A stretch of 46,277 nucleotides of DNA, taken from a virus. The notes below the pieces were generated by a model. The model was not told the origin of the DNA, ran no database searches, and saw only the letters and a list, made by a program, of their open reading frames with translations. Where the stretch lies: positions 1 through 46,277 of IMG/VR virus record IMGVR_UViG_3300009509_000058; one strand, 5' to 3'. The stretch's first letter is position 1; every line of letters starts with the position of its first letter. Both the position numbers and the translations under genes were made by a program. Of this stretch, positions 1-46,277 are shown one piece after another.

Positions 1-48
1 GAGCGCAGATTCGCCGGATTCGTGTATATAAAGGCCTCAGGAGGGGGT

Positions 49-73
49 TGAAAGCCCGCGTGGGTAGCGGGCT
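49..73 (-). terminator. Possible terminator of the minus-strand operon
   Basis: A 7-bp perfect inverted repeat (AGCCCGC at 53-59 with GCGGGCT at 67-73, 7-nt loop) is followed on the minus strand by a short T run (TTTC). It lies just past the last minus-strand gene (118-525), where a factor-independent terminator would be expected. The T tract is short, so efficiency is uncertain. Confidence 0.45.
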
Positions 74-117
74 GTGGGGGTGGTACTGTACGGATGTACA
101 GTATGGTGATGGGGGTG

Positions 118-525
118 TTAGGACTTGTATCCAGTGAGGATTTCACGTACTACGTAGACCTCAGGGCAGAATACAGTGCCTAGTGGATGTCGACATACTT
201 TATAATTATCTATACAACCAATATAGAAATCATGCATATGAGAACATATAACAAACCTGCACACATACTGTATATCTGAAAATTGTCTGCTGGTATTGTA
301 TTATACCTCTAGCAGTGATACGTATTCACAATTGATATCACAGGCTTGTAGTTTAGTATTTACAAACCATCTAACAGATTCTATAGTATCGAATAGCATT
401 ATACCTAGAGTATCCTGGCGTGCTTTTACCGTAGTGCCAACCAGATATTTTAGTCGGTAATAACCGTCAGCTAGTAGAGAGTAGTTACCTATAGACTGTA
501 CTAGTTTGTAGCCAGTGGCGATCAT
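118..525 (-). pseudogene. Paralogous MIATGYK-family protein, interrupted by an in-frame TAA
   Basis: The first 74 codons encode a protein starting MIATGYKLV and containing TLGIMLFDTIES. It is plainly related to the products of 1543-1938 and 1154-1546 (shared pattern GYKxV, a GxYxLxY-like segment, then GTLGIMIFDTLE). A TAA at 301-303 stops it, yet the same frame stays open for another 60 codons to a TAA at 118-120. That extension ends GTVFCPEVYVVREI, matching the paralogs' C-terminal pattern GTLCCTSVKVLKE. The gene therefore looks like a full-length family member split by one nonsense codon. Readthrough, a working truncated form or a sequencing error are alternatives. The start has the same sequence context as the 1543-1938 gene. 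Function is unknown. Confidence 0.7.
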
Positions 526-549
526 GGTGTTGTGTCTCCTTTATGTTAG

Positions 550-867
550 CTAGTGTAGTACTCGTGATGCCTTTACACATCGCATAGTGTATGATTTTTT
601 ACTACATTGGTGGTATGTATCTAGTATCATTTTGTCAAAACACGATCTTTTATCTTCAGTGTCTTTGTCGAACATCACAGCCCAATAACATAGTATATAG
701 CAGAGAATAGCAGCGCATCCGGTGATAATGGCGGTAGTTATACACGGTATATTAATAGCTGCTATGCCCAAACACAAAAACAGTGGATTTAGACCAGCGC
801 ATAGTAAAGAGAGCACGAGATTGTAAATTAGTTTGATTATATAGTATTTACGTGTTTTTACTATCAT
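550..867 (-). CDS. Small membrane protein, unknown function
   Basis: A protein of 105 residues starting MIVKTRKYY. Two hydrophobic stretches (roughly residues 11-35 and 38-62, including LVLSLLCAGL and AAILCYILCYWAV) suggest two transmembrane helices, followed by a charged, Cys-containing tail (DKDTEDKRSCFDK). I chose the ATG at 867 because it overlaps the stop of the upstream two-TM gene (864-1133) in an ATGA arrangement, which implies translational coupling; a longer reading from 1017 would run through that gene. Neither protein resembles a holin closely enough to name it. The two adjacent membrane proteins may work together. No family recognised. Confidence 0.6.
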   Translation of the reverse strand: MIVKTRKYYIIKLIYNLVLSLLCAGLNPLFLCLGIAAINIPCITTAIITGCAAILCYILCYWAVMFDKDTEDKRSCFDKMILDTYHQCSKKSYTMRCVKASRVLH

Positions 868-1133
868 GGGAGTTTGTCTTTTTTGATCGTTATAGTTAGG
901 TCGTTGATACTCTTGTCTAGGTCGGCTATGTCGTAGTAGAACTGATTCATAGAGTTGGTTAATGTTAATGCGGATATTAGAACCAGAACACAGATAGTAA
1001 TACCGGCTATAGTACATAATACCATGCTAGTCTCTGGATAAGATAGGCATTTATACATAAAAAATATACCTATACAGCCTTGTAGCCATACAAAGAATTT
1101 CATAGCGTTATCAAAAGTGTTTGATGTATTCAT
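864..1133 (-). CDS. Small two-TM membrane protein, unknown function
   Basis: An 89-residue protein starting MNTSNTFDNAM. It has two hydrophobic segments, about residues 12-33 (FFVWLQGCIGIFFMYKCL) and 38-60 (VLCTIAGITICVLVLISAL). A polar C-terminal part with ADLDKSINDLTITIKK could form a short coiled coil. The start at 1133 is preceded on the minus strand by an AAAGGAG ribosome site; an in-frame ATG further upstream at 1169 lacks one. It overlaps the next gene by ATGA. Size and topology fit small phage membrane proteins such as holin-like or superinfection proteins, but there is no specific support for either. Confidence 0.6.
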   Translation of the reverse strand: MNTSNTFDNAMKFFVWLQGCIGIFFMYKCLSYPETSMVLCTIAGITICVLVLISALTLTNSMNQFYYDIADLDKSINDLTITIKKDKLP

Positions 1134-1153
1134 GACGATATATCTCCTTTCTA

Positions 1154-1546
1154 TTAGTTGGGTTTCCATTCATCTAGTACCCTACAGCACATACAGCAGA
1201 TAGTGCCGTCCGGCGGTGCCATCTCACCTGGGTGTATGCCGGGTCGTATACCGTAATAGCGGTCGAGAGCTTCCCAGCCGAGGTGAGCAGATACAGTGAC
1301 AGGTCTGGTGGCGGTGGTAGAGTCGTATTCGACAGTAAGGATCTTTATAGAGTCAAGCGTGAGTAGGCCACCAACCATACTACCCATAAAATCCATAGCG
1401 GACTCTAGCGTGTCGAATATCGAGAGTCCCATAGTGCCGTGTGGTGCATATGCGACTTCGCCGATCTGGTAGTGGATCTCGTAGTGACCGTTAGCGTAGA
1501 GTGATGTGTGGTCTGAGCGGACGATTTTATAGCCTATGGACATCAT
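1154..1546 (-). CDS. MIATGYK-family paralog, unknown function
   Basis: About 130 residues beginning MMSIGYKIV. It shares with its upstream neighbour (1543-1938) the order GYK, TSLYxNGxY, GTMGLSIFDTLES and a C-terminal Cys-rich segment GTICCMCCRVLDEW. The start is set by an AGGAGG on the minus strand about 10 nt before the paired ATGs at 1546 and 1543; a longer reading from 1588 would begin inside the upstream gene. The C-terminal CCMCC cluster could bind metal or form disulfides, but no catalytic motif is visible. The family appears to have arisen by tandem duplication within this operon. Role unknown. Confidence 0.65.
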   Translation of the reverse strand: MMSIGYKIVRSDHTSLYANGHYEIHYQIGEVAYAPHGTMGLSIFDTLESAMDFMGSMVGGLLTLDSIKILTVEYDSTTATRPVTVSAHLGWEALDRYYGIRPGIHPGEMAPPDGTICCMCCRVLDEWKPN

Positions 1547-1938
1547 GGTAGTGTAACCTCCTTTAGCACTTTGACCGACGTGCAGCATAGCGTACCTAGC
1601 AATGGTTCATCTCCAAGTAATCCTAGTTGAATTCCAGTACTACGTCTCGCATAAAATACATCTAGTAGGTAAGTAGACATGGACGCACATACAACACTAG
1701 GTTTAACTGCTTTACTATAATCATATGAAATTAATAACACAGTAACAACCTGTGACTCTAGTGCTAGCGGCATCATAGCCTGCATATGCTCTAGTGTGTC
1801 GAATATCATTATACCTAGCGTACCTGGTAATGCAGTTACTATTTGACCTGTTGGATAACAGAGTTGGTACTTGCCATTGGTATATAATGATGTATTGTTA
1901 GAGTCTTTGTTTACGACTTTGTAGCCGGTGGCGATCAT
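1543..1938 (-). CDS. MIATGYK-family paralog, unknown function
   Basis: A 131-residue protein starting MIATGYKVVNK, with TSLYTNGKYQLCY and GTLGIMIFDTLEH motifs shared with the genes at 1154-1546 and 118-525. The C-terminal segment GTLCCTSVKVLKEV aligns with the equivalent Cys-containing ends of the paralogs. A GGGAG ribosome site precedes the ATG at 1938. The start overlaps the stop of the 1935-2549 gene and the stop overlaps the next paralog's start, so three genes are translationally linked. No known domain recognised. Confidence 0.65.
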   Translation of the reverse strand: MIATGYKVVNKDSNNTSLYTNGKYQLCYPTGQIVTALPGTLGIMIFDTLEHMQAMMPLALESQVVTVLLISYDYSKAVKPSVVCASMSTYLLDVFYARRSTGIQLGLLGDEPLLGTLCCTSVKVLKEVTLP

Positions 1939-2549
1939 GGTGTGATCTCCCGGTAGTAGGTGGGTATACCACCCAATACCTGACTGGTGCGGCTAGTCCT
2001 GGACCCCACACATCGACCATCACTATCGTACAGATACAGCCGACAATACCCTGCCGGTACACGGTAGTGCTTAGCCATGACCACGACCTTATCATAGAGG
2101 TTATCTAGTACTCGATGCCTGATGAATGCTGGGATGTCAGACCATGTACTACCTACTGTTATCTGTAGATAGTGATCGACGAAGTTAAACTTAACTGTTA
2201 TTATAATGTCTTGTGATATCGATGAGCTGATATCCGACGCAATAGCCTGCACACCCGCTACTACCCAAGCGAGCTTGTGATCACGGTCTGGGGTGTTTAT
2301 GCCGGGCGGTAGTATCGGGTACTCTAGTCTGGTAGTGTGACGGATGTACTTCACTGATGATATCGGTATGGACTGTACTCCCACTACCTGATCTGCTATG
2401 ACGTGAGTGTTGGTGTAGCGGACTGAGTCACACTCGATCTTAGTGTCGTCGGTACGGACTACTATAGCGCGTCGAGATAGGGTCGGTAGGTAGGCTGAGC
2501 CAACCGCGAGTAGTGGTAGGTATTTAGTGATTGGGTCTGTTGGTGTCAT
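1935..2549 (-). CDS. Hypothetical protein, 204 aa
   Basis: A soluble 204-residue protein (MTPTDPITKYLPLLAVGSA) with no recognised domain. The N-terminal third alternates hydrophobic and charged residues as in a beta-rich fold, including RRAIVVRTDDTKIECDSV. The C-terminal part contains TWSDIPAFIRHRVLDNLYDKVVV and RLYLYDSDGRCVGS. Its ATG overlaps the TGA of the XRE-type regulator gene (2546-2956), and its own TGA overlaps the next gene, so it is an operon member. It may be a partner of the regulator or one of the accessory proteins; nothing visible decides this. Confidence 0.6.
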   Translation of the reverse strand: MTPTDPITKYLPLLAVGSAYLPTLSRRAIVVRTDDTKIECDSVRYTNTHVIADQVVGVQSIPISSVKYIRHTTRLEYPILPPGINTPDRDHKLAWVVAGVQAIASDISSSISQDIIITVKFNFVDHYLQITVGSTWSDIPAFIRHRVLDNLYDKVVVMAKHYRVPAGYCRLYLYDSDGRCVGSRTSRTSQVLGGIPTYYREITP

Positions 2550-2956
2550 GATTTCTCTCCTTGTAATGATTTGACTTTCTCTAAAGCCGATGTGAGCAGC
2601 GCCGCTAGATCAGCCAACTGATACTCCAGCTGCATTTGCTGGAGATTAGTGACCTGAGTGTTTATGCCGAGCTTAGTCACGTACTCAACCGGAAGCCTGC
2701 GGTTAGACTTCAGTAATCTACTCACGGTGGACTTACTAACACCCAGGATCTCCGCCAGCATGGTCTGAGTGATGTCATGCTGACTCATATAGTCTAGTAG
2801 CTGGTACGTCGACATGTACATGCTGTATGAGTCCTGGACCACTATACTGAACCTACCCTCTGAGTCTACGTCGGATACCATACACTGGTGAATAACCCCA
2901 GGCTTACTGTCGATCTCTATAGATACTATCTCGCCTTTCTGTACCGCTAGCTTCAT
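2546..2956 (-). CDS. Cro/C1 (XRE)-type helix-turn-helix regulator
   Basis: A 136-residue protein with a clear helix-turn-helix in the middle (about residues 58-92): ITQTMLAEILGVSKSTVSRL followed by LKSNRRLP. This is typical of Cro/C1/XRE repressors and of antitoxin-like regulators. The N-terminal half (MKLAVQKGEIVSIEID...) looks like a small beta domain. The C-terminal segment with LQQMQLEYQLADLAALLTSALEKV is probably a dimerising coiled coil. It sits directly downstream of the thg1-like gene in the minus-strand operon. The palindromes between 5038 and 5126 are candidate operators, but that pairing is an inference. Confidence 0.75.
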   Translation of the reverse strand: MKLAVQKGEIVSIEIDSKPGVIHQCMVSDVDSEGRFSIVVQDSYSMYMSTYQLLDYMSQHDITQTMLAEILGVSKSTVSRLLKSNRRLPVEYVTKLGINTQVTNLQQMQLEYQLADLAALLTSALEKVKSLQGEKS

Positions 2957-2958
2957 AT

Positions 2959-3636
2959 CTAGTCCTCCTTGGCTATCAGTAAATCATCAATGCACGATCT
3001 TGATTTAGTAAACACTGTAGTATAGCTGATATCACATCTCGTGACAAATGATCCGTTTTTCCATTTATCATCTAGTTCAGACCAATTAAGTCCTTTCTCG
3101 TATATCATATCTTGACGTTCTGTGTTGTTTTTACCAAATAGTTCTTTATCAGAATACAGTGAGCTAGCTAGCATGTTGACAGAGTTTCGTATCCAGTCCT
3201 GTTGCCTCCATATAAAGTAGTTGCATACCTCTTCTTTTGGTAGATTGAATGCTCTACAATCAAACATGGCTAGTTGATCATACATGAGGCTGAAGCTCGC
3301 CGAGGCCATACCAGCTGATATACTCTCGATTTTGCTTTTATTGTAATCGAACCACGCATCAGTAGTAAATGTATCAAAGTCTGTTAGTAATATAGAAATC
3401 TCATCAGATTGCTTATAAGCGCATTTAGCACCCTGGATATTTGTGACCAGATACGTCGCTACATTGTCCATGACTGACGCGAATCTATAGTCAAATGGCT
3501 TGATGCATTTACGCGTCAGCTGTGAGAAGGATCTACCATCAAGTCTGAGTATTACTGGGGTTCTACGTATGAGATAGTACCGTTGCCGAAACTCGTAGTT
3601 GGATTTCATACGATTTCCTATAGAATCGTTTTTCAT
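2959..3636 (-). CDS. thg1: Thg1-like tRNA-His guanylyltransferase family protein
   Basis: A 225-residue protein with the hallmarks of the Thg1/Thg1-like 3'-5' polymerase family. The metal-binding LRLDGRSFSQLTRK segment (about residues 29-42) is followed by KPFDYRF, then the second carboxylate motif YKQSDEISILL. A later segment, WRQQDWIRNSVNMLASSLYS, corresponds to the conserved N-rich helix. Family members add nucleotides in the 3'-5' direction to tRNA 5' ends: Thg1 adds G-1 to tRNA-His, and bacterial and phage-type relatives repair 5'-truncated tRNAs. I set the start at 3636 because GGAGG lies 8 nt upstream; an in-frame ATG at 3651 lies on the other side of that site. No tRNA gene is visible here, so the substrate is probably a host tRNA, perhaps damaged by host defence nucleases. 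That last point is inference. Confidence 0.85.
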   Translation of the reverse strand: MKNDSIGNRMKSNYEFRQRYYLIRRTPVILRLDGRSFSQLTRKCIKPFDYRFASVMDNVATYLVTNIQGAKCAYKQSDEISILLTDFDTFTTDAWFDYNKSKIESISAGMASASFSLMYDQLAMFDCRAFNLPKEEVCNYFIWRQQDWIRNSVNMLASSLYSDKELFGKNNTERQDMIYEKGLNWSELDDKWKNGSFVTRCDISYTTVFTKSRSCIDDLLIAKED

Positions 3637-3715
3637 TATCATCACCTCCATTCATGATATATTATTCTGTTTTATTTTCTATATCGGGTCAACTCCAAAA
3701 AATCTTCGGTATTTC

Positions 3716-4130
3716 ACTGCAACAAACGCAACAAAATCGACAAAAATAACACTTTTATGAAATTTCCTGCAACAAACTCTCATAATCCCATGCAACAAAC
3801 GCAACAAAATACCCCATAAATGACACTTTCGTGCAACTTTGTGCAACAGATTTTACCTCTTGTTGCAGGAAATTGCATTTTTGACCCCCCTGTTGCATGA
3901 AATGCAACTCGGAAAGATGAAATTTCCTGCAACTCGGCGTGCAACAGGGGGGTCAAAAATGACACTTTTGTGCAACTTTGTGCAACAGCGAGGTGAAAAA
4001 ATGCAACTTTGTGCAACAAATGGCATTTTTTGTGCAACAAAACATACCCAAAATGCAACTTTCTGCAACGAGTTGCGCAAAAGTGTCAAAAATGGCACTT
4101 GTAGTACAACACAAAATCAATGGTTTGCAA
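3716..4130. repeat. TGCAAC repeat island (iteron-like)
   Basis: About 415 bp of noncoding DNA holds roughly 17 copies of the hexamer TGCAAC, often extended to GTGCAACTTTGTGCAACA, plus several inverted copies (GTTGCA) and CGCAAC variants. Longer repeats are superimposed. A 17-nt direct repeat occurs at 3757-3773 and 3917-3933. A near-identical 28-nt block starting GACACTTT recurs near 3822 and 3961. Inverted pairs lie between 3862 and 3961. Reading frames through the repeats on both strands have no ribosome site and are artefacts of the repeats. Density and arrangement resemble replication-origin iterons or a cluster of protein binding sites. Confidence 0.8.
3862..3961. other. Nested long inverted repeats within the TGCAAC island
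   Basis: Two perfect inverted pairs share one centre. Outer arms of 22 nt lie at 3876-3897 and 3940-3961; they contain GACCCCCC/GGGGGGTC and end in TGTTGCA/TGCAACA. Arms of 13 nt lie at 3862-3874 and 3921-3933 (GTTGCAGGAAATT and its complement). A cruciform or a large stem-loop is possible. It could be an origin structure or a noncoding RNA, but nothing decides between these. Confidence 0.7.
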
Positions 4131-4186
4131 CAAATAGGGCGAATTTCATGCCTGTACCCTATACTACTAGAGTATACAAAAGTCGA

Positions 4187-4606
4187 TCATTGGGTATTTT
4201 CTGTTTCGCGTATTTTGTAGTACAGATATTGTATCTCGGCAACGAGACATGACATACCAGGTAATCTACGTATGCTCTTTATATACCACATGTATGACTG
4301 CTTGAGGAGCCTGGTATTGATTTTTCTATATCTAGGCTGTGGTGTGCCGGAGATGTTATCACATATACCGTTACGCTTTCCATAGCCGCATATGGTGCAG
4401 TCCATGCGATTGACTATACACCATGGACATAGTGTGCTGTCTTTAGCAAGTGATAGCCCGTGTAGTGCTATACTACACATCTGCTCTGACCAAGTACGTA
4501 GCTCAGCCATATCGAGCTTACGTGTTAGCACTAGCCCTGTGTGTTTTTTGACTATGGTGTTTTTGCGTTGCATGTACTCTAGTAGTAAGTCGTTGTATTT
4601 ACCCAT
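4187..4606 (-). CDS. CPWC/YGKR Cys-rich protein (paralog pair, copy 2)
   Basis: A 139-residue protein starting MGKYNDLLLEYM. It contains CPWCIVNRMDCTICGYGKRNGIC, an arrangement of five to six cysteines that suggests a zinc-binding knuckle. It is a clear paralog of the product of 4624-5007: same MGKYN start, a WSE segment, CPWC, then C-x2-C-x-YGKR. The C-terminal third is basic and aromatic (KQSYMWYIKSIRRLP). AAAGGAG precedes the ATG. No enzyme motif seen; possibly a small nucleic-acid-binding early protein (inference). Confidence 0.7.
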   Translation of the reverse strand: MGKYNDLLLEYMQRKNTIVKKHTGLVLTRKLDMAELRTWSEQMCSIALHGLSLAKDSTLCPWCIVNRMDCTICGYGKRNGICDNISGTPQPRYRKINTRLLKQSYMWYIKSIRRLPGMSCLVAEIQYLYYKIRETENTQ

Positions 4607-4623
4607 TGTGATGGTTCTCCTTT

Positions 4624-5007
4624 CTATAGTGATAATCCTGTTAGTCTTAGTACCCAGTAGCGGAGTTTGGTACGACGGACTAGTGATCTGATCTTGGGTA
4701 TTTGAGATATTGATAGTGGTACCCTTGTAAACACTGCTTGATATGTACTGGACTCTCTATCGCAACGGCTATGACGCTTACCGTATGCACAGTTATGGCA
4801 CTCTACAGAATGGCGTAGGCACCATGGGCACGCGTTGTAGTCCGTGTCGTGGTTTAGCTTGCTGAGTATGGTCTTGCACTCAGACTCAGACCACTCAGAC
4901 ATCTCGGTCATATCAAGAAACCCAACCAACCTCACACCTGTCATCTCATATACTATCCTGTCTTTGTCGTACATAAACCGCGTCAATAGATTGTTGTATT
5001 TACCCAT
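4624..5007 (-). CDS. CPWC/YGKR Cys-rich protein (paralog pair, copy 1)
   Basis: A 127-residue protein starting MGKYNNLLTRFM, first gene of the minus-strand operon and transcribed away from the divergent control region. It has the paired cysteine motif NACPWCLRHSVECHNCAYGK followed by RHSRC, matching its downstream paralog (4187-4606). The ATG at 5007 follows AGGAGG by about 9 nt. Being closest to the control region, it is probably the first gene expressed from the leftward promoter. Function unknown; the Cys spacing fits a zinc-binding fold. Confidence 0.7.
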   Translation of the reverse strand: MGKYNNLLTRFMYDKDRIVYEMTGVRLVGFLDMTEMSEWSESECKTILSKLNHDTDYNACPWCLRHSVECHNCAYGKRHSRCDRESSTYQAVFTRVPLSISQIPKIRSLVRRTKLRYWVLRLTGLSL

Positions 5008-5140
5008 TACGATAATCCTCCTATAAAATGATCATACTTTACCTATCGGTAAACCCTCTGACCGACTTCGGATATTTACCCCCACAATATTTCATATTGT
5101 CTGTACTACATTGTCTACTATAGTAGAGGACAAACACACA
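5008..5140. promoter_or_regulatory. Divergent intergenic control region with three palindromes
   Basis: This region separates leftward genes (from 5007) and rightward genes (from 5141), so it should hold both promoters. Visible palindromes are TTTACCTATCGGTAAA at 5038-5053, ACAATAT-TTC-ATATTGT at 5084-5100 and CTACTATAGTAG at 5115-5126. The last two sit just upstream of the terminase small-subunit gene. They are plausible operators for a repressor such as the XRE-type protein at 2546-2956. I cannot place -35/-10 boxes with confidence. Confidence 0.5.
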
Positions 5141-5680
5141 ATGACACCAACACTAATGACGAAATCAGAGTACGCCAGGCACCGTGGAGTATCACCACAG
5201 GCAGTGGATAAACTCATCAAAAACGAGCGTATTATGGTCACCGCCGACGGTAAGGTCGACGTAGAGATCTCGGACATAATAATGAACCAGTTTAGTGATT
5301 CTGAGCAGTCGCGTGGTATGACATACAGTAACCTGGAGGACGATGGTTCTGACTTTAGAGAAGGCCTTATCACTCAGCTAGCGACTATCGGATCGTACTC
5401 AGAACAACGTGCTCTGCTGACATCGTACAAAGCCCAACTAGCCAAGATCGAGCTAGACAAGGCCTCAGGTGCAGTAATCGACGCCGAGACAGTCAAACGA
5501 GAAGCGTTCTCTACAGCACGTAGAGTACGTGACTCGATACTCAACCTACCGGATCGTATAGCACCACTAGTCGCCACAGCCGATGACGTCCACGCCATAC
5601 GAACTATCCTAGACACAGAACTACGCAAGGCACTCACCGAACTCTATAATGAGTTCATACCAGCGGAGGGTACAGCATGA
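5141..5680 (+). CDS. Terminase small subunit (Nu1-like)
   Basis: A 179-residue protein with an N-terminal winged-helix or HTH-like segment (KSEYARHRGVSPQAVDKLIK), as in lambda Nu1-type small subunits that bind the packaging site. A central region rich in Glu, Lys and Ala (QRALLTSYKAQLAKIELDKA) and a C-terminal helical segment (AFSTARRVRDSILNLPDRIA) match the usual organisation of this family. The ATG at 5141 is used because GAGGA lies 10 nt upstream; an in-frame TTG at 5111 lies inside the palindromic region. Position, two genes before the GpA-type large subunit, supports the call. Role: recognise DNA ends and recruit the large subunit. Confidence 0.8.
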   Translation: MTPTLMTKSEYARHRGVSPQAVDKLIKNERIMVTADGKVDVEISDIIMNQFSDSEQSRGMTYSNLEDDGSDFREGLITQLATIGSYSEQRALLTSYKAQLAKIELDKASGAVIDAETVKREAFSTARRVRDSILNLPDRIAPLVATADDVHAIRTILDTELRKALTELYNEFIPAEGTA

Positions 5681-6228
5681 GAAAGATAGTCACAGTATTC
5701 CCAGATGGCGGTGATGTCACAGCACTACGACACTCTATAGATACGTTCCTGGTGATGAACGCCTCTGACCTAGATAGGTTCACCATCATAATCCACCTTC
5801 GCTCCCCATCTGAGGACACCAAATCACTAGTAAGGTCATTGTACTCTCACCGGGATATCACTATCATGACGAGTAAATCCTCACCGTGTATGCCGTGTAT
5901 AATGAAGCGACACAAAGTCAGGTACGCGATAATCATCCCGCCTGGTAATCGCTCTACAGGACCATTAGTATCGTATCTGGATGAGTTCGCTATAGTGCTA
6001 CAGAACTATCCGACACTAACCCACATCCGACTACTCCCAGACACCGATCGCTGCAACCTGATCACTAAGCGCCCATTGGTGTATAGGTACGCGACCTCGC
6101 ACGTATTGGTGGGTAATGGCAATCTACGCCGTGACCTGCCAATACTGATCAAGTCCACACTAAAGCAGACCACCACCAGCGTATCCGGGATGCTAAAACC
6201 CCAGATATTCAGGAGGTATGATCAATAG
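5677..6228 (+). CDS. Hypothetical protein between terminase subunits
   Basis: A 183-residue protein starting MRKIVTVFPDGGDVTALRHS, overlapping the small-terminase stop in an ATGA arrangement. The N-terminal half (LDRFTIIIHLRSPSEDTKSL and SHRDITIMTSK) has the alternating strand-helix pattern seen at the start of GT-A glycosyltransferases. No DxD motif or other catalytic residues can be identified, so that is only a suggestion. The C-terminal part is basic. An extra gene between the terminase subunits is unusual relative to lambda. Function unknown. Confidence 0.6.
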   Translation: MRKIVTVFPDGGDVTALRHSIDTFLVMNASDLDRFTIIIHLRSPSEDTKSLVRSLYSHRDITIMTSKSSPCMPCIMKRHKVRYAIIIPPGNRSTGPLVSYLDEFAIVLQNYPTLTHIRLLPDTDRCNLITKRPLVYRYATSHVLVGNGNLRRDLPILIKSTLKQTTTSVSGMLKPQIFRRYDQ

Positions 6229-6246
6229 ACGACCATAGCCCCACAA

Positions 6247-6315
6247 GTGACTCCTCCAGTCACATAAACCCGCCACTATCATCTGAGCTAACGAAGCACC
6301 CCGGCGTTAGCTCAG
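6247..6315. other. Two hairpins upstream of terminase large subunit
   Basis: Two inverted repeats lie in the roughly 100-bp gap before the large terminase. A small one is GTGACT-CCTCC-AGTCAC at about 6247-6263. A strong one has perfect 11-bp arms, CTGAGCTAACG at 6283-6293 and CGTTAGCTCAG at 6305-6315. No U tract follows, so it is not a classical terminator. It could regulate terminase translation or be part of a packaging site; neither can be shown from sequence alone. Confidence 0.6.
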
Positions 6316-6332
6316 ACCCGCCCAGAACATCA

Positions 6333-8264
6333 GTGGTATCGTACCAGCACAGCTTTGCTGAGGGATTACTCCCAAATCCGGTAATGCTCAACTCCGAGTG
6401 GGCTGACACCTACAGGGTGCTCCCGCGAGAGTCATCCAATGAGTATGGTCGCTATAGCATGGACCGAACACCGTACTTTAGGGTACCGTTAGATTGTCTG
6501 TCACCGCAATCACCAGTGAAGATCGTCACAGTCAAAAAACCCACTCAGGTCGGGTGTACTGACGGTATAGGCAACAACTGGCTATTGGCTATAGCCCATA
6601 GCTATCCAGCGCCGTGTATGATGATGCTCCCCACTGTAGAACTAGCAAAACGCCACAGTAAGACCAAGATCGCACCGTCACTGAAAGCCATGACCTGCAT
6701 GGAGGGCTTGGTGCGCGACGTAAAGGAGAAGGGCGGTGGTAATACCCTACTCATAAAGGAATTCCCCGGTGGATCATGGTCGTTCGTCGGCTCTAACTCA
6801 GCATCGGCACTCCGGTCAGTGTCGATCAAATACCTCATCCTAGACGATATCGACGGCTATGAGCAGGATGTTAATCAGGAGGGTGACCCAGCTGAGCTAG
6901 CCCGTAAGCGTATGGATGCATTCTCGGCGTCATGCAAAGAGTTGCGTATGTCAACACCGACACTCAAGGACCTGTCTAAGATCCAGGCATACTTCGAGGA
7001 TGGTGATCAGTCATACTACCACGTGCACTGTCCTTACTGTGGTACTGCTCAGACACTAGAGTTCGGTGGCCCTAACGCTCAGTACGGTATCAAATGGGAC
7101 CGCGCCAGTAATGGCCGACATCTACCAAAGACAGCGCAGTATATGTGTAAGCACTGTCATGAACTAATACCAGAACGCTACAAGACACAAATGCTGGCCA
7201 ATGGACTTTGGGTAGCCACCATACCGGAGCTATCTGACTATCACAGATCATTCGCACTAAACTCGCTGTACTCACCGTATGGTTGGGTATCCTGGGAGAA
7301 GATAGTACGTGAATTCCTAGCGGCTAAGAGATCACCAGGTACAGAAAAGTATCAGGTCTGGATGAACACCAGAATGGGATTAACATTCGAGGCCGGTGGT
7401 GAGCAACCCGACTGGGAGAAACTCAAGAACCGCGCAGAACCATACCAGATAATGACAGTCCCACAGCAGGCTATGTTTTTGACAGCCGGTGTCGACGTAC
7501 AGCTTGACAGATTCGCTATTGTAGTCACAGCTTGGGGCCGAGGCGAAGAATGCTGGGTCATCTATTGGGGTGAAATGTTTTGTGATACTTCACTACAATC
7601 CTCCTGGGATGACCTGGAGGACTTTATGTCCAGAGAGTTCCCTCATGCCTCTGGTATATCGTTAACTCTAACATCATATGCCGTAGACTCCGGGTACCGT
7701 ACCACAGACGTTTACCAGTTCTGTCGACTGCATTCACCAGACGCCATGGCCATCAAGGGATCGTCCCTAGCTGGTCACCCACAGATAGGCAGACCATCCG
7801 ACAAAGACTATACCTATCACGGCGAGACTATCCCACGCAGTGTCCAGCTCTGGCCTGTGGGATCATCAACACTCAAGTCAACACTCTATGGTAGACTCAA
7901 GATCGAGACTCCAGGCCCGCGCTACATACATTTCCCATTAGGCCTACCAGACGATTTCTACAAACAGATCACATCAGAGAAACACATTACCCGCTATGAC
8001 AAAAACGGCATACCTAAGCGCGAGTGGGTATTGCCGCGTGGTAGCCGTAATGAAGGCCTCGACGCCATGAACTACGCACGAGCAGCCGCAGTACGCTCTG
8101 GCCTAGAACGCATTAACTGGGACAAACTCTCCTCTATCCTCAACCTCCGCGCCGCACAAAAGAACACCGATGGTCAGGTCTCACCCAACACACACCCACC
8201 TGCTCATCGCCAACGATCACGACGACGAGTAAAAAGATCAAACTACATGACAGGAGGCATATAA
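6333..8264 (+). CDS. Terminase large subunit (lambda GpA family)
   Basis: A 643-residue packaging motor and nuclease of the GpA family. The N-terminal ATPase shows the lambda-type deviant P-loop region (VKKPTQVGCTDG, about residues 69-80) in place of a canonical GxxGKT. LPTVELAKRHS follows, and the Walker B-like LILDDIDGYE is followed by the family signature EGDPAELARKRMDAF and STPT. A zinc-like pair CPYCG...CKHCHE is present around residues 232-275. The C-terminal nuclease half has VDVQLDRFAIVVTAWG and YAVDSGYRTTDVYQF acidic residues. It converts ATP hydrolysis into DNA translocation through the portal and cuts packaged DNA. The GTG start at 6333 has no obvious ribosome site; the ATG at 6384 is a reasonable alternative. 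Confidence 0.93.
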   Translation: MVSYQHSFAEGLLPNPVMLNSEWADTYRVLPRESSNEYGRYSMDRTPYFRVPLDCLSPQSPVKIVTVKKPTQVGCTDGIGNNWLLAIAHSYPAPCMMMLPTVELAKRHSKTKIAPSLKAMTCMEGLVRDVKEKGGGNTLLIKEFPGGSWSFVGSNSASALRSVSIKYLILDDIDGYEQDVNQEGDPAELARKRMDAFSASCKELRMSTPTLKDLSKIQAYFEDGDQSYYHVHCPYCGTAQTLEFGGPNAQYGIKWDRASNGRHLPKTAQYMCKHCHELIPERYKTQMLANGLWVATIPELSDYHRSFALNSLYSPYGWVSWEKIVREFLAAKRSPGTEKYQVWMNTRMGLTFEAGGEQPDWEKLKNRAEPYQIMTVPQQAMFLTAGVDVQLDRFAIVVTAWGRGEECWVIYWGEMFCDTSLQSSWDDLEDFMSREFPHASGISLTLTSYAVDSGYRTTDVYQFCRLHSPDAMAIKGSSLAGHPQIGRPSDKDYTYHGETIPRSVQLWPVGSSTLKSTLYGRLKIETPGPRYIHFPLGLPDDFYKQITSEKHITRYDKNGIPKREWVLPRGSRNEGLDAMNYARAAAVRSGLERINWDKLSSILNLRAAQKNTDGQVSPNTHPPAHRQRSRRRVKRSNYMTGGI

Positions 8265-8494
8265 TGGCATTCACATCAACAGACCTCACCAATATCGAAA
8301 CCGCTCTGACCAAGCTAGCTACAGGTGCTCGTGTAGTAGAGTGTACTATCGATGGTGATACAGTGATATATAATCGCACTAACATCAAAGACCTACTAGC
8401 GCTACGAGATAGAATCAAAGGCGAGATAGCCACTGCTGCATCTACATCCAACTACGGTCGTGCTAGAGTGGCAGTGACCACTAAGGGGTATTAA
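8264..8494 (+). CDS. gpW-like head-tail connector
   Basis: A 76-residue protein starting MAFTSTDLTNIETALTKLAT, with the short alpha/beta pattern of lambda gpW: an N-terminal helix, a central hairpin (VVECTIDGDTVIYNRT), then a second helix (IKDLLALRDRIKGEI). It lies directly between terminase and portal, exactly where gpW sits in lambda. In lambda gpW plugs the portal and prepares the head for tail joining. The start follows AGGAGG by 7 nt and overlaps the last base of the terminase gene. Family assignment rests on size, position and pattern. Confidence 0.82.
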   Translation: MAFTSTDLTNIETALTKLATGARVVECTIDGDTVIYNRTNIKDLLALRDRIKGEIATAASTSNYGRARVAVTTKGY

Positions 8495-8499
8495 CACTC

Positions 8500-10005
8500 A
8501 TGATCAACCCACTACAACCACTAATCAACATCTACCGTGGAATGCGTATCCTGGCTACAACCTCTTATGAAGGTGCTAGTACAACCAAGCGTCTACGCAC
8601 CTGGGGTCTGTCCTCAGCAGGTCCAAACTCGACAGTCAACGACTCACTCCAGCACATAAAATACCGTTCTCGTGATCTATGTCGTAACAACCCAAACGCC
8701 TCAGGTGGTATAGACTCCTGCGTCTCCACACTAATAGGGCGAGGTCTCACTCCACGCTGGGATACCGGCAACCCCGACCTGGACCGGCGTATCCTGGACC
8801 TCTGGAATCTATCAGTGCCTGAGTCGGACGCATCAGTCTGTCGACTGGGGTTTTACGGTATGCAAACACTCGCCACTAGGTCAATGATCGAATCCGGTGG
8901 TGTTATAGGTCAGTTCAGATACTACCCGTACTCAGCAGATCTGGCAGTGCCACTAAAGCTACAGCTGATGGAGAACGACCATCTATATGACTGTTACGAC
9001 CAAGACCTACCTAATGGCAACACACTACGTCTCGGTATAGAGATCACACGCGATGGCGATATAGCAGCGTATCATCTCTACCCAGAGCACCCCGGCGATA
9101 ACTATCTGTACAAATCCTCCATAACACCTATCAGGGTATCTGCCGACGACATACTACATCTATATGAGCCCAAACGCCCAGGTCAGCTACGTGGTATGCC
9201 ATGGCTTGCACAAGTCATTACCACACTACACAATATCGACGAGTACGAAGACGCTGAGCGTATACGCAAAAAGATCGCGGCTATGTACGCTGGGTTTATT
9301 ACTTCACCGGAAGGCGACCCTGCATCATCAGGTCTACCAGGACTGGAGACCGAGTACGACGATGACGATGACCTGGTCGGACTAGAACCAGGACTAATGC
9401 AAGCTCTACGCCCCGGCGAAAAAATAGAATGGTCCAAACCAGCTGATGTCGGTGACACATTCGAGCCCTGGATGAAATTCGGCTATCGCCAAGTAGCGAA
9501 ATCCATACGCGTTACCTACGAGCAGCTATCAGGCGATCTTAAGGACGTTAACTACTCAAGCATACGCGCTGGGTTAGTCGAGATCTACCGACAAGCCCGC
9601 GCTCTCATAGGCCAGATAATCGTCCACAAGCTCTGCCGTCCATACACCACGCGCTGGCTGGACATAGCAGTACTATCAAACCGTATATTCATCCCGCGGT
9701 ATCTCAAGAACCGTCGCCAGATCATCAACAACATCTGGGACCCAGACGGCTGGGACTGGGTAGATCCTCTCAAGGACATAAAAGCCGAAATCATGGCCAT
9801 ACGAGCAGGCCTAAAATCCAGACCACAATCCGTAGGCGAGCGCGGTAACAACTCCGCCGAGATCGACGCCTCTACAGCAGAAGCCAATCGCAGAGCTGAC
9901 GACTCCGGTATAGTCTACGACAGCGACCCGCGCAAAACCACTCAGTCCGGCAGCAAACAGCAAGACAAACAATCGCCACAACAGGGAGCATATAATGGAC
10001 AATAA
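8500..10005 (+). CDS. Portal protein (lambda gpB type)
   Basis: A 501-residue portal with family-typical segments: an N-terminal RDLCRNNPNASGGIDSCVSTLIG around residues 53-75, LQLMENDHLYD, then HLYEPKRPGQLRGMPWLAQVI near residues 223-243. The C-terminal crown region has YEQLSGDLKDVNYSSIRAG (about 344-362), a hallmark of lambda-type portals. The portal forms the dodecameric ring through which DNA is packaged and ejected. The last 50 residues are Ser/Gln/Asp-rich and probably disordered. The gene overlaps the protease gene by 11 nt. Confidence 0.92.
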   Translation: MINPLQPLINIYRGMRILATTSYEGASTTKRLRTWGLSSAGPNSTVNDSLQHIKYRSRDLCRNNPNASGGIDSCVSTLIGRGLTPRWDTGNPDLDRRILDLWNLSVPESDASVCRLGFYGMQTLATRSMIESGGVIGQFRYYPYSADLAVPLKLQLMENDHLYDCYDQDLPNGNTLRLGIEITRDGDIAAYHLYPEHPGDNYLYKSSITPIRVSADDILHLYEPKRPGQLRGMPWLAQVITTLHNIDEYEDAERIRKKIAAMYAGFITSPEGDPASSGLPGLETEYDDDDDLVGLEPGLMQALRPGEKIEWSKPADVGDTFEPWMKFGYRQVAKSIRVTYEQLSGDLKDVNYSSIRAGLVEIYRQARALIGQIIVHKLCRPYTTRWLDIAVLSNRIFIPRYLKNRRQIINNIWDPDGWDWVDPLKDIKAEIMAIRAGLKSRPQSVGERGNNSAEIDASTAEANRRADDSGIVYDSDPRKTTQSGSKQQDKQSPQQGAYNGQ

Positions 10006-11293
10006 CCAACCAACAACCATCTCACTGGGGTTTCTGGCATCGCGCATACTAGATACACCACTGATGATCACTAAAGCCAAACTCGACCAAATCCTCGACG
10101 TAGTAGGCGGGCGTATTGGACTAGACCAGACTATACTGATCAGACCAGCCGCACAATCACCATACGAGGTACCTGATCGCTCAGGCACACCATCCGGCAT
10201 AGCGACAATCCCAATCTACGGTACTCTTGTCCATCGCTCTCATGGACTATCTGCTATGTCGGGTATGACGTCGTACCAAAGCATCCGAGAGCAGTTCACC
10301 TCCGCACTAGACTCCAGTGATATCCACACTATATTGCTCGACATCGACTCACCTGGAGGTGAAGTAGCTGGCGTGTTTGACCTCGTCGACACCATCTACG
10401 CTGCACGTGGCACCAAACCCATTATCGCTATGGTCAATGAGCGTGGTTACTCAGCTGCCTATGCCTTAGCATCAGCTGCCGACCGAATCTACCTATCACG
10501 CACTGCCGGTCTCGGATCTGTCGGCGTCATAATGCTCCATGTCGATCGCTCTGAAGCCAACCGCAAAGCCGGACTCACCTACACCCCGATCTACGCTGGC
10601 TCACACAAGATCGACGGGTCACCTAACGCTCCACTATCCGACAAAGCCCGCGCATCAGCCCAGGCCGTAGTCGACAGCATGTATGATCTATTCGTATCTA
10701 CTGTAGCCCGTAACCTCGGTGTCACTGAGGGGATAATCCGCAACACACAGGCTGGTACTTACCATGGCCAGTCTGCTATCGATATAGGACTTGCACACCA
10801 AGTGCTATCGTATCAGGGAGTGATAAACACTATAACTACACAACACCGTAAAGGAGGACTAATAACACTCATGGGAAAACCAACAGACGACACTAAAATC
10901 AAACTAGAGATAACCGATGGTACTACTCCGGTGGAGCCTACGACTCCGGTAGCAGTAGACCCGGTACCTCCAGTATCAGATCCGGCTCCTACACCGGAGC
11001 AACTCGCTAAAGCCATCTCTGATGAGCAAATCACCGCTGCAACTAAACTGGAACGCGAACGCTGTGTGTCTATCCTAGAGGCGTGTGCTATCGCAAAGAC
11101 TCCAGACCTCGCTATGGACATGATAGCAGATGGCAGCTCTATAGAAGTCACCCACAAAATGATCATGACTGTTCTAGCCGAACGCTCAAAATCCACTACT
11201 ATCACCTCCGCAGTAAACCCAGCACGCTCAGGCCAGACCAATCCATTACTCGCCGACGCTAGACGCAGAGCAGAAGCCATGAAGAAAGGCTAA
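9995..11293 (+). CDS. S49 head maturation protease with C-terminal scaffold
   Basis: A 432-residue protein of the SppA/S49 family, equivalent to lambda gpC. The protease domain covers about residues 60-275. It has IPIYGTLVHR, the oxyanion segment LLDIDSPGGEVAG, the nucleophile Ser in NERGYSAAYALASAAD, and the likely catalytic Lys in SHKIDGSPNAPLSD. The C-terminal third is rich in Pro, Thr, Asp and Glu, then helical, as in scaffolding proteins. In lambda, gpC and its internal product Nu3 act together in prohead assembly, and the same layout is seen here (nested start at 10871). The start is preceded by GGGAG and overlaps the portal stop. Confidence 0.92.
   Translation: MDNNQPTTISLGFLASRILDTPLMITKAKLDQILDVVGGRIGLDQTILIRPAAQSPYEVPDRSGTPSGIATIPIYGTLVHRSHGLSAMSGMTSYQSIREQFTSALDSSDIHTILLDIDSPGGEVAGVFDLVDTIYAARGTKPIIAMVNERGYSAAYALASAADRIYLSRTAGLGSVGVIMLHVDRSEANRKAGLTYTPIYAGSHKIDGSPNAPLSDKARASAQAVVDSMYDLFVSTVARNLGVTEGIIRNTQAGTYHGQSAIDIGLAHQVLSYQGVINTITTQHRKGGLITLMGKPTDDTKIKLEITDGTTPVEPTTPVAVDPVPPVSDPAPTPEQLAKAISDEQITAATKLERERCVSILEACAIAKTPDLAMDMIADGSSIEVTHKMIMTVLAERSKSTTITSAVNPARSGQTNPLLADARRRAEAMKKG
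10871..11293 (+). CDS. Nested in-frame scaffold (Nu3-like) start
   Basis: An in-frame ATG at codon 293 of the protease gene follows AAGGAGG (10851-10857) by 13 nt and would give a 140-residue protein (MGKPTDDTKIKLEITDG...). Its Pro/Thr/Asp-rich N-terminus and charged helical C-terminus (ATKLERERCVSILE, ADARRRAEAMKK) resemble phage scaffolds. Lambda makes Nu3 in just this way from the 3' part of gene C. The spacing is somewhat long, so the rate of internal initiation is uncertain. Confidence 0.6.
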   Translation: MGKPTDDTKIKLEITDGTTPVEPTTPVAVDPVPPVSDPAPTPEQLAKAISDEQITAATKLERERCVSILEACAIAKTPDLAMDMIADGSSIEVTHKMIMTVLAERSKSTTITSAVNPARSGQTNPLLADARRRAEAMKKG

Positions 11294-11299
11294 CTACCA

Positions 11300-11596
11300 A
11301 TGCCATACCCTAACGAGCACGCTTGTAGACTACAGTCCCCAGGCAAATATCCAAAGTTTCGCAGAGGCACTCGCAAATCACGTAACGGCAAAGTCTACTC
11401 TGTGATCTACGGTATACTGTCCGGTGGTAAGTCCGAAGACCAAGCCTATCGCTACAGCAAATCATCCTGGTCGGCATCAGAGGCGCGCACTCACTGCTCA
11501 CGTCACGGTGGACGTTTCGAGGCCGCCAGATCTACATCAGCCAAGAACTCATTCTTTGCATCTATAATAAACCTTTTTACTAAAGGAGGCTCATAA
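11300..11596 (+). CDS. Small basic head-region protein
   Basis: A 98-residue, strongly basic protein starting MPYPNEHACRLQSPGKYPKF. The N-terminal pattern P-x-E-H-x-x-R-L-x-x-P resembles a short module that I recall from phage prohead-protease or Mu-like head regions, where it occurs alone or fused. The middle (YGILSGGKSEDQAYRYSK) and SWSASEARTHCSRHGGRFEA also fit that module. It lies between protease/scaffold and decoration protein. Its function is not established; a structural or assembly accessory role is inferred from position. The start has only weak ribosome-site similarity. Confidence 0.65.
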   Translation: MPYPNEHACRLQSPGKYPKFRRGTRKSRNGKVYSVIYGILSGGKSEDQAYRYSKSSWSASEARTHCSRHGGRFEAARSTSAKNSFFASIINLFTKGGS

Positions 11597-12516
11597 TGCC
11601 AAATGACATAACCCAATCCTATACCCTCGCAGCAGTGCTTAAATACGAGGAACCAAATCACCACTCCAGAGATCAGATCACGGTGCTGGCAGCTCAGACT
11701 CTATCACCGGGATCTATTCTGGGTAAAGTCGAGGTAGGCACGGTGCCTACTACAGGAACAGCAGGTGGTGGCAATACTGGTAACGGCACAATGACCAGCG
11801 TGACTGGCAGTAAGTTCGTAAAAGTCGGAGTCTACACCGCTACCTGCGTCACAGCCGCTACTAATGCCGGTACATTCGAGTTGACAGATCCTAATGGACT
11901 TACCGTAGGAGTAGCTACAGTAGGTGTAGCCTACACAGGTGATCAACTTAACTTCACTATCAATGACGGTTCTACTGATTTTGTGGTAGGTGATACATTC
12001 ACAGTCACAGTACCTGTAGGTGGACTCCAATACCGCGCTATTAACTTCTCTGGGGTCGACGGTTCTGCTAAGGCTGCTGGACTATCTTTCGCTACATACG
12101 ACGCATCAGCGTCAGGTCAACGCACTTTAGCATTTACCTCAGGCGGCACCTACGAAATCCTCCCAGGTGACACTATCACTGGAGCTACCTCAACCAGCAC
12201 TGCACGTGTAGTAGCAATCACACTGTCATCCGGTACATGGGCTGGCGGTGATGCCGCTGGTACGTTCACACTAGACGATCGCTCTGGTGCTCTCCAGTCA
12301 GAAAACCTAAATGTCGGTGGTAACACCAATGTCGCTACTATAGCAGGTGACTCTACAGCAGTAGCCGCAGCCGATATCGGTGGTGTAGCTATCACACGCA
12401 ATGCCGAGATAGTCGACTCAGAACTCACTTGGCCATCTGGAGCTACAGCAGCACAGAAAGCCACTGCACTGGTAGAACTGGCAGCCAAGGGCATTATAGT
12501 ACGCACTGAAGCGTAA
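11596..12516 (+). CDS. gpD-like head decoration protein with inserted modules
   Basis: A 306-residue protein beginning with a gpD-type segment (KYEEPNHHSRDQITVLAAQT, then LSPGSILGKV). Lambda gpD has about 110 residues, so this is greatly enlarged. One insert around residues 57-140 (GTFELTDPNGLTVG and DGSTDFVVGDTFTVTV) is a beta domain often seen in large gpD relatives. A second module around residues 190-252 contains GDTITGATSTSTARVV and SGTWAGGDAAGTFTL. It has a clear counterpart in the tail terminator gene (18016-18729). The gpD-like tail ends KATALVELAAKGIIVR. It presumably trimerises on the capsid surface. Strong AAAGGAGG start. Confidence 0.85.
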   Translation: MPNDITQSYTLAAVLKYEEPNHHSRDQITVLAAQTLSPGSILGKVEVGTVPTTGTAGGGNTGNGTMTSVTGSKFVKVGVYTATCVTAATNAGTFELTDPNGLTVGVATVGVAYTGDQLNFTINDGSTDFVVGDTFTVTVPVGGLQYRAINFSGVDGSAKAAGLSFATYDASASGQRTLAFTSGGTYEILPGDTITGATSTSTARVVAITLSSGTWAGGDAAGTFTLDDRSGALQSENLNVGGNTNVATIAGDSTAVAAADIGGVAITRNAEIVDSELTWPSGATAAQKATALVELAAKGIIVRTEA

Positions 12517-12560
12517 CCATAACTACACCAACAACCCCATTACAGGAGGTCTAATATATC

Positions 12561-13577
12561 ATGCCTATCCTAAACCCTTTCGAGACAGATAACGCGTTTA
12601 ATCTTATCTCTCTGTCCGAAGCAATAAACATAATCCCAAACACCTATGGGAGAATACGTAACTCTGGGTTGTTCAGAGACAAACCAGTTCGATCACGGAC
12701 TATCATGATCGAGAAGAAAAACAATACCCTCAACTTGCTCCAGACCATGCCTCCGGGTTCACCTGGACAGAAAAACAAAATGGGATTGCGTAACGCACGT
12801 GCTTTCATCATACCTCATATCCCGTTTGATGATACTATACTACCAGATGAGTATGATGGTCTTAGAGCATTCGGCTCAGAGACTGAACTGGAGACACTTG
12901 CGTCAATAATGAACGATCATCTGGAGAATATGAGGGCTAAGCACGCAATCACCGAAGAGTACCAGATGATGGGTGCCCTCAAAGGCATAGTCTACGACGC
13001 AGACGCCACCGTCATCTATAACTACTTTCATGAGTTTACAGTAAAGCAAGAGTCTGTCGACTTTCTACTCGGTACCGACACCACTGAGATACTCACCAAA
13101 TGCGTAGCGGTAAAGCGCATCATGGAGGATAACCTCCAGGGAGAGACCATGAACGGCATTAACGTCGAGGTAGAATCTAGCTTTTGGGATAAGTTCATCA
13201 CGCACCCAATAGTCAAAGCCGCATATGACCGTTGGCGAGAGGGCGAGGCTCTCCGTGCCGATATGCGTGACGGCTTCCCATTCGGTGGTCTTAATTTCCG
13301 TGAATACCGAGGTACAGCCAGTACGTTCGCCGGTGTAGCAAGACCGTTCCTCGATACTGATGATGGTATTGCATACCCACTAGGCACACAGAACGTATTC
13401 AAGAGATTCATTGCTCCAGCTGACTTTCTGGAGACTGTAAACACGCTCGGAATACCACTATATGCTAAACAAGAAGCTAGACAATTCAATCGCGGAATCG
13501 ACATTCACACCCAATCCAACATATTACCAATGTGTATGAGACCTAGCCTAATCGTGAGAGTATATACCTCTAACTAA
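12561..13577 (+). CDS. Major capsid protein (lambda gpE family)
   Basis: A 338-residue capsid protein; lambda gpE has 341. Family-like features are an N-terminal NPFETDNAFNLISLSEAIN, the segment RSRTIMIEKKNNTLNLLQT, RNARAFIIPHIPFDDTILPD and a C-terminal region with FKRFIAPADFLETVNTLGIP and the QSNILPMCMRPSLIVR end. It follows the decoration protein as in lambda and has a strong AGGAGG site before the ATG. It assembles the icosahedral shell in an HK97-type fold. Confidence 0.92.
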   Translation: MPILNPFETDNAFNLISLSEAINIIPNTYGRIRNSGLFRDKPVRSRTIMIEKKNNTLNLLQTMPPGSPGQKNKMGLRNARAFIIPHIPFDDTILPDEYDGLRAFGSETELETLASIMNDHLENMRAKHAITEEYQMMGALKGIVYDADATVIYNYFHEFTVKQESVDFLLGTDTTEILTKCVAVKRIMEDNLQGETMNGINVEVESSFWDKFITHPIVKAAYDRWREGEALRADMRDGFPFGGLNFREYRGTASTFAGVARPFLDTDDGIAYPLGTQNVFKRFIAPADFLETVNTLGIPLYAKQEARQFNRGIDIHTQSNILPMCMRPSLIVRVYTSN

Positions 13578-13602
13578 CCCGTCGGAGGTAACCACTACCA
13601 TC

Positions 13603-13932
13603 ATGATAAAGACTAACCAAATACTCAACGCTACTCAGGCTGACGGCGCACAAGCCGTCATCTTGGATAATTTCGACAGTGCAATGCTACACCAGATCCA
13701 GGTCAGCGTCAGTGCAACCCCCGCCGCTGGTACACTCTCAGTCGCTATAAAGACCCCAGCAGCGTCGGCATACTCGACACTACCATGGACCATAGATCTA
13801 ACAGCCCTCGCCACTAACTCGGTGTTTCAGTTCGTAGGATTCGCTACCGCGATCCAGTTCACCCCTGCTAGTTTCGACGGCGACAAGACCTATACCGTAG
13901 ACATCTGCACCGGCAACAGAGGTAACTACTAA
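13603..13932 (+). CDS. Small head or connector protein, unknown
   Basis: A 109-residue beta-rich protein (MIKTNQILNATQADGAQAVI) with short hydrophobic strands such as MLHQIQVSVSATP, GTLSVAIKTP and FQFVGFATAIQFTPASF. It occupies the place of lambda FI just after the capsid gene, but the sequence does not obviously match FI. The fold pattern suggests a small beta sandwich, perhaps a minor capsid or decoration component. GGAGG precedes the start; the stop overlaps the next start in TAATG. Confidence 0.6.
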   Translation: MIKTNQILNATQADGAQAVILDNFDSAMLHQIQVSVSATPAAGTLSVAIKTPAASAYSTLPWTIDLTALATNSVFQFVGFATAIQFTPASFDGDKTYTVDICTGNRGNY

Positions 13933-14093
13933 TGTATTGGAATTTCGTAGAACCACGCACTGTAATCACCGAGCTATCCGACGTATTCCCAATCGAGATC
14001 ACCGAAGCCGGATCAGGTCCTATACTGGACGAGACCGGCAACCCGATCCTCGATACCGATAACCGTATGGTACTCGACGAGGCATATGCCTAG
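13932..14093 (+). CDS. Short acidic protein, 53 aa
   Basis: A short gene beginning with an ATG that overlaps the previous stop (TAATG) and ending in TAG at 14091-14093, just past the ATG of the gpZ-like gene at 14086. It encodes MYWNFVEPRTVITELSDVF followed by a Gly/Asp/Asn-rich acidic part (GPILDETGNPILDTDNR). Tight coupling on both sides argues that it is real. The repeated ILDxxxN pattern is suggestive of a linker or flexible connector element. No family known to me. Confidence 0.6.
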   Translation: MYWNFVEPRTVITELSDVFPIEITEAGSGPILDETGNPILDTDNRMVLDEAYA

Positions 14094-14721
14094 CGCGGCA
14101 GTCAGTGTACATATCAACCAGTCCCAGATGCGTAGTCTGGACAAACTACTCAATGCTTTCGGGGAGCGTGCGGTCAACCGTGCGCTCTCCAGAGCCATTA
14201 ATCGTACTCTTGGTGTTCAACACGGAGGAATGCGCAAGACCATATCAGACGAGATACGCAAAGACGTCAATATCCAGCAGCGCTATCTCTATAAGCAAAA
14301 TACCGGACGGCGTACCATAAACACCTTCGATATCCGGCGTGCTACAGTCAACCGTCCTACAGGTAAGATCTCTACAAGAGGCCCGAACACCCCTCTTATA
14401 GAGTATTTTAACCAAAGAGGTAAGCGATCACAGTACGCCAAATCTATCTATGTCAAGGTCCAGAAATCACGAGGACGCTATAAGCTAGCTCATGCGTTCA
14501 TACCTAAACTCCGCTCCGGTCATCGTGGTATATTCGCTAGAGTCAATCCAGGCGCTAAGGGCACAGTAGGACGCAAAATCAAACAACTATTCGGCTCCAG
14601 AGTACCTGACGTGCTCAGCAACCAACTTACTCTAGCCCGTGTCATGAACACAGGCGCTGAACGTTTCGAGCGCGAACTAAACCACCAGATAGACTATATA
14701 ATGAAATCACACAACTACTAA
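14086..14721 (+). CDS. gpZ-like minor tail / tail completion protein
   Basis: A 211-residue basic protein with the pattern of lambda gpZ and prophage minor tail protein Z: NAFGERAVNRALSRAINRT near the N-terminus, then alternating basic strands, and HAFIPKLRSGHRGIFARV in the middle. The C-terminal helical part is RVMNTGAERFERELNHQIDY. gpZ-type proteins complete the tail so that it joins heads productively. It lies ahead of the FII-like gene rather than after it as in lambda. The start overlaps the end of the 53-residue gene. Confidence 0.78.
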   Translation: MPSAAVSVHINQSQMRSLDKLLNAFGERAVNRALSRAINRTLGVQHGGMRKTISDEIRKDVNIQQRYLYKQNTGRRTINTFDIRRATVNRPTGKISTRGPNTPLIEYFNQRGKRSQYAKSIYVKVQKSRGRYKLAHAFIPKLRSGHRGIFARVNPGAKGTVGRKIKQLFGSRVPDVLSNQLTLARVMNTGAERFERELNHQIDYIMKSHNY

Positions 14722-14736
14722 GAGGTAACACCCAAC

Positions 14737-15183
14737 ATGGAAGACGGTAGGATTTATGTCTATGGCCAGGAGTTCAACACCTGGTTTGCTGAGGGAGCAC
14801 CCTCATATACTACAGCGGTAGTGATACATGCAGTAGAAGAACGCACAACCGACTGCTTTGACATCACTCTGCGTATCACCTACACTGAATCTCAGTACTA
14901 CCGCAAGTACACCCTGTATGCACCGGCGGCAGAAGGCAATCCAGAGCAAGTCGAATACACAGATAAGACCGAGTCCACTGTATTGTTTACCGAAGACGTT
15001 ACATTCAGATATATCGCCGGTGAGAACCTTCACACCGCTATAATGGCACAGGAGTCTACACTCCAGGCTGCTCTCGATGGCTATATGAAAGAAGAACAGA
15101 TAAAGGTCTCAGGTCAGGGCGCTATCCTAACGCTAAACCACAACATAATCCCGCTATCCGGCTGGAACCCATCGGAGGGTTAA
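14737..15183 (+). CDS. Hypothetical neck or tail protein
   Basis: A 148-residue protein (MEDGRIYVYGQEFNTWFAEG) of mostly beta character, with CFDITLRITYTESQYYRKYT and TVLFTEDVTFRYIAGENL. The C-terminal end has KVSGQGAILTLNHNIIPLSGW. It lies between gpZ-like and FII-like genes, so a role in the head-tail joint is likely by position. No family recognised. GAGGT precedes the ATG, and the stop is directly followed by the next start. Confidence 0.6.
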   Translation: MEDGRIYVYGQEFNTWFAEGAPSYTTAVVIHAVEERTTDCFDITLRITYTESQYYRKYTLYAPAAEGNPEQVEYTDKTESTVLFTEDVTFRYIAGENLHTAIMAQESTLQAALDGYMKEEQIKVSGQGAILTLNHNIIPLSGWNPSEG

Positions 15184-18006
15184 ATGGCAGTAGATGATAT
15201 CATAGCAATAAAAGCCCAAGCCGTAGACGACATGATGGATACACTGGGGCAATCAGCGGTGTTGACCCCGATAGATCACTCCGTACCACCATTCACCATC
15301 AGAGTACACCCAACATGTATAACTGACAAAGCCCCTGATGGATTTGGTGCCTATGTGGTAGTGCACATGCCAGCAGTGAAGATGTGTCGTGAAGATCTAC
15401 CGGCTGAGTATACACCAGCTAGAGGAGATAGGCTAAGCATCACCGGCTGCGGTGACTTCGTGATAGAGACCCCACTACGGTTATATACCAGCATGGTGAC
15501 GTATGGCATAGCGGCTATACTGTATACATCTACATCCACTACGATGACCACCACGACATCGACTACAACCACTACCAGCTCATCCACAACATCATCTAGC
15601 ACTAGCACTACCAGCTCGTCATCTACTACATCATCGTCGTATAGCACTACGTCTACGCTATCGACAACATCGACCAGCACCAGCACTACGACGTCATCCA
15701 GCACTACCAGCTACAGTACTACGACATCATCCAGTACCACCACCAGTAGCTCTACCACCACATCTACACTCAGCACTAGTACTAGTAGCTCCAGCACCAC
15801 GACGTCGTCTAGTACTACCACGACCAGCTCTAGTACAACTACCACTAGCTCATCATCCAGTACCATTACCACCAGCACTACTACCACCAGCTCCACTACC
15901 TCTAGTAGCTGCTCATCTACCACTACGACGTCATCTAGCACTATGACCACCACTACTACCATGTCGTCTAGCTCTAGCTCCAGCACTACAACTACCACTA
16001 CAATCACTACGACGTCGTCTAGTAGCTCATCCAGCACCACTACGTCGTCTAGCACTACCACCACCACCAGCTCATCATCTAGCACTACAACCTCATCCAG
16101 CACCACTAGCACGCACTCTACTACCTCCACCACACATAGCACTACCACTACCAGCTCATCTACCACTACCAGCTCATCTACTACTACCTCTACTACTAGC
16201 TCATCGTCCAGTACATGCTCTACGCTAAGCACATCGTCCAGCACTACCACTACCACCAGCTCATCGTCTACTACATCCAGTACAATGTCATCTACCACCA
16301 CTACTACCTGGACTACGACCACCACTACGACGTCGTCCAGCACTACCACTACAACATCATCCAGTACCACCACGACGTCATATAGTACCACTACGACATC
16401 ATCTACTACTAGTAGCTCATCATCTACATTATCTACTACTAGTACCTCATCATCTACTACCTCCACATCATCCAGCACCTATAGCACACTATCCACCACT
16501 ACCTCTACCACATCGTCGTCTACTACCACCACCACGACGTCGTCTAGCTCATCCACGACGTCTACCAGCACGTCTACGTATAGTACATCATCAACCACTA
16601 CTAGCACAACCACCAGCACTACTACATCATCATCGTCAACTACCTTAAGCTCTACCACGTCATCCAGCACTACGTCATCGACACTATCGACATCTACCAC
16701 TACCAGCTCATCGTCATCGACATCCAGTACGGCCTCTACACTGTCCACTACATCGTCTACTACATCATCCAGCACTACTACATCATCCACGATATCATCC
16801 TCATCATCATCTACCACTACCAGCTCCTCCACTACATCAATGACCACTACCACTACTACCTCAGACCTCTACGAATACTCCTACTACCGTACTATCACCA
16901 TCGACAACACCAAGGTCTACGGTGCCGCTAATCACAGTAACTTCCCGATGTTGTTCTCACACACTGCTGACTGGCTCAAAACCATAGGCAACGGAGGACA
17001 TATCACCGACTCTAATGGCTATGACATCATATTCACTGATGAGGACGCACTCGACCAGCTCGATCACGAGATAATCTCATACAACGGCACTACTGGAGAG
17101 TTCGTAGCCTGGGTGAGAATACCCACGCTGCTATACTCTACAGACACCACTATCCGTATATTCTATGGTAATTCCGCCATCTCATCATCCCAGGAAAACA
17201 TCGGTGGTACCTGGGAGCCCAACTACCTTGGTGTGTGGCATATGAAAGAATCCGGTAACGGCACTACTGATGAATTCGTAGACTCTAGCGGCAACAGCAA
17301 TCACGGTACTGGCGGTAACGGTGTAACAAGCGCTACTCCGACACGCACAACCGGAAAGCTAAAATACAGCCAGAGCTTCGACGGTGGTGACTTTATCACC
17401 ATGGGTAACGTACTCAGCCGAGGCAAGAACGCAGCACAATCCTACTCAGCTTGGATACAAACCACTAGCGGATCTGCAATGCAAGTAGTAGGAAAAGCCA
17501 ACGCCTCTACATGGCAGGGAGTATGGTGTGACTTAGAGGCAACCGGCGACATGGGATTTTACATGTACGATAGTGTCGGCAACTACATAGCTAAGCTAAG
17601 TAACACCAACTACACATCAGGTGCTTGGCATTACCTGACATGGGTGTTTGACGGTACCAACGACGCTTCCGGTATATCACTATACGCAGACGGCGCATTA
17701 CTGACTGCTAGTAGCAACAACGACCCACTAGGTACTGTGACTAGTACTGTTGTGTTCAGTATAGGCTGCGCTGGCAACGGCGGTGGATATTTCTGGGATG
17801 GTCTATTGGAAGAGATCAGACTACGTGGATACACCACACCTCTGACCTGGCATCAAACAGAATACGCTAATCAAAACTCACCAAGCACATTCTATACGCT
17901 AGGCGCCGAGACAGGATCATTATCACGCACGTCAACCACAACAACAACTACAACAACAACTACCACCACTAGTACCAGCACTACTACATCAACACCGCCA
18001 CCATAA
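15184..18006 (+). CDS. gpFII-like connector fused to mucin-like stalk and LamG domain
   Basis: A 940-residue protein in four parts. Residues 1-115 resemble lambda-type head-tail joining protein FII: AVDDMMDTLGQSAVLTPI, then TPARGDRLSITGCGDFVIET. Residues about 116-559 are almost only Ser and Thr, with scattered Tyr, Leu, Cys, His and Met, like a mucin stalk. Residues about 560-905 form lectin-like modules: first a DUF2341-like part (YRTITIDNTKVYGAANHSNFP and IRIFYGNS), then a LamG/concanavalin-type jelly roll (LGVWHMKESG, SQSFDGGDFITMG, YSAWIQT, WHYLTWVFDGTN, WDGLLEEIRL). A short Thr-rich tail ends TSTPPP. Normal FII proteins have roughly 117 residues, so the extension would project from the neck as fibres or whiskers (inference). 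GGAGGG precedes the ATG. Confidence 0.8.
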   Translation: MAVDDIIAIKAQAVDDMMDTLGQSAVLTPIDHSVPPFTIRVHPTCITDKAPDGFGAYVVVHMPAVKMCREDLPAEYTPARGDRLSITGCGDFVIETPLRLYTSMVTYGIAAILYTSTSTTMTTTTSTTTTTSSSTTSSSTSTTSSSSTTSSSYSTTSTLSTTSTSTSTTTSSSTTSYSTTTSSSTTTSSSTTTSTLSTSTSSSSTTTSSSTTTTSSSTTTTSSSSSTITTSTTTTSSTTSSSCSSTTTTSSSTMTTTTTMSSSSSSSTTTTTTITTTSSSSSSSTTTSSSTTTTTSSSSSTTTSSSTTSTHSTTSTTHSTTTTSSSTTTSSSTTTSTTSSSSSTCSTLSTSSSTTTTTSSSSTTSSTMSSTTTTTWTTTTTTTSSSTTTTTSSSTTTTSYSTTTTSSTTSSSSSTLSTTSTSSSTTSTSSSTYSTLSTTTSTTSSSTTTTTTSSSSSTTSTSTSTYSTSSTTTSTTTSTTTSSSSTTLSSTTSSSTTSSTLSTSTTTSSSSSTSSTASTLSTTSSTTSSSTTTSSTISSSSSSTTTSSSTTSMTTTTTTSDLYEYSYYRTITIDNTKVYGAANHSNFPMLFSHTADWLKTIGNGGHITDSNGYDIIFTDEDALDQLDHEIISYNGTTGEFVAWVRIPTLLYSTDTTIRIFYGNSAISSSQENIGGTWEPNYLGVWHMKESGNGTTDEFVDSSGNSNHGTGGNGVTSATPTRTTGKLKYSQSFDGGDFITMGNVLSRGKNAAQSYSAWIQTTSGSAMQVVGKANASTWQGVWCDLEATGDMGFYMYDSVGNYIAKLSNTNYTSGAWHYLTWVFDGTNDASGISLYADGALLTASSNNDPLGTVTSTVVFSIGCAGNGGGYFWDGLLEEIRLRGYTTPLTWHQTEYANQNSPSTFYTLGAETGSLSRTSTTTTTTTTTTTTSTSTTTSTPPP
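15529..16860 (+). repeat. Mucin-like Ser/Thr coding tract
   Basis: About 1.33 kb encodes roughly 444 residues of Ser and Thr. Thr codons ACT, ACC, ACG and ACA and Ser codons TCA, TCC, TCG, TCT, AGC and AGT are mixed, so the DNA is not a simple microsatellite. Antisense frames stay open and read as Val/Asp/Leu strings; these are by-products of composition. Confidence 0.9.
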
Positions 18007-18015
18007 CGAGGTATT

Positions 18016-18729
18016 ATGATCACCATAAGAGAACAAATACTACAGCTAATCAAAGCCGAACTAGCCAAAATCCTAATCTCTAACGGCTATTATACCAATA
18101 TCGGCTTACACACAATCCGTGGTCGTTATGATGTGTTCCCTAGCGAACTACCCGCTGTGGTGCTCCTAGCCGACCAAGAAGAGGCTATAGCATTCACAGG
18201 CCGTGATGAGTGCGAAATGAACATTACCATATCCGGGTTTAGTAAATATTCAAACTCATACCCAGAATACACCGATCGCCTAGCCCACGATGCAGAGGCT
18301 ATACTAGGCGACATAAAGACCTGCATGACGTCAATCCGGTTTACATTAGACTTCTCATCAGGCTCAATAGAACCAAGAGTGGGAATGACCATAACCGGCT
18401 CTTCATCAGGCGCTACATCCATAGTAGAATCCATATCCGTCGCCTCCGGTTCATGGGCGACTAACGACGCAGCCGGAACACTGTCACTCCGACTGCCATG
18501 GCAGGACTACACAACAGAATCACTACTCACACCAGGAGGAGGGGTTATCGCATCTACTACCGGCACTATGACTCTCATACCACCATTCTCTGACCTCCTC
18601 AATAATATAGAATACCGACGAGGTGGCATAGACCCACTTCCTGATCCTGGAGAAGGCGCAATGAAAATATCAGCTAACTTCTCCGTAGTATACGTCACAC
18701 TCGCTGGTAACCCATATAAACAATCATAG
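18016..18729 (+). CDS. Tail terminator-like protein with inserted module
   Basis: A 237-residue protein whose N-terminal 100 residues (TIREQILQLIKAELAKIL, then RGRYDVFPSELPAVVLLAD and an acidic beta segment) and C-terminal 40 residues (MKISANFSVVYVTLAGNPY) look like a gpU/minor tail terminator. Between them, about residues 118-190, sits a module with GMTITGSSSGATSIVES and SGSWATNDAAGTLSL. It is related to a module in the gpD-like protein (11596-12516). It caps the tail tube and joins it to the head. Its position before the major tail protein matches lambda gene U. Start preceded by GAGGT. Confidence 0.72.
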   Translation: MITIREQILQLIKAELAKILISNGYYTNIGLHTIRGRYDVFPSELPAVVLLADQEEAIAFTGRDECEMNITISGFSKYSNSYPEYTDRLAHDAEAILGDIKTCMTSIRFTLDFSSGSIEPRVGMTITGSSSGATSIVESISVASGSWATNDAAGTLSLRLPWQDYTTESLLTPGGGVIASTTGTMTLIPPFSDLLNNIEYRRGGIDPLPDPGEGAMKISANFSVVYVTLAGNPYKQS

Positions 18730-18743
18730 CAAAGGAGATTTCT

Positions 18744-19760
18744 ATGAAATCAAATACCGCTGAAAATGGAAAGCTCATGTATGAAGCCGGACAGACAGTG
18801 TACGCCATGGAGGCGCTAACTGACTCTGGTGACAACACTAGCTTTACCTCCAATGCGACATACTGGTCGGATAAATCCGGGTACTCCCCAGACGTCAGGC
18901 CTGATGGCCTGATCTCATCCCCACTGATCATACCGGATGACTCCGCAGTAAACAATGTCGTTGATGTGCCTGCCGGCACATGCTATCTGGCTGGCGTCGA
19001 GACCAATGTTACAGCAGCCGAGATCACTTGCGTGCGCGGTGCTGGGGCATCCACCAAGTACATAATCAACTCTGTTATAGTCACTGCCGCTGGCGCTTAT
19101 GACGTACTGACCGGCACAGGCCATGCATCGGCATTCTCCACCACACGTGGCGCTGCCGGTGGCCCGCCGCTCATCACTGTCGGCGCTATAGAGGTTGGCC
19201 AGGTAAAATTCACCTCAGATACCGATGCAGCAGTACTCACATCTGAGATATACCAGGTACCGGGGCAGTCCCAGGAACGGTATGACTACCCTCTCTGGGA
19301 GGAGAACTTCGGACCAAACCAGGCCGGTACTCGCGAAGGTGGATCAATCACATTCCTTTCTGCTCTACCGGATGATCATGTAGGGACCCTCCCAAAGGGT
19401 GTATATGCGTCGTACTCAGATCCGATATTTGCCGAAATGAGGCCTGTGTCTGACTTTGTGCCACCTGAGAACTCGCATTCGGTCAGCTCTACCCAGGTAT
19501 ACCAACAGACAATCGGCTCACGGTCGTCATCTATAGGCCAGGGATCGTTCACCAAGTACATGAAAACCGGCTACAATGATGAAGTGCTTAAGCTGAAGGA
19601 GTACATCCTGTGGTTTAAGTTCTTTCCTGATAAGTACAAGACAGGCTACGTACTCTGCCAAGGCAAGCTCGGCGTGACATGCTCATACCCGGCAGACGGC
19701 TCAATGGTAGCTAACTGCACTATCTCAGCCGATGAGGTAGCGATATATAAAGAATCATAA
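18744..19760 (+). CDS. Major tail tube protein
   Basis: A 338-residue protein in the lambda gpV position. The N-terminal half has Ig-like character (AGTCYLAGVETNVTAAEITC). The C-terminal half contains EENFGPNQAGTREGGSITFL and MKTGYNDEVLKLKEYILWFK, and the chain ends MVANCTISADEVAIYKES. It presumably forms the stacked tube of the flexible tail. It has an AAAGGAG ribosome site and is followed by a strong hairpin (19789-19820), as expected for a very highly expressed structural gene. Assignment rests mainly on synteny and size. Confidence 0.75.
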   Translation: MKSNTAENGKLMYEAGQTVYAMEALTDSGDNTSFTSNATYWSDKSGYSPDVRPDGLISSPLIIPDDSAVNNVVDVPAGTCYLAGVETNVTAAEITCVRGAGASTKYIINSVIVTAAGAYDVLTGTGHASAFSTTRGAAGGPPLITVGAIEVGQVKFTSDTDAAVLTSEIYQVPGQSQERYDYPLWEENFGPNQAGTREGGSITFLSALPDDHVGTLPKGVYASYSDPIFAEMRPVSDFVPPENSHSVSSTQVYQQTIGSRSSSIGQGSFTKYMKTGYNDEVLKLKEYILWFKFFPDKYKTGYVLCQGKLGVTCSYPADGSMVANCTISADEVAIYKES

Positions 19761-19788
19761 CCACTAACTACTAACCACTAATCACAGA

Positions 19789-19820
19789 CTAACGGCCTCG
19801 GCTCACTACCGGGGCCTTAG
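19789..19820 (+). terminator. Hairpin after the major tail gene
   Basis: CTAACGGCCTCGG pairs with CCGGGGCCTTAG around a 7-nt loop, with one bulged C and one G-T pair. It lies 28 nt after the major tail stop and just before the G gene start. No U run follows, so it may act as an mRNA-stabilising or attenuating structure rather than a full terminator. Confidence 0.55.
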
Positions 19821-19839
19821 TCACACCCAGGAGCATACA

Positions 19840-20313
19840 ATGGCATTCAATTCAAAAAAATTCATGACAACTGAGTTCCAGCCCAGAACTCAAAAAGTAC
19901 CTGTACCGGATATGAAAGACTGGTTTGATCAGGACACTCCTGCCGAGTTCACTGTACGTGGACTAACCGGCAACGAACTAGCTATCACACATGAAGCAGT
20001 AGATAAACACCGTAACATCGCTGGTCTAATCAGTGGTTTACTCTCAGGTCAATCACAAGAAAAGATAGAAGCAATCAGAACATCACTGGGGGTTACAGAA
20101 GACGTGCCAGGTGAGATAGCGCGCAGACTAGAGATGATCACCACAGCCTGTATCGACCCACACCTAGACATGGATGTCGCTGTCAAGATAGCACAAGTCT
20201 ACCCAGTCGAGTTTTACGAGATCACTAACACCATCACCAAGCTTACTGGCCAAGGCCAGATACCGGGAAAATCCAAGCCCTCTGGCGAGACCCAAGTGTC
20301 AGGGCGTCCCTAG
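19840..20313 (+). CDS. Tail assembly chaperone G-like (zero-frame product)
   Basis: A 157-residue protein (MAFNSKKFMTTEFQPRTQKV) between the major tail and tape-measure genes, the position of lambda gene G. It includes FTVRGLTGNELAITHEAVDK and a helical part VAVKIAQVYPVEFYEITNTITKL. Near the C-terminus a GGGAAAA heptamer allows a -1 shift into a second frame (see 19840-20444). The zero-frame product ends at TAG 20311-20313. In lambda, G and G-T bind the tape measure protein and recruit tube subunits during tail assembly, then leave the virion. Confidence 0.85.
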   Translation: MAFNSKKFMTTEFQPRTQKVPVPDMKDWFDQDTPAEFTVRGLTGNELAITHEAVDKHRNIAGLISGLLSGQSQEKIEAIRTSLGVTEDVPGEIARRLEMITTACIDPHLDMDVAVKIAQVYPVEFYEITNTITKLTGQGQIPGKSKPSGETQVSGRP

Positions 20314-20444
20314 CGCTATGCCACGCCAGAGGGCTATTGCTATTTCAGGCCAGGCCAGACATCTTCCCGGAAGGCTTTCTCACAGACACAGAGATAGCTC
20401 TCTGGGGAATGTATTACGATGAACTTAACACAAAGACTAAATAG
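19840..20444 (+). CDS. Tail assembly chaperone G-T (-1 frameshift product)
   Basis: If ribosomes slip -1 at 20265-20271, translation continues in a frame open from 20271 to TAG at 20442-20444. This adds about 57 residues beginning IQALWRDPSVRASLALCHAR and including RPDIFPEGFLTDTEIALWGM. The T part has no good start of its own and fills the gap before the tape measure gene, whose ATG lies 8 nt beyond. This is the conserved G/G-T arrangement of long-tailed phages. The resulting fusion is about 201 residues. Confidence 0.85.
20265..20271 (+). promoter_or_regulatory. Programmed -1 frameshift heptamer GGGAAAA
   Basis: The zero-frame codons CCG GGA AAA place the heptamer G GGA AAA in the exact X XXY YYZ phase needed for tandem slippage to GGG AAA. 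It is very close to lambda's GGGAAAG. The -1 frame downstream is open up to the tape measure gene. Confidence 0.88.
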
Positions 20445-20452
20445 GATGCTAT

Positions 20453-23197
20453 ATGGCTAATGTATCACGTACCATAGACATAATATTTAACGGCACAGAT
20501 AACGTATCTGGTGCCACCAAATCCATTGTCAAAGGCATAAAGCAAATCGACCAAGCAGCTGACTTTACTGTAGACAAGCTAAATACTCTAGCTGATGGAT
20601 TCAAGACTGCTGAACTAGCGGCGCTCGCACTAGGTACCACTCTAGCTACATTAGCCACAATGCAGTTCAAAAAGTTCGAGTCAGCATGGATCGATCTCGA
20701 CAAAATCATTAACCCCACAACAGATGACCTAGAGGTTGCTGATGCTCAGGTACAAGCCTTAGCGCTACACTACGGTGTATCTGTCACTGAAATCACTCGC
20801 AGTACCATAGACTTCAAACGCGCAGGATTTGACCTAGCGGACTCACTCACACTAGTAGAAGGCAGTCTACAGCTAGCTAGCGCCGGTAACGTAGAGATGG
20901 CTACATCAACCGAGTTCATGATAGCTATCATGAAAGGCTTTGAGCTAGAACTCAGTGACACTGGCGAGGTAATCAACACACTCAATGTCCTATCAGACAA
21001 ATACGCTACCACAGTAGAGGAGCTGGGTATAGCTCTGTCACGTGTGGCACCTACAGCCAAGACAGCCGGTCTCACTATGCGTGAGGCTGCCAGTCTAGCA
21101 GTGCCTATCATAGAAGTATTTCGCTCCGGTGAAGAAGCCGGTACAGCTCTACGTCGTGGTCTTATCAAACTAACCGATGACGCCAAACCAGTACAGAATG
21201 CGCTTGCTATGCTTGGAGTCGAACAACGTGCAGCCAACGGCGAATTACGTTCCGGTAAAGACATACTCTACGACATAGCAGCGGCGTTCGGTAAAGCCAA
21301 CGACAGTAATAAGTTATTCATAGCATCTCAGCTGTTCGGCCAACGCCAAGCAGCCAAGATGATCAAAGTCCTTGACGACTGGAATTACGTAATGTCGATC
21401 CAGAGTGTAGAGGCACTAAACGACTTCTCGTACACACTAGAGCAGGTCGACAAAAAGCTCGCTAGCACTGAAGTCGGTATAGGTCGTACTCTGTCAGCAC
21501 TAGAGTTGATATCGATTCGTATCGGTCAAAAAGTAAAACCCGGTATAGACAGTACACTATCAGGTATCACTACACTACTAACTGAAGTCAGTAATGCTAT
21601 ACAAGAAGGCCTAGCCGATACGCTGCTCAATATACTTAATGACCTCGGCAAAGACCTCGGCGATTACTTTACTCAGATAGGTAAAGCAGTACCGGCAGCA
21701 CTCAGCTCCATAGACTACTCAGGTCTAATAGACGCTATTCACAGACTACTCACCACCATCAATGCCGAATTCGACACTCTCGATGTCACCACACCGGAAG
21801 GCCTAGCCAGAGCTATACAGTTCGTAATAGACACAATAGCGTCCGGTATCGACACCACTGTCGGCATGATCGAGATCTATGGACGAGTTAAAGATGTCAT
21901 AGTAGAACTCATCGCTGTGTATAACTCACTAGATATTGATCAGCGTGAGGCTTATGGTGCGGCTCTAGCAACAGCCGACGTAATGGAGAAGGTCGGTAAG
22001 GTATTCGGCCTACTGCTAACCCAGGTGGACTCATTCAGCACAATAATCTCAAGTGGTTTAGTTAGACTATCAGGTCTGTTCACGCTGGTAAGCAACGACG
22101 TAGAGCTATTAGCAGCACTAATAACACTAAAATTCACCTACGCTGCTAAAGACATACTGGAGCTAGTGGATTTTGTGACTCTAGGTATGTCCGAGACCGT
22201 AGGCAAAGCCCTAGCCTATATCACTGATATACACGAAGGCGCTAAAATAGCAGCTATAGAAGCTTCCTACGATATGGAGAAGGGCTATAATCAGCTAGTA
22301 CGCGGGCTAGATGCCGTCGGTAACGAAGCCTCCAACACTAAAAAGTTCATAGATGCATTAGCACAATCACTAGACGATACTCCTAGAGAGGTCGATATAT
22401 CTGTCAAAGCCGATGTCGACACCAGCTCAATAGATGAGGCTATAGCCTATACCGCAGCTGAGATAGAACGCGCCCACAAACAGAAATCAATCGACTTGGA
22501 ATACCAGTCATCAATCAAACTAGATCGCGAAGCCAAGGACTTTATAGATTTCGTATCAGGCACAGGTGCTTATGCCGGTAAAGAGATCGGAGTATTCACT
22601 GATAGTGACCTTACATATCTACAGACACGGTTGGCTAATATGCGCAAAGAGCTATCTACAACCACATCTGCACTAGAGGACACCACCAGTGTCGAGCTAA
22701 AAGTACCGGATGACGAGAAATTCAAGGCAGCCCAAGCCAAACTCCTCAAAGAGATCGATACTAATGCCGATATCATGGAGGCTAAGATCAAGGGGTTCTC
22801 AGACATAGCTAGCGCTGAGTCTGAGTCTATATCATCGTCATTCGAGTCTATAGGGGACTCCATCACCAACACAGGTGATGTATTAACCGAGCTCTATCGT
22901 CAGATGTCGACAGCCGACACCAATATATTCGCTCAGCAAGCAATTCAACGCAAGATCTCAGAAGAAGAGTCCCGCCGTAAGGAAGCATTCGATCTACAGA
23001 AAGAACTCACTCTGGCACAGATCGACCTCATCAAACAACGTTCTGCCGCTATGGCATCAGGAGATCCAATGATCACTGTCTCTGGCGATGGCCTCCAACC
23101 ACACCTAGAGGCTTTCATGTGGGAGATCCTCTCAGCTATTCAAGTCCGCGTGAACGAGGATTATGGTAACTTTTTACTAGGAATAGGAGCAGTATAA
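20453..23197 (+). CDS. Tail tape measure protein (TP901-type)
   Basis: A 914-residue protein. The N-terminal 330 residues match the TP901-type tape measure core: KFESAWIDLDKIINPTTDDL, GVSVTEITRSTIDFKRAGFD, GIALSRVAPTAKTAGLTMRE, SGEEAGTALRRGLIKLTD and IASQLFGQRQAAKMIKVL. Hydrophobic helices follow around residues 430-600. Long charged coiled-coil stretches lie in the C-terminal third (EDTTSVELKVPDDEKFKAAQ, EESRRKEAFDLQKEL). It fixes tail length and is ejected ahead of DNA. At about 0.15 nm per residue, as in other siphoviruses, the tail would be near 140 nm, an estimate only. Confidence 0.93.
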   Translation: MANVSRTIDIIFNGTDNVSGATKSIVKGIKQIDQAADFTVDKLNTLADGFKTAELAALALGTTLATLATMQFKKFESAWIDLDKIINPTTDDLEVADAQVQALALHYGVSVTEITRSTIDFKRAGFDLADSLTLVEGSLQLASAGNVEMATSTEFMIAIMKGFELELSDTGEVINTLNVLSDKYATTVEELGIALSRVAPTAKTAGLTMREAASLAVPIIEVFRSGEEAGTALRRGLIKLTDDAKPVQNALAMLGVEQRAANGELRSGKDILYDIAAAFGKANDSNKLFIASQLFGQRQAAKMIKVLDDWNYVMSIQSVEALNDFSYTLEQVDKKLASTEVGIGRTLSALELISIRIGQKVKPGIDSTLSGITTLLTEVSNAIQEGLADTLLNILNDLGKDLGDYFTQIGKAVPAALSSIDYSGLIDAIHRLLTTINAEFDTLDVTTPEGLARAIQFVIDTIASGIDTTVGMIEIYGRVKDVIVELIAVYNSLDIDQREAYGAALATADVMEKVGKVFGLLLTQVDSFSTIISSGLVRLSGLFTLVSNDVELLAALITLKFTYAAKDILELVDFVTLGMSETVGKALAYITDIHEGAKIAAIEASYDMEKGYNQLVRGLDAVGNEASNTKKFIDALAQSLDDTPREVDISVKADVDTSSIDEAIAYTAAEIERAHKQKSIDLEYQSSIKLDREAKDFIDFVSGTGAYAGKEIGVFTDSDLTYLQTRLANMRKELSTTTSALEDTTSVELKVPDDEKFKAAQAKLLKEIDTNADIMEAKIKGFSDIASAESESISSSFESIGDSITNTGDVLTELYRQMSTADTNIFAQQAIQRKISEEESRRKEAFDLQKELTLAQIDLIKQRSAAMASGDPMITVSGDGLQPHLEAFMWEILSAIQVRVNEDYGNFLLGIGAV

Positions 23198-23201
23198 CAC
23201 C

Positions 23202-26200
23202 ATGATATACGTAGGAATATCCACTCAGACATTCGACCTCCGAGGTAGCGTATTATTCAAAGCCAATGTATCCGAGACCGAGACTGACTCACTATCACGC
23301 AGAGTCACCCGTACAGCTACACTGGATGGTGGAGTCTCTATCACAGATAGTGGATACTCTGATGGGGATCGAACGTTCACCATAGTAGCAGAACTCACTG
23401 AGGCCCAGACTGATCGCCTAAAATACATCATGCGCAACTACTCAGAGGTGATAATGTCCATACCGGAGGGGATATTTCTGGTAAGCCTATCCTCACTCAA
23501 TAACATCTATGGTACTATCACTCTCCAGGCATACGTAAGTGAAAAGTTAGCCCCACTGGACATCCCAGCCTACTACTGCTCACGAGACTGCACATTCCAT
23601 AACTTGAACTGGTGGTATATCACCAAGCTCGACGGTACTGAGACCGCGACATCATACCTAAAGGGCGTCACTGACTATGAATGCGCTATAGACCTACCAG
23701 ACTCTACCGATACCCAAATCACTATACTCTACCAATACCTCATCCCAGCTGGAGATTTCGATATTGATCTGAGCCTATCCGACTACACCCCGGACGACGC
23801 TACTAACGGATTTGTGATCATGCTACGATTACGATCATCTGACAGCACATACTACTCTACTGTATATATGCGCACCACAGCAGTAGGAACATACCAAATC
23901 ACCCGTGCACATAAAGATGGCGCTATAACCTACACCGATGTCGATACAACCTCCAATGACCCTGGCACATTCCGCATCACCAGGATCGGTAATGAACTCT
24001 CAGCGTACTATTTCGCTAACTCATGGTCACTAGACTATACCCACGACTTTGACTCACACTCCAGTGACATCACTCATATAGAGGTTGTAGCCTACGACAC
24101 AGCTACACGAGGCGGTTCAGTAGACATAGATGATCTGATTTTTCGTCAGGGCTGCCCTGATCAATACCCAAAAGCCTGGACAACCACTAGCTCATCTACC
24201 ACTACAACATCATCCAGCACCGCATCTACCACATCATCATCCAGCTCACTGAGCACTACCACATCCACTACCAGCAGTACGACATCCACCACATCCACTA
24301 CTAGCAGTACGACAACTACCAGTTCTACACTATCCACTACCAGTACTACTATGTCAGGATCTACCACTAGCACAAGCCTTAGTACTACCACATCAACTAC
24401 CGCTACTACCACCACTACATCTACATCATCTACGACGTCATCTACAGCATCAACCACTAGCACGCTATCTACGACGTCATCTACAGCATCAACTACCAGT
24501 ACACTATCTACTGCTAGTACTACATCCTCAACAGCGTCAACCACCAGTACTCTATCTACCACCAGCACTCTGTCCACTACGTCCAGCACAGCATCTACCA
24601 CTAGCACACTATCCACAGCCAGTACTACATCCAGCACCGCTTCAACATCAACAATGACCAGTACTGTATCTACCGCGACAACAACCACGTCACCTCCATG
24701 CCCTTTCAATGAAAGCTTTGATGACCTGTCAGAGTGGTATATAGCCAAATACAACGGAGACGAAGAGTATGAGCTAACAGGTGGTAAGCTACGTTTTCAT
24801 ATACCCAATGGCGATAGAGAAATCACAGCCTGGCACCACTATGAAATACCTTCCGGTGATTTTGAGATAATGGTCACGCTAAGTGACTACACCCCACATG
24901 CAACTACCAGCTTTATAGTAGAACTATTAGTATCAAATACAATATCATCCAGGCCAGAGACAGACCCATCAGTGCACGATTGGGCCGCTGTTCTATATAA
25001 CATGGACGGTAGCTCGCACTACTCAAAATACAGATACAAATACAACAGCGCATATACCAACGGTCCGGCAAACAACATAGGAGCTGCCGCAACAAAGCTC
25101 AGATTACGTCGTGTAGGCACATTGATATATTTTGATTGCTATAGGTCAGGAGCGTGGTACTCCAATGGCGCTAAAGACTTTCTAGCAAGAGCAGGAAACC
25201 TAGTAGATCTTGGTATCTGTATCACTGATAGAGTAAACACCGGAGGCGAGGTTAAGTTTGATGATCTGTGGTTTATACAGGGATGCCCTGAAGGAACCCC
25301 AGCTTGGACAACCACCAGCACTACCACCACTACTAGCACATCTACAATATCAACCACATCCAGCGTATCCACTACCAGCTCTACAGTAACCAACTCATCG
25401 ACATCATCAACCGCCACGACTACTACTGCGCTGTGTGAGTTTGATGAGGATTTCACCTCACTAGACAACTGGCGTGTCACTAACGCTAATGGGTATTCAA
25501 CATCAGTAATATCCGGCAGTAAACTAAAAATGCAGGTAGAGGACGGTCATAGTGGTTACACCGCCTGTGACTATGGCTACCATCTACACACTGGAGATTT
25601 TGATATAACAGTCGACATGGACTCATACTACACAGAGAGTCCAACAGACGGCTCTAAAATATATTTTATGGTGAGTGACGCTTTAGTAGCACCTGACAAT
25701 AACTGTTATATAATGTACTACCAAGATACTTCATATAAGGTAAAAGCTCAGTCAACCATAAATGGAGTAACAGGATCAGCAACAACAGACACTACCAGTG
25801 TAGAGACTACCAGACTGCGTATAACCCGCGTAGGTACAGTACTGAGTGTATACTACTATGAAGGTTCTTGGGTCCTGCTAGAGTCCTGGGATTTCTCATC
25901 CTACGCACCATCGCTGTATATGGTGATACTGTACATGGAGTCTAACCCAGGTGGTAGAGTCTATATGGATAACCTAAAATTCATAGAGGGATGTCCGTAC
26001 CCAACCACAACCACTACTACGTCTACGTCCACCACGACATCAACTACCACCAGTACTACAGCCTCTACGTCAACTACGTGTAGCACATCCAGCACATTGT
26101 CTACAGTAACAACCACAACCTGTATCTATAATGAATTCTTTAGTGGTGATCTCAGTTCCTGGACAATAGATGAGGAGTACGGTAGCGAAACAGCCAGTAT

Positions 26201-26729
26201 AGTGAGTGGTAAGCTACGACTACACGTCCTAGACTCAGCCAACGGTGATATCTTAGCCACATACAACTACTCAGTGCCTGACGAGAACTTCGATATCCAG
26301 ATAGACCTCAGTGCTTACACTCCTGATAGCGGTACTAATGGCCATCGTACATTCTTCACCATAGCCAATGCTGCCGGACACAACATCTCTGACTATAACC
26401 ACGCTTGCACTATACGTGTCGAGATAGATAACGGTACCTTGGAGGTTAGCTCTAGTGTATATCAGTTCAAAGCTACTCTCGACTTTACACAAGATACCCC
26501 TGCTGGTGTGCCGACTGCATTAAAGATCACCAGAACCTCCAACTATATAACAGCAGCGTACTATTACTCTGGTAGTTGGCATATACTATCAGCCGCTATC
26601 AATCTTGGAGAATACGCCGCTACATTAGATACAATCAATATCGTAGTAACCAACGGCTACTCTTTTAGGGGTGGACAATCAGATTTCGACAACCTGATAT
26701 TTAACTACGGTTGTCCAACTGGAGCATAG
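23202..26729 (+). CDS. Tail protein with four lectin-like modules on mucin-like linkers
   Basis: A 1175-residue protein. Residues 1-118 form a small tail-associated domain (FKANVSETETDSLSRRVTRT, FTIVAELTEAQTDRLKYIMR). Then come four related beta-sandwich modules at about residues 120-325, 500-700, 743-933 and 973-1175. Each has a F...L..W start, a P-x-G/E-x-FDI segment, an LRITR-x-G-like strand followed by YYY..SW, and an end like GGxVxxDxLxFxxGCP. Ser/Thr linkers separate them at about 327-499, 702-742 and 934-973. Cysteines flank the modules (CPFNESF start, GCP end), possibly as disulfides. The folds resemble concanavalin/LamG-type carbohydrate-binding domains. It sits after the tape measure gene, so a tip or side-fibre role is likely. 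Confidence 0.78.
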   Translation: MIYVGISTQTFDLRGSVLFKANVSETETDSLSRRVTRTATLDGGVSITDSGYSDGDRTFTIVAELTEAQTDRLKYIMRNYSEVIMSIPEGIFLVSLSSLNNIYGTITLQAYVSEKLAPLDIPAYYCSRDCTFHNLNWWYITKLDGTETATSYLKGVTDYECAIDLPDSTDTQITILYQYLIPAGDFDIDLSLSDYTPDDATNGFVIMLRLRSSDSTYYSTVYMRTTAVGTYQITRAHKDGAITYTDVDTTSNDPGTFRITRIGNELSAYYFANSWSLDYTHDFDSHSSDITHIEVVAYDTATRGGSVDIDDLIFRQGCPDQYPKAWTTTSSSTTTTSSSTASTTSSSSSLSTTTSTTSSTTSTTSTTSSTTTTSSTLSTTSTTMSGSTTSTSLSTTTSTTATTTTTSTSSTTSSTASTTSTLSTTSSTASTTSTLSTASTTSSTASTTSTLSTTSTLSTTSSTASTTSTLSTASTTSSTASTSTMTSTVSTATTTTSPPCPFNESFDDLSEWYIAKYNGDEEYELTGGKLRFHIPNGDREITAWHHYEIPSGDFEIMVTLSDYTPHATTSFIVELLVSNTISSRPETDPSVHDWAAVLYNMDGSSHYSKYRYKYNSAYTNGPANNIGAAATKLRLRRVGTLIYFDCYRSGAWYSNGAKDFLARAGNLVDLGICITDRVNTGGEVKFDDLWFIQGCPEGTPAWTTTSTTTTTSTSTISTTSSVSTTSSTVTNSSTSSTATTTTALCEFDEDFTSLDNWRVTNANGYSTSVISGSKLKMQVEDGHSGYTACDYGYHLHTGDFDITVDMDSYYTESPTDGSKIYFMVSDALVAPDNNCYIMYYQDTSYKVKAQSTINGVTGSATTDTTSVETTRLRITRVGTVLSVYYYEGSWVLLESWDFSSYAPSLYMVILYMESNPGGRVYMDNLKFIEGCPYPTTTTTTSTSTTTSTTTSTTASTSTTCSTSSTLSTVTTTTCIYNEFFSGDLSSWTIDEEYGSETASIVSGKLRLHVLDSANGDILATYNYSVPDENFDIQIDLSAYTPDSGTNGHRTFFTIANAAGHNISDYNHACTIRVEIDNGTLEVSSSVYQFKATLDFTQDTPAGVPTALKITRTSNYITAAYYYSGSWHILSAAINLGEYAATLDTINIVVTNGYSFRGGQSDFDNLIFNYGCPTGA

Positions 26730-26734
26730 GTACC

Positions 26735-27286
26735 ATGAGTGTACGACGCATAAACTTCTCGTTTGTCATAAGTCATCCAGACCTCGGAGATGTAACAATA
26801 CCAATATCGTCGTTTACTGCGCGCATACGTGAAGGATCGCCGTCGTACCTACAGGTAGTAGTACCTGACTATAATACCTATGCTAACGCTATACTAAGCC
26901 GTACTACCCACTGCCGTAACTGTGAACTCACTATATACCGCACACTAGATGGTGACTCATCAACCATTACAGAAGTACTAACAGTCGATTTCGAGAATCT
27001 CCGCGCCGACATAGGTAGTAGATCACAGTCGATATTCCTAGTAGGACATCGCACATCCTACAATGCCTCGCCTAGAACAGTAACACTCACAGACATTGAC
27101 TATGTCCGCTATGGCATCGATGTCGAGGAGGACCCAACCAACAGAGTGAGATTCTCAGCCTATCTGGACGTCACTGCCGGAGATACTGTAGAATACACTC
27201 TAGGAGCCGACGCATACTCATTCACTGTCGGTCTACTCACGCTCAACGCTACTCAGTACGATTTCGAGCAGGAGGCCTCCAGCTAA
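26735..27286 (+). CDS. Tail tip-region protein, unknown
   Basis: A 183-residue protein starting MSVRRINFSFVISHPDLGDV, all-beta in character (SPSYLQVVVPDYNTYANAIL, CELTIYRTLDGDSSTITEVL). A start at 26711 is possible, but the ATG at 26735 avoids overlap with the preceding gene and is kept. Lying between two large tail proteins, it is probably a component of the tip or baseplate-like structure, functionally comparable to small lambda tip proteins L or K. No motif supports a specific assignment. Its stop overlaps the next start (TAATG). Confidence 0.6.
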   Translation: MSVRRINFSFVISHPDLGDVTIPISSFTARIREGSPSYLQVVVPDYNTYANAILSRTTHCRNCELTIYRTLDGDSSTITEVLTVDFENLRADIGSRSQSIFLVGHRTSYNASPRTVTLTDIDYVRYGIDVEEDPTNRVRFSAYLDVTAGDTVEYTLGADAYSFTVGLLTLNATQYDFEQEASS

Positions 27287-28974
27287 TGGGTAAAGCCACT
27301 ATACTAGGATCTAAAGACCTAAATCTAGCTCCTGGCCAATACAGAGTACGCATAGAAAAATCCGATAGCCGTGTAGCCGCCACAAACGAACAGATCGACC
27401 AGGAACTCACTATACTGGACAATATCATACCTGAGCGTTACTCATCATACTCAGACGCGATCAGAGCCCACAAAACCGCAGAGTCAGACCTAGACGCCAT
27501 AGTACGGCAGTCCATAGAATCACCTGACGCAGATCACTCAGCTAAAATCAACTCAGCCACTACAGCAGAACGTACAGCCTATACCAATCTAATTAAAGCT
27601 AAGAGCCAATACCAAGCAGTCGTATTAAAACAGCAAGCACTCCAGAACAAACGCTCATACCTCAACAATCAGATCACCGAGGACATACGCACAGTGTGGT
27701 GTGCTGACTGCCAGAAATCACTATCAGGTGAAGTCGCTACAATGGAGATTCCAGGTACAGACCAGATCATCATGATACGACCGGGTGGTGCTGACGGCTC
27801 CGGCTCGGAGTATTCTGTATCACGTGATGGCCAACTACGTTCAGTAGCATCAATGTCATCTGCCGAGGTTGTCTGGAATTACACTATGCTACCTGGATGG
27901 CAGAAATGGAAACCAATCTACAGACTAGGCAAGATCACCAACAGACCACCAGGTGCCAGTAAATGCTCAGTGCTACTAGACCAATACTCTACAGTACAAG
28001 GTCTCGCTACTGATGTAGAACGCCAACTCCATAATGTCCCTATGATCTACAAGAATCGTGACGATGGCGGTCCTTATGTGGTGGGTGATCGTGTCGTTAT
28101 TGAGTTTTATAACCAAAACCACGAATCACCACGTGTGATAGGGTATGAAGAATATCCGTGCACCACTACAACACTCACCACCACTACAACTACATTGACA
28201 GTAACTACCACTACCACCACATCCCTAGAGATCATGTACACGCAAGACTACACAGGTGCTATACTCACATACGACGCAGATGCAGGATCGTTCATAGGAC
28301 CTATGGGAAACACACCATACTGCCCTGGATATCCACCATGTACGTTCAGGGGTTTAGCCACTACAGGCACTAAACTAATCCAGTGCGCGTTATTCCATCG
28401 TAAACTCCTAGTATTGAACATATCCACAGGCGCGGTAGAGGATATCTACACAGATGCTTATGCTGCTGTGTTTGGTTCTCCGCCACCTGCATATCCTACT
28501 GGCGCTTGGAAAGGAATACTAGATATAGGGTATGATCCGTCATCAGGCGACTTGGTAACTGTCATGGGTGACCCTCCATACGATATACAAGGCTATCTAG
28601 TCATACACGATGGCACTAGTGATACTATATCCACATCAGGGCATGTATTTACTACAACTGGCTACCAAGTATCTCCGCACTCAGTAACAGTAGTAGACGG
28701 TGATATTATAGTATACGCTACCCGTACAATAGACCCTGGTAGTGGGAGCTACCTAATAACCATGAATGGTATGTCGTTGACGCCTAAGTCTACTATATCT
28801 TGGCCTATAGCATATCGGTATAACCACATTACCTCCCATAACGGTAACCTAATAGGCACAGCTATTCTAGCAGATCCAAAACATATCGTATTACATAGCG
28901 GACTAACACCAACAGTGCTAGGGTCATTCTACCTATCGTATGATCCTGTAGGGATAGCGGTGTATGACCCATAA
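27286..28974 (+). CDS. Tail tip protein with Thr-rich linker and propeller-like domain
   Basis: A 562-residue protein. Residues 1-135 contain a long helical coiled coil (TNEQIDQELTILDNIIPERY; AERTAYTNLIKAKSQYQAVV). Residues 145-290 include a Cys pair (VWCADCQKSL) and an OB/beta domain with GPYVVGDRVVIEFYNQN, typical of tail tip or hub proteins that exclude or guide ligands. A Thr-rich linker at about 292-314 leads to a C-terminal 245-residue domain with repeated strand pairs (GAILTYDADAGSFIG, RKLLVLNISTGAVEDIY, GDLVTVMGDPPYDIQGYLVI), suggesting a beta propeller. A role in receptor contact is inferred. Confidence 0.65.
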   Translation: MGKATILGSKDLNLAPGQYRVRIEKSDSRVAATNEQIDQELTILDNIIPERYSSYSDAIRAHKTAESDLDAIVRQSIESPDADHSAKINSATTAERTAYTNLIKAKSQYQAVVLKQQALQNKRSYLNNQITEDIRTVWCADCQKSLSGEVATMEIPGTDQIIMIRPGGADGSGSEYSVSRDGQLRSVASMSSAEVVWNYTMLPGWQKWKPIYRLGKITNRPPGASKCSVLLDQYSTVQGLATDVERQLHNVPMIYKNRDDGGPYVVGDRVVIEFYNQNHESPRVIGYEEYPCTTTTLTTTTTTLTVTTTTTTSLEIMYTQDYTGAILTYDADAGSFIGPMGNTPYCPGYPPCTFRGLATTGTKLIQCALFHRKLLVLNISTGAVEDIYTDAYAAVFGSPPPAYPTGAWKGILDIGYDPSSGDLVTVMGDPPYDIQGYLVIHDGTSDTISTSGHVFTTTGYQVSPHSVTVVDGDIIVYATRTIDPGSGSYLITMNGMSLTPKSTISWPIAYRYNHITSHNGNLIGTAILADPKHIVLHSGLTPTVLGSFYLSYDPVGIAVYDP

Positions 28975-28980
28975 ATCACC

Positions 28981-29085
28981 ATGGCAGCTACACAACTGCC
29001 AATGACATACAACGAAATCAAAATCCTCCAGTCTGAAGGATACAAAAACGAAAGGAGGTATTATACGAGACAATGCCAAGAATAA
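28981..29085 (+). CDS. Possible 34-aa small gene
   Basis: A short frame (MAATQLPMTYNEIKILQSEG, then KNERRYYTRQCQE) fills the gap between the tip gene and the large fibre gene and overlaps the fibre ATG at 29073. It has no ribosome site of its own. It could couple translation to the fibre gene, or the stretch may simply be a leader carrying the fibre's AGGAGG. Confidence 0.3.
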   Translation: MAATQLPMTYNEIKILQSEGYKNERRYYTRQCQE

Positions 29086-32000
29086 CCAAGTACGACCTAG
29101 TAACCGCTCTACACTGGGCAGACCAGCTAGTCGTCGTACAAAACGGAGTAACAAAACGCTGCACTATTGAGCAAATCTATGAGCTAATGGGGCACACAAC
29201 CACCAGCTCGACCACTACTAGTTCGACCACGACATCGTCAAGCTCTACGACATCCAGTACAGCTAGTACTATATCAACCACGTCTAGTACGTCGTCTACA
29301 GCATCTACTACGTCTAGTACTGCATCTACGCTGTCAACTACATCCTCTAGTACCAGTACTACGACGTCATCCAGTACCAGCACCAGTACAAGTACTACGA
29401 CGTCATCTAGCACTACTACTAGCACTACTACATCATCTAGCACCAGCACCAGCTCTAGTAGTACTACTACATCGTCATGCAGCACTACTACCAGCACCAG
29501 TACTACAACATCGTCCAGCACTACTACCAGTACTATTAGTACATCGTCCAGCACTACCACTACAATCTCTACTACCACATCGTCCTCTACCACTACTACA
29601 TCGTCCAGTACCAGCAGCACCAGCTCCAGTACCACTACAACTATCTCCAGCACCACTGCTAGTAGCTCCAGTACTACCACCAGCAGCTTTAGCACTACTA
29701 GTACAACCCACTCAAGCACTACATCGTCATCCAGCACCACTACTACACACTCAACTACGACTACAACAAGCTCTAGTAGTACCACAAGCTCTACCATGTC
29801 CACTACATCCAGTACTGCCAGTACTATCTCCACGACATCATCCAGCACCACCACCAGCTCTTCTACTACCTCTACGTCGTCATCTACTACTACTACATCG
29901 TCATCTACCACTACATCTAGCACGTCCAGTACTGCATCTACTATATCGACGACATCATCGTCCTCCAGCACATCGTCTACTGCATCTACTATCTCCACGA
30001 CTTCCAGTACTGCATCTACAGTCTCTACGACATCATCAAGCACCACCAGCTCAAGTACTACCTCTAGTACAGCATCCACACTATCCACTACCAGTACCTC
30101 ATCGTCATCCACTACGTCAAGCTCGACGTCTACTACAGCTAGTACATGGTCAACAACCACCACAAGCTCATCGACTCTATCTACTACTTCATCTACCATG
30201 ACTAGCTCCAGTACTACTACTAGCTCATCAACAGCCTCTACAACATCATCCAGTACAAGCACCACGGCATCTACACTGTCAACCACCACCACCACTACCT
30301 ACTGGTGCGAGTTCAGTGAATCATTCCCGGATCTTGAATCCTGGAATATGGAAACCAGCGGTGGAGGCACTGCATCAATAGTCTCTGGAAATCTTAAGCT
30401 AGATCTACCGGACTCTGTGACGTCATACGTAATAGGCTACTACATGTACTTACTGCCTACTGGTAACTTCGACTTAGAGATAGATCTGGATAGCTATACT
30501 CCAGACTCAGAGTCTGATGGATTCTACATCACACTGGACACAGTAGATGGTGACACAGCTATAGCTGATCGCTATGGAGTACGCTACAAAACAGATGCAG
30601 GACCTATACACACTGTGTATGGTGTATGGAGATTGAACAACTCTAACGCATCAGGTACAGAATATCACCCAGCCGGACTACCGACAAAACTACGAGTAAC
30701 CAGGACAACTACTGTGTTTAGATCATACTACTTCTATGGTGGATCTTGGACACTAGTCAATACTCAAGACTTTAGCACCAGAGCATCCAATGTGGTTGCT
30801 ATACGAGTAATGGCTGTGTCTCGTAATGACAGAGGTGGTTCTGTAGACTTCGATAACATGGCGTTCAATACATATTGTCCTGATGGTTATCCGAAATTCT
30901 GGACCACGACATCAAGTACGACTACTACCACAAGCTCCAGCACTACTACCAGCTCATCCAGTACTTTATCTACTACTACGTCGTCCACTACTACCACCAG
31001 TACTAGTTCATCGACATCCAGTACAATGTCTACACTATCTACGACTACATCTACTAGCACGAGTTCATCGACGTCATCTACGGCATCCACACTATCTACT
31101 ACGTCGACATTATCTACTACATCATCAACTGCGTCTACTACATCTACATTATCTACTACATCATCCACATTATCCAGCTCATCCACTACAACTACCTATT
31201 GGTGTGAGCGTAGTGAGACATTTGAAAGTTTAGATCTGTGGAATATCCAAGAGACAGCAGGCGTCACATCCAGTATAGTCGACAATAAGTTCCGTGTACA
31301 CTGCGAAGCAGACACCGGATACATACATGGAGACTATCATTACAAATACAGGCTGCCTGAAGGCGATTGCGATATTAGTCTTGACTTATCTAATTACAAC
31401 CCTGATCCTGGAGAACTCGGAGCAAGGTGTTACTTCTATATGGTGGATCTGCCGTTAGGATCACCGACTACGTTTGGATGGATAAGCACGTGGCAATATG
31501 CTACTGGCTTATACAGAGTTGCTTATTATATGAATGCTAGCGGTGATTTAGACAGCGGTGATACCTCTGGACTCACTAGTCTACCAACATCACTACGAGT
31601 AACAAGATCAGGTGATATAGTCTCAACTTACTATTACTACAACGGATCGTGGAATTTACTGCACAGTAAGGACTATGGCGAGTACGCTTCTGACCTCGTA
31701 GGAGTTAGGATCGATGTATATGCTATAGATTCATCAAATGGCGGTGCAATAGATATGGACAACATGACATATAATAGTTGCTGTCCAAGGATATTCCCAC
31801 CATACTGGCCTTCTGATGCTACCAGCTCAACATCGTCGACATCGTCCACCATGTCTACAACATCGACATTATCTACTACCACGACATCAACAACCAGCTC
31901 TAGTACATCATCTACAGCTAGCACGCTCTCAACCACTACAACATCATCTAGCTCGTGCTCCAGTACGTCATCTACAGCTAGCACGCTCTCAACTACGTCA

Positions 32001-32216
32001 TCTACGGCTAGCACACTCTCTACGACGTCATCTAGCACTACCACTACTAGCTCATGCTCATCCACATCCAGCACAGCATCGACATTATCTACTACGACCT
32101 CATCCAGTACTACCACGACGTCGTCGACTACATGCTCATCGACATCATCTACAGCATCGACTACGCACACATCAACCACCACTACCTGCACCACTACATC
32201 AACACCTCCGGGCTAA
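29073..32216 (+). CDS. Mucin-like tail fibre with two lectin-like modules
   Basis: A 1047-residue protein. The N-terminal 42 residues (KYDLVTALHWADQLVVVQNG, TKRCTIEQIYELMG) resemble virion-attachment segments of tail fibres. Then come three Ser/Thr tracts at about residues 43-409, 610-708 and 914-1047, with recurrent STASTLSTTS- or STASTISTTS-like units. Between them lie two modules (about 410-609 and 709-913) of the same family as the four in the 23202-26729 product: FPDLESWNM or FESLDLWNI starts, a FDLEIDLDSYTPDSES-type segment, LRVTR, YYxYxGSW and GGxxDxDNM ends. The chain ends TSTPPG. An AGGAGG lies about 13 nt before the ATG. This is the main receptor-fibre candidate, followed by hairpins and the glycosyltransferase cassette. 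Confidence 0.8.
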   Translation: MPRITKYDLVTALHWADQLVVVQNGVTKRCTIEQIYELMGHTTTSSTTTSSTTTSSSSTTSSTASTISTTSSTSSTASTTSSTASTLSTTSSSTSTTTSSSTSTSTSTTTSSSTTTSTTTSSSTSTSSSSTTTSSCSTTTSTSTTTSSSTTTSTISTSSSTTTTISTTTSSSTTTTSSSTSSTSSSTTTTISSTTASSSSTTTSSFSTTSTTHSSTTSSSSTTTTHSTTTTTSSSSTTSSTMSTTSSTASTISTTSSSTTTSSSTTSTSSSTTTTSSSTTTSSTSSTASTISTTSSSSSTSSTASTISTTSSTASTVSTTSSSTTSSSTTSSTASTLSTTSTSSSSTTSSSTSTTASTWSTTTTSSSTLSTTSSTMTSSSTTTSSSTASTTSSSTSTTASTLSTTTTTTYWCEFSESFPDLESWNMETSGGGTASIVSGNLKLDLPDSVTSYVIGYYMYLLPTGNFDLEIDLDSYTPDSESDGFYITLDTVDGDTAIADRYGVRYKTDAGPIHTVYGVWRLNNSNASGTEYHPAGLPTKLRVTRTTTVFRSYYFYGGSWTLVNTQDFSTRASNVVAIRVMAVSRNDRGGSVDFDNMAFNTYCPDGYPKFWTTTSSTTTTTSSSTTTSSSSTLSTTTSSTTTTSTSSSTSSTMSTLSTTTSTSTSSSTSSTASTLSTTSTLSTTSSTASTTSTLSTTSSTLSSSSTTTTYWCERSETFESLDLWNIQETAGVTSSIVDNKFRVHCEADTGYIHGDYHYKYRLPEGDCDISLDLSNYNPDPGELGARCYFYMVDLPLGSPTTFGWISTWQYATGLYRVAYYMNASGDLDSGDTSGLTSLPTSLRVTRSGDIVSTYYYYNGSWNLLHSKDYGEYASDLVGVRIDVYAIDSSNGGAIDMDNMTYNSCCPRIFPPYWPSDATSSTSSTSSTMSTTSTLSTTTTSTTSSSTSSTASTLSTTTTSSSSCSSTSSTASTLSTTSSTASTLSTTSSSTTTTSSCSSTSSTASTLSTTTSSSTTTTSSTTCSSTSSTASTTHTSTTTTCTTTSTPPG

Positions 32217-32232
32217 TACCCGCATTGCCACT

Positions 32233-32277
32233 GGGAGCATATCATATCAGTCTCTGGGCGAGCTTTGATATGCTCCC
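32233..32277 (+). terminator. Stem-loop downstream of the fibre gene
   Basis: Perfect 12-bp arms GGGAGCATATCA (32233-32244) and TGATATGCTCCC (32266-32277) enclose a 21-nt loop. It begins 16 nt after the fibre stop and marks the end of the tail operon. No U tract follows, so it may be Rho-aided or protect mRNA ends. Confidence 0.5.
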
Positions 32278-32416
32278 GCTCCTGGCATGGGCAATTACTG
32301 AACACACTGAACACCAGAAAGGTCATTAAATGAACAAATACCAGATACAGAATACCAAGTATCAATGACATACCACATGGCATGATATATGCTGGGTGGA
32401 ACACACCAAGTCAAAT

Positions 32417-32454
32417 CAAACGGGATATGGACTACTAGATCTGTATCCCGTTTG
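32417..32454 (+). terminator. Second stem-loop before the glycosyltransferase cassette
   Basis: Perfect 11-bp arms CAAACGGGATA and TATCCCGTTTG enclose a 16-nt loop, 35 nt upstream of the first glycosyltransferase. The T-rich right arm suits a terminator; an antiterminator or 5' leader structure of the next operon is the alternative. The rest of the 32217-32489 gap holds no convincing gene. Confidence 0.5.
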
Positions 32455-32489
32455 GTGTATTAGGTAATCATTAACACAGGAGGAGTCAA

Positions 32490-33809
32490 ATGAAAATAGG
32501 CATTATCACGACATTCCAATCGTTCATGCCCCAGTACTCACTCACCGGTATCGTAAAAGACCGCGCTGAGATGTTGACCAAATACGGTCACGAGGTGCAT
32601 CTGTTCGTGTCTGAGCGCTACCACGGCGAGGAGTTCCCAGCTAACGTAATACTGGAGAAAAAAATCCCATTCACACACCTAGCGGACTACCACACTATGG
32701 AGCAGTTCACTGGTAAGGACGAGAGCTACAAACCAGCACCGGGGTGTGACACCCCAGCACAACACCAAGCTATAAAGAACCGCACTGCCGCTATGTTCAG
32801 AGAAGAACTCACTGATTATGACGCTGTAATTACTGAAGATATCGTATTCCAGGGCTGGCACTTGCCATTCGCAGTCGCTATCATGGAAGCCTCTAAGGAC
32901 CTACCTAACGTCAAATGGCTACACGCGATACACTCGGTACCATCAGCAGGGTCTAATTTCTGGGACATGAACCTCTATGGTAAACGACACAAGCTACTAT
33001 ACCCTAACAGATCAGATGCACTCAGAGTCGCTGAGGAATATCGTGGCGTGATCGACGACGTTAGAGTCATCCCACACATCAAAGACATCCGTACGCTGTT
33101 CGACTACTCACAAGACACACGAGACTTTATCGATTGGTGTCCCGGAGTAATGCAAGCCGAGATAGTCCAGATCTATCCAGCGTCAGTGGATAGACTAGAG
33201 GCCAAACGTCTATCAGAGGTCATAGGGGTATTCTCACACCTAAAGCGTATGGGCAAGACAGTGTGCCTAGTGGTAGCTACTCAGTGGGCAACAGGCCAAA
33301 AACAGCTAGATATCATCAACGGATATAAGAGGGAAGCTATCGACAAGGGCCTTGACGTCGGCACGGACATCGTGTTCACCCCGGACTTTAAGCCCCCAGG
33401 TCGAGAGAAGGCATTCGGTGTCGGCATACCCAAGACAATGATCAGAGAGTTATTCCAACTCTCCAACCTGTTCATATTCCCTACTCGTGAGGAGACATTC
33501 GGGCTAGTACTACCGGAAGCCGCGCTGTGTGGTAGTCCTATAGTGGTACTAAACGGTTCATTGGATATGATGCGTGAGATCTCAGGCCACAATGCACTGT
33601 ACTTTGATTTTGGATCGCATTTCCGTGTAGCTAACCACAAGAATGGTATAGACCCGCTGCTCAGGGATATAGCATTGATAGTACTAGGGCGTATTCTGGC
33701 TAACGAGAGTGTACGACTCAAGACATATATGAGGAGGCACTATAACATGGACTACCTGTATAAACGATATTACGCTCCTATATTGGCCGAGAGCAGGATG
33801 TGGATATGA
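32490..33809 (+). CDS. GT4-family (GT-B) glycosyltransferase
   Basis: A 439-residue protein starting MKIGIITTFQS, with a Rossmann-type N-terminal domain (IVKDRAEMLTKYGHEVHLFV). The C-terminal nucleotide-sugar domain carries the GT4 signature LFIFPTREETFGLVLPEAAL (about residues 328-347), with the E-x7-E pattern, then CGSPIVVLNG. GT4 enzymes use nucleotide-activated sugars and retain anomeric configuration. It is the first gene after the fibre operon hairpins, with a GGAGG ribosome site. Possible acceptors are the Ser/Thr-rich virion proteins, phage DNA or a host polysaccharide; location favours the first (inference). Confidence 0.87.
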   Translation: MKIGIITTFQSFMPQYSLTGIVKDRAEMLTKYGHEVHLFVSERYHGEEFPANVILEKKIPFTHLADYHTMEQFTGKDESYKPAPGCDTPAQHQAIKNRTAAMFREELTDYDAVITEDIVFQGWHLPFAVAIMEASKDLPNVKWLHAIHSVPSAGSNFWDMNLYGKRHKLLYPNRSDALRVAEEYRGVIDDVRVIPHIKDIRTLFDYSQDTRDFIDWCPGVMQAEIVQIYPASVDRLEAKRLSEVIGVFSHLKRMGKTVCLVVATQWATGQKQLDIINGYKREAIDKGLDVGTDIVFTPDFKPPGREKAFGVGIPKTMIRELFQLSNLFIFPTREETFGLVLPEAALCGSPIVVLNGSLDMMREISGHNALYFDFGSHFRVANHKNGIDPLLRDIALIVLGRILANESVRLKTYMRRHYNMDYLYKRYYAPILAESRMWI

Positions 33810-34219
33810 TACTTATCACTGATATATCTATGAAAGAGGTCAAGGGTGATTGGGCTGAATTATCATATTTCAATAACACTGATACGTTCTTTATGGAACA
33901 TATTATGTCTTATGAATCTGTACATGGTCGTGTAATAGTCACCGACGACGGAAGTGAGATATGCCTTGGGTTAGCTAACCACGTTAATGAGCTTCTAGGC
34001 TTACCATTCAGAGCCATAGATAATCAAGTAAAAACTATTACGGATTTGCATGACCGTGTGGTACAAGCAAATAGATCTATATCGCGCCTGGAAAAATCAC
34101 AAAAGCAATTAAAAACAGATAATAAAATATTCAGACATAAACTCACCAATATATACAACATGACGTTCTGGCAGAGATTGAAATTCCTGCTTTACAAAGC
34201 AACCATCAAAGGCATATAA
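33806..34219 (+). CDS. Coiled-coil protein ending in NMTFWQRLKFL
   Basis: A 137-residue protein read from the ATG at 33806, which overlaps the GT4 stop in ATGA (a GTG at 33800 is possible). The C-terminal half is a coiled coil (DNQVKTITDLHDRVVQANRS and ISRLEKSQKQLKTDNKIF), ending with HKLTNIYNMTFWQRLKFLL. The next gene shares this C-terminal motif, so the two are paralogs in that part. Coiled-coil partners near glycosyltransferases can act as scaffolds, but no evidence fixes that here. AT-rich relative to the GT4 gene. Confidence 0.6.
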   Translation: MILITDISMKEVKGDWAELSYFNNTDTFFMEHIMSYESVHGRVIVTDDGSEICLGLANHVNELLGLPFRAIDNQVKTITDLHDRVVQANRSISRLEKSQKQLKTDNKIFRHKLTNIYNMTFWQRLKFLLYKATIKGI

Positions 34220-34224
34220 TATAC

Positions 34225-34473
34225 ATGATAGTAGAACGTGAATTATTTATATCACAGTCACTAGAGATAAAAGAACAGTCTATCACTATAGGTAATCTAA
34301 ATGACAGACTAAATAAAGTATCTAAACAACTAGTATGGGCTGAAAACACGATAGGAAGTCTCAGACAAAATAACAAAAAACATAGATATAAACTGCACTA
34401 TATAGTAAACATGACGCTCTGGCAGCGCCTAAAATTCCTATTCTGCCCAGAGCGAGCCATCAAAGGAGTATAA
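34225..34473 (+). CDS. Coiled-coil protein, paralog of upstream neighbour
   Basis: An 82-residue protein (MIVERELFISQSLEIKEQSI) made of a heptad-rich helix (TIGNLNDRLNKVSKQLVWAE) and a C-terminal HRYKLHYIVNMTLWQRLKFL segment, shared with the 33806-34219 product. The C-terminal aromatic/basic block could be an amphipathic membrane- or partner-binding helix. It lies between the two GT-B genes in the same direction. It looks like a partial duplicate that lost the N-terminal domain. Confidence 0.6.
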   Translation: MIVERELFISQSLEIKEQSITIGNLNDRLNKVSKQLVWAENTIGSLRQNNKKHRYKLHYIVNMTLWQRLKFLFCPERAIKGV

Positions 34474-34478
34474 CCACC

Positions 34479-34730
34479 ATGGATTTATTCGCAATAATAT
34501 CACTAACAACCCGTATCCTAGACACGCTACTGCCAATAGCCAGTGATGTCTACAGAGCAGTACAAGACCCAACCGACAAGACCGCTACCAAAAAGAACGC
34601 AGTAGAGCTAATCCGCCAGAAAGCAGCTGAGAAAGGCCTAGACGTAGGACACACCGAGGCTGAGATAGCACGATCCGCTATACATTTTATGAAAGCTAAA
34701 GCCAAACGGCACCAGCAGTACATACCATAG
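34479..34730 (+). CDS. Small helical protein, unknown
   Basis: An 83-residue protein (MDLFAIISLTTRILDTLLPI) with an N-terminal hydrophobic amphipathic helix, then a charged helical part (KNAVELIRQKAAEKGLDVGH, AEIARSAIHFMKAKAKRHQQ). Size and layout are a little like LL-H-type holin-associated proteins, but the hydrophobic segment is short, so this is only a possibility. Weak ribosome-site similarity precedes its start. Function unknown. Confidence 0.55.
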   Translation: MDLFAIISLTTRILDTLLPIASDVYRAVQDPTDKTATKKNAVELIRQKAAEKGLDVGHTEAEIARSAIHFMKAKAKRHQQYIP

Positions 34731-34740
34731 GGAGACTATA

Positions 34741-35859
34741 ATGCCAAACCTAGTATATCTCTACACATCAGGAGGAGCCCCTCGCGGTGATCTCACTAAC
34801 ACACCACCATACGACCCAACCCCAGACACTCACAACAGGTTCGCTCTAATGGCCCCGTCCGATGGTATGGTACATATGTTTCAGTTACTCACTGAGTACC
34901 ACTACTTTGACTCTATGACGGTACTCATAGACTCTACTAAGTCGCCAGGCTCGTTACCACTAGGTAAATGGTCTACCATCCATACCATACCATCAATGTC
35001 ATTAGCGCTTAACTACATAAACCCAGGAGATATACTAGTGGTCAGGGGAGGGTTCAGGGCCTGGTACCCTCTCCTAGACCATATCTACAGACAGCGCAAG
35101 AACTGGATACTGTTCTATAGAGCGAACACTAACAGACACCCATGGCCATTCTGGGACATAATACTGAATGATCTTATTGATGAGCCTAGAGCTATCAGGG
35201 GACGTCTACACTATAACTTCTCTAAGCCTGTCAATGAGTCTATATTCGGTATCATAGACGCTCCCAGTACAATCCCACGCGAGTATGACGTCATGATAGG
35301 CGCATCCCACATACACCGCAAGAAAGGCCAATACATTACAGTAAAGGCACTACAGCAATACTACCATATGTTCGGTATCAAACCACGCGCTATACTGCCA
35401 GGCGGCTATATGCGATGCACAGAAAACAACACAATAAAATCCATCATTAGATCAGGCGACGTAGACATCACCGGACCTAAGAACTTCACCAGGCAACAGC
35501 TAGCGCTACAAATGAATCGTACCAAGCTATTCGTACACCCAGGCTATGGTGGTCAGAACGACCGTGGTATCCTAGAGGCTATGTGCTGCGGATGCCTACC
35601 ATTGATATTCGGTCAGCGTCATGTATCGCCAATCATCTGGGATCACTCAGTACACATACCACAAGACCCAAACAACATAGCCCAGACCATACACAAGGCA
35701 CTCAGCATGGTCGATGATTATGACCGCACAACATACCAACGTATCAACGGTCTAATCGAGGTGTGTCTACCTAAGATGGTAGATCTACTACAATTCATCA
35801 GCAAACACCCAGTACCGGACAGATCAGCTGCCTGTGCTGAGTTTACAGGAGGACGATAA
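34741..35859 (+). CDS. GT-B glycosyltransferase (GT4-like)
   Basis: A 372-residue protein. The N-terminal domain starts MPNLVYLYTSGGAPRGDL and contains a Rossmann-like GDILVVRGGFRAWYPLLD. The C-terminal domain has VMIGASHIHRKKGQYITVKA, MNRTKLFVHPGYGGQNDRGI and LEAMCCGCLPLIFG, matching the acceptor- and donor-binding E-x-M-x-x-G pattern of GT4-like enzymes (about residues 280-305). It would transfer a sugar from a nucleotide donor; donor and acceptor are unknown. Start preceded by GGGAG. The end of the gene carries the AGGAGG used by the following methyltransferase. Confidence 0.8.
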   Translation: MPNLVYLYTSGGAPRGDLTNTPPYDPTPDTHNRFALMAPSDGMVHMFQLLTEYHYFDSMTVLIDSTKSPGSLPLGKWSTIHTIPSMSLALNYINPGDILVVRGGFRAWYPLLDHIYRQRKNWILFYRANTNRHPWPFWDIILNDLIDEPRAIRGRLHYNFSKPVNESIFGIIDAPSTIPREYDVMIGASHIHRKKGQYITVKALQQYYHMFGIKPRAILPGGYMRCTENNTIKSIIRSGDVDITGPKNFTRQQLALQMNRTKLFVHPGYGGQNDRGILEAMCCGCLPLIFGQRHVSPIIWDHSVHIPQDPNNIAQTIHKALSMVDDYDRTTYQRINGLIEVCLPKMVDLLQFISKHPVPDRSAACAEFTGGR

Positions 35860-35863
35860 TGTC

Positions 35864-36454
35864 ATGTATGACTTAGATAAAGCCTATAGCGAAAAGTTCT
35901 TTAATCAACGCAAATCACTATCCTGGCGCGTACCGATAGTAGTAAGCGCTATCGAGGACGTACTGCACCCAACCTCAGTGATCGATGTCGGTTGTGGCAA
36001 CGCCGATCTGCTCAAGGGGTTCTCACCAGACTGTAAGAAATTCGGTCTGGAGGGCACTCACAATGCTATTAATGCCATAGGTAAACACGACGATATCTAC
36101 ATATTCATTCGAGATCTCAGAAAACCTCTGGATGACTTCCTACTACACAAAGCCGACCTTGCCATATGCTTTGAGGTCGCTGAGCACATAGAGCCGGAGT
36201 ACGCTGATGTGTTTGTGGATAACCTCTGTGGATTATCAGATAGAGTACTCATGACAGCGGCACCTCCAGGGCAGGGTGGTAACCATCATGTCAACTGTCA
36301 GCCGTTCGCTTATTGGTTCTATAAATTCACAGCACGAGGCTATAGACATGAGACAGCTACCACAGTACAGTTACGACTACAATGGAATAGATGGAAAAAC
36401 AAGAAGGGCATTAAAGCCTACTACAATAACCTCATGTACTGGGAAAGGATCTAG
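35864..36454 (+). CDS. SAM-dependent methyltransferase (class I)
   Basis: A 196-residue protein read from the ATG at 35864, 11 nt after AGGAGG. It shows the class I motif I VIDVGCGNADLLKGF (about residues 37-51), a second motif around FGLEGTHNAINAIGK, and the motif IV/post-IV region ADLAICFEVAEHIEPEYADV. A His-containing GNHHVNCQPFAYWFYKF follows, typical of small-molecule or sugar O-methyltransferases in polysaccharide clusters. Set among glycosyltransferases, capping or decorating glycans is the best guess; DNA or protein methylation cannot be excluded. Confidence 0.82.
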   Translation: MYDLDKAYSEKFFNQRKSLSWRVPIVVSAIEDVLHPTSVIDVGCGNADLLKGFSPDCKKFGLEGTHNAINAIGKHDDIYIFIRDLRKPLDDFLLHKADLAICFEVAEHIEPEYADVFVDNLCGLSDRVLMTAAPPGQGGNHHVNCQPFAYWFYKFTARGYRHETATTVQLRLQWNRWKNKKGIKAYYNNLMYWERI

Positions 36455-36456
36455 CC

Positions 36457-37242
36457 ATGGGCGTAGACATTACCATAACCGCAACATGCCGACCTGAGAT
36501 TCTACACCGTACCCTAGAGTCATTTAACCGTAATATGCTGAGATTCCACCAAAACATCATCAACAATGTATTCATCAACATAGACCCTGTAGGTCCAGGC
36601 GACCCACGCGAAACCGCTATTGTAGCTGGGGAGTTCTTTCCTATAAAAAAACTTACAATACATGTACCGTTTACTCCATCATTCCCTAAAGCGTTCATCT
36701 GGTGCTGGCAGCAAACACTCACCACTGACAGTGCTTGCGTATTCCACCTAGAGGATGACTGGGAGCTAACACGACCAATAGATCTCCAGCAACTATTCAT
36801 ACTACTCCGACTCTACCCGGACCTCTCTATACTGCGCCTATCAGCATTCAGGTCCGGTACTCACATAATGAAATGCTGGAACAAGCTCATCCAGTGGAAT
36901 GGTACGTTCTTTGAGGTACCACCTGACCTCCGTGGTCTACTGGGGTTTTGTGGTCATCCATCACTAATACGCAAAGAGTTCATCCAGACTGTACTACCTC
37001 ACCTCGACTCTGATAAGAACCCAGAGAAGCAGATCAAGGGTAATCATCCTCAGTTTGGTCCATACATCCTAGCTCATAGGTTTGGTGTTTACCACGGACA
37101 AGACGAACCGCCTGCGATCCACGACATTGGTAGACAGTGGATGATCGACAATGGTATCCGGGATCTAAAGCGTGGTTTACACAATGGGAGAATAGTGAAG
37201 GTAAAAATCCGAAGTCAGACACAACACCTACCGATAAGGTAA
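36457..37242 (+). CDS. GT-A fold glycosyltransferase-like protein
   Basis: A 261-residue protein with an N-terminal GT-A style start (DITITATCRPEILHRTLESF) and an acidic metal-binding candidate CVFHLEDDWELTRP at about residues 93-106 (the EDD/DxD type). Further conserved-looking segments are SILRLSAFRSGTH and GLLGFCGHPSLIRKEFI. The C-terminal part has a His-rich segment (AHRFGVYHGQDEPPAIHDIG). It lies two bases after the methyltransferase stop. Family number is uncertain, but a nucleotide-sugar transferase is likely. Confidence 0.72.
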   Translation: MGVDITITATCRPEILHRTLESFNRNMLRFHQNIINNVFINIDPVGPGDPRETAIVAGEFFPIKKLTIHVPFTPSFPKAFIWCWQQTLTTDSACVFHLEDDWELTRPIDLQQLFILLRLYPDLSILRLSAFRSGTHIMKCWNKLIQWNGTFFEVPPDLRGLLGFCGHPSLIRKEFIQTVLPHLDSDKNPEKQIKGNHPQFGPYILAHRFGVYHGQDEPPAIHDIGRQWMIDNGIRDLKRGLHNGRIVKVKIRSQTQHLPIR

Positions 37243-37277
37243 TTAAGCACGATGATACAAAACAATCAACACTGAGG

Positions 37278-37307
37278 ATAATAAAATAACACTCATAGAT
37301 CGGAGGA
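37278..37307 (+). repeat. Duplicated 30-nt leader, copy 1
   Basis: An exact 30-nt block that ends in CGGAGGA and supplies the ribosome site for the gene at 37316. The same 30 nt occur at 37534-37563. Exact identity suggests a recent duplication or a conserved regulatory leader. Confidence 0.85.
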
Positions 37308-37315
37308 TATTACAT

Positions 37316-37537
37316 ATGACCGGCAAGATATGTAAAGGTGCATTATTTATAGAAAGATTTGGTATACTTACTGAACAGCAATGCCCATATGACAACGGCC
37401 ATGGTAGCATTTGTGGTACTTGGTGTCCTTTGTTTGGGGAGGCTAGAATGACACTTGATGGTATTGACCTAGACATATGTGGTAATAAACACCTAATATT
37501 TAGTGAGTTGGATACCACGCAAGCTGCGAGGGAATAA
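37316..37537 (+). CDS. Small Cys-containing protein, unknown
   Basis: A 73-residue protein (MTGKICKGALFIERFGILTE) with cysteines in CPYDNGHGSICGTWCPLFGE and a later DICGNKH. The pattern suggests a metal-binding or disulfide-stabilised small domain. The start is 9 nt after GGAGG within the duplicated leader. The stop TAA lies inside the second copy of that leader. Function unknown. Confidence 0.6.
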   Translation: MTGKICKGALFIERFGILTEQQCPYDNGHGSICGTWCPLFGEARMTLDGIDLDICGNKHLIFSELDTTQAARE

Positions 37538-37563
37538 TAAAATAACACTCATAGATCGGAGGA
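37534..37563 (+). repeat. Duplicated 30-nt leader, copy 2
   Basis: An exact copy of the 30-nt block at 37278-37307, again ending in CGGAGGA, here serving the gene at 37571. The stop codon of the previous gene is inside the repeat. Confidence 0.85.
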
Positions 37564-37570
37564 CCATAAC

Positions 37571-37765
37571 ATGAACGCCCATATAACCCAGACCAAAATA
37601 CAACTCATCCCTACCACAGACGCCGAGGCTAACCTACTACAGATATTCGTGACGCTGTTCGCTAGCGGTGACAGCCACATGGAGATCCTACTAGAGACTG
37701 GAGATCATCCACAGGCTGCTGTGTTTAGGTTGGGCGATAACGGCACTGTGTCGGTGGTTCACTAG
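37571..37765 (+). CDS. Small protein, 64 aa, unknown
   Basis: A 64-residue protein (MNAHITQTKIQLIPTTDAEA) with an N-terminal strand, a helix (AEANLLQIFVTLFASGDSHM) and two short strands (AAVFRLGDNGTVSVV). It has a strong ribosome site from the duplicated leader. The compact alpha/beta pattern suggests a folded domain. No family recognised. Confidence 0.55.
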   Translation: MNAHITQTKIQLIPTTDAEANLLQIFVTLFASGDSHMEILLETGDHPQAAVFRLGDNGTVSVVH

Positions 37766-37781
37766 AGAGGGAGATAATACA

Positions 37782-37925
37782 ATGGAAGACAATAGCAATA
37801 ATACACAACAGCAGCAACCAATACCATCATGGATAGTAAAGCTCTATAGCATCTGGCTATCGATAAAACGCATTATAGGCCTGGCTAAAGACATCCGTGA
37901 GGAGATACACGACGATGAGCAATAA
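37782..37925 (+). CDS. Short protein with one hydrophobic helix, 47 aa
   Basis: A 47-residue protein with a Gln/Asn-rich N-terminus (MEDNSNNTQQQQPIPSW), a hydrophobic basic helix (IVKLYSIWLSIKRIIGLAK) and an acidic C-terminus. The gene starts 6 nt after GGGAGA and overlaps the next gene. It may be a peripheral or single-pass membrane peptide. Function unknown. Confidence 0.5.
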   Translation: MEDNSNNTQQQQPIPSWIVKLYSIWLSIKRIIGLAKDIREEIHDDEQ

Positions 37926-38244
37926 CTATAGAAAATCACGGTGCTGTAAGACTTGCGCGCATCAACGTAGTAAGGAGTGCTGGTATGGTGGTAGCTATAA
38001 TCACCAGGTCTGTGACGACGATACATGCGATAATCATTCGTGGGATAAACCACATGGTATACATCCAAATAGATCTATCTGGATATGTAACCTATGCCGT
38101 AACCACACGACTGAACTACCGTGTTATTTAGTACGTATAGGCACTGCTGTACCACCAATCGCATGTGTAGATGGTCTATGCAAGCCGGAGTGGGAGCGTA
38201 TAGTACGCTACAACGATATTATTAACATACTGAAAGGCCAATAG
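37915..38244 (+). CDS. Cys-rich protein with ELPCYL motif (paralog 1)
   Basis: A 109-residue protein from the ATG at 37915 (a GTG at 37897 is less likely because it overlaps the AGGAG). The N-terminal half is rich in Cys and His (CCKTCAHQRSKECW, CDDDTCDNHSW). The C-terminal half has WICNLCRNHTTELPCYLVRI, then PPIACVDGLC. The second half is shared with the 38939-39157 product (WICNYC...ELPCYLIQVG). The Cys spacing suggests one or two zinc sites. Function unknown. Confidence 0.65.
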   Translation: MSNNYRKSRCCKTCAHQRSKECWYGGSYNHQVCDDDTCDNHSWDKPHGIHPNRSIWICNLCRNHTTELPCYLVRIGTAVPPIACVDGLCKPEWERIVRYNDIINILKGQ

Positions 38245-38577
38245 ATGGGTATCATATCAGCAGCGACAATCTACCTAACCCTGATCCTAATACCGATCAC
38301 GCTGTACTACGGCTCAGGTATAACCACGCCGTTCTGGTACTGGTCAGCTGGTCTGGTATCTGGGCTAACAATCTGGGTAATACATACAGCATTACGCACA
38401 CAGAAACCAGCAGCACACACTACTACACTAACTGACACACCACAGCCTATAGAGTACGATGAATGCCCTAGGTGTTTCTATTACGTAGACTCTAACTGCT
38501 GGTATCGCTATCTACGATGTGCTGACGTAACACAGTGTGGGTATAAACCAAAATCACCGGGGAGGCAACCATGCTAA
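38245..38577 (+). CDS. Two-TM protein with Cys-rich tail
   Basis: A 110-residue protein with two hydrophobic N-terminal helices (IISAATIYLTLILIPITLYY and FWYWSAGLVSGLTIWVIHTA) and a Thr-rich spacer. The cytoplasmic-type C-terminus contains CPRCFYYVDSNCWYRYLRC followed by VTQCGY. A membrane anchor with a zinc-knuckle-like tail is plausible. A holin role is possible from the topology, but the Cys tail is atypical. It overlaps the next gene by 7 nt. Confidence 0.6.
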   Translation: MGIISAATIYLTLILIPITLYYGSGITTPFWYWSAGLVSGLTIWVIHTALRTQKPAAHTTTLTDTPQPIEYDECPRCFYYVDSNCWYRYLRCADVTQCGYKPKSPGRQPC

Positions 38578-38939
38578 AAGAAGGCGATGTAATAGAGATT
38601 AAAAAGGGAATGAAGGTGTATGCAGATGTACCTGAGCATTACGTTTATGCAAACAGGAGGGGTTCATTTAAACTAACGCATAGTATTGTGCTTATTAATG
38701 ATAATTTCGATTACCTATGTGGAAAATACGTTGTATATAAGACCGCTATGGACGGTGGTGGATGTGGCCATGGCCCACACGATATCTATCCAGACGGTCA
38801 TCATGTATTTTGTATGCTGTCTGACGATAATGATGTACGCATAGATTTTTATCAAAGTGGTAGCTTCACAGCTATGCTGCCTAATATAAAGCCTATAGCT
38901 AGGGCAAAACGGACTTGGGTTATGGAGGATTGTGAGTAA
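38571..38939 (+). CDS. Hypothetical protein, 122 aa
   Basis: A 122-residue protein (MLKEGDVIEIKKGMKVYADV) of mainly beta character: KLTHSIVLINDNFDYLCGKY, then a glycine-rich GGGCGHGPHDIYPDGHHVFC and VRIDFYQSGSFTAML. The GDVIEIKKGM start and the GKYVV element resemble small barrel folds. The Cys/His cluster in the middle could bind metal. The sequence is AT-richer than the glycosyltransferase genes. Function unknown. Confidence 0.6.
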   Translation: MLKEGDVIEIKKGMKVYADVPEHYVYANRRGSFKLTHSIVLINDNFDYLCGKYVVYKTAMDGGGCGHGPHDIYPDGHHVFCMLSDDNDVRIDFYQSGSFTAMLPNIKPIARAKRTWVMEDCE

Positions 38940-39157
38940 TGACAAAAGATCCTATTACAGTATGGATATGCAACTATTGCGTATCTGATGATATTGTTGG
39001 GCGAGAATTACCATGTTATCTAATACAAGTTGGTGAAACATGTAGCCCGAATCGTTGTCCTGAGAGTGGCATACACGGTATAGTCTGCAATTGGAGCTGT
39101 GTATCCGGCAAACAGGATATAATACAACTACTAAGAACATTAAAGAATAAAAAGTAA
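38939..39157 (+). CDS. Cys-rich protein with ELPCYL motif (paralog 2)
   Basis: A 72-residue protein (MTKDPITVWICNYCVSDDIV) corresponding to the C-terminal half of the 37915-38244 product: WICNYC, ELPCYLIQVG, then CSPNRCPESG and a further Cys pair. The start overlaps the preceding stop (TAATG). The likely zinc site and small size suggest a regulatory or assembly role, not assigned. Confidence 0.62.
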   Translation: MTKDPITVWICNYCVSDDIVGRELPCYLIQVGETCSPNRCPESGIHGIVCNWSCVSGKQDIIQLLRTLKNKK

Positions 39158-39166
39158 GGGATTACA

Positions 39167-40201
39167 ATGCCACATAAACTATCAATAATAATGCCGTTCT
39201 GCGGAGAGTACCCACAGAACATATTCACTATAAAATCAATATGGAATCAATTCAGAGATTTGGATTACGATGTCGACTGGGAATTAATCGCTGTGAATAA
39301 TTGGTGTAGCCAGGTAGCAATCCAAGCAGATTATGCCTACACGTGCCCAGATTGTGGTAAATCCCGCAAGATCACTAGAGCTGAAGCTAATCGTTACCGT
39401 CCACCGTATGCCAAAGATGATCCTGGTGGTAATAGAGTACGTGCCTACGCAGCAATACATCCATGGTTGAAATATGTAGAATACTCTGATAAACTATCGC
39501 ATTGGAATGCTAAGAACGCAGGTGTGACATCATCAACTGGAGATATACTGTTCTTTATAGATGCTCATTGTGATATAGACCCTGGTATATTAGCTGATAT
39601 GTTTATGTTCTACTCAGAACACTATAAAGAATTAAATGGCACACTTCATTTACCAATATATTATTTCCTAGAACGTCCTGATAAAGCGCTTATATATAAG
39701 TTAGTGGCCAAACCAGAGGTATCTATGTATCACTACTCGTTTACAAGATATAGACATATTCCATTAGACGTCAAACAAGTACCATGTATGTCTACCTGTG
39801 GTATGATGATGTCTAGGGAGATATATGATCAGCTTGGAGGATGGCCAAAAGAGTTAGGCATATATGGTGGAGGTGAAAACTTTATTAACTTCACGTTAGC
39901 AGTGCTTGGTAAGACTGTAAACATATATCCTACTAGAATGTCACTGCATCACTATGCCGAGAAGCGAGGCTATAATTTCGAGTACGTTGATCATAAACGC
40001 AACCAGATCATAGCAACATATATGTTTGGTGGTTATGACCGTGCTAAGACATTCTCGCAAAACTGCAAACTCGACCCAAAGACGGCAGAGCGCGTACTGG
40101 CCGAGGTCACAGATCGCTGTGCAGACCACCGAGCACTAATAGAAAAACAACAAATCACTACTATAGAGGATTGGTACGATAAATGGCAGCCAAAATCATA
40201 G
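39167..40201 (+). CDS. Polypeptide GalNAc-transferase-like glycosyltransferase (GT2/GT27-like)
   Basis: A 344-residue GT-A enzyme. Its start LSIIMPFCGEYPQNIFTIKS is typical of GT2. The acidic motif reads GDILFFIDAHCDIDPG, with DAHC at residues 132-135 preceded by AKNAGVTSSTGD. A later segment contains STCGMMMSREIYDQLGGWPK, then GIYGGGENFINFTLAVLG (GGGEN at 234-238) and IYPTRMSLHH with His 261-262. Eukaryotic polypeptide GalNAc-transferases carry D-x-H with a nearby Cys/Glu, then GG-F and a W-GGEN-E segment, then a conserved His. The order here is the same, though the lectin domain is absent. An unusual CPDCGK insert near residue 60 may bind zinc. Its best acceptor candidates are the Ser/Thr tracts of the tail and neck proteins (inference). 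Confidence 0.72.
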   Translation: MPHKLSIIMPFCGEYPQNIFTIKSIWNQFRDLDYDVDWELIAVNNWCSQVAIQADYAYTCPDCGKSRKITRAEANRYRPPYAKDDPGGNRVRAYAAIHPWLKYVEYSDKLSHWNAKNAGVTSSTGDILFFIDAHCDIDPGILADMFMFYSEHYKELNGTLHLPIYYFLERPDKALIYKLVAKPEVSMYHYSFTRYRHIPLDVKQVPCMSTCGMMMSREIYDQLGGWPKELGIYGGGENFINFTLAVLGKTVNIYPTRMSLHHYAEKRGYNFEYVDHKRNQIIATYMFGGYDRAKTFSQNCKLDPKTAERVLAEVTDRCADHRALIEKQQITTIEDWYDKWQPKS

Positions 40202-40779
40202 CAGCTGGATACTTCGCTGCCATACAGGACTTATCGTTGACACCAGACCAAGAGCGCGAGCTGGAGAGCTATCTGCCTATGGTACGACGTATATGCAGGA
40301 GATTCTACAGAAGGAACAATAGCGCGTATTCATTACTAGATGATGATGACTTAATACAAATGGCGCTAGTACGCGTTGCTGGTGTCATAAAAGCCACATC
40401 AGAACCCAAATGTCTAGCATACTATATACAAGTAGTGACTAGAGCTTGTTTAGCGAGTATCAAAAATAGTACAGTATATGGATCAATCAATAATCATATG
40501 CCAATAGATAGCTCATTTGACATAGAGGCGCATGATGATATAGAGCGTGTGCACAATCGTATGTATGTCGATACATTACTGGAGTCTGTTAATAGCGATA
40601 TTAGTAAGAAGATACTATTGCATTATTATGGTATAGACACACCACAGCTGCGTAGTAAAGCGATTGGTGATATGCTCGGTATGAAAGAAGGCGCAACAAT
40701 AATACGACGTAACAGGAGTATTAATACTATAAGAGCTAAGATAGCGGAAGGAGAATTACCCACATGGGAGACGGAATAG
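40183..40779 (+). CDS. Sigma-70-family-like RNA polymerase sigma factor
   Basis: A 198-residue protein. A region-2-like part has YLPMVRRICRRFYRRNNSAY, LLDDDDLIQMALVRVAGVIK and YYIQVVTRACLASIKNS. A region-4-like C-terminal helix-turn-helix contains SKKILLHYYGIDTPQLRSKA, IGDMLGMKEGATIIRRNRS. This matches small phage sigma or sigma-like late regulators. It could direct host RNA polymerase to phage late promoters. The start at 40183 overlaps the GT gene end; a downstream start cannot be excluded. Confidence 0.75.
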   Translation: MAAKIIAAGYFAAIQDLSLTPDQERELESYLPMVRRICRRFYRRNNSAYSLLDDDDLIQMALVRVAGVIKATSEPKCLAYYIQVVTRACLASIKNSTVYGSINNHMPIDSSFDIEAHDDIERVHNRMYVDTLLESVNSDISKKILLHYYGIDTPQLRSKAIGDMLGMKEGATIIRRNRSINTIRAKIAEGELPTWETE

Positions 40780-41075
40780 ACAAGAACCAACTAGAGTTAC
40801 TAATGGACAGCTACCGACAACAAATAGAACTAAACACCAAACTCCTAGAGCGGCAATCGCAATTCGTGGAGAGACTGGACAACTCCACTAAAGCTCTAGT
40901 AGAGGCGATCCATACCCAGACCGAGAGTGTCCAGTCAGTGATAGCTACCGGAATAGCTCAGCTAGGCCAAAAGATCACCGAGGAACACGGCGCTATCAGT
41001 CTGAGGATATACATAGCACTAGGTGGTATGGTGAGTCTATTAGCTACACTGATTGCTATGTGGGTGATGTCATGA
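40764..41075 (+). CDS. Coiled-coil protein with C-terminal TM (XhlA/holin-accessory-like)
   Basis: A 103-residue protein with a long coiled coil (LELLMDSYRQQIELNTKLLE, RLDNSTKALVEAIHTQTESV) and a single C-terminal membrane helix (IYIALGGMVSLLATLIAMWV). This layout resembles XhlA-type hemolysin/holin-accessory proteins of Gram-positive phages. No endolysin is visible nearby, so a lysis role is tentative. It overlaps the sigma-like gene by 16 nt. Confidence 0.55.
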   Translation: MGDGIDKNQLELLMDSYRQQIELNTKLLERQSQFVERLDNSTKALVEAIHTQTESVQSVIATGIAQLGQKITEEHGAISLRIYIALGGMVSLLATLIAMWVMS

Positions 41076-41275
41076 CAGACTATAACGACATAATATGTAA
41101 ATGCGGGTATAAAGTAGAACTACATAGTATGGTAATAATAGATGATTCACATATAGGATCGTATTGGGTAGAGTGTGACCATTGTGGGCGTATGGGTCCT
41201 ACAGAGATATCGGCACGAGATGCGGTACGATCATACAATAACACTATGGAGGATGATAATGTCAATAGTAAATGA
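41072..41275 (+). CDS. Lar-like zinc-ribbon protein
   Basis: A 67-residue protein read from the ATG at 41072, which overlaps the preceding stop (ATGA). It has CKCGY, then WVECDHCGRMGPTEISARDA, then VRSYNN. This is the order C-x-C-G, V-x-C-x-x-C-G-x-x-G-P, D/E-A-x-x-x-x-N seen in Lar restriction-alleviation family proteins. Lar of Rac prophage modulates type I restriction; many phage relatives are untested. The zinc-ribbon fold is likely; the anti-restriction role is only by family. Confidence 0.65.
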   Translation: MTDYNDIICKCGYKVELHSMVIIDDSHIGSYWVECDHCGRMGPTEISARDAVRSYNNTMEDDNVNSK

Positions 41276-41846
41276 TTTCACCAGAGAGCTAGGTGATAAG
41301 TACCGTGAATACCTACGTGACGTATCGACCATGGCCCCGTCGATGCAGACACTAGGGCTACTACTGGAGCTATGCACCCCAGGATGCAAGGTACTAGATC
41401 TTGGCACCGGGTTTAGTTCGTATGTGTTGTATTATTATTCGATTCATCGTGATTTATATGTTTGTTCTGTAGATGATACTCAACAGTGGTTAGTCAAGTC
41501 TAAGAGCTATTGCGGGCTTAAGCTAGACGATATTGACACACGGCATGTATGGGATACATGGGATAGTTTTGTAAAATTTAGAACAACCAAATTTGATGTT
41601 GTGTTTATGGATCTTGGTACTACCCGACGACGGCCAGACTATTATGCTACAGTGCTTAGTAAGTTCTGTGATGAACGCACACTAATACTCTTTGACGACA
41701 TGCACAAGCGCCCACTACGAGACGCAGTAACCAAAGCCCTACGACCATATGACTATATCGATATTCCAGTGAAAGACCGTACTATAGATGAGTTTGGTAG
41801 ATACTGTAAACTAATATTTAGATTAAGACCAAAGGAGGCTGTATAA
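41259..41846 (+). CDS. SAM-dependent methyltransferase, second copy type
   Basis: A 195-residue protein from the ATG at 41259 (GGAGG 6 nt upstream). Motif I is CKVLDLGTGFSSYVLYYYS; a motif II-like acidic end is VCSVDDTQQWL; a motif IV-like block is FDVVFMDLGTTRRRPDYYAT; and TLILFDDMHKRPLRDA follows. The fold pattern matches small class I O-methyltransferases. It differs clearly from the enzyme at 35864-36454. Substrate unknown; glycan, small molecule or nucleotide are possible. Confidence 0.75.
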   Translation: MSIVNDFTRELGDKYREYLRDVSTMAPSMQTLGLLLELCTPGCKVLDLGTGFSSYVLYYYSIHRDLYVCSVDDTQQWLVKSKSYCGLKLDDIDTRHVWDTWDSFVKFRTTKFDVVFMDLGTTRRRPDYYATVLSKFCDERTLILFDDMHKRPLRDAVTKALRPYDYIDIPVKDRTIDEFGRYCKLIFRLRPKEAV

Positions 41847-41892
41847 TGTTCGGTAAAACAACAATACACATCACATAGAGATTGGTGATAAT

Positions 41893-42045
41893 ATGAAGGA
41901 TGTCCTGATTAAATATATTACTCATTTTTATGTTACCTATGGGTCTCCAGCAGAGATAGGCTCAGGTATATCAGGAATATTCAAAGAAATATTGAAAAAC
42001 GCTAAGTCAGCAAGTAAGCTATGGAGGTTAGGGTCAGATGGGTAA
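41893..42045 (+). CDS. Small protein, 50 aa
   Basis: A 50-residue frame (MKDVLIKYITHFYVTYGSPA...) with a hydrophobic N-terminal helix and a basic C-terminus (KNAKSASKLWRLGSDG). It has only a weak ribosome site, and its end overlaps the next gene's start. It fills the gap between the methyltransferase and the ribbon-helix-helix gene. Plausible but not certain. Confidence 0.4.
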   Translation: MKDVLIKYITHFYVTYGSPAEIGSGISGIFKEILKNAKSASKLWRLGSDG

Positions 42046-42550
42046 ATTCACCAACGAACCTCGACTACACCCGGCCTCAGACGCAAAGAATGCCAGCGCG
42101 AAATTCCAGGTAAGAATGTCCCCAGACTGGCTACACCAGATTGACGTGATAGTGAAATCTCACAAATACCCATATGTCAGTCGTGGCGAAGTCGCCCGCG
42201 ATGCAATCTACCGACACCTCATCTGGCTAGAGGAGTTCGCCATACCCAAGGACTCGATCCTCCACAAGATCCAGGCTATGACCGACATGCTTGAAGAGCA
42301 GAAGATCCAGCAGGGATTCGAGAAAGTCATGGCTAACCTAGAGGAGAGAGTAGCGTACTTCGGTCAAAAAGGAGCTCGTGGAGAGGCAGTCAAGTGCGTA
42401 CTACGAGTCCTAGGCTATGTCGACGAGATGCGTGAAGGCCACTGGAAAGACCAATTCGCCAAGGAGATCAAAGACCGCTATGCAGGACTGCTGAAATGCT
42501 CTCCCAGAGTGAGCTTAATGAACCGGGGTAGCTCGGAGGAGGATGAGTGA
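42038..42550 (+). CDS. Ribbon-helix-helix-like DNA-binding protein
   Basis: A 170-residue protein whose N-terminal part contains KFQVRMSPDWLHQIDVIVKS, then YVSRGEVARDAIYRHLIWLE. This is the strand, helix, helix pattern of ribbon-helix-helix (Arc/MetJ/CopG-like) regulators. A helical C-terminal part follows (ILHKIQAMTDMLEEQKIQQG, VMANLEERVAYFGQ). The start has GGAGG upstream inside the previous frame. It precedes the CPPD/CxxCW array and helicase and may control this early-type block. Confidence 0.65.
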   Translation: MGKFTNEPRLHPASDAKNASAKFQVRMSPDWLHQIDVIVKSHKYPYVSRGEVARDAIYRHLIWLEEFAIPKDSILHKIQAMTDMLEEQKIQQGFEKVMANLEERVAYFGQKGARGEAVKCVLRVLGYVDEMREGHWKDQFAKEIKDRYAGLLKCSPRVSLMNRGSSEEDE

Positions 42551-42923
42551 CCGAGAGATCATAGAGTATTTACTAGGCAGTATAGGCAAGAGTCAGCATA
42601 TAGTACCATGTCCGCCAGATGCTATACACAACGTCAGTGAGTTCTGTCAGACGTACAGTGTCTATAGTGATGGGTGTGGTAGATGCTGGGGGGATTTTTT
42701 AGATAACCGTAATGGAGGAGTATGTGCCATGATGACTAAAGATGCAGTAATTAATCTGTTGATAAATCTGGTAAATGAATGTAGTCATGATGATTGTCCG
42801 CCGGATGCTGATGATATATCCATTCCGGACTGCGCTAGACGTGAATGTGTAGAGTGCTGGCAGGACTTTGCCTTTAACCGACGCAAGATGTACAAACCAC
42901 CAAAGAAGGATGATGATCAATGA
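42543..42923 (+). CDS. CPPD/CxxCW Cys-rich protein with two modules
   Basis: A 126-residue protein containing two copies of a module. The first ends CPPDAIHNVSEFCQ..., CGRCWGDFLDNR. The second begins after TKDAVINLLINLV and has CPPDADDISIPDC and CVECWQDFAFNR. Each copy has an N-terminal helix, CPPD, a variable loop, C and C-x-x-C-W-x-D-F, very likely a zinc site. Four single-module relatives follow in adjacent genes. I recall similar small CxxCW proteins in Firmicutes phages, without a known function. Confidence 0.75.
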   Translation: MSDREIIEYLLGSIGKSQHIVPCPPDAIHNVSEFCQTYSVYSDGCGRCWGDFLDNRNGGVCAMMTKDAVINLLINLVNECSHDDCPPDADDISIPDCARRECVECWQDFAFNRRKMYKPPKKDDDQ

Positions 42924-43105
42924 CACAGCAAGAGCATATAGAGGCGGCTTTGGAGCACCTAGCGCAGACAGACCAGTGCCCACCTGACGGACAAACAGTA
43001 TCAACTCAGGAGTGCTTATTAGTTACTTGTGCTGGTTGCTGGGGACGCTTCATATTTGGTAGTGATAGTAGTGATGATATAATTAAGGAGGAGTGTGATC
43101 AATGA
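42920..43105 (+). CDS. CPPD/CxxCW Cys-rich protein, copy 2
   Basis: A 61-residue single-module member (EHIEAALEHLAQTDQCPPDG, TQECLLVTCAGCWGRFIF). The ATG overlaps the previous stop in ATGA. It retains the CPPD and CAGCW elements while the loop is shorter than in copy 1. It has an acidic end (DSSDDIIKEECDQ). Confidence 0.72.
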   Translation: MTQQEHIEAALEHLAQTDQCPPDGQTVSTQECLLVTCAGCWGRFIFGSDSSDDIIKEECDQ

Positions 43106-43278
43106 CACAACAACCAACACCAGAACAACTAATACTATCCATAAAGGGTTATGATTGCCCTCCAGGACGCCGTGATAAGTGTCACGAATACGATAATTGT
43201 GATGAGTGTTGGATATATTACATTGCATGGGAGTATGAATTGAATACAAAAGTACATAGAGAGGATAGTGATCAATGA
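43102..43278 (+). CDS. CPPG/CxxCW Cys-rich protein, copy 3
   Basis: A 58-residue member with DCPPGRRDKCHEYDNCDECW and a following aromatic helix (IYYIAWEYEL). It starts with ATG at 43102, overlapping the copy 2 stop, and ends with TGA at 43276-43278. It has the shortest loop between CPP and the C-x-x-C-W element. The D of CPPD is replaced by G, so that residue is not strictly required for the family. Confidence 0.7.
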   Translation: MTQQPTPEQLILSIKGYDCPPGRRDKCHEYDNCDECWIYYIAWEYELNTKVHREDSDQ

Positions 43279-43511
43279 CAAAACGTGAAATAATAGAAAT
43301 ACTAATATCACACACTGGAGTTACCGGGTTTTCAAGATTATGTCCACCAGATAGAAAAGTAACTAATGACTATAGTGTTTTTCACGACTATGTGAAAGGC
43401 ATACGTGAATGTAAATTGACCAGTAATGAAAAAGACCAGGTAACTTGCTATAAATGCTGGGTAGATTTCGTAGACAACAGAAGTAGGAACTATAAGCACA
43501 AAATACTATAG
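43275..43511 (+). CDS. CPPD/CxxCW Cys-rich protein, copy 4
   Basis: A 78-residue member (MTKREIIEILISHTGVTGFS, LCPPDRKVTNDYSVFHDY, then IRECKLTSNEKDQVTCYKCW, VDFVDNR). The loop is the longest of the array. Its end, KCWVDFVDNRSRNYKH, is very close to the first module's CWGDFLDNR, suggesting close relationship. It overlaps copy 3 in ATGA. Confidence 0.72.
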   Translation: MTKREIIEILISHTGVTGFSRLCPPDRKVTNDYSVFHDYVKGIRECKLTSNEKDQVTCYKCWVDFVDNRSRNYKHKIL

Positions 43512-43523
43512 GAGTGCATAGAA

Positions 43524-43700
43524 ATGACTAAAAAAGATCTAATAGACGCAATAATAGAGGCTAAACCGGATTGGTCCTCAGGATCATGTCCTCCAGACAA
43601 CGGAGAAGGTGATGGGTATTCCTGTGGGACCTATAATAGCTGTACACAGTGTTGGGAAGATTTCCTAACCACTAGACATAAGGTATATAAACCAGAATGA
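43524..43700 (+). CDS. CPPD/CxxCW Cys-rich protein, copy 5
   Basis: A 58-residue member (TKKDLIDAIIEAKPDWSSGS, CPPDNGEGDGYSCG, SCTQCWEDFLTTRHKVYKP). The ATG at 43524 follows GGAGTG by 7 nt. Its stop overlaps the helicase start (ATGA). The end VYKP resembles the MYKP of the second module of copy 1. It is the last unit of the array. Confidence 0.72.
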   Translation: MTKKDLIDAIIEAKPDWSSGSCPPDNGEGDGYSCGTYNSCTQCWEDFLTTRHKVYKPE

Positions 43701-45282
43701 TTCACACATTACCTAAACCAACAGACCTCGGCCTACCACCGAAATTCACCTCGTGGCGTAGTGGCCAGGTCCGGGCTATACTGGACACCATCGACTACCA
43801 ACAACGCTTCTTCACTCAGATCCAGCCTACAGGCTCAGGTAAGTCCCTGTGCTATGTCACTACAGCGATACTGAAAGGCTGCCGAACGCTCATCCTAACC
43901 TCCCTGAAAGGCCTACAGGAACAGTTAGTCGCTGATTTCGGATCATCACCAGGTATAGCCAAGGTAATGGGTAAGTCATCCTATACCTGTCCAAAGACCG
44001 AAACCTCATGCGAATGGGCACCGTGCAACTTCGGCACGTACTGTAGAAACAAAAAAGAAGGTGGATGCCCTTACTATGACGCTATACGCATAGCTACCAG
44101 ATCCCAGATAGTCGTGACCAACTACGCATTCTGGCACGCCAATGCCGCTGACAGACTAGGTGAGTTCGACCTATTGGTGTGTGACGAAGCCCACAATGCA
44201 GTAAATCATCTAGTCGATAGTCTATCACTCCGAGTAACACGAAAATCCTCACTAACACTGGTATTCAATGGCCAGCACCAGGCGATAACCTCTGGGACTG
44301 GGTACGTAACGCTCACAATCGCCTTGATGATCTGATCAAATGCAAGATCGCAGAGTATAATGGCAAGGTACGTGGTATCACTAGCGAAACATTCAAAAAG
44401 TACCACGCACTAAAGACCAGACTAAAGACACTCACAGCACAAATGCCAGACCAGTGGGTTACCGAGTACTTCTCAGACTATATCACCTACGACCCGCTAT
44501 GGCCCCCGGAGTTCTCAGAAAAGCTACTGTTTCGGGATATACCGATGATCCTACTCACGTCCGCTACCATGGGTGCTAGCACACTACGAATGCTTGGAGT
44601 GCCTATAGTCGGCTCCAAGACCATAGAGTACCCATCGTACTTTCCGGTTCAGCGACGTCCTGTGTACTACATACCTACCACCCGTGTGGATTTCAGAATC
44701 ACCAACCTCGGCTATTCACTATGGTGTAACCGTATAGACCAAATCATTGGTCCACGGCTAGATCGCAAAGGCATCATACACACTGTTAGCTATGATCGCA
44801 AAAACCGCATTACCAATGTCAGCGAATACTCTCAGTACTTCTATACTCACAAGACCCGTGATATGCTAGCGTCGCTCAGGAGGTTTAGGTCTGCCAACCC
44901 CCCAGCCATTCTGTGCTCACCGTCAGTGGTCACTGGCTGGGATTTCCCCTACCAGCAATGCGAATACCAGATCATAGGTAAAATACCATTCCCAGATGCT
45001 AGGCGTAAAGTCGATAAGGCTCGGCGTGAAAAGGACCCTGACTACTCGTGTTGCATGGCGATGCAGAATCTCGTACAGACATGTGGTAGGGGTATGAGGT
45101 ACCCAGATGATCAGTGCGAGAACATGATTATTGATGATCATTTTGTGTGGTTCGTGAGAAAGTACGCTAAGTACGCGCCTCAGTGGTGGTTGAATGCGGT
45201 TCAGACAGTGAAGACTATACCGGAACCACCAGAGAGACTAATTGATTGTAACTGTAATAGTGTTATTGGAGGATTATTATGA
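43697..45282 (+). CDS. XPD/DinG-type superfamily 2 helicase, apparently frameshifted
   Basis: Two adjacent frames together make one helicase of about 528 residues. The first (43697-44335 frame) has Walker A QPTGSGKSLCYV, an Fe-S-type cysteine cluster (YTCPKTETSCEW, CNFGTYCRNKKEGGCPYYDA) and the DEAH box LLVCDEAHNA. The second frame, open from 44221 to TGA at 45280-45282, has LLTSATM (motif III), SPSVVTGWDFPYQQCEY and motif VI QTCGRGMRYPDDQC. The frames meet around 44221-44270; an AAAA run at 44242-44245 would allow a -1 slip from CGA AAA to AAA ATC. The fusion restores a continuous sequence (NTGIQWPAPGDNLWDWV after the join). A real frameshift mutation, programmed slippage or a sequencing indel are all possible. 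Probable role: DNA unwinding in replication or repair. Confidence 0.82.
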
Positions 45283-45419
45283 AAAATTACAGAAAACACA
45301 AATACTGGTCATGGTCAAGGTCAAAGTCAGGGTCAGGGTCAAGGTCATGGTCATTGTCAATGTCATGGTCAGGGTCATGGTCAGGGTCATGGTCAAGGTC
45401 AATGTCAGGGTCAATATAG
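45279..45419 (+). CDS. Small protein of alternating X-Ser dipeptides
   Basis: A 46-residue protein: MKNYRKHKY, then 18 dipeptides in which every second residue is Ser (WSWSRSKSGSGSRSWSLSMS continuing in the same way), ending I. GGAGG lies 6 nt before the ATG, and the ATG overlaps the helicase TGA. All 18 Ser codons are TCA, and the partner codons are mostly TGG, AGG, GGG and ATG, so the DNA is a hexamer repeat. Basic and aromatic residues alternate with Ser. It may be a nucleic-acid- or membrane-binding peptide, or a slippage-prone nonfunctional gene. Unknown. Confidence 0.6.
   Translation: MKNYRKHKYWSWSRSKSGSGSRSWSLSMSWSGSWSGSWSRSMSGSI
45306..45413 (+). repeat. Hexamer (GGTCAN-type) tandem repeat
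   Basis: About 18 tandem degenerate copies of the hexamer TGGTCA/GGGTCA/AGGTCA. All three forward frames are open through it; only the X-Ser frame has a ribosome site. The other frames would read Gly-Gln/Gly-His or Val-Lys/Val-Arg repeats and have no good start. Confidence 0.85.
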
Positions 45420-45470
45420 TGCGCCACGGCGCGTATTACTAACAACCCATATCACAAGGAGGAGTTATCA

Positions 45471-46271
45471 ATGGGTGTATCATTAAAGCCAAGTGAAGCA
45501 GTAGAAGGCGGTGGATTTCTGGACGATGTTGATGTAAAAGTAGCCGAGTCTAGGTTTGCTATGTTTGATTATGGCGGATCTAGGCAACCAGTACCAGCAA
45601 TATGCTTTAAGCTCGATCATATGGACGGGTCAGAACCCATAGCACAGTACTGGTCTGTAGGTAAAGCCACAGACTGGATGCCCAGCGACGATGGCAAAGA
45701 GTTAGTGCCTATAGGTAAAGCAACACAGCTGGTCAATAGCTCAAATGGAATGTTACTTTTAGCATCAATCATTAATGCCGGGTTTCCTGAGAGTAAGCTC
45801 GGTGACGATATCTCAGTGTTCGACGGTATGGAGATCCATATTAACAGGATAGCGGCTCCAGTACGCAAAGGTCTGAAACAGAAAGATGATCAAACTATAC
45901 TCACAGTCACCAAGATCCATAAGCTACCATGGGATAGTGCACCGGCGAAAGGCAAAGCAACCACAGCAGCGAGTAAGGGCAAAAGCGGAAGCAAAGGTGG
46001 TGGTGGCAGTAAGTCCAAGCCAGCAGCCACAGCAGCCGCTACCGATATCGATGCAGTAGCCACTGAGTTCATACTCACTGTACTCTCAGACGCAGACCTG
46101 ATGAAAGATTTCCCTGATGGATTACCAAAAGCCAAGCTAGCACCGGAGACGTTCGCTAGACTGAAATCAGATGATCCTAACCGATCATCTCTGCTAAAGA
46201 GAGTATTCGAGGATGATTTTCTGAATAGCGGTCCGTGGACTTACGCTGGCGGTAAGCTCACACTAGGATAA
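45471..46271 (+). CDS. Conserved-looking phage protein, unknown (Gly/Ser/Lys hinge)
   Basis: A 266-residue protein. Residues 1-155 form a globular part (LKPSEAVEGGGFLDDVDVKV, ESRFAMFDYGGSRQPVPAIC, QYWSVGKATDWMPSDDGKEL, LLLASIINAGFPESKL, VFDGMEIHINRIAAPVRKG). A low-complexity Gly/Ser/Lys/Ala hinge follows (about 160-190). The C-terminal 75-residue domain (EFILTVLSDADLMKDFPDGL, PNRSSLLKRVFEDDFLNS) looks like a winged helix. This layout suggests a single-strand or nucleic-acid-binding replication accessory, but I cannot name a family. It has a strong AGGAGG start. It is the last gene in the window. Confidence 0.65.
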   Translation: MGVSLKPSEAVEGGGFLDDVDVKVAESRFAMFDYGGSRQPVPAICFKLDHMDGSEPIAQYWSVGKATDWMPSDDGKELVPIGKATQLVNSSNGMLLLASIINAGFPESKLGDDISVFDGMEIHINRIAAPVRKGLKQKDDQTILTVTKIHKLPWDSAPAKGKATTAASKGKSGSKGGGGSKSKPAATAAATDIDAVATEFILTVLSDADLMKDFPDGLPKAKLAPETFARLKSDDPNRSSLLKRVFEDDFLNSGPWTYAGGKLTLG

Positions 46272-46277
46272 ATACTG

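What the first reader, a model, noticed from the sequence alone, without database searches (positions are those of the whole stretch)
3716..4130. TGCAAC repeat island with nested inverted repeats
Seen: about 17 TGCAAC hexamers plus inverted copies, a 17-nt direct repeat, a 28-nt near-repeat, and perfect 22-nt and 13-nt inverted arms. It sits between two minus-strand genes, is not coding, and is bounded sharply. Candidate replication origin, partition-like centromere, packaging signal or decoy for a DNA-binding protein.
Basis: partly seen in the sequence, partly recalled or inferred. Interest (0 to 1): 0.7.

Follow-up and report, generated by a model that had tools for sequence, protein, structure and literature searches.

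The report
Phage array of phased TTGCA sites
A 415-base non-coding stretch of an uncultured phage genome is packed with about 20 copies of a short DNA word spaced by the turn of the double helix, and a distant relative keeps a diverged version in the same place, so it is very probably a functional docking array for a phage protein (an operator or a replication origin), an uncommon but not unprecedented kind of element.

Summary
Window 3718-4131 carries 16 TGCAAC and 2 GTTGCA, against 9 in the other ~46 kb (shuffles: mean 1.6, max 7), plus the stated direct and inverted repeats, in the largest intergenic gap (535 bp) between two minus-strand genes.

New results: the same-strand copies keep a 10.5-bp helical phase (R=0.72, p=2e-4). 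Several form TTGC-N6-TTGC direct repeats, 5 here against 2 in the rest of the window. A distant relative (terminase 71-73% identical) has a syntenic 411-bp island with a diverged word (TTTTGTGCAAG, AAAATGTCAATTTTGTGCAAG). In both phages it heads a leftward operon encoding a small HTH protein.

Best reading: a multi-site docking array for that HTH protein, acting as an operator for the leftward operon. Close rival: an iteron-type replication origin. A Rep_O gene in another phage carries 22-bp iterons built on nearly the same word, but no initiator was found here and GC skew does not favour an origin. Partition, packaging, attachment site and leader RNA are less likely. HTH binding is inferred, not shown. 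Ordinary in kind, but well conserved and testable.

The parts
3716..4140 (.). TGCAAC island: 16 TGCAAC + 2 GTTGCA, 18 GCAAC on the + strand and 3 GTTGC; copies phased at about 10.5 bp
3652..4186 (.). Non-coding intergenic gap that holds the island, the largest of the window (535 bp)
3833..3846 (-). TTGC-N6-TTGC direct repeat TTGCACAAAGTTGC
3863..3876 (+). TTGC-N6-TTGC direct repeat TTGCAGGAAATTGC, opposite orientation
3972..3985 (-). TTGC-N6-TTGC direct repeat TTGCACAAAGTTGC
4003..4016 (-). TTGC-N6-TTGC direct repeat TTGCACAAAGTTGC
4055..4068 (-). TTGC-N6-TTGC direct repeat TTGCAGAAAGTTGC
3815..3849 (+). 35-nt composite unit CATAAATGACACTTTCGTGCAACTTTGTGCAACAG (copy 1)
   Evidence: related unit AAAATGTCAATTTTGTGCAAG in L004 2767 and 2915
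3954..3988 (+). 35-nt composite unit, copy 2 (94% identical)
3876..3897 (+). 22-nt perfect inverted arm, left
   Evidence: pair I3
3940..3961 (-). 22-nt perfect inverted arm, right
   Evidence: pair I3
3664..3692 (-). Promoter-like site TTGACC-17-CAGAAT facing the leftward operon, in the AT-rich flank (74% AT) between island and Thg1 gene
   Evidence: consensus match only; AT content
4146..4165 (.). Short element TGTACCCTATA at the upstream end of the island, also present in the relative (part of palindrome CCCTATATTATATAATAGGG there)
   Evidence: alignment
2959..3651 (-). Thg1-like tRNA-His guanylyltransferase gene, first gene downstream of the island; at this place in the window only
   Evidence: PF04446 E 1.3e-24; phrog_4717 E 1.5e-74
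2546..2956 (-). Small HTH protein (136 aa: short beta domain, Xre/Cro-type HTH, long C-terminal helix), candidate binder; 31% identical counterpart in the relative starts right after its island
4187..4606 (-). CPWC/CxxC small-protein paralogue upstream of the island (family conserved on this side in the relative)

Best explanation
The island is an array of binding sites for the small HTH protein encoded in the leftward early operon that the island heads (gene 2546-2956, minus strand). The half-site is TTGC(A), often paired as TTGC-N6-TTGC. Most copies sit on one face of the helix, so many HTH molecules can line up and form a cooperative nucleoprotein complex next to the leftward promoter. The likeliest use is an operator and switch that autoregulates the leftward operon; the same complex may also help start replication. 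Shown: the array, its phasing, its confinement to one place, and its conservation in place with a diverged word beside the same HTH gene. Inferred: that this HTH protein binds it, that the nearby promoter-like site is real, and that the effect is regulatory.
For: The site word is essentially confined to the island in both genomes. Same-strand copies keep a 10.5-bp phase: R=0.72, p=2e-4; p=0.004 when each distinct spacing is counted once. A relative with 71% identical terminase keeps a syntenic island that shares 10-mers beyond shuffles (28 against max 22) and has 10 TGCAA/TTGCA, p=0.0045. In both phages the leftward operon below the island encodes the HTH protein: 31% identical, HTH core GVSKSTVSR against GVSESTMSR, so word and protein have both diverged. 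TTGC-N6-TTGC is the documented target form of another small phage HTH protein, lambda/P22 CII (PMC2629481), and the relative's HTH hits CII-like families weakly (phrog_725 E 3.3e-5). A promoter-like TTGACC-17-CAGAAT lies between island and operon.
Against: No binding data. 16-20 sites over 400 bp is far more than a usual phage operator. The promoter is a bare consensus match, and the number of such matches in the region (23) is only about 2 sd above shuffles (mean 15.2, sd 3.9). The relative's sites are not clearly helically phased (spacings 20, 18, 16, 94) and hold no exact TTGC-N6-TTGC pair. The HTH protein hits many generic HTH families equally well, and PF05269 (CII) is below its cut-off. 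In the window the Thg1 gene lies between island and HTH gene. Only one independent relative is available.
Confidence: 0.42

Rival explanations
1. Replication origin of iteron type: an initiator (phage HTH protein, or a host protein) binds the phased repeats and melts the AT-rich flank (3650-3715), with or without a leader transcript.
For: Largest non-coding gap, AT-rich flank of 74%. Helically phased direct repeats are typical of iteron origins (PMC5043065). Ceduovirus origins are non-coding regions between divergent early and late blocks (PMC7150918). In an unrelated phage (L023) a Phage_rep_O gene carries iterons GTTRCACAAA, mostly 21-22 bp apart, that match the island word, including the 18-mer ATGWCANTTTTGTGCAAS.
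Against: No Rep_O gene in window or relatives; none of the scanned window or relative genes is a recognised initiator. GC skew does not switch in the origin sense. Replication genes (Pol A, helicase) lie in the rightward block. The same decamer also occurs in tandem beside many integrase genes, so likeness to L023 iterons is a lead only. No DnaA boxes TTWTNCACA in the island.
Confidence: 0.32
2. Leader RNA: a leftward promoter at the far end (about 4150-4190) transcribes the island as a structured 5' leader or small RNA.
For: The minus strand folds better than shuffles (z -4.7) and the relative's too (z -2.7). A TGTACCCTATA element is shared at the upstream end.
Against: The other strand folds as well or better (z -6.7 and -2.3), as expected of DNA inverted repeats. 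No Rfam family reaches its gathering score. The main 22-nt hairpin is not evident in the relative. Helical phasing is a DNA property.
Confidence: 0.09
3. Partition site (centromere) of a plasmid-like prophage.
For: A phased repeat array upstream of an operon with a small DNA-binding protein resembles ParR/omega-type centromere-operators (own knowledge); no tyrosine integrase in window or relatives.
Against: None of the leftward or early genes scanned matched a ParA, ParM or TubZ NTPase; a serine recombinase was not tested; the genomes may be incomplete.
Confidence: 0.06
4. Packaging site (cos/pac) for the lambda-type terminase.
For: TerS (5111-5680) and lambda-type TerL are about 1 kb away.
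Against: In lambda-type phages cos lies directly upstream of terS (own knowledge); here two small genes intervene (three in the relative), and the gap just before terS (5008-5110) is the more natural place. No end-mapping data.
Confidence: 0.05
5. Attachment-site arm sequences for an integrase, or a remnant of one.
For: TTTGTGCAAC-N-TTTGTGCAAC tandem repeats (11-bp period) sit beside tyrosine-recombinase-like genes in many other contigs.
Against: No PF00589 integrase in G000, G001 or G002. The window uses 10-bp, not 11-bp, pairs and has far more copies.
Confidence: 0.04

Closest known systems
Iteron origins (lambda ori, P1/RK2-type plasmids)
   Same: Array of short repeats, mostly in one orientation, in phase with the helix, next to AT-rich DNA
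   Different: No recognised initiator gene beside or around it; sites are not 18-22 bp iterons at a constant spacing; inverted copies mixed in; GC skew does not support an origin
Lambda/P22 CII target sites (TTGC-N6-TTGC) with CII
   Same: Five exact TTGC-N6-TTGC pairs in the island; a small phage HTH protein with a long C-terminal helix in the adjacent operon
   Different: CII uses single sites at a few promoters; here many half-sites are clustered in one place; the HTH protein fails the CII family cut-off and has an extra N-terminal beta domain
Ceduovirus (lactococcal c2-type) origin region
   Same: A few-hundred-bp non-coding region near the boundary of oppositely transcribed early and late blocks
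   Different: c2-type origins are not known from TGCAAC arrays; here small genes separate the region from the late block; function untested
ParR/omega-type centromere-operators
   Same: Phased short direct repeats upstream of an operon with a small DNA-binding protein
   Different: No partition NTPase found
22-bp iterons inside the Phage_rep_O gene of IMGVR_UViG_3300032069_000048 (L023)
   Same: Iteron word GTTRCACAAAA..TGAYA nearly identical to the island word
   Different: Inside a rep gene, regular 21-22 bp spacing, unrelated phage backbone

Membership tests
Iteron-type replication origin | Multiple repeats in helical phase | tested here: met
   R=0.72 at 10.5 bp, p=2e-4; not clear in the relative
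Iteron-type replication origin | AT-rich unwinding region adjacent | tested here: inconclusive
   3650-3699 is 74% AT, but it also holds the promoter-like site
Iteron-type replication origin | Cognate initiator gene | tested here: inconclusive
   No Phage_rep_O in G000, G001, G002; no initiator among the proteins scanned; genomes may be incomplete and not every ORF was scanned
Iteron-type replication origin | GC-skew switch in origin sense | tested here: not met
   Positive to negative in the window; no switch at the island in G001
Iteron-type replication origin | Autonomous replication | not testable with these tools
   needs a plasmid assay
Lambda CII family (HTH 2546-2956) | PF05269 above curated cut-off | tested here: not met
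   15.7 bits against cut-off 21.3 in the relative over 27 positions; no match in the window
Lambda CII family (HTH 2546-2956) | TTGC-N6-TTGC targets | tested here: met
   5 in the island, 2 in the rest of the window; no exact pair in the relative; presence of the sites only, binding not tested
Lambda CII family (HTH 2546-2956) | Fold match to CII | tested here: inconclusive
   Model pLDDT 69, Foldseek finds only generic Xre-type HTH, none at E<=0.001
ParABS/ParMRC partition site | Partition NTPase in the operon | tested here: inconclusive
   None among the leftward and early genes scanned; genomes may be incomplete
cos/pac packaging site | Virion genome end at or near the site | not testable with these tools
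   needs end mapping or read-end pile-up
Integrase arm sites (att) | Tyrosine integrase gene adjacent | tested here: not met
   No PF00589 in G000, G001, G002

The most novel reading that the evidence does not exclude
The island is a phage replication origin run by a small (about 136 aa) HTH protein with a CII-like way of reading TTGC-N6-TTGC half-sites, a class of initiator and origin not previously described as far as I know, which would tie an early regulator and origin firing to one nucleoprotein array.
Probability: 0.12. Interest if true: 0.6.

Novelty: new member of a known kind. Interest (0 to 1): 0.4.

Why it matters
Most uncultured phages have no mapped origin or operator. This element is compact, conserved in place while its word drifts together with a neighbouring HTH protein, and it gives a specific binding test. 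If it is an origin, it adds an origin type without a recognised initiator to a group of environmental phages whose capsid and terminase are distantly related to those of Wolbachia phage WO.

Tried and rejected
DNA similarity to annotated phages: none. Exact 27-mer scan: none. Relatives by Thg1 protein: none; by HTH or CPWC protein in annotated phages, and by the relative's HTH protein in plasmids: none. Terminase, CPWC and neighbour-gene scans returned the same two or three contigs; the genome collection gave only a 32% identical terminase. Scan for tandem TTTGTGYAAC: mostly sites beside integrase genes or coding coincidences, with no Rep_O or CII link, so the shared decamer is not diagnostic. 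Rfam: nothing above gathering score. RNA-structure reading down-weighted because both strands fold well. Structure of the HTH protein: only generic HTH. Other repeats in the window (37278/37534, 45306-45414) are gene-leader and coding repeats, not competing islands. DnaA boxes: none in the island.

Full report
Observation. The window is a 46,277-bp IMG/VR virus record without end repeats. It is a tailed phage with lambda-type terminase (TerS 5111-5680, TerL 6333-8264), portal, protease, major head protein and tape measure. The head protein is about 53% identical to that of Wolbachia phage WO. The reported island is real. There are 16 TGCAAC and 2 GTTGCA in 3718-4131, against 9 in all the rest, and shuffled islands have 1.6 on average, at most 7. 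The direct and inverted repeats are as described; the near-repeat is 35 nt at 94%. The island fills the largest intergenic gap among the genes I selected, 535 bp against 191 for the next.

Anatomy. On the minus strand the word reads GTTGCACAAA(A)GTGTCATTT. The same-strand copies keep helical phase: Rayleigh R is 0.72 at 10.5 bp, p=2e-4 against random positions. When each distinct spacing is used once, to guard against local duplication, p is 0.004. Eight copies from 3940 to 4064 fit a 10.3-10.4-bp period with R=0.99. Five pairs are TTGC-N6-TTGC, with two elsewhere in the window. Block 3862-3976 is an imperfect 115-bp self-inverted repeat. A promoter-like TTGACC-17-CAGAAT faces the leftward genes at 3692-3664, in a 74% AT flank.

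Conservation. Terminase-based searches found one independent related lineage (L004 from IMGVR 3300018080_000189, 61,963 bp; L005 nearly the same; L003 a short fragment). Its TerL is 71-73% identical. At the same place, between the HTH gene and the CPWC small-protein paralogues, it has a 411-bp non-coding island with repeats AAAATGTCAATTTTGTGCAAG and related copies. TGCAA/TTGCA there is 10 against 3.7 in shuffles (p=0.0045), and the two islands share 28 ten-mers against at most 22 in 300 shuffles. The word has drifted (TGCAAC to TGCAAG) and the HTH protein has too (31% identity; GVSKSTVSR to GVSESTMSR). In the window a Thg1 gene lies between island and HTH gene; in the relative it does not.

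The candidate binder. Gene 2546-2956 encodes 136 aa: a short beta domain, an HTH of the Xre/Cro kind, and a long C-terminal helix. Fold search gives only generic HTH matches, none at E<=0.001. The relative's protein weakly hits CII-like families over HTH and C-terminus (phrog_725 E 3.3e-5), but the Pfam CII family stays below its cut-off. Lambda and P22 CII read TTGC-N6-TTGC (PMC2629481). This is a likeness of mode, not membership.

Function. The best-supported reading is a multi-site docking array for this HTH protein, at the head of the leftward operon that encodes it, acting as an operator. The number of sites is high for an operator, so an iteron origin is a close rival. For the origin: helical phase and an AT-rich flank (compare PMC5043065), a non-coding region near the early/late boundary (compare Ceduovirus, PMC7150918), and an unrelated phage (L023) whose Phage_rep_O gene contains iterons, mostly 21-22 bp apart, with almost the same word. 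L023 was found by scanning for the word itself, and the same decamer also occurs in tandem beside many integrase genes, so this likeness is a lead, not proof. Against the origin: no Rep_O gene in these phages, replication genes elsewhere, and a GC skew that does not switch in the origin sense. Partition, attachment, packaging and leader-RNA readings lack the required partners or are weakened by the data.

Limits. Only one independent relative was available. In it the helical phase is not evident (spacings 20, 18, 16, 94). All functional steps are inferred. Neither virus record is known to be complete, and not every ORF of the two genomes was scanned, so the absence of an initiator, integrase or partition gene is not final.

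Noticed in passing
window 2959-3651 (-): A phage-encoded Thg1-like tRNA-His guanylyltransferase sits directly downstream of the island; it is absent at this place in the relative.
   Followed up: partly
window 43697-45282 (+): The DNA helicase (phrog_2488) is split into two ORFs by a frame change near 44300-44440; in the relative it is one 519-aa ORF. Could be a sequencing error or a real frameshift.
   Followed up: partly
window 45306-45414: Tandem GGTCAN hexamer array, apparently coding a short Ser/Trp/Arg-rich repeat protein.
   Followed up: no
window 37278-37307 and 37534-37563: Perfect 30-bp repeat that includes the ribosome-binding site before two neighbouring genes: duplicated gene leader.
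   Followed up: no
window 15550-16870, 24180-24600, 29200-32200: Mutually similar, C-rich repetitive coding segments (strong negative GC skew) in several large ORFs, perhaps collagen-like.
   Followed up: no
window 4187-5007; L004 1867-2271, 3142-4400: Family of small paralogous proteins with CPWC...CxxC-YGKRH...C motifs, no Pfam or PHROG match for the window copies, 2 copies in the window and 4 in the relative.
   Followed up: partly
L023 2381-2545: Iteron array GTTRCACAAA, spacing mostly 21-22 bp, inside a Phage_rep_O gene (lambda-ori-like layout) in an unrelated phage contig.
   Followed up: partly
L040, L082, L088, L091, L097, L144 and others: TTTGTGCAAC-N-TTTGTGCAAC 11-bp tandem repeats just beside or overlapping tyrosine-recombinase-like genes in many contigs, probably integrase arm or att sites.
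   Followed up: partly
L005 79-214: About 135-bp G-rich tract near the contig end that is not in the otherwise matching L004; likely assembly artefact.
   Followed up: no

Follow-up and report, generated by a model that had tools for sequence, protein, structure and literature searches.

An almost pure serine/threonine (S/T) tract of 444 residues lies in the putative head-tail attachment protein of the virus analysed here. There is strong support for selection acting on its amino-acid composition, and with a probability of roughly 0.6 it would serve as the stalk of an adhesin that is mounted on the neck and probably O-glycosylated. The DNA is the IMG/VR record IMGVR_UViG_3300009509_000058 (46,277 bases), which was analysed as a whole and is called here the window.

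The window contains a lambda-like morphogenesis module with portal, head maturation protease, gpD-like decoration, major capsid protein (MCP), Neck1, FII, tail terminator and tape measure genes (Table 1). The tract is located inside the 940-aa gene 15184-18006, which is placed between the head genes (Neck1 at 14086) and the tail terminator (18016), as is lambda gpFII. From domain and gene order, the product is best read as a lambda FII-type head-tail attachment protein with a C-terminal extension of about 825 residues. The family model PF05354 scores 0.5 bit below the Pfam cut-off in the window protein (E=2e-5, 25.5 bits against 26), 34.7 bits in the sister ortholog (E=2.8e-8) and 43-46 bits in distant relatives (E=9e-12). 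The window protein thus shares domain and gene neighbourhood with lambda gpFII, but the distant relatives, found through their MCP, are bare 105-aa proteins without tract or extension. In the window protein the tract is flanked by the neck domain on its N-terminal side and by a DUF2341/LamG lectin-type module on its C-terminal side. C-terminal endings of the type TSTPPP or TSTPPG are common to several S/T-tract proteins (window 18000 and 32210; 15099 and 17719 in sister locus L003). The nearest named relatives of the capsid protein (12561-13577) belong to Wolbachia phage WO, with 53% identity. Searches by tblastn of the C-terminal module, the neck domain, the lectin domain and a glycosyltransferase (GT) against named phages gave no match, and genomes scanned with the tail tube protein as query gave none either.

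Table 1. Coordinates of the neck gene parts, tail-region S/T genes and cassette enzymes in the window.
Feature	Coordinates	Strand	Evidence or remarks
Neck1 gene	14086-14721		upstream of 15184; phrog_27 E=1e-23
Head-tail attachment domain, lambda gpFII type, N-terminal	15184..15525	+	PF05354
S/T stalk (candidate), 444 residues	15529..16860	+	composition and codon analysis
DUF2341 + Laminin_G_3 (ConA-like) module	16861..17907	+	PF10102 E=2.4e-6 and PF13385 E=1.7e-12, both above cut-off
Short Thr-rich C-terminal tail, ends TSTPPP	17908..18006	+	common to sister protein
Tail terminator	18016-18729		downstream of the 15184 gene; phrog_4204
Tail protein after the tape measure, four ~190-aa lectin-like domains	23202..26729	+	S/T tracts 24168-24695, 25293-25430, 25992-26123 between domains
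Tail-region protein	27286..28974	+	short Thr tract 28159-28230
1047-aa protein, ~38-aa anchor, two lectin-like domains	29073..32216	+	S/T tracts 29184-30305, 30891-31205, 31809-32210
GT4-type glycosyltransferase	32490..33809	+	PF00534 E=1.2e-7; 85% identical in sister
Probable GT-B glycosyltransferase (weak)	34741..35859	+	PF13692 E=0.003, below cut-off; 68% identical in sister
Putative methyltransferase	35834..36454	+	PF07021 E=0.001, below cut-off; 66% in sister
Putative GT-A-like protein, HLEDDWE motif	36457..37242	+	no family match; 60-64% in sister
GT2/GT27-like glycosyltransferase, IDAHCD and YGGGENF motifs	39167..40201	+	PF00535 E=2.3e-7; 71-72% in sister
Putative methyltransferase	41175..41846	+	PF13578 E=0.005, below cut-off; 56% in sister

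The initial annotation had described a 444-residue tract that draws on every one of the four Thr and six Ser codons, and the counts agree with it. Frame and coordinates (15529-16860) are exact, and the 444 codons specify 218 Thr, 199 Ser and 27 other residues, which gives an S/T share of 417/444 (94%). The remaining residues are eight Leu, five Met, five Tyr, three Ile, two Cys, two His, one Trp and one Ala; Asp, Glu, Lys, Arg, Asn, Gln, Pro, Gly, Phe and Val do not occur in the tract. Threonine is encoded by ACC (76), ACT (71), ACA (38) and ACG (33), and serine by AGC (49), TCA (44), TCT (37), TCC (28), TCG (23) and AGT (18), the codon entropy being slightly higher than elsewhere in the genome (Thr 1.91 against 1.82 bits, Ser 2.50 against 2.42). 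The small X-Ser gene 45279-45419, to which a single Ser codon had been attributed, does show this contrast: it is a hexanucleotide NNGTCA repeat coding for 46 aa, and its 18 serines are all TCA. The sister counterpart of this gene (~44.34-44.46 kb, reversed) is less pure, with TCA and TCG as Ser codons and some Ala and Pro.

The absence of a repeating DNA unit, also put forward earlier, stands for long repeats only. Exact in-frame repeats of at least six codons number five pairs, against 3.0 expected from shuffles preserving the protein and the codon context, and the longest one (six codons) is at the shuffled level (mean 6.4). However, repeats of 4-5 codons show a mild excess (P 0.03-0.04 against shuffles), there is a signal at a lag of 30 bp or 10 codons (z 3.6, the best of 40 lags tested) and TRF reports short imperfect arrays; an old duplication has therefore left faint traces. 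The codons are diverse at constant S/T content, as the idea of codon shuffling implied, but their choice is not free. Third bases follow a junction rule whereby T before TC is found 0 times (38 expected), A before AC 10 times (42 expected) and G before AG 0 times (9 expected), while TC after A or G, and AC after T, are overrepresented. Since the AA/TT part of the rule is seen outside the tract as well (A before AC 95 against 181, T before TC 28 against 100), the tract codons have settled into the context preference of the genome at large. Over the whole window (1-46277) AA/TT is avoided with a dinucleotide ratio of 0.72, most strongly at the codon junctions A before AC, T before TC and A before AG. 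No tRNA genes able to account for the codon use of the tract were found. Antisense ORFs rich in Val, Asp and Leu that run across the tract were rejected as mirror images of S/T codons.

Selection on the protein had been proposed from the codon diversity, and the proposal is upheld by a neutral simulation, by the sister tract and by a recurrent motif. If the tract were a recently expanded triplet repeat in neutral decay, the short imperfect arrays, the ten-codon lag and the recent exact repeats of the sister tracts would be in keeping with it; nevertheless, this origin is so improbable for the window tract that it can be regarded as refuted. It takes about 0.8-1 substitution per site for the simulation to arrive at the observed Thr third-base entropy, and sequences of that diversity retain about 29-37% S/T and have gained ~8-17 stop codons, against 94% and 0 in the window. 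Third bases are saturated and positions 1 and 2 are not. Ala, Pro, Asn, Arg and Gly, expected as neutral neighbours of S/T codons, are nearly absent, and Leu, Tyr and Met are enriched among the residues other than Ser and Thr. Besides, in the motif T-X-S-T (X = L/A/Y/H/C; for example T-L-S-T) Ser comes next in 18/18 cases, and it is written with many different codons. Because neutral decay to equal third-base diversity would lose S/T and gain stops, because the sister stays S/T-rich at a different length and because T-X-S-T is kept with varied codons, selection at the protein level is strongly supported. Estimates of dN/dS between window and sister tracts were rejected, since low-complexity alignments are there indistinguishable from those between non-orthologous tracts.

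Close relatives were sought with the MCP, tail tube, neck domain, GT4 and GT27-like proteins. The search yielded WO-like MCP relatives and two sister contigs that are near-identical to each other, that is, one distinct close relative only. The best one, IMGVR_UViG_3300018080_000189 (61,963 bases; L003, L017-L020), is syntenic, and most shared genes have 43-85% protein identity. The FII neck domains of sister and window share 43% identity, and the orthologous tract of the sister has 292 aa with 91% S/T. The module C-terminal of this tract has no Pfam match and no detectable similarity to the DUF2341 and LamG domains of the window, so that similarity in the FII protein is confined to the neck domain, apart from the short Thr-rich C-terminal tail; a single-sequence structure model of the sister head was of no use (pLDDT 32). 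Between these two proteins the module behind the tract is swapped. In the sister contig, a helicase-like gene, which in the window occupies two ORFs (43697-44335 and 44443-45282), be it by frameshift, error or true split, is a single ORF of 519 aa.

Recent repeat expansion, which does not explain the window tract, is present in its relatives. The sister FII tract has 18 exact pairs of six codons, against 0.3 expected. The contig IMGVR 3300017991_003847 and the sister 3300018080_000189 (L021 against L018/L019), which come from different samples, show 0 substitutions over 18 kb, and their sole difference is that 39 bp (13 codons) of an S/T tract are duplicated in one of them, in tandem, in frame and perfectly; this may be an assembly artefact. 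Since the tract DNA of the relatives has recent in-frame repeats, tract length seems to change by duplication at constant composition; in our reading, tracts lengthen in frame and diversify later, the window tract being an old one. Moreover, an N-terminal anchor of about 45 aa (..CTIEQI.ELMGHTTTSST) heads two different sister S/T-tract genes (L003 15113-17722, and 29738-31747 of the reversed sister contig), one of them beside FII, and it is also related to the window gene at 29073, which suggests a reusable attachment peptide.

S/T tracts also occur in three more window genes, all of them beyond the tape measure (23202, 27286 and 29073), and in two of them (23202 and 29073) the tracts join copies of a domain of about 190 aa. 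Its AlphaFold2 model (pLDDT 82) gave Foldseek matches to legume lectins, ERGIC-53 and lichenase (E 4e-7 to 2e-6, best 3.7e-7), folds of a kind that occurs in many phage proteins. The ConA-like lectin/LamG superfamily is hence matched twice, by profile in the 16861-17907 module and by fold in the repeated domain. In another virus (L112, ~9.8-12.1 kb) a single protein combines this lectin-like domain (E 3e-9) with STAST-type tracts.

An enzyme cassette starts 0.3 kb past the last S/T gene. Its genes, four of them glycosyltransferase-like and two methyltransferase-like, are all kept in the sister. The first enzyme (GT4) is as conserved as the MCP, with 85% identity in each case, and its nearest PHROGs family is phrog_2170, filed as moron/host takeover. 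Polypeptide GalNAc-transferases (GT27) are the enzymes that start mucin glycosylation. When solved structures were searched with a two-sequence phage profile of the 39167-40201 enzyme, all 11 matches at E<=1 were polypeptide GalNAc-transferases. The likeness to GT27 is weak, with E 8e-4 at best and i-E 0.009 for the best single domain, and Pfam assigns the enzyme to GT2. Its two motifs align with the GalNAc-transferase stretches DAHCE and WGGEN (DxH and GGEN types), and their core residues are invariant in the sister. These likenesses are suggestive, not proof, of a GT27-like enzyme of the mucin-glycosylation-initiating type. The enzyme also has a zinc-ribbon-like stretch, CPDCGK. A scan with the motif FIDAHC[DE] for further GT27-like genes returned no ORF fitting the GT profile.

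Other viruses were surveyed by scanning IMG/VR with a degenerate DNA pattern for TTTSSSTTTSSST, which matched at least 120 stretches. Thr-rich mixed-codon linkers are widespread in viral contigs: among the matches listed there are at least 85 tracts of at least 40 aa in at least 66 loci (median 61 aa, longest 370). Most of these are dominated by Thr, and many contain Pro. The window tract is alike in being a mixed-codon Thr/Ser linker between domains, but its Ser is nearly equal to Thr, and it is the longest among the tracts listed (444-457 aa). When near-pure tracts were defined as those of at least 50 aa with at least 90% S/T, the groups being formed after the counts had been seen, contigs with such tracts had 6.8 GT1/GT2 matches per 100 kb, against 0.75 in mixed-tract contigs and 1.7 in controls. 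Three or more such matches were present in 5/8 near-pure-tract contigs and in 2/38 mixed-tract and control contigs (Fisher P=8e-4, post hoc grouping); mixed-tract contigs, often with prolines, had five GT matches in 667 kb. The co-occurrence is a lead only, since the grouping is post hoc, one further pure-tract contig (L068, tract of 35 aa) has a single GT2, and the proximity of GT genes to the tract does not consistently exceed chance, with no significant effect against random positions in most surveyed contigs. Near-pure S/T tracts together with several glycosyltransferases were seen in the virus contigs L138, L086, L082, L040 and L141. A search of the open-access literature for S/T tracts of this kind in phages found no paper.

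According to the proposed model, the first 115 residues (the FII-type domain) would dock in the neck ring, and the S/T chain would project outward and carry a ConA/LamG-type sugar-binding head, swappable between related phages. Selection would keep the chain S/T with sparse T-X-S-T spacers, whereas in-frame tandem duplication would alter its length, third bases drifting afterwards to the codon-junction preferences of the genome. The same stalk design may be used in the three other tail-region proteins. By binding sugars, the lectin head could anchor the virion on glycans of the host or the environment, or steer the tail. A mucin-like chain extends about 0.25 nm per residue, and tail length is about 0.15 nm per tape-measure residue; the stalk, if mucin-like, would thus measure about 110 nm, which is of the same order as the tail expected from the 914-aa tape measure. 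As S/T has been kept while the DNA was scrambled, and as the virus encodes sugar-attaching enzymes, the stalk would probably be mucin-like and coated with sugars. It is somewhat more probable than the contrary that the phage's own glycosyltransferases would O-glycosylate the S/T chains in the host cytoplasm, by which the stalk would be stiffened, hydrated and protected, as in mucins and serine-rich-repeat adhesins. A complete phage-encoded mucin-type system, with a GT27-like initiator, extending glycosyltransferases and neck and tail bristles tipped by swappable lectins, is a tentative extension of the model and rather doubtful at present.

The same tract could serve as a plain, unglycosylated and flexible spacer, for which any long, uncharged and soluble chain would do, with the glycosyltransferases acting on host surface sugars or on phage DNA. 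Such a role, although on balance unlikely, agrees with how common mixed-codon Thr-rich linkers are, with the scarcity of GT genes in mixed-tract contigs and with the several known targets of phage glycosyltransferases (PMC12619734). It does not require, however, 94% S/T without Gly, Pro, Asn, Gln or charge, and it leaves aside the co-occurrence of near-pure tracts with GT genes, the position of the cassette directly after the last S/T gene and a GT4 conserved like the MCP. Less probable still is a role of the cassette in building or altering a glycan of the host surface, for receptor change or superinfection exclusion, the tracts being unmodified arms. The mixture of GT4 and GT2 enzymes with methyltransferases would also suit a surface polysaccharide, and phrog_2170 is filed under moron/host takeover, but the GT27-like enzyme suggests a polypeptide acceptor and near-pure S/T tracts accompany GT genes in unrelated contigs. 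The reading of the tract as a glycosylated stalk is preferred to both.

S/T-rich virion linkers and glycosylated phages were already known separately; in the single phage lineage described here, S/T tracts of mucin scale, borne by the neck connector and by tail proteins, stand beside a conserved GT cassette with a GalNAc-transferase-like member. If the model is true, it offers a compact, testable case of protein O-glycosylation in bacterial viruses and a clear example of selection on composition, with drift in sequence, codons and length. Near-pure S/T tracts may also be a marker flagging virion-glycosylating phages.

Among known systems, the earlier comparison with mucins is a fair analogy as far as composition is concerned, the glycosylation that it implies being supported only indirectly. 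The PTS domains of animal mucins are likewise S/T-rich and keep their composition while sequence and length drift, and GT27 is the only family among the solved relatives of the 39167 enzyme (a weak match). Nevertheless, the window tract belongs to a phage and has 0 Pro in 444 residues, homology between the tracts is not claimed, its glycosylation is putative, and a profile search found no ricin-B lectin domain on the phage enzyme. In serine-rich-repeat adhesins, glycosyltransferases modify Ser/Thr inside the cell before assembly or export (PMC5578698). These adhesins (GspB, Fap1, PsrP, with GtfAB and further Gtfs) also combine long S/T stretches, a separate binding region and glycosyltransferases. 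By contrast, the window protein is a phage virion protein without export, its gene lies in a morphogenesis module and not in a secreted or accessory Sec system, Thr is about as frequent as Ser in an irregular order with no fixed repeat, and no GtfA/GtfB model is among the NCBIfam matches of the four window glycosyltransferases. As for phages, virion glycosylation is described for mycobacteriophages in PMC11256854 and in PMC12619734, which cites Freeman 2023; there, Che8 and Rita are given as glycosylated and Maravista as predicted to be so. These phages resemble the present one in encoding glycosyltransferases whose targets are virion structural proteins, here candidates only; the mycobacteriophage glycans are placed at the C-termini of capsid and tail-tube subunits, whereas the candidate sites here are hundreds of S/T-tract residues on neck and tail proteins.
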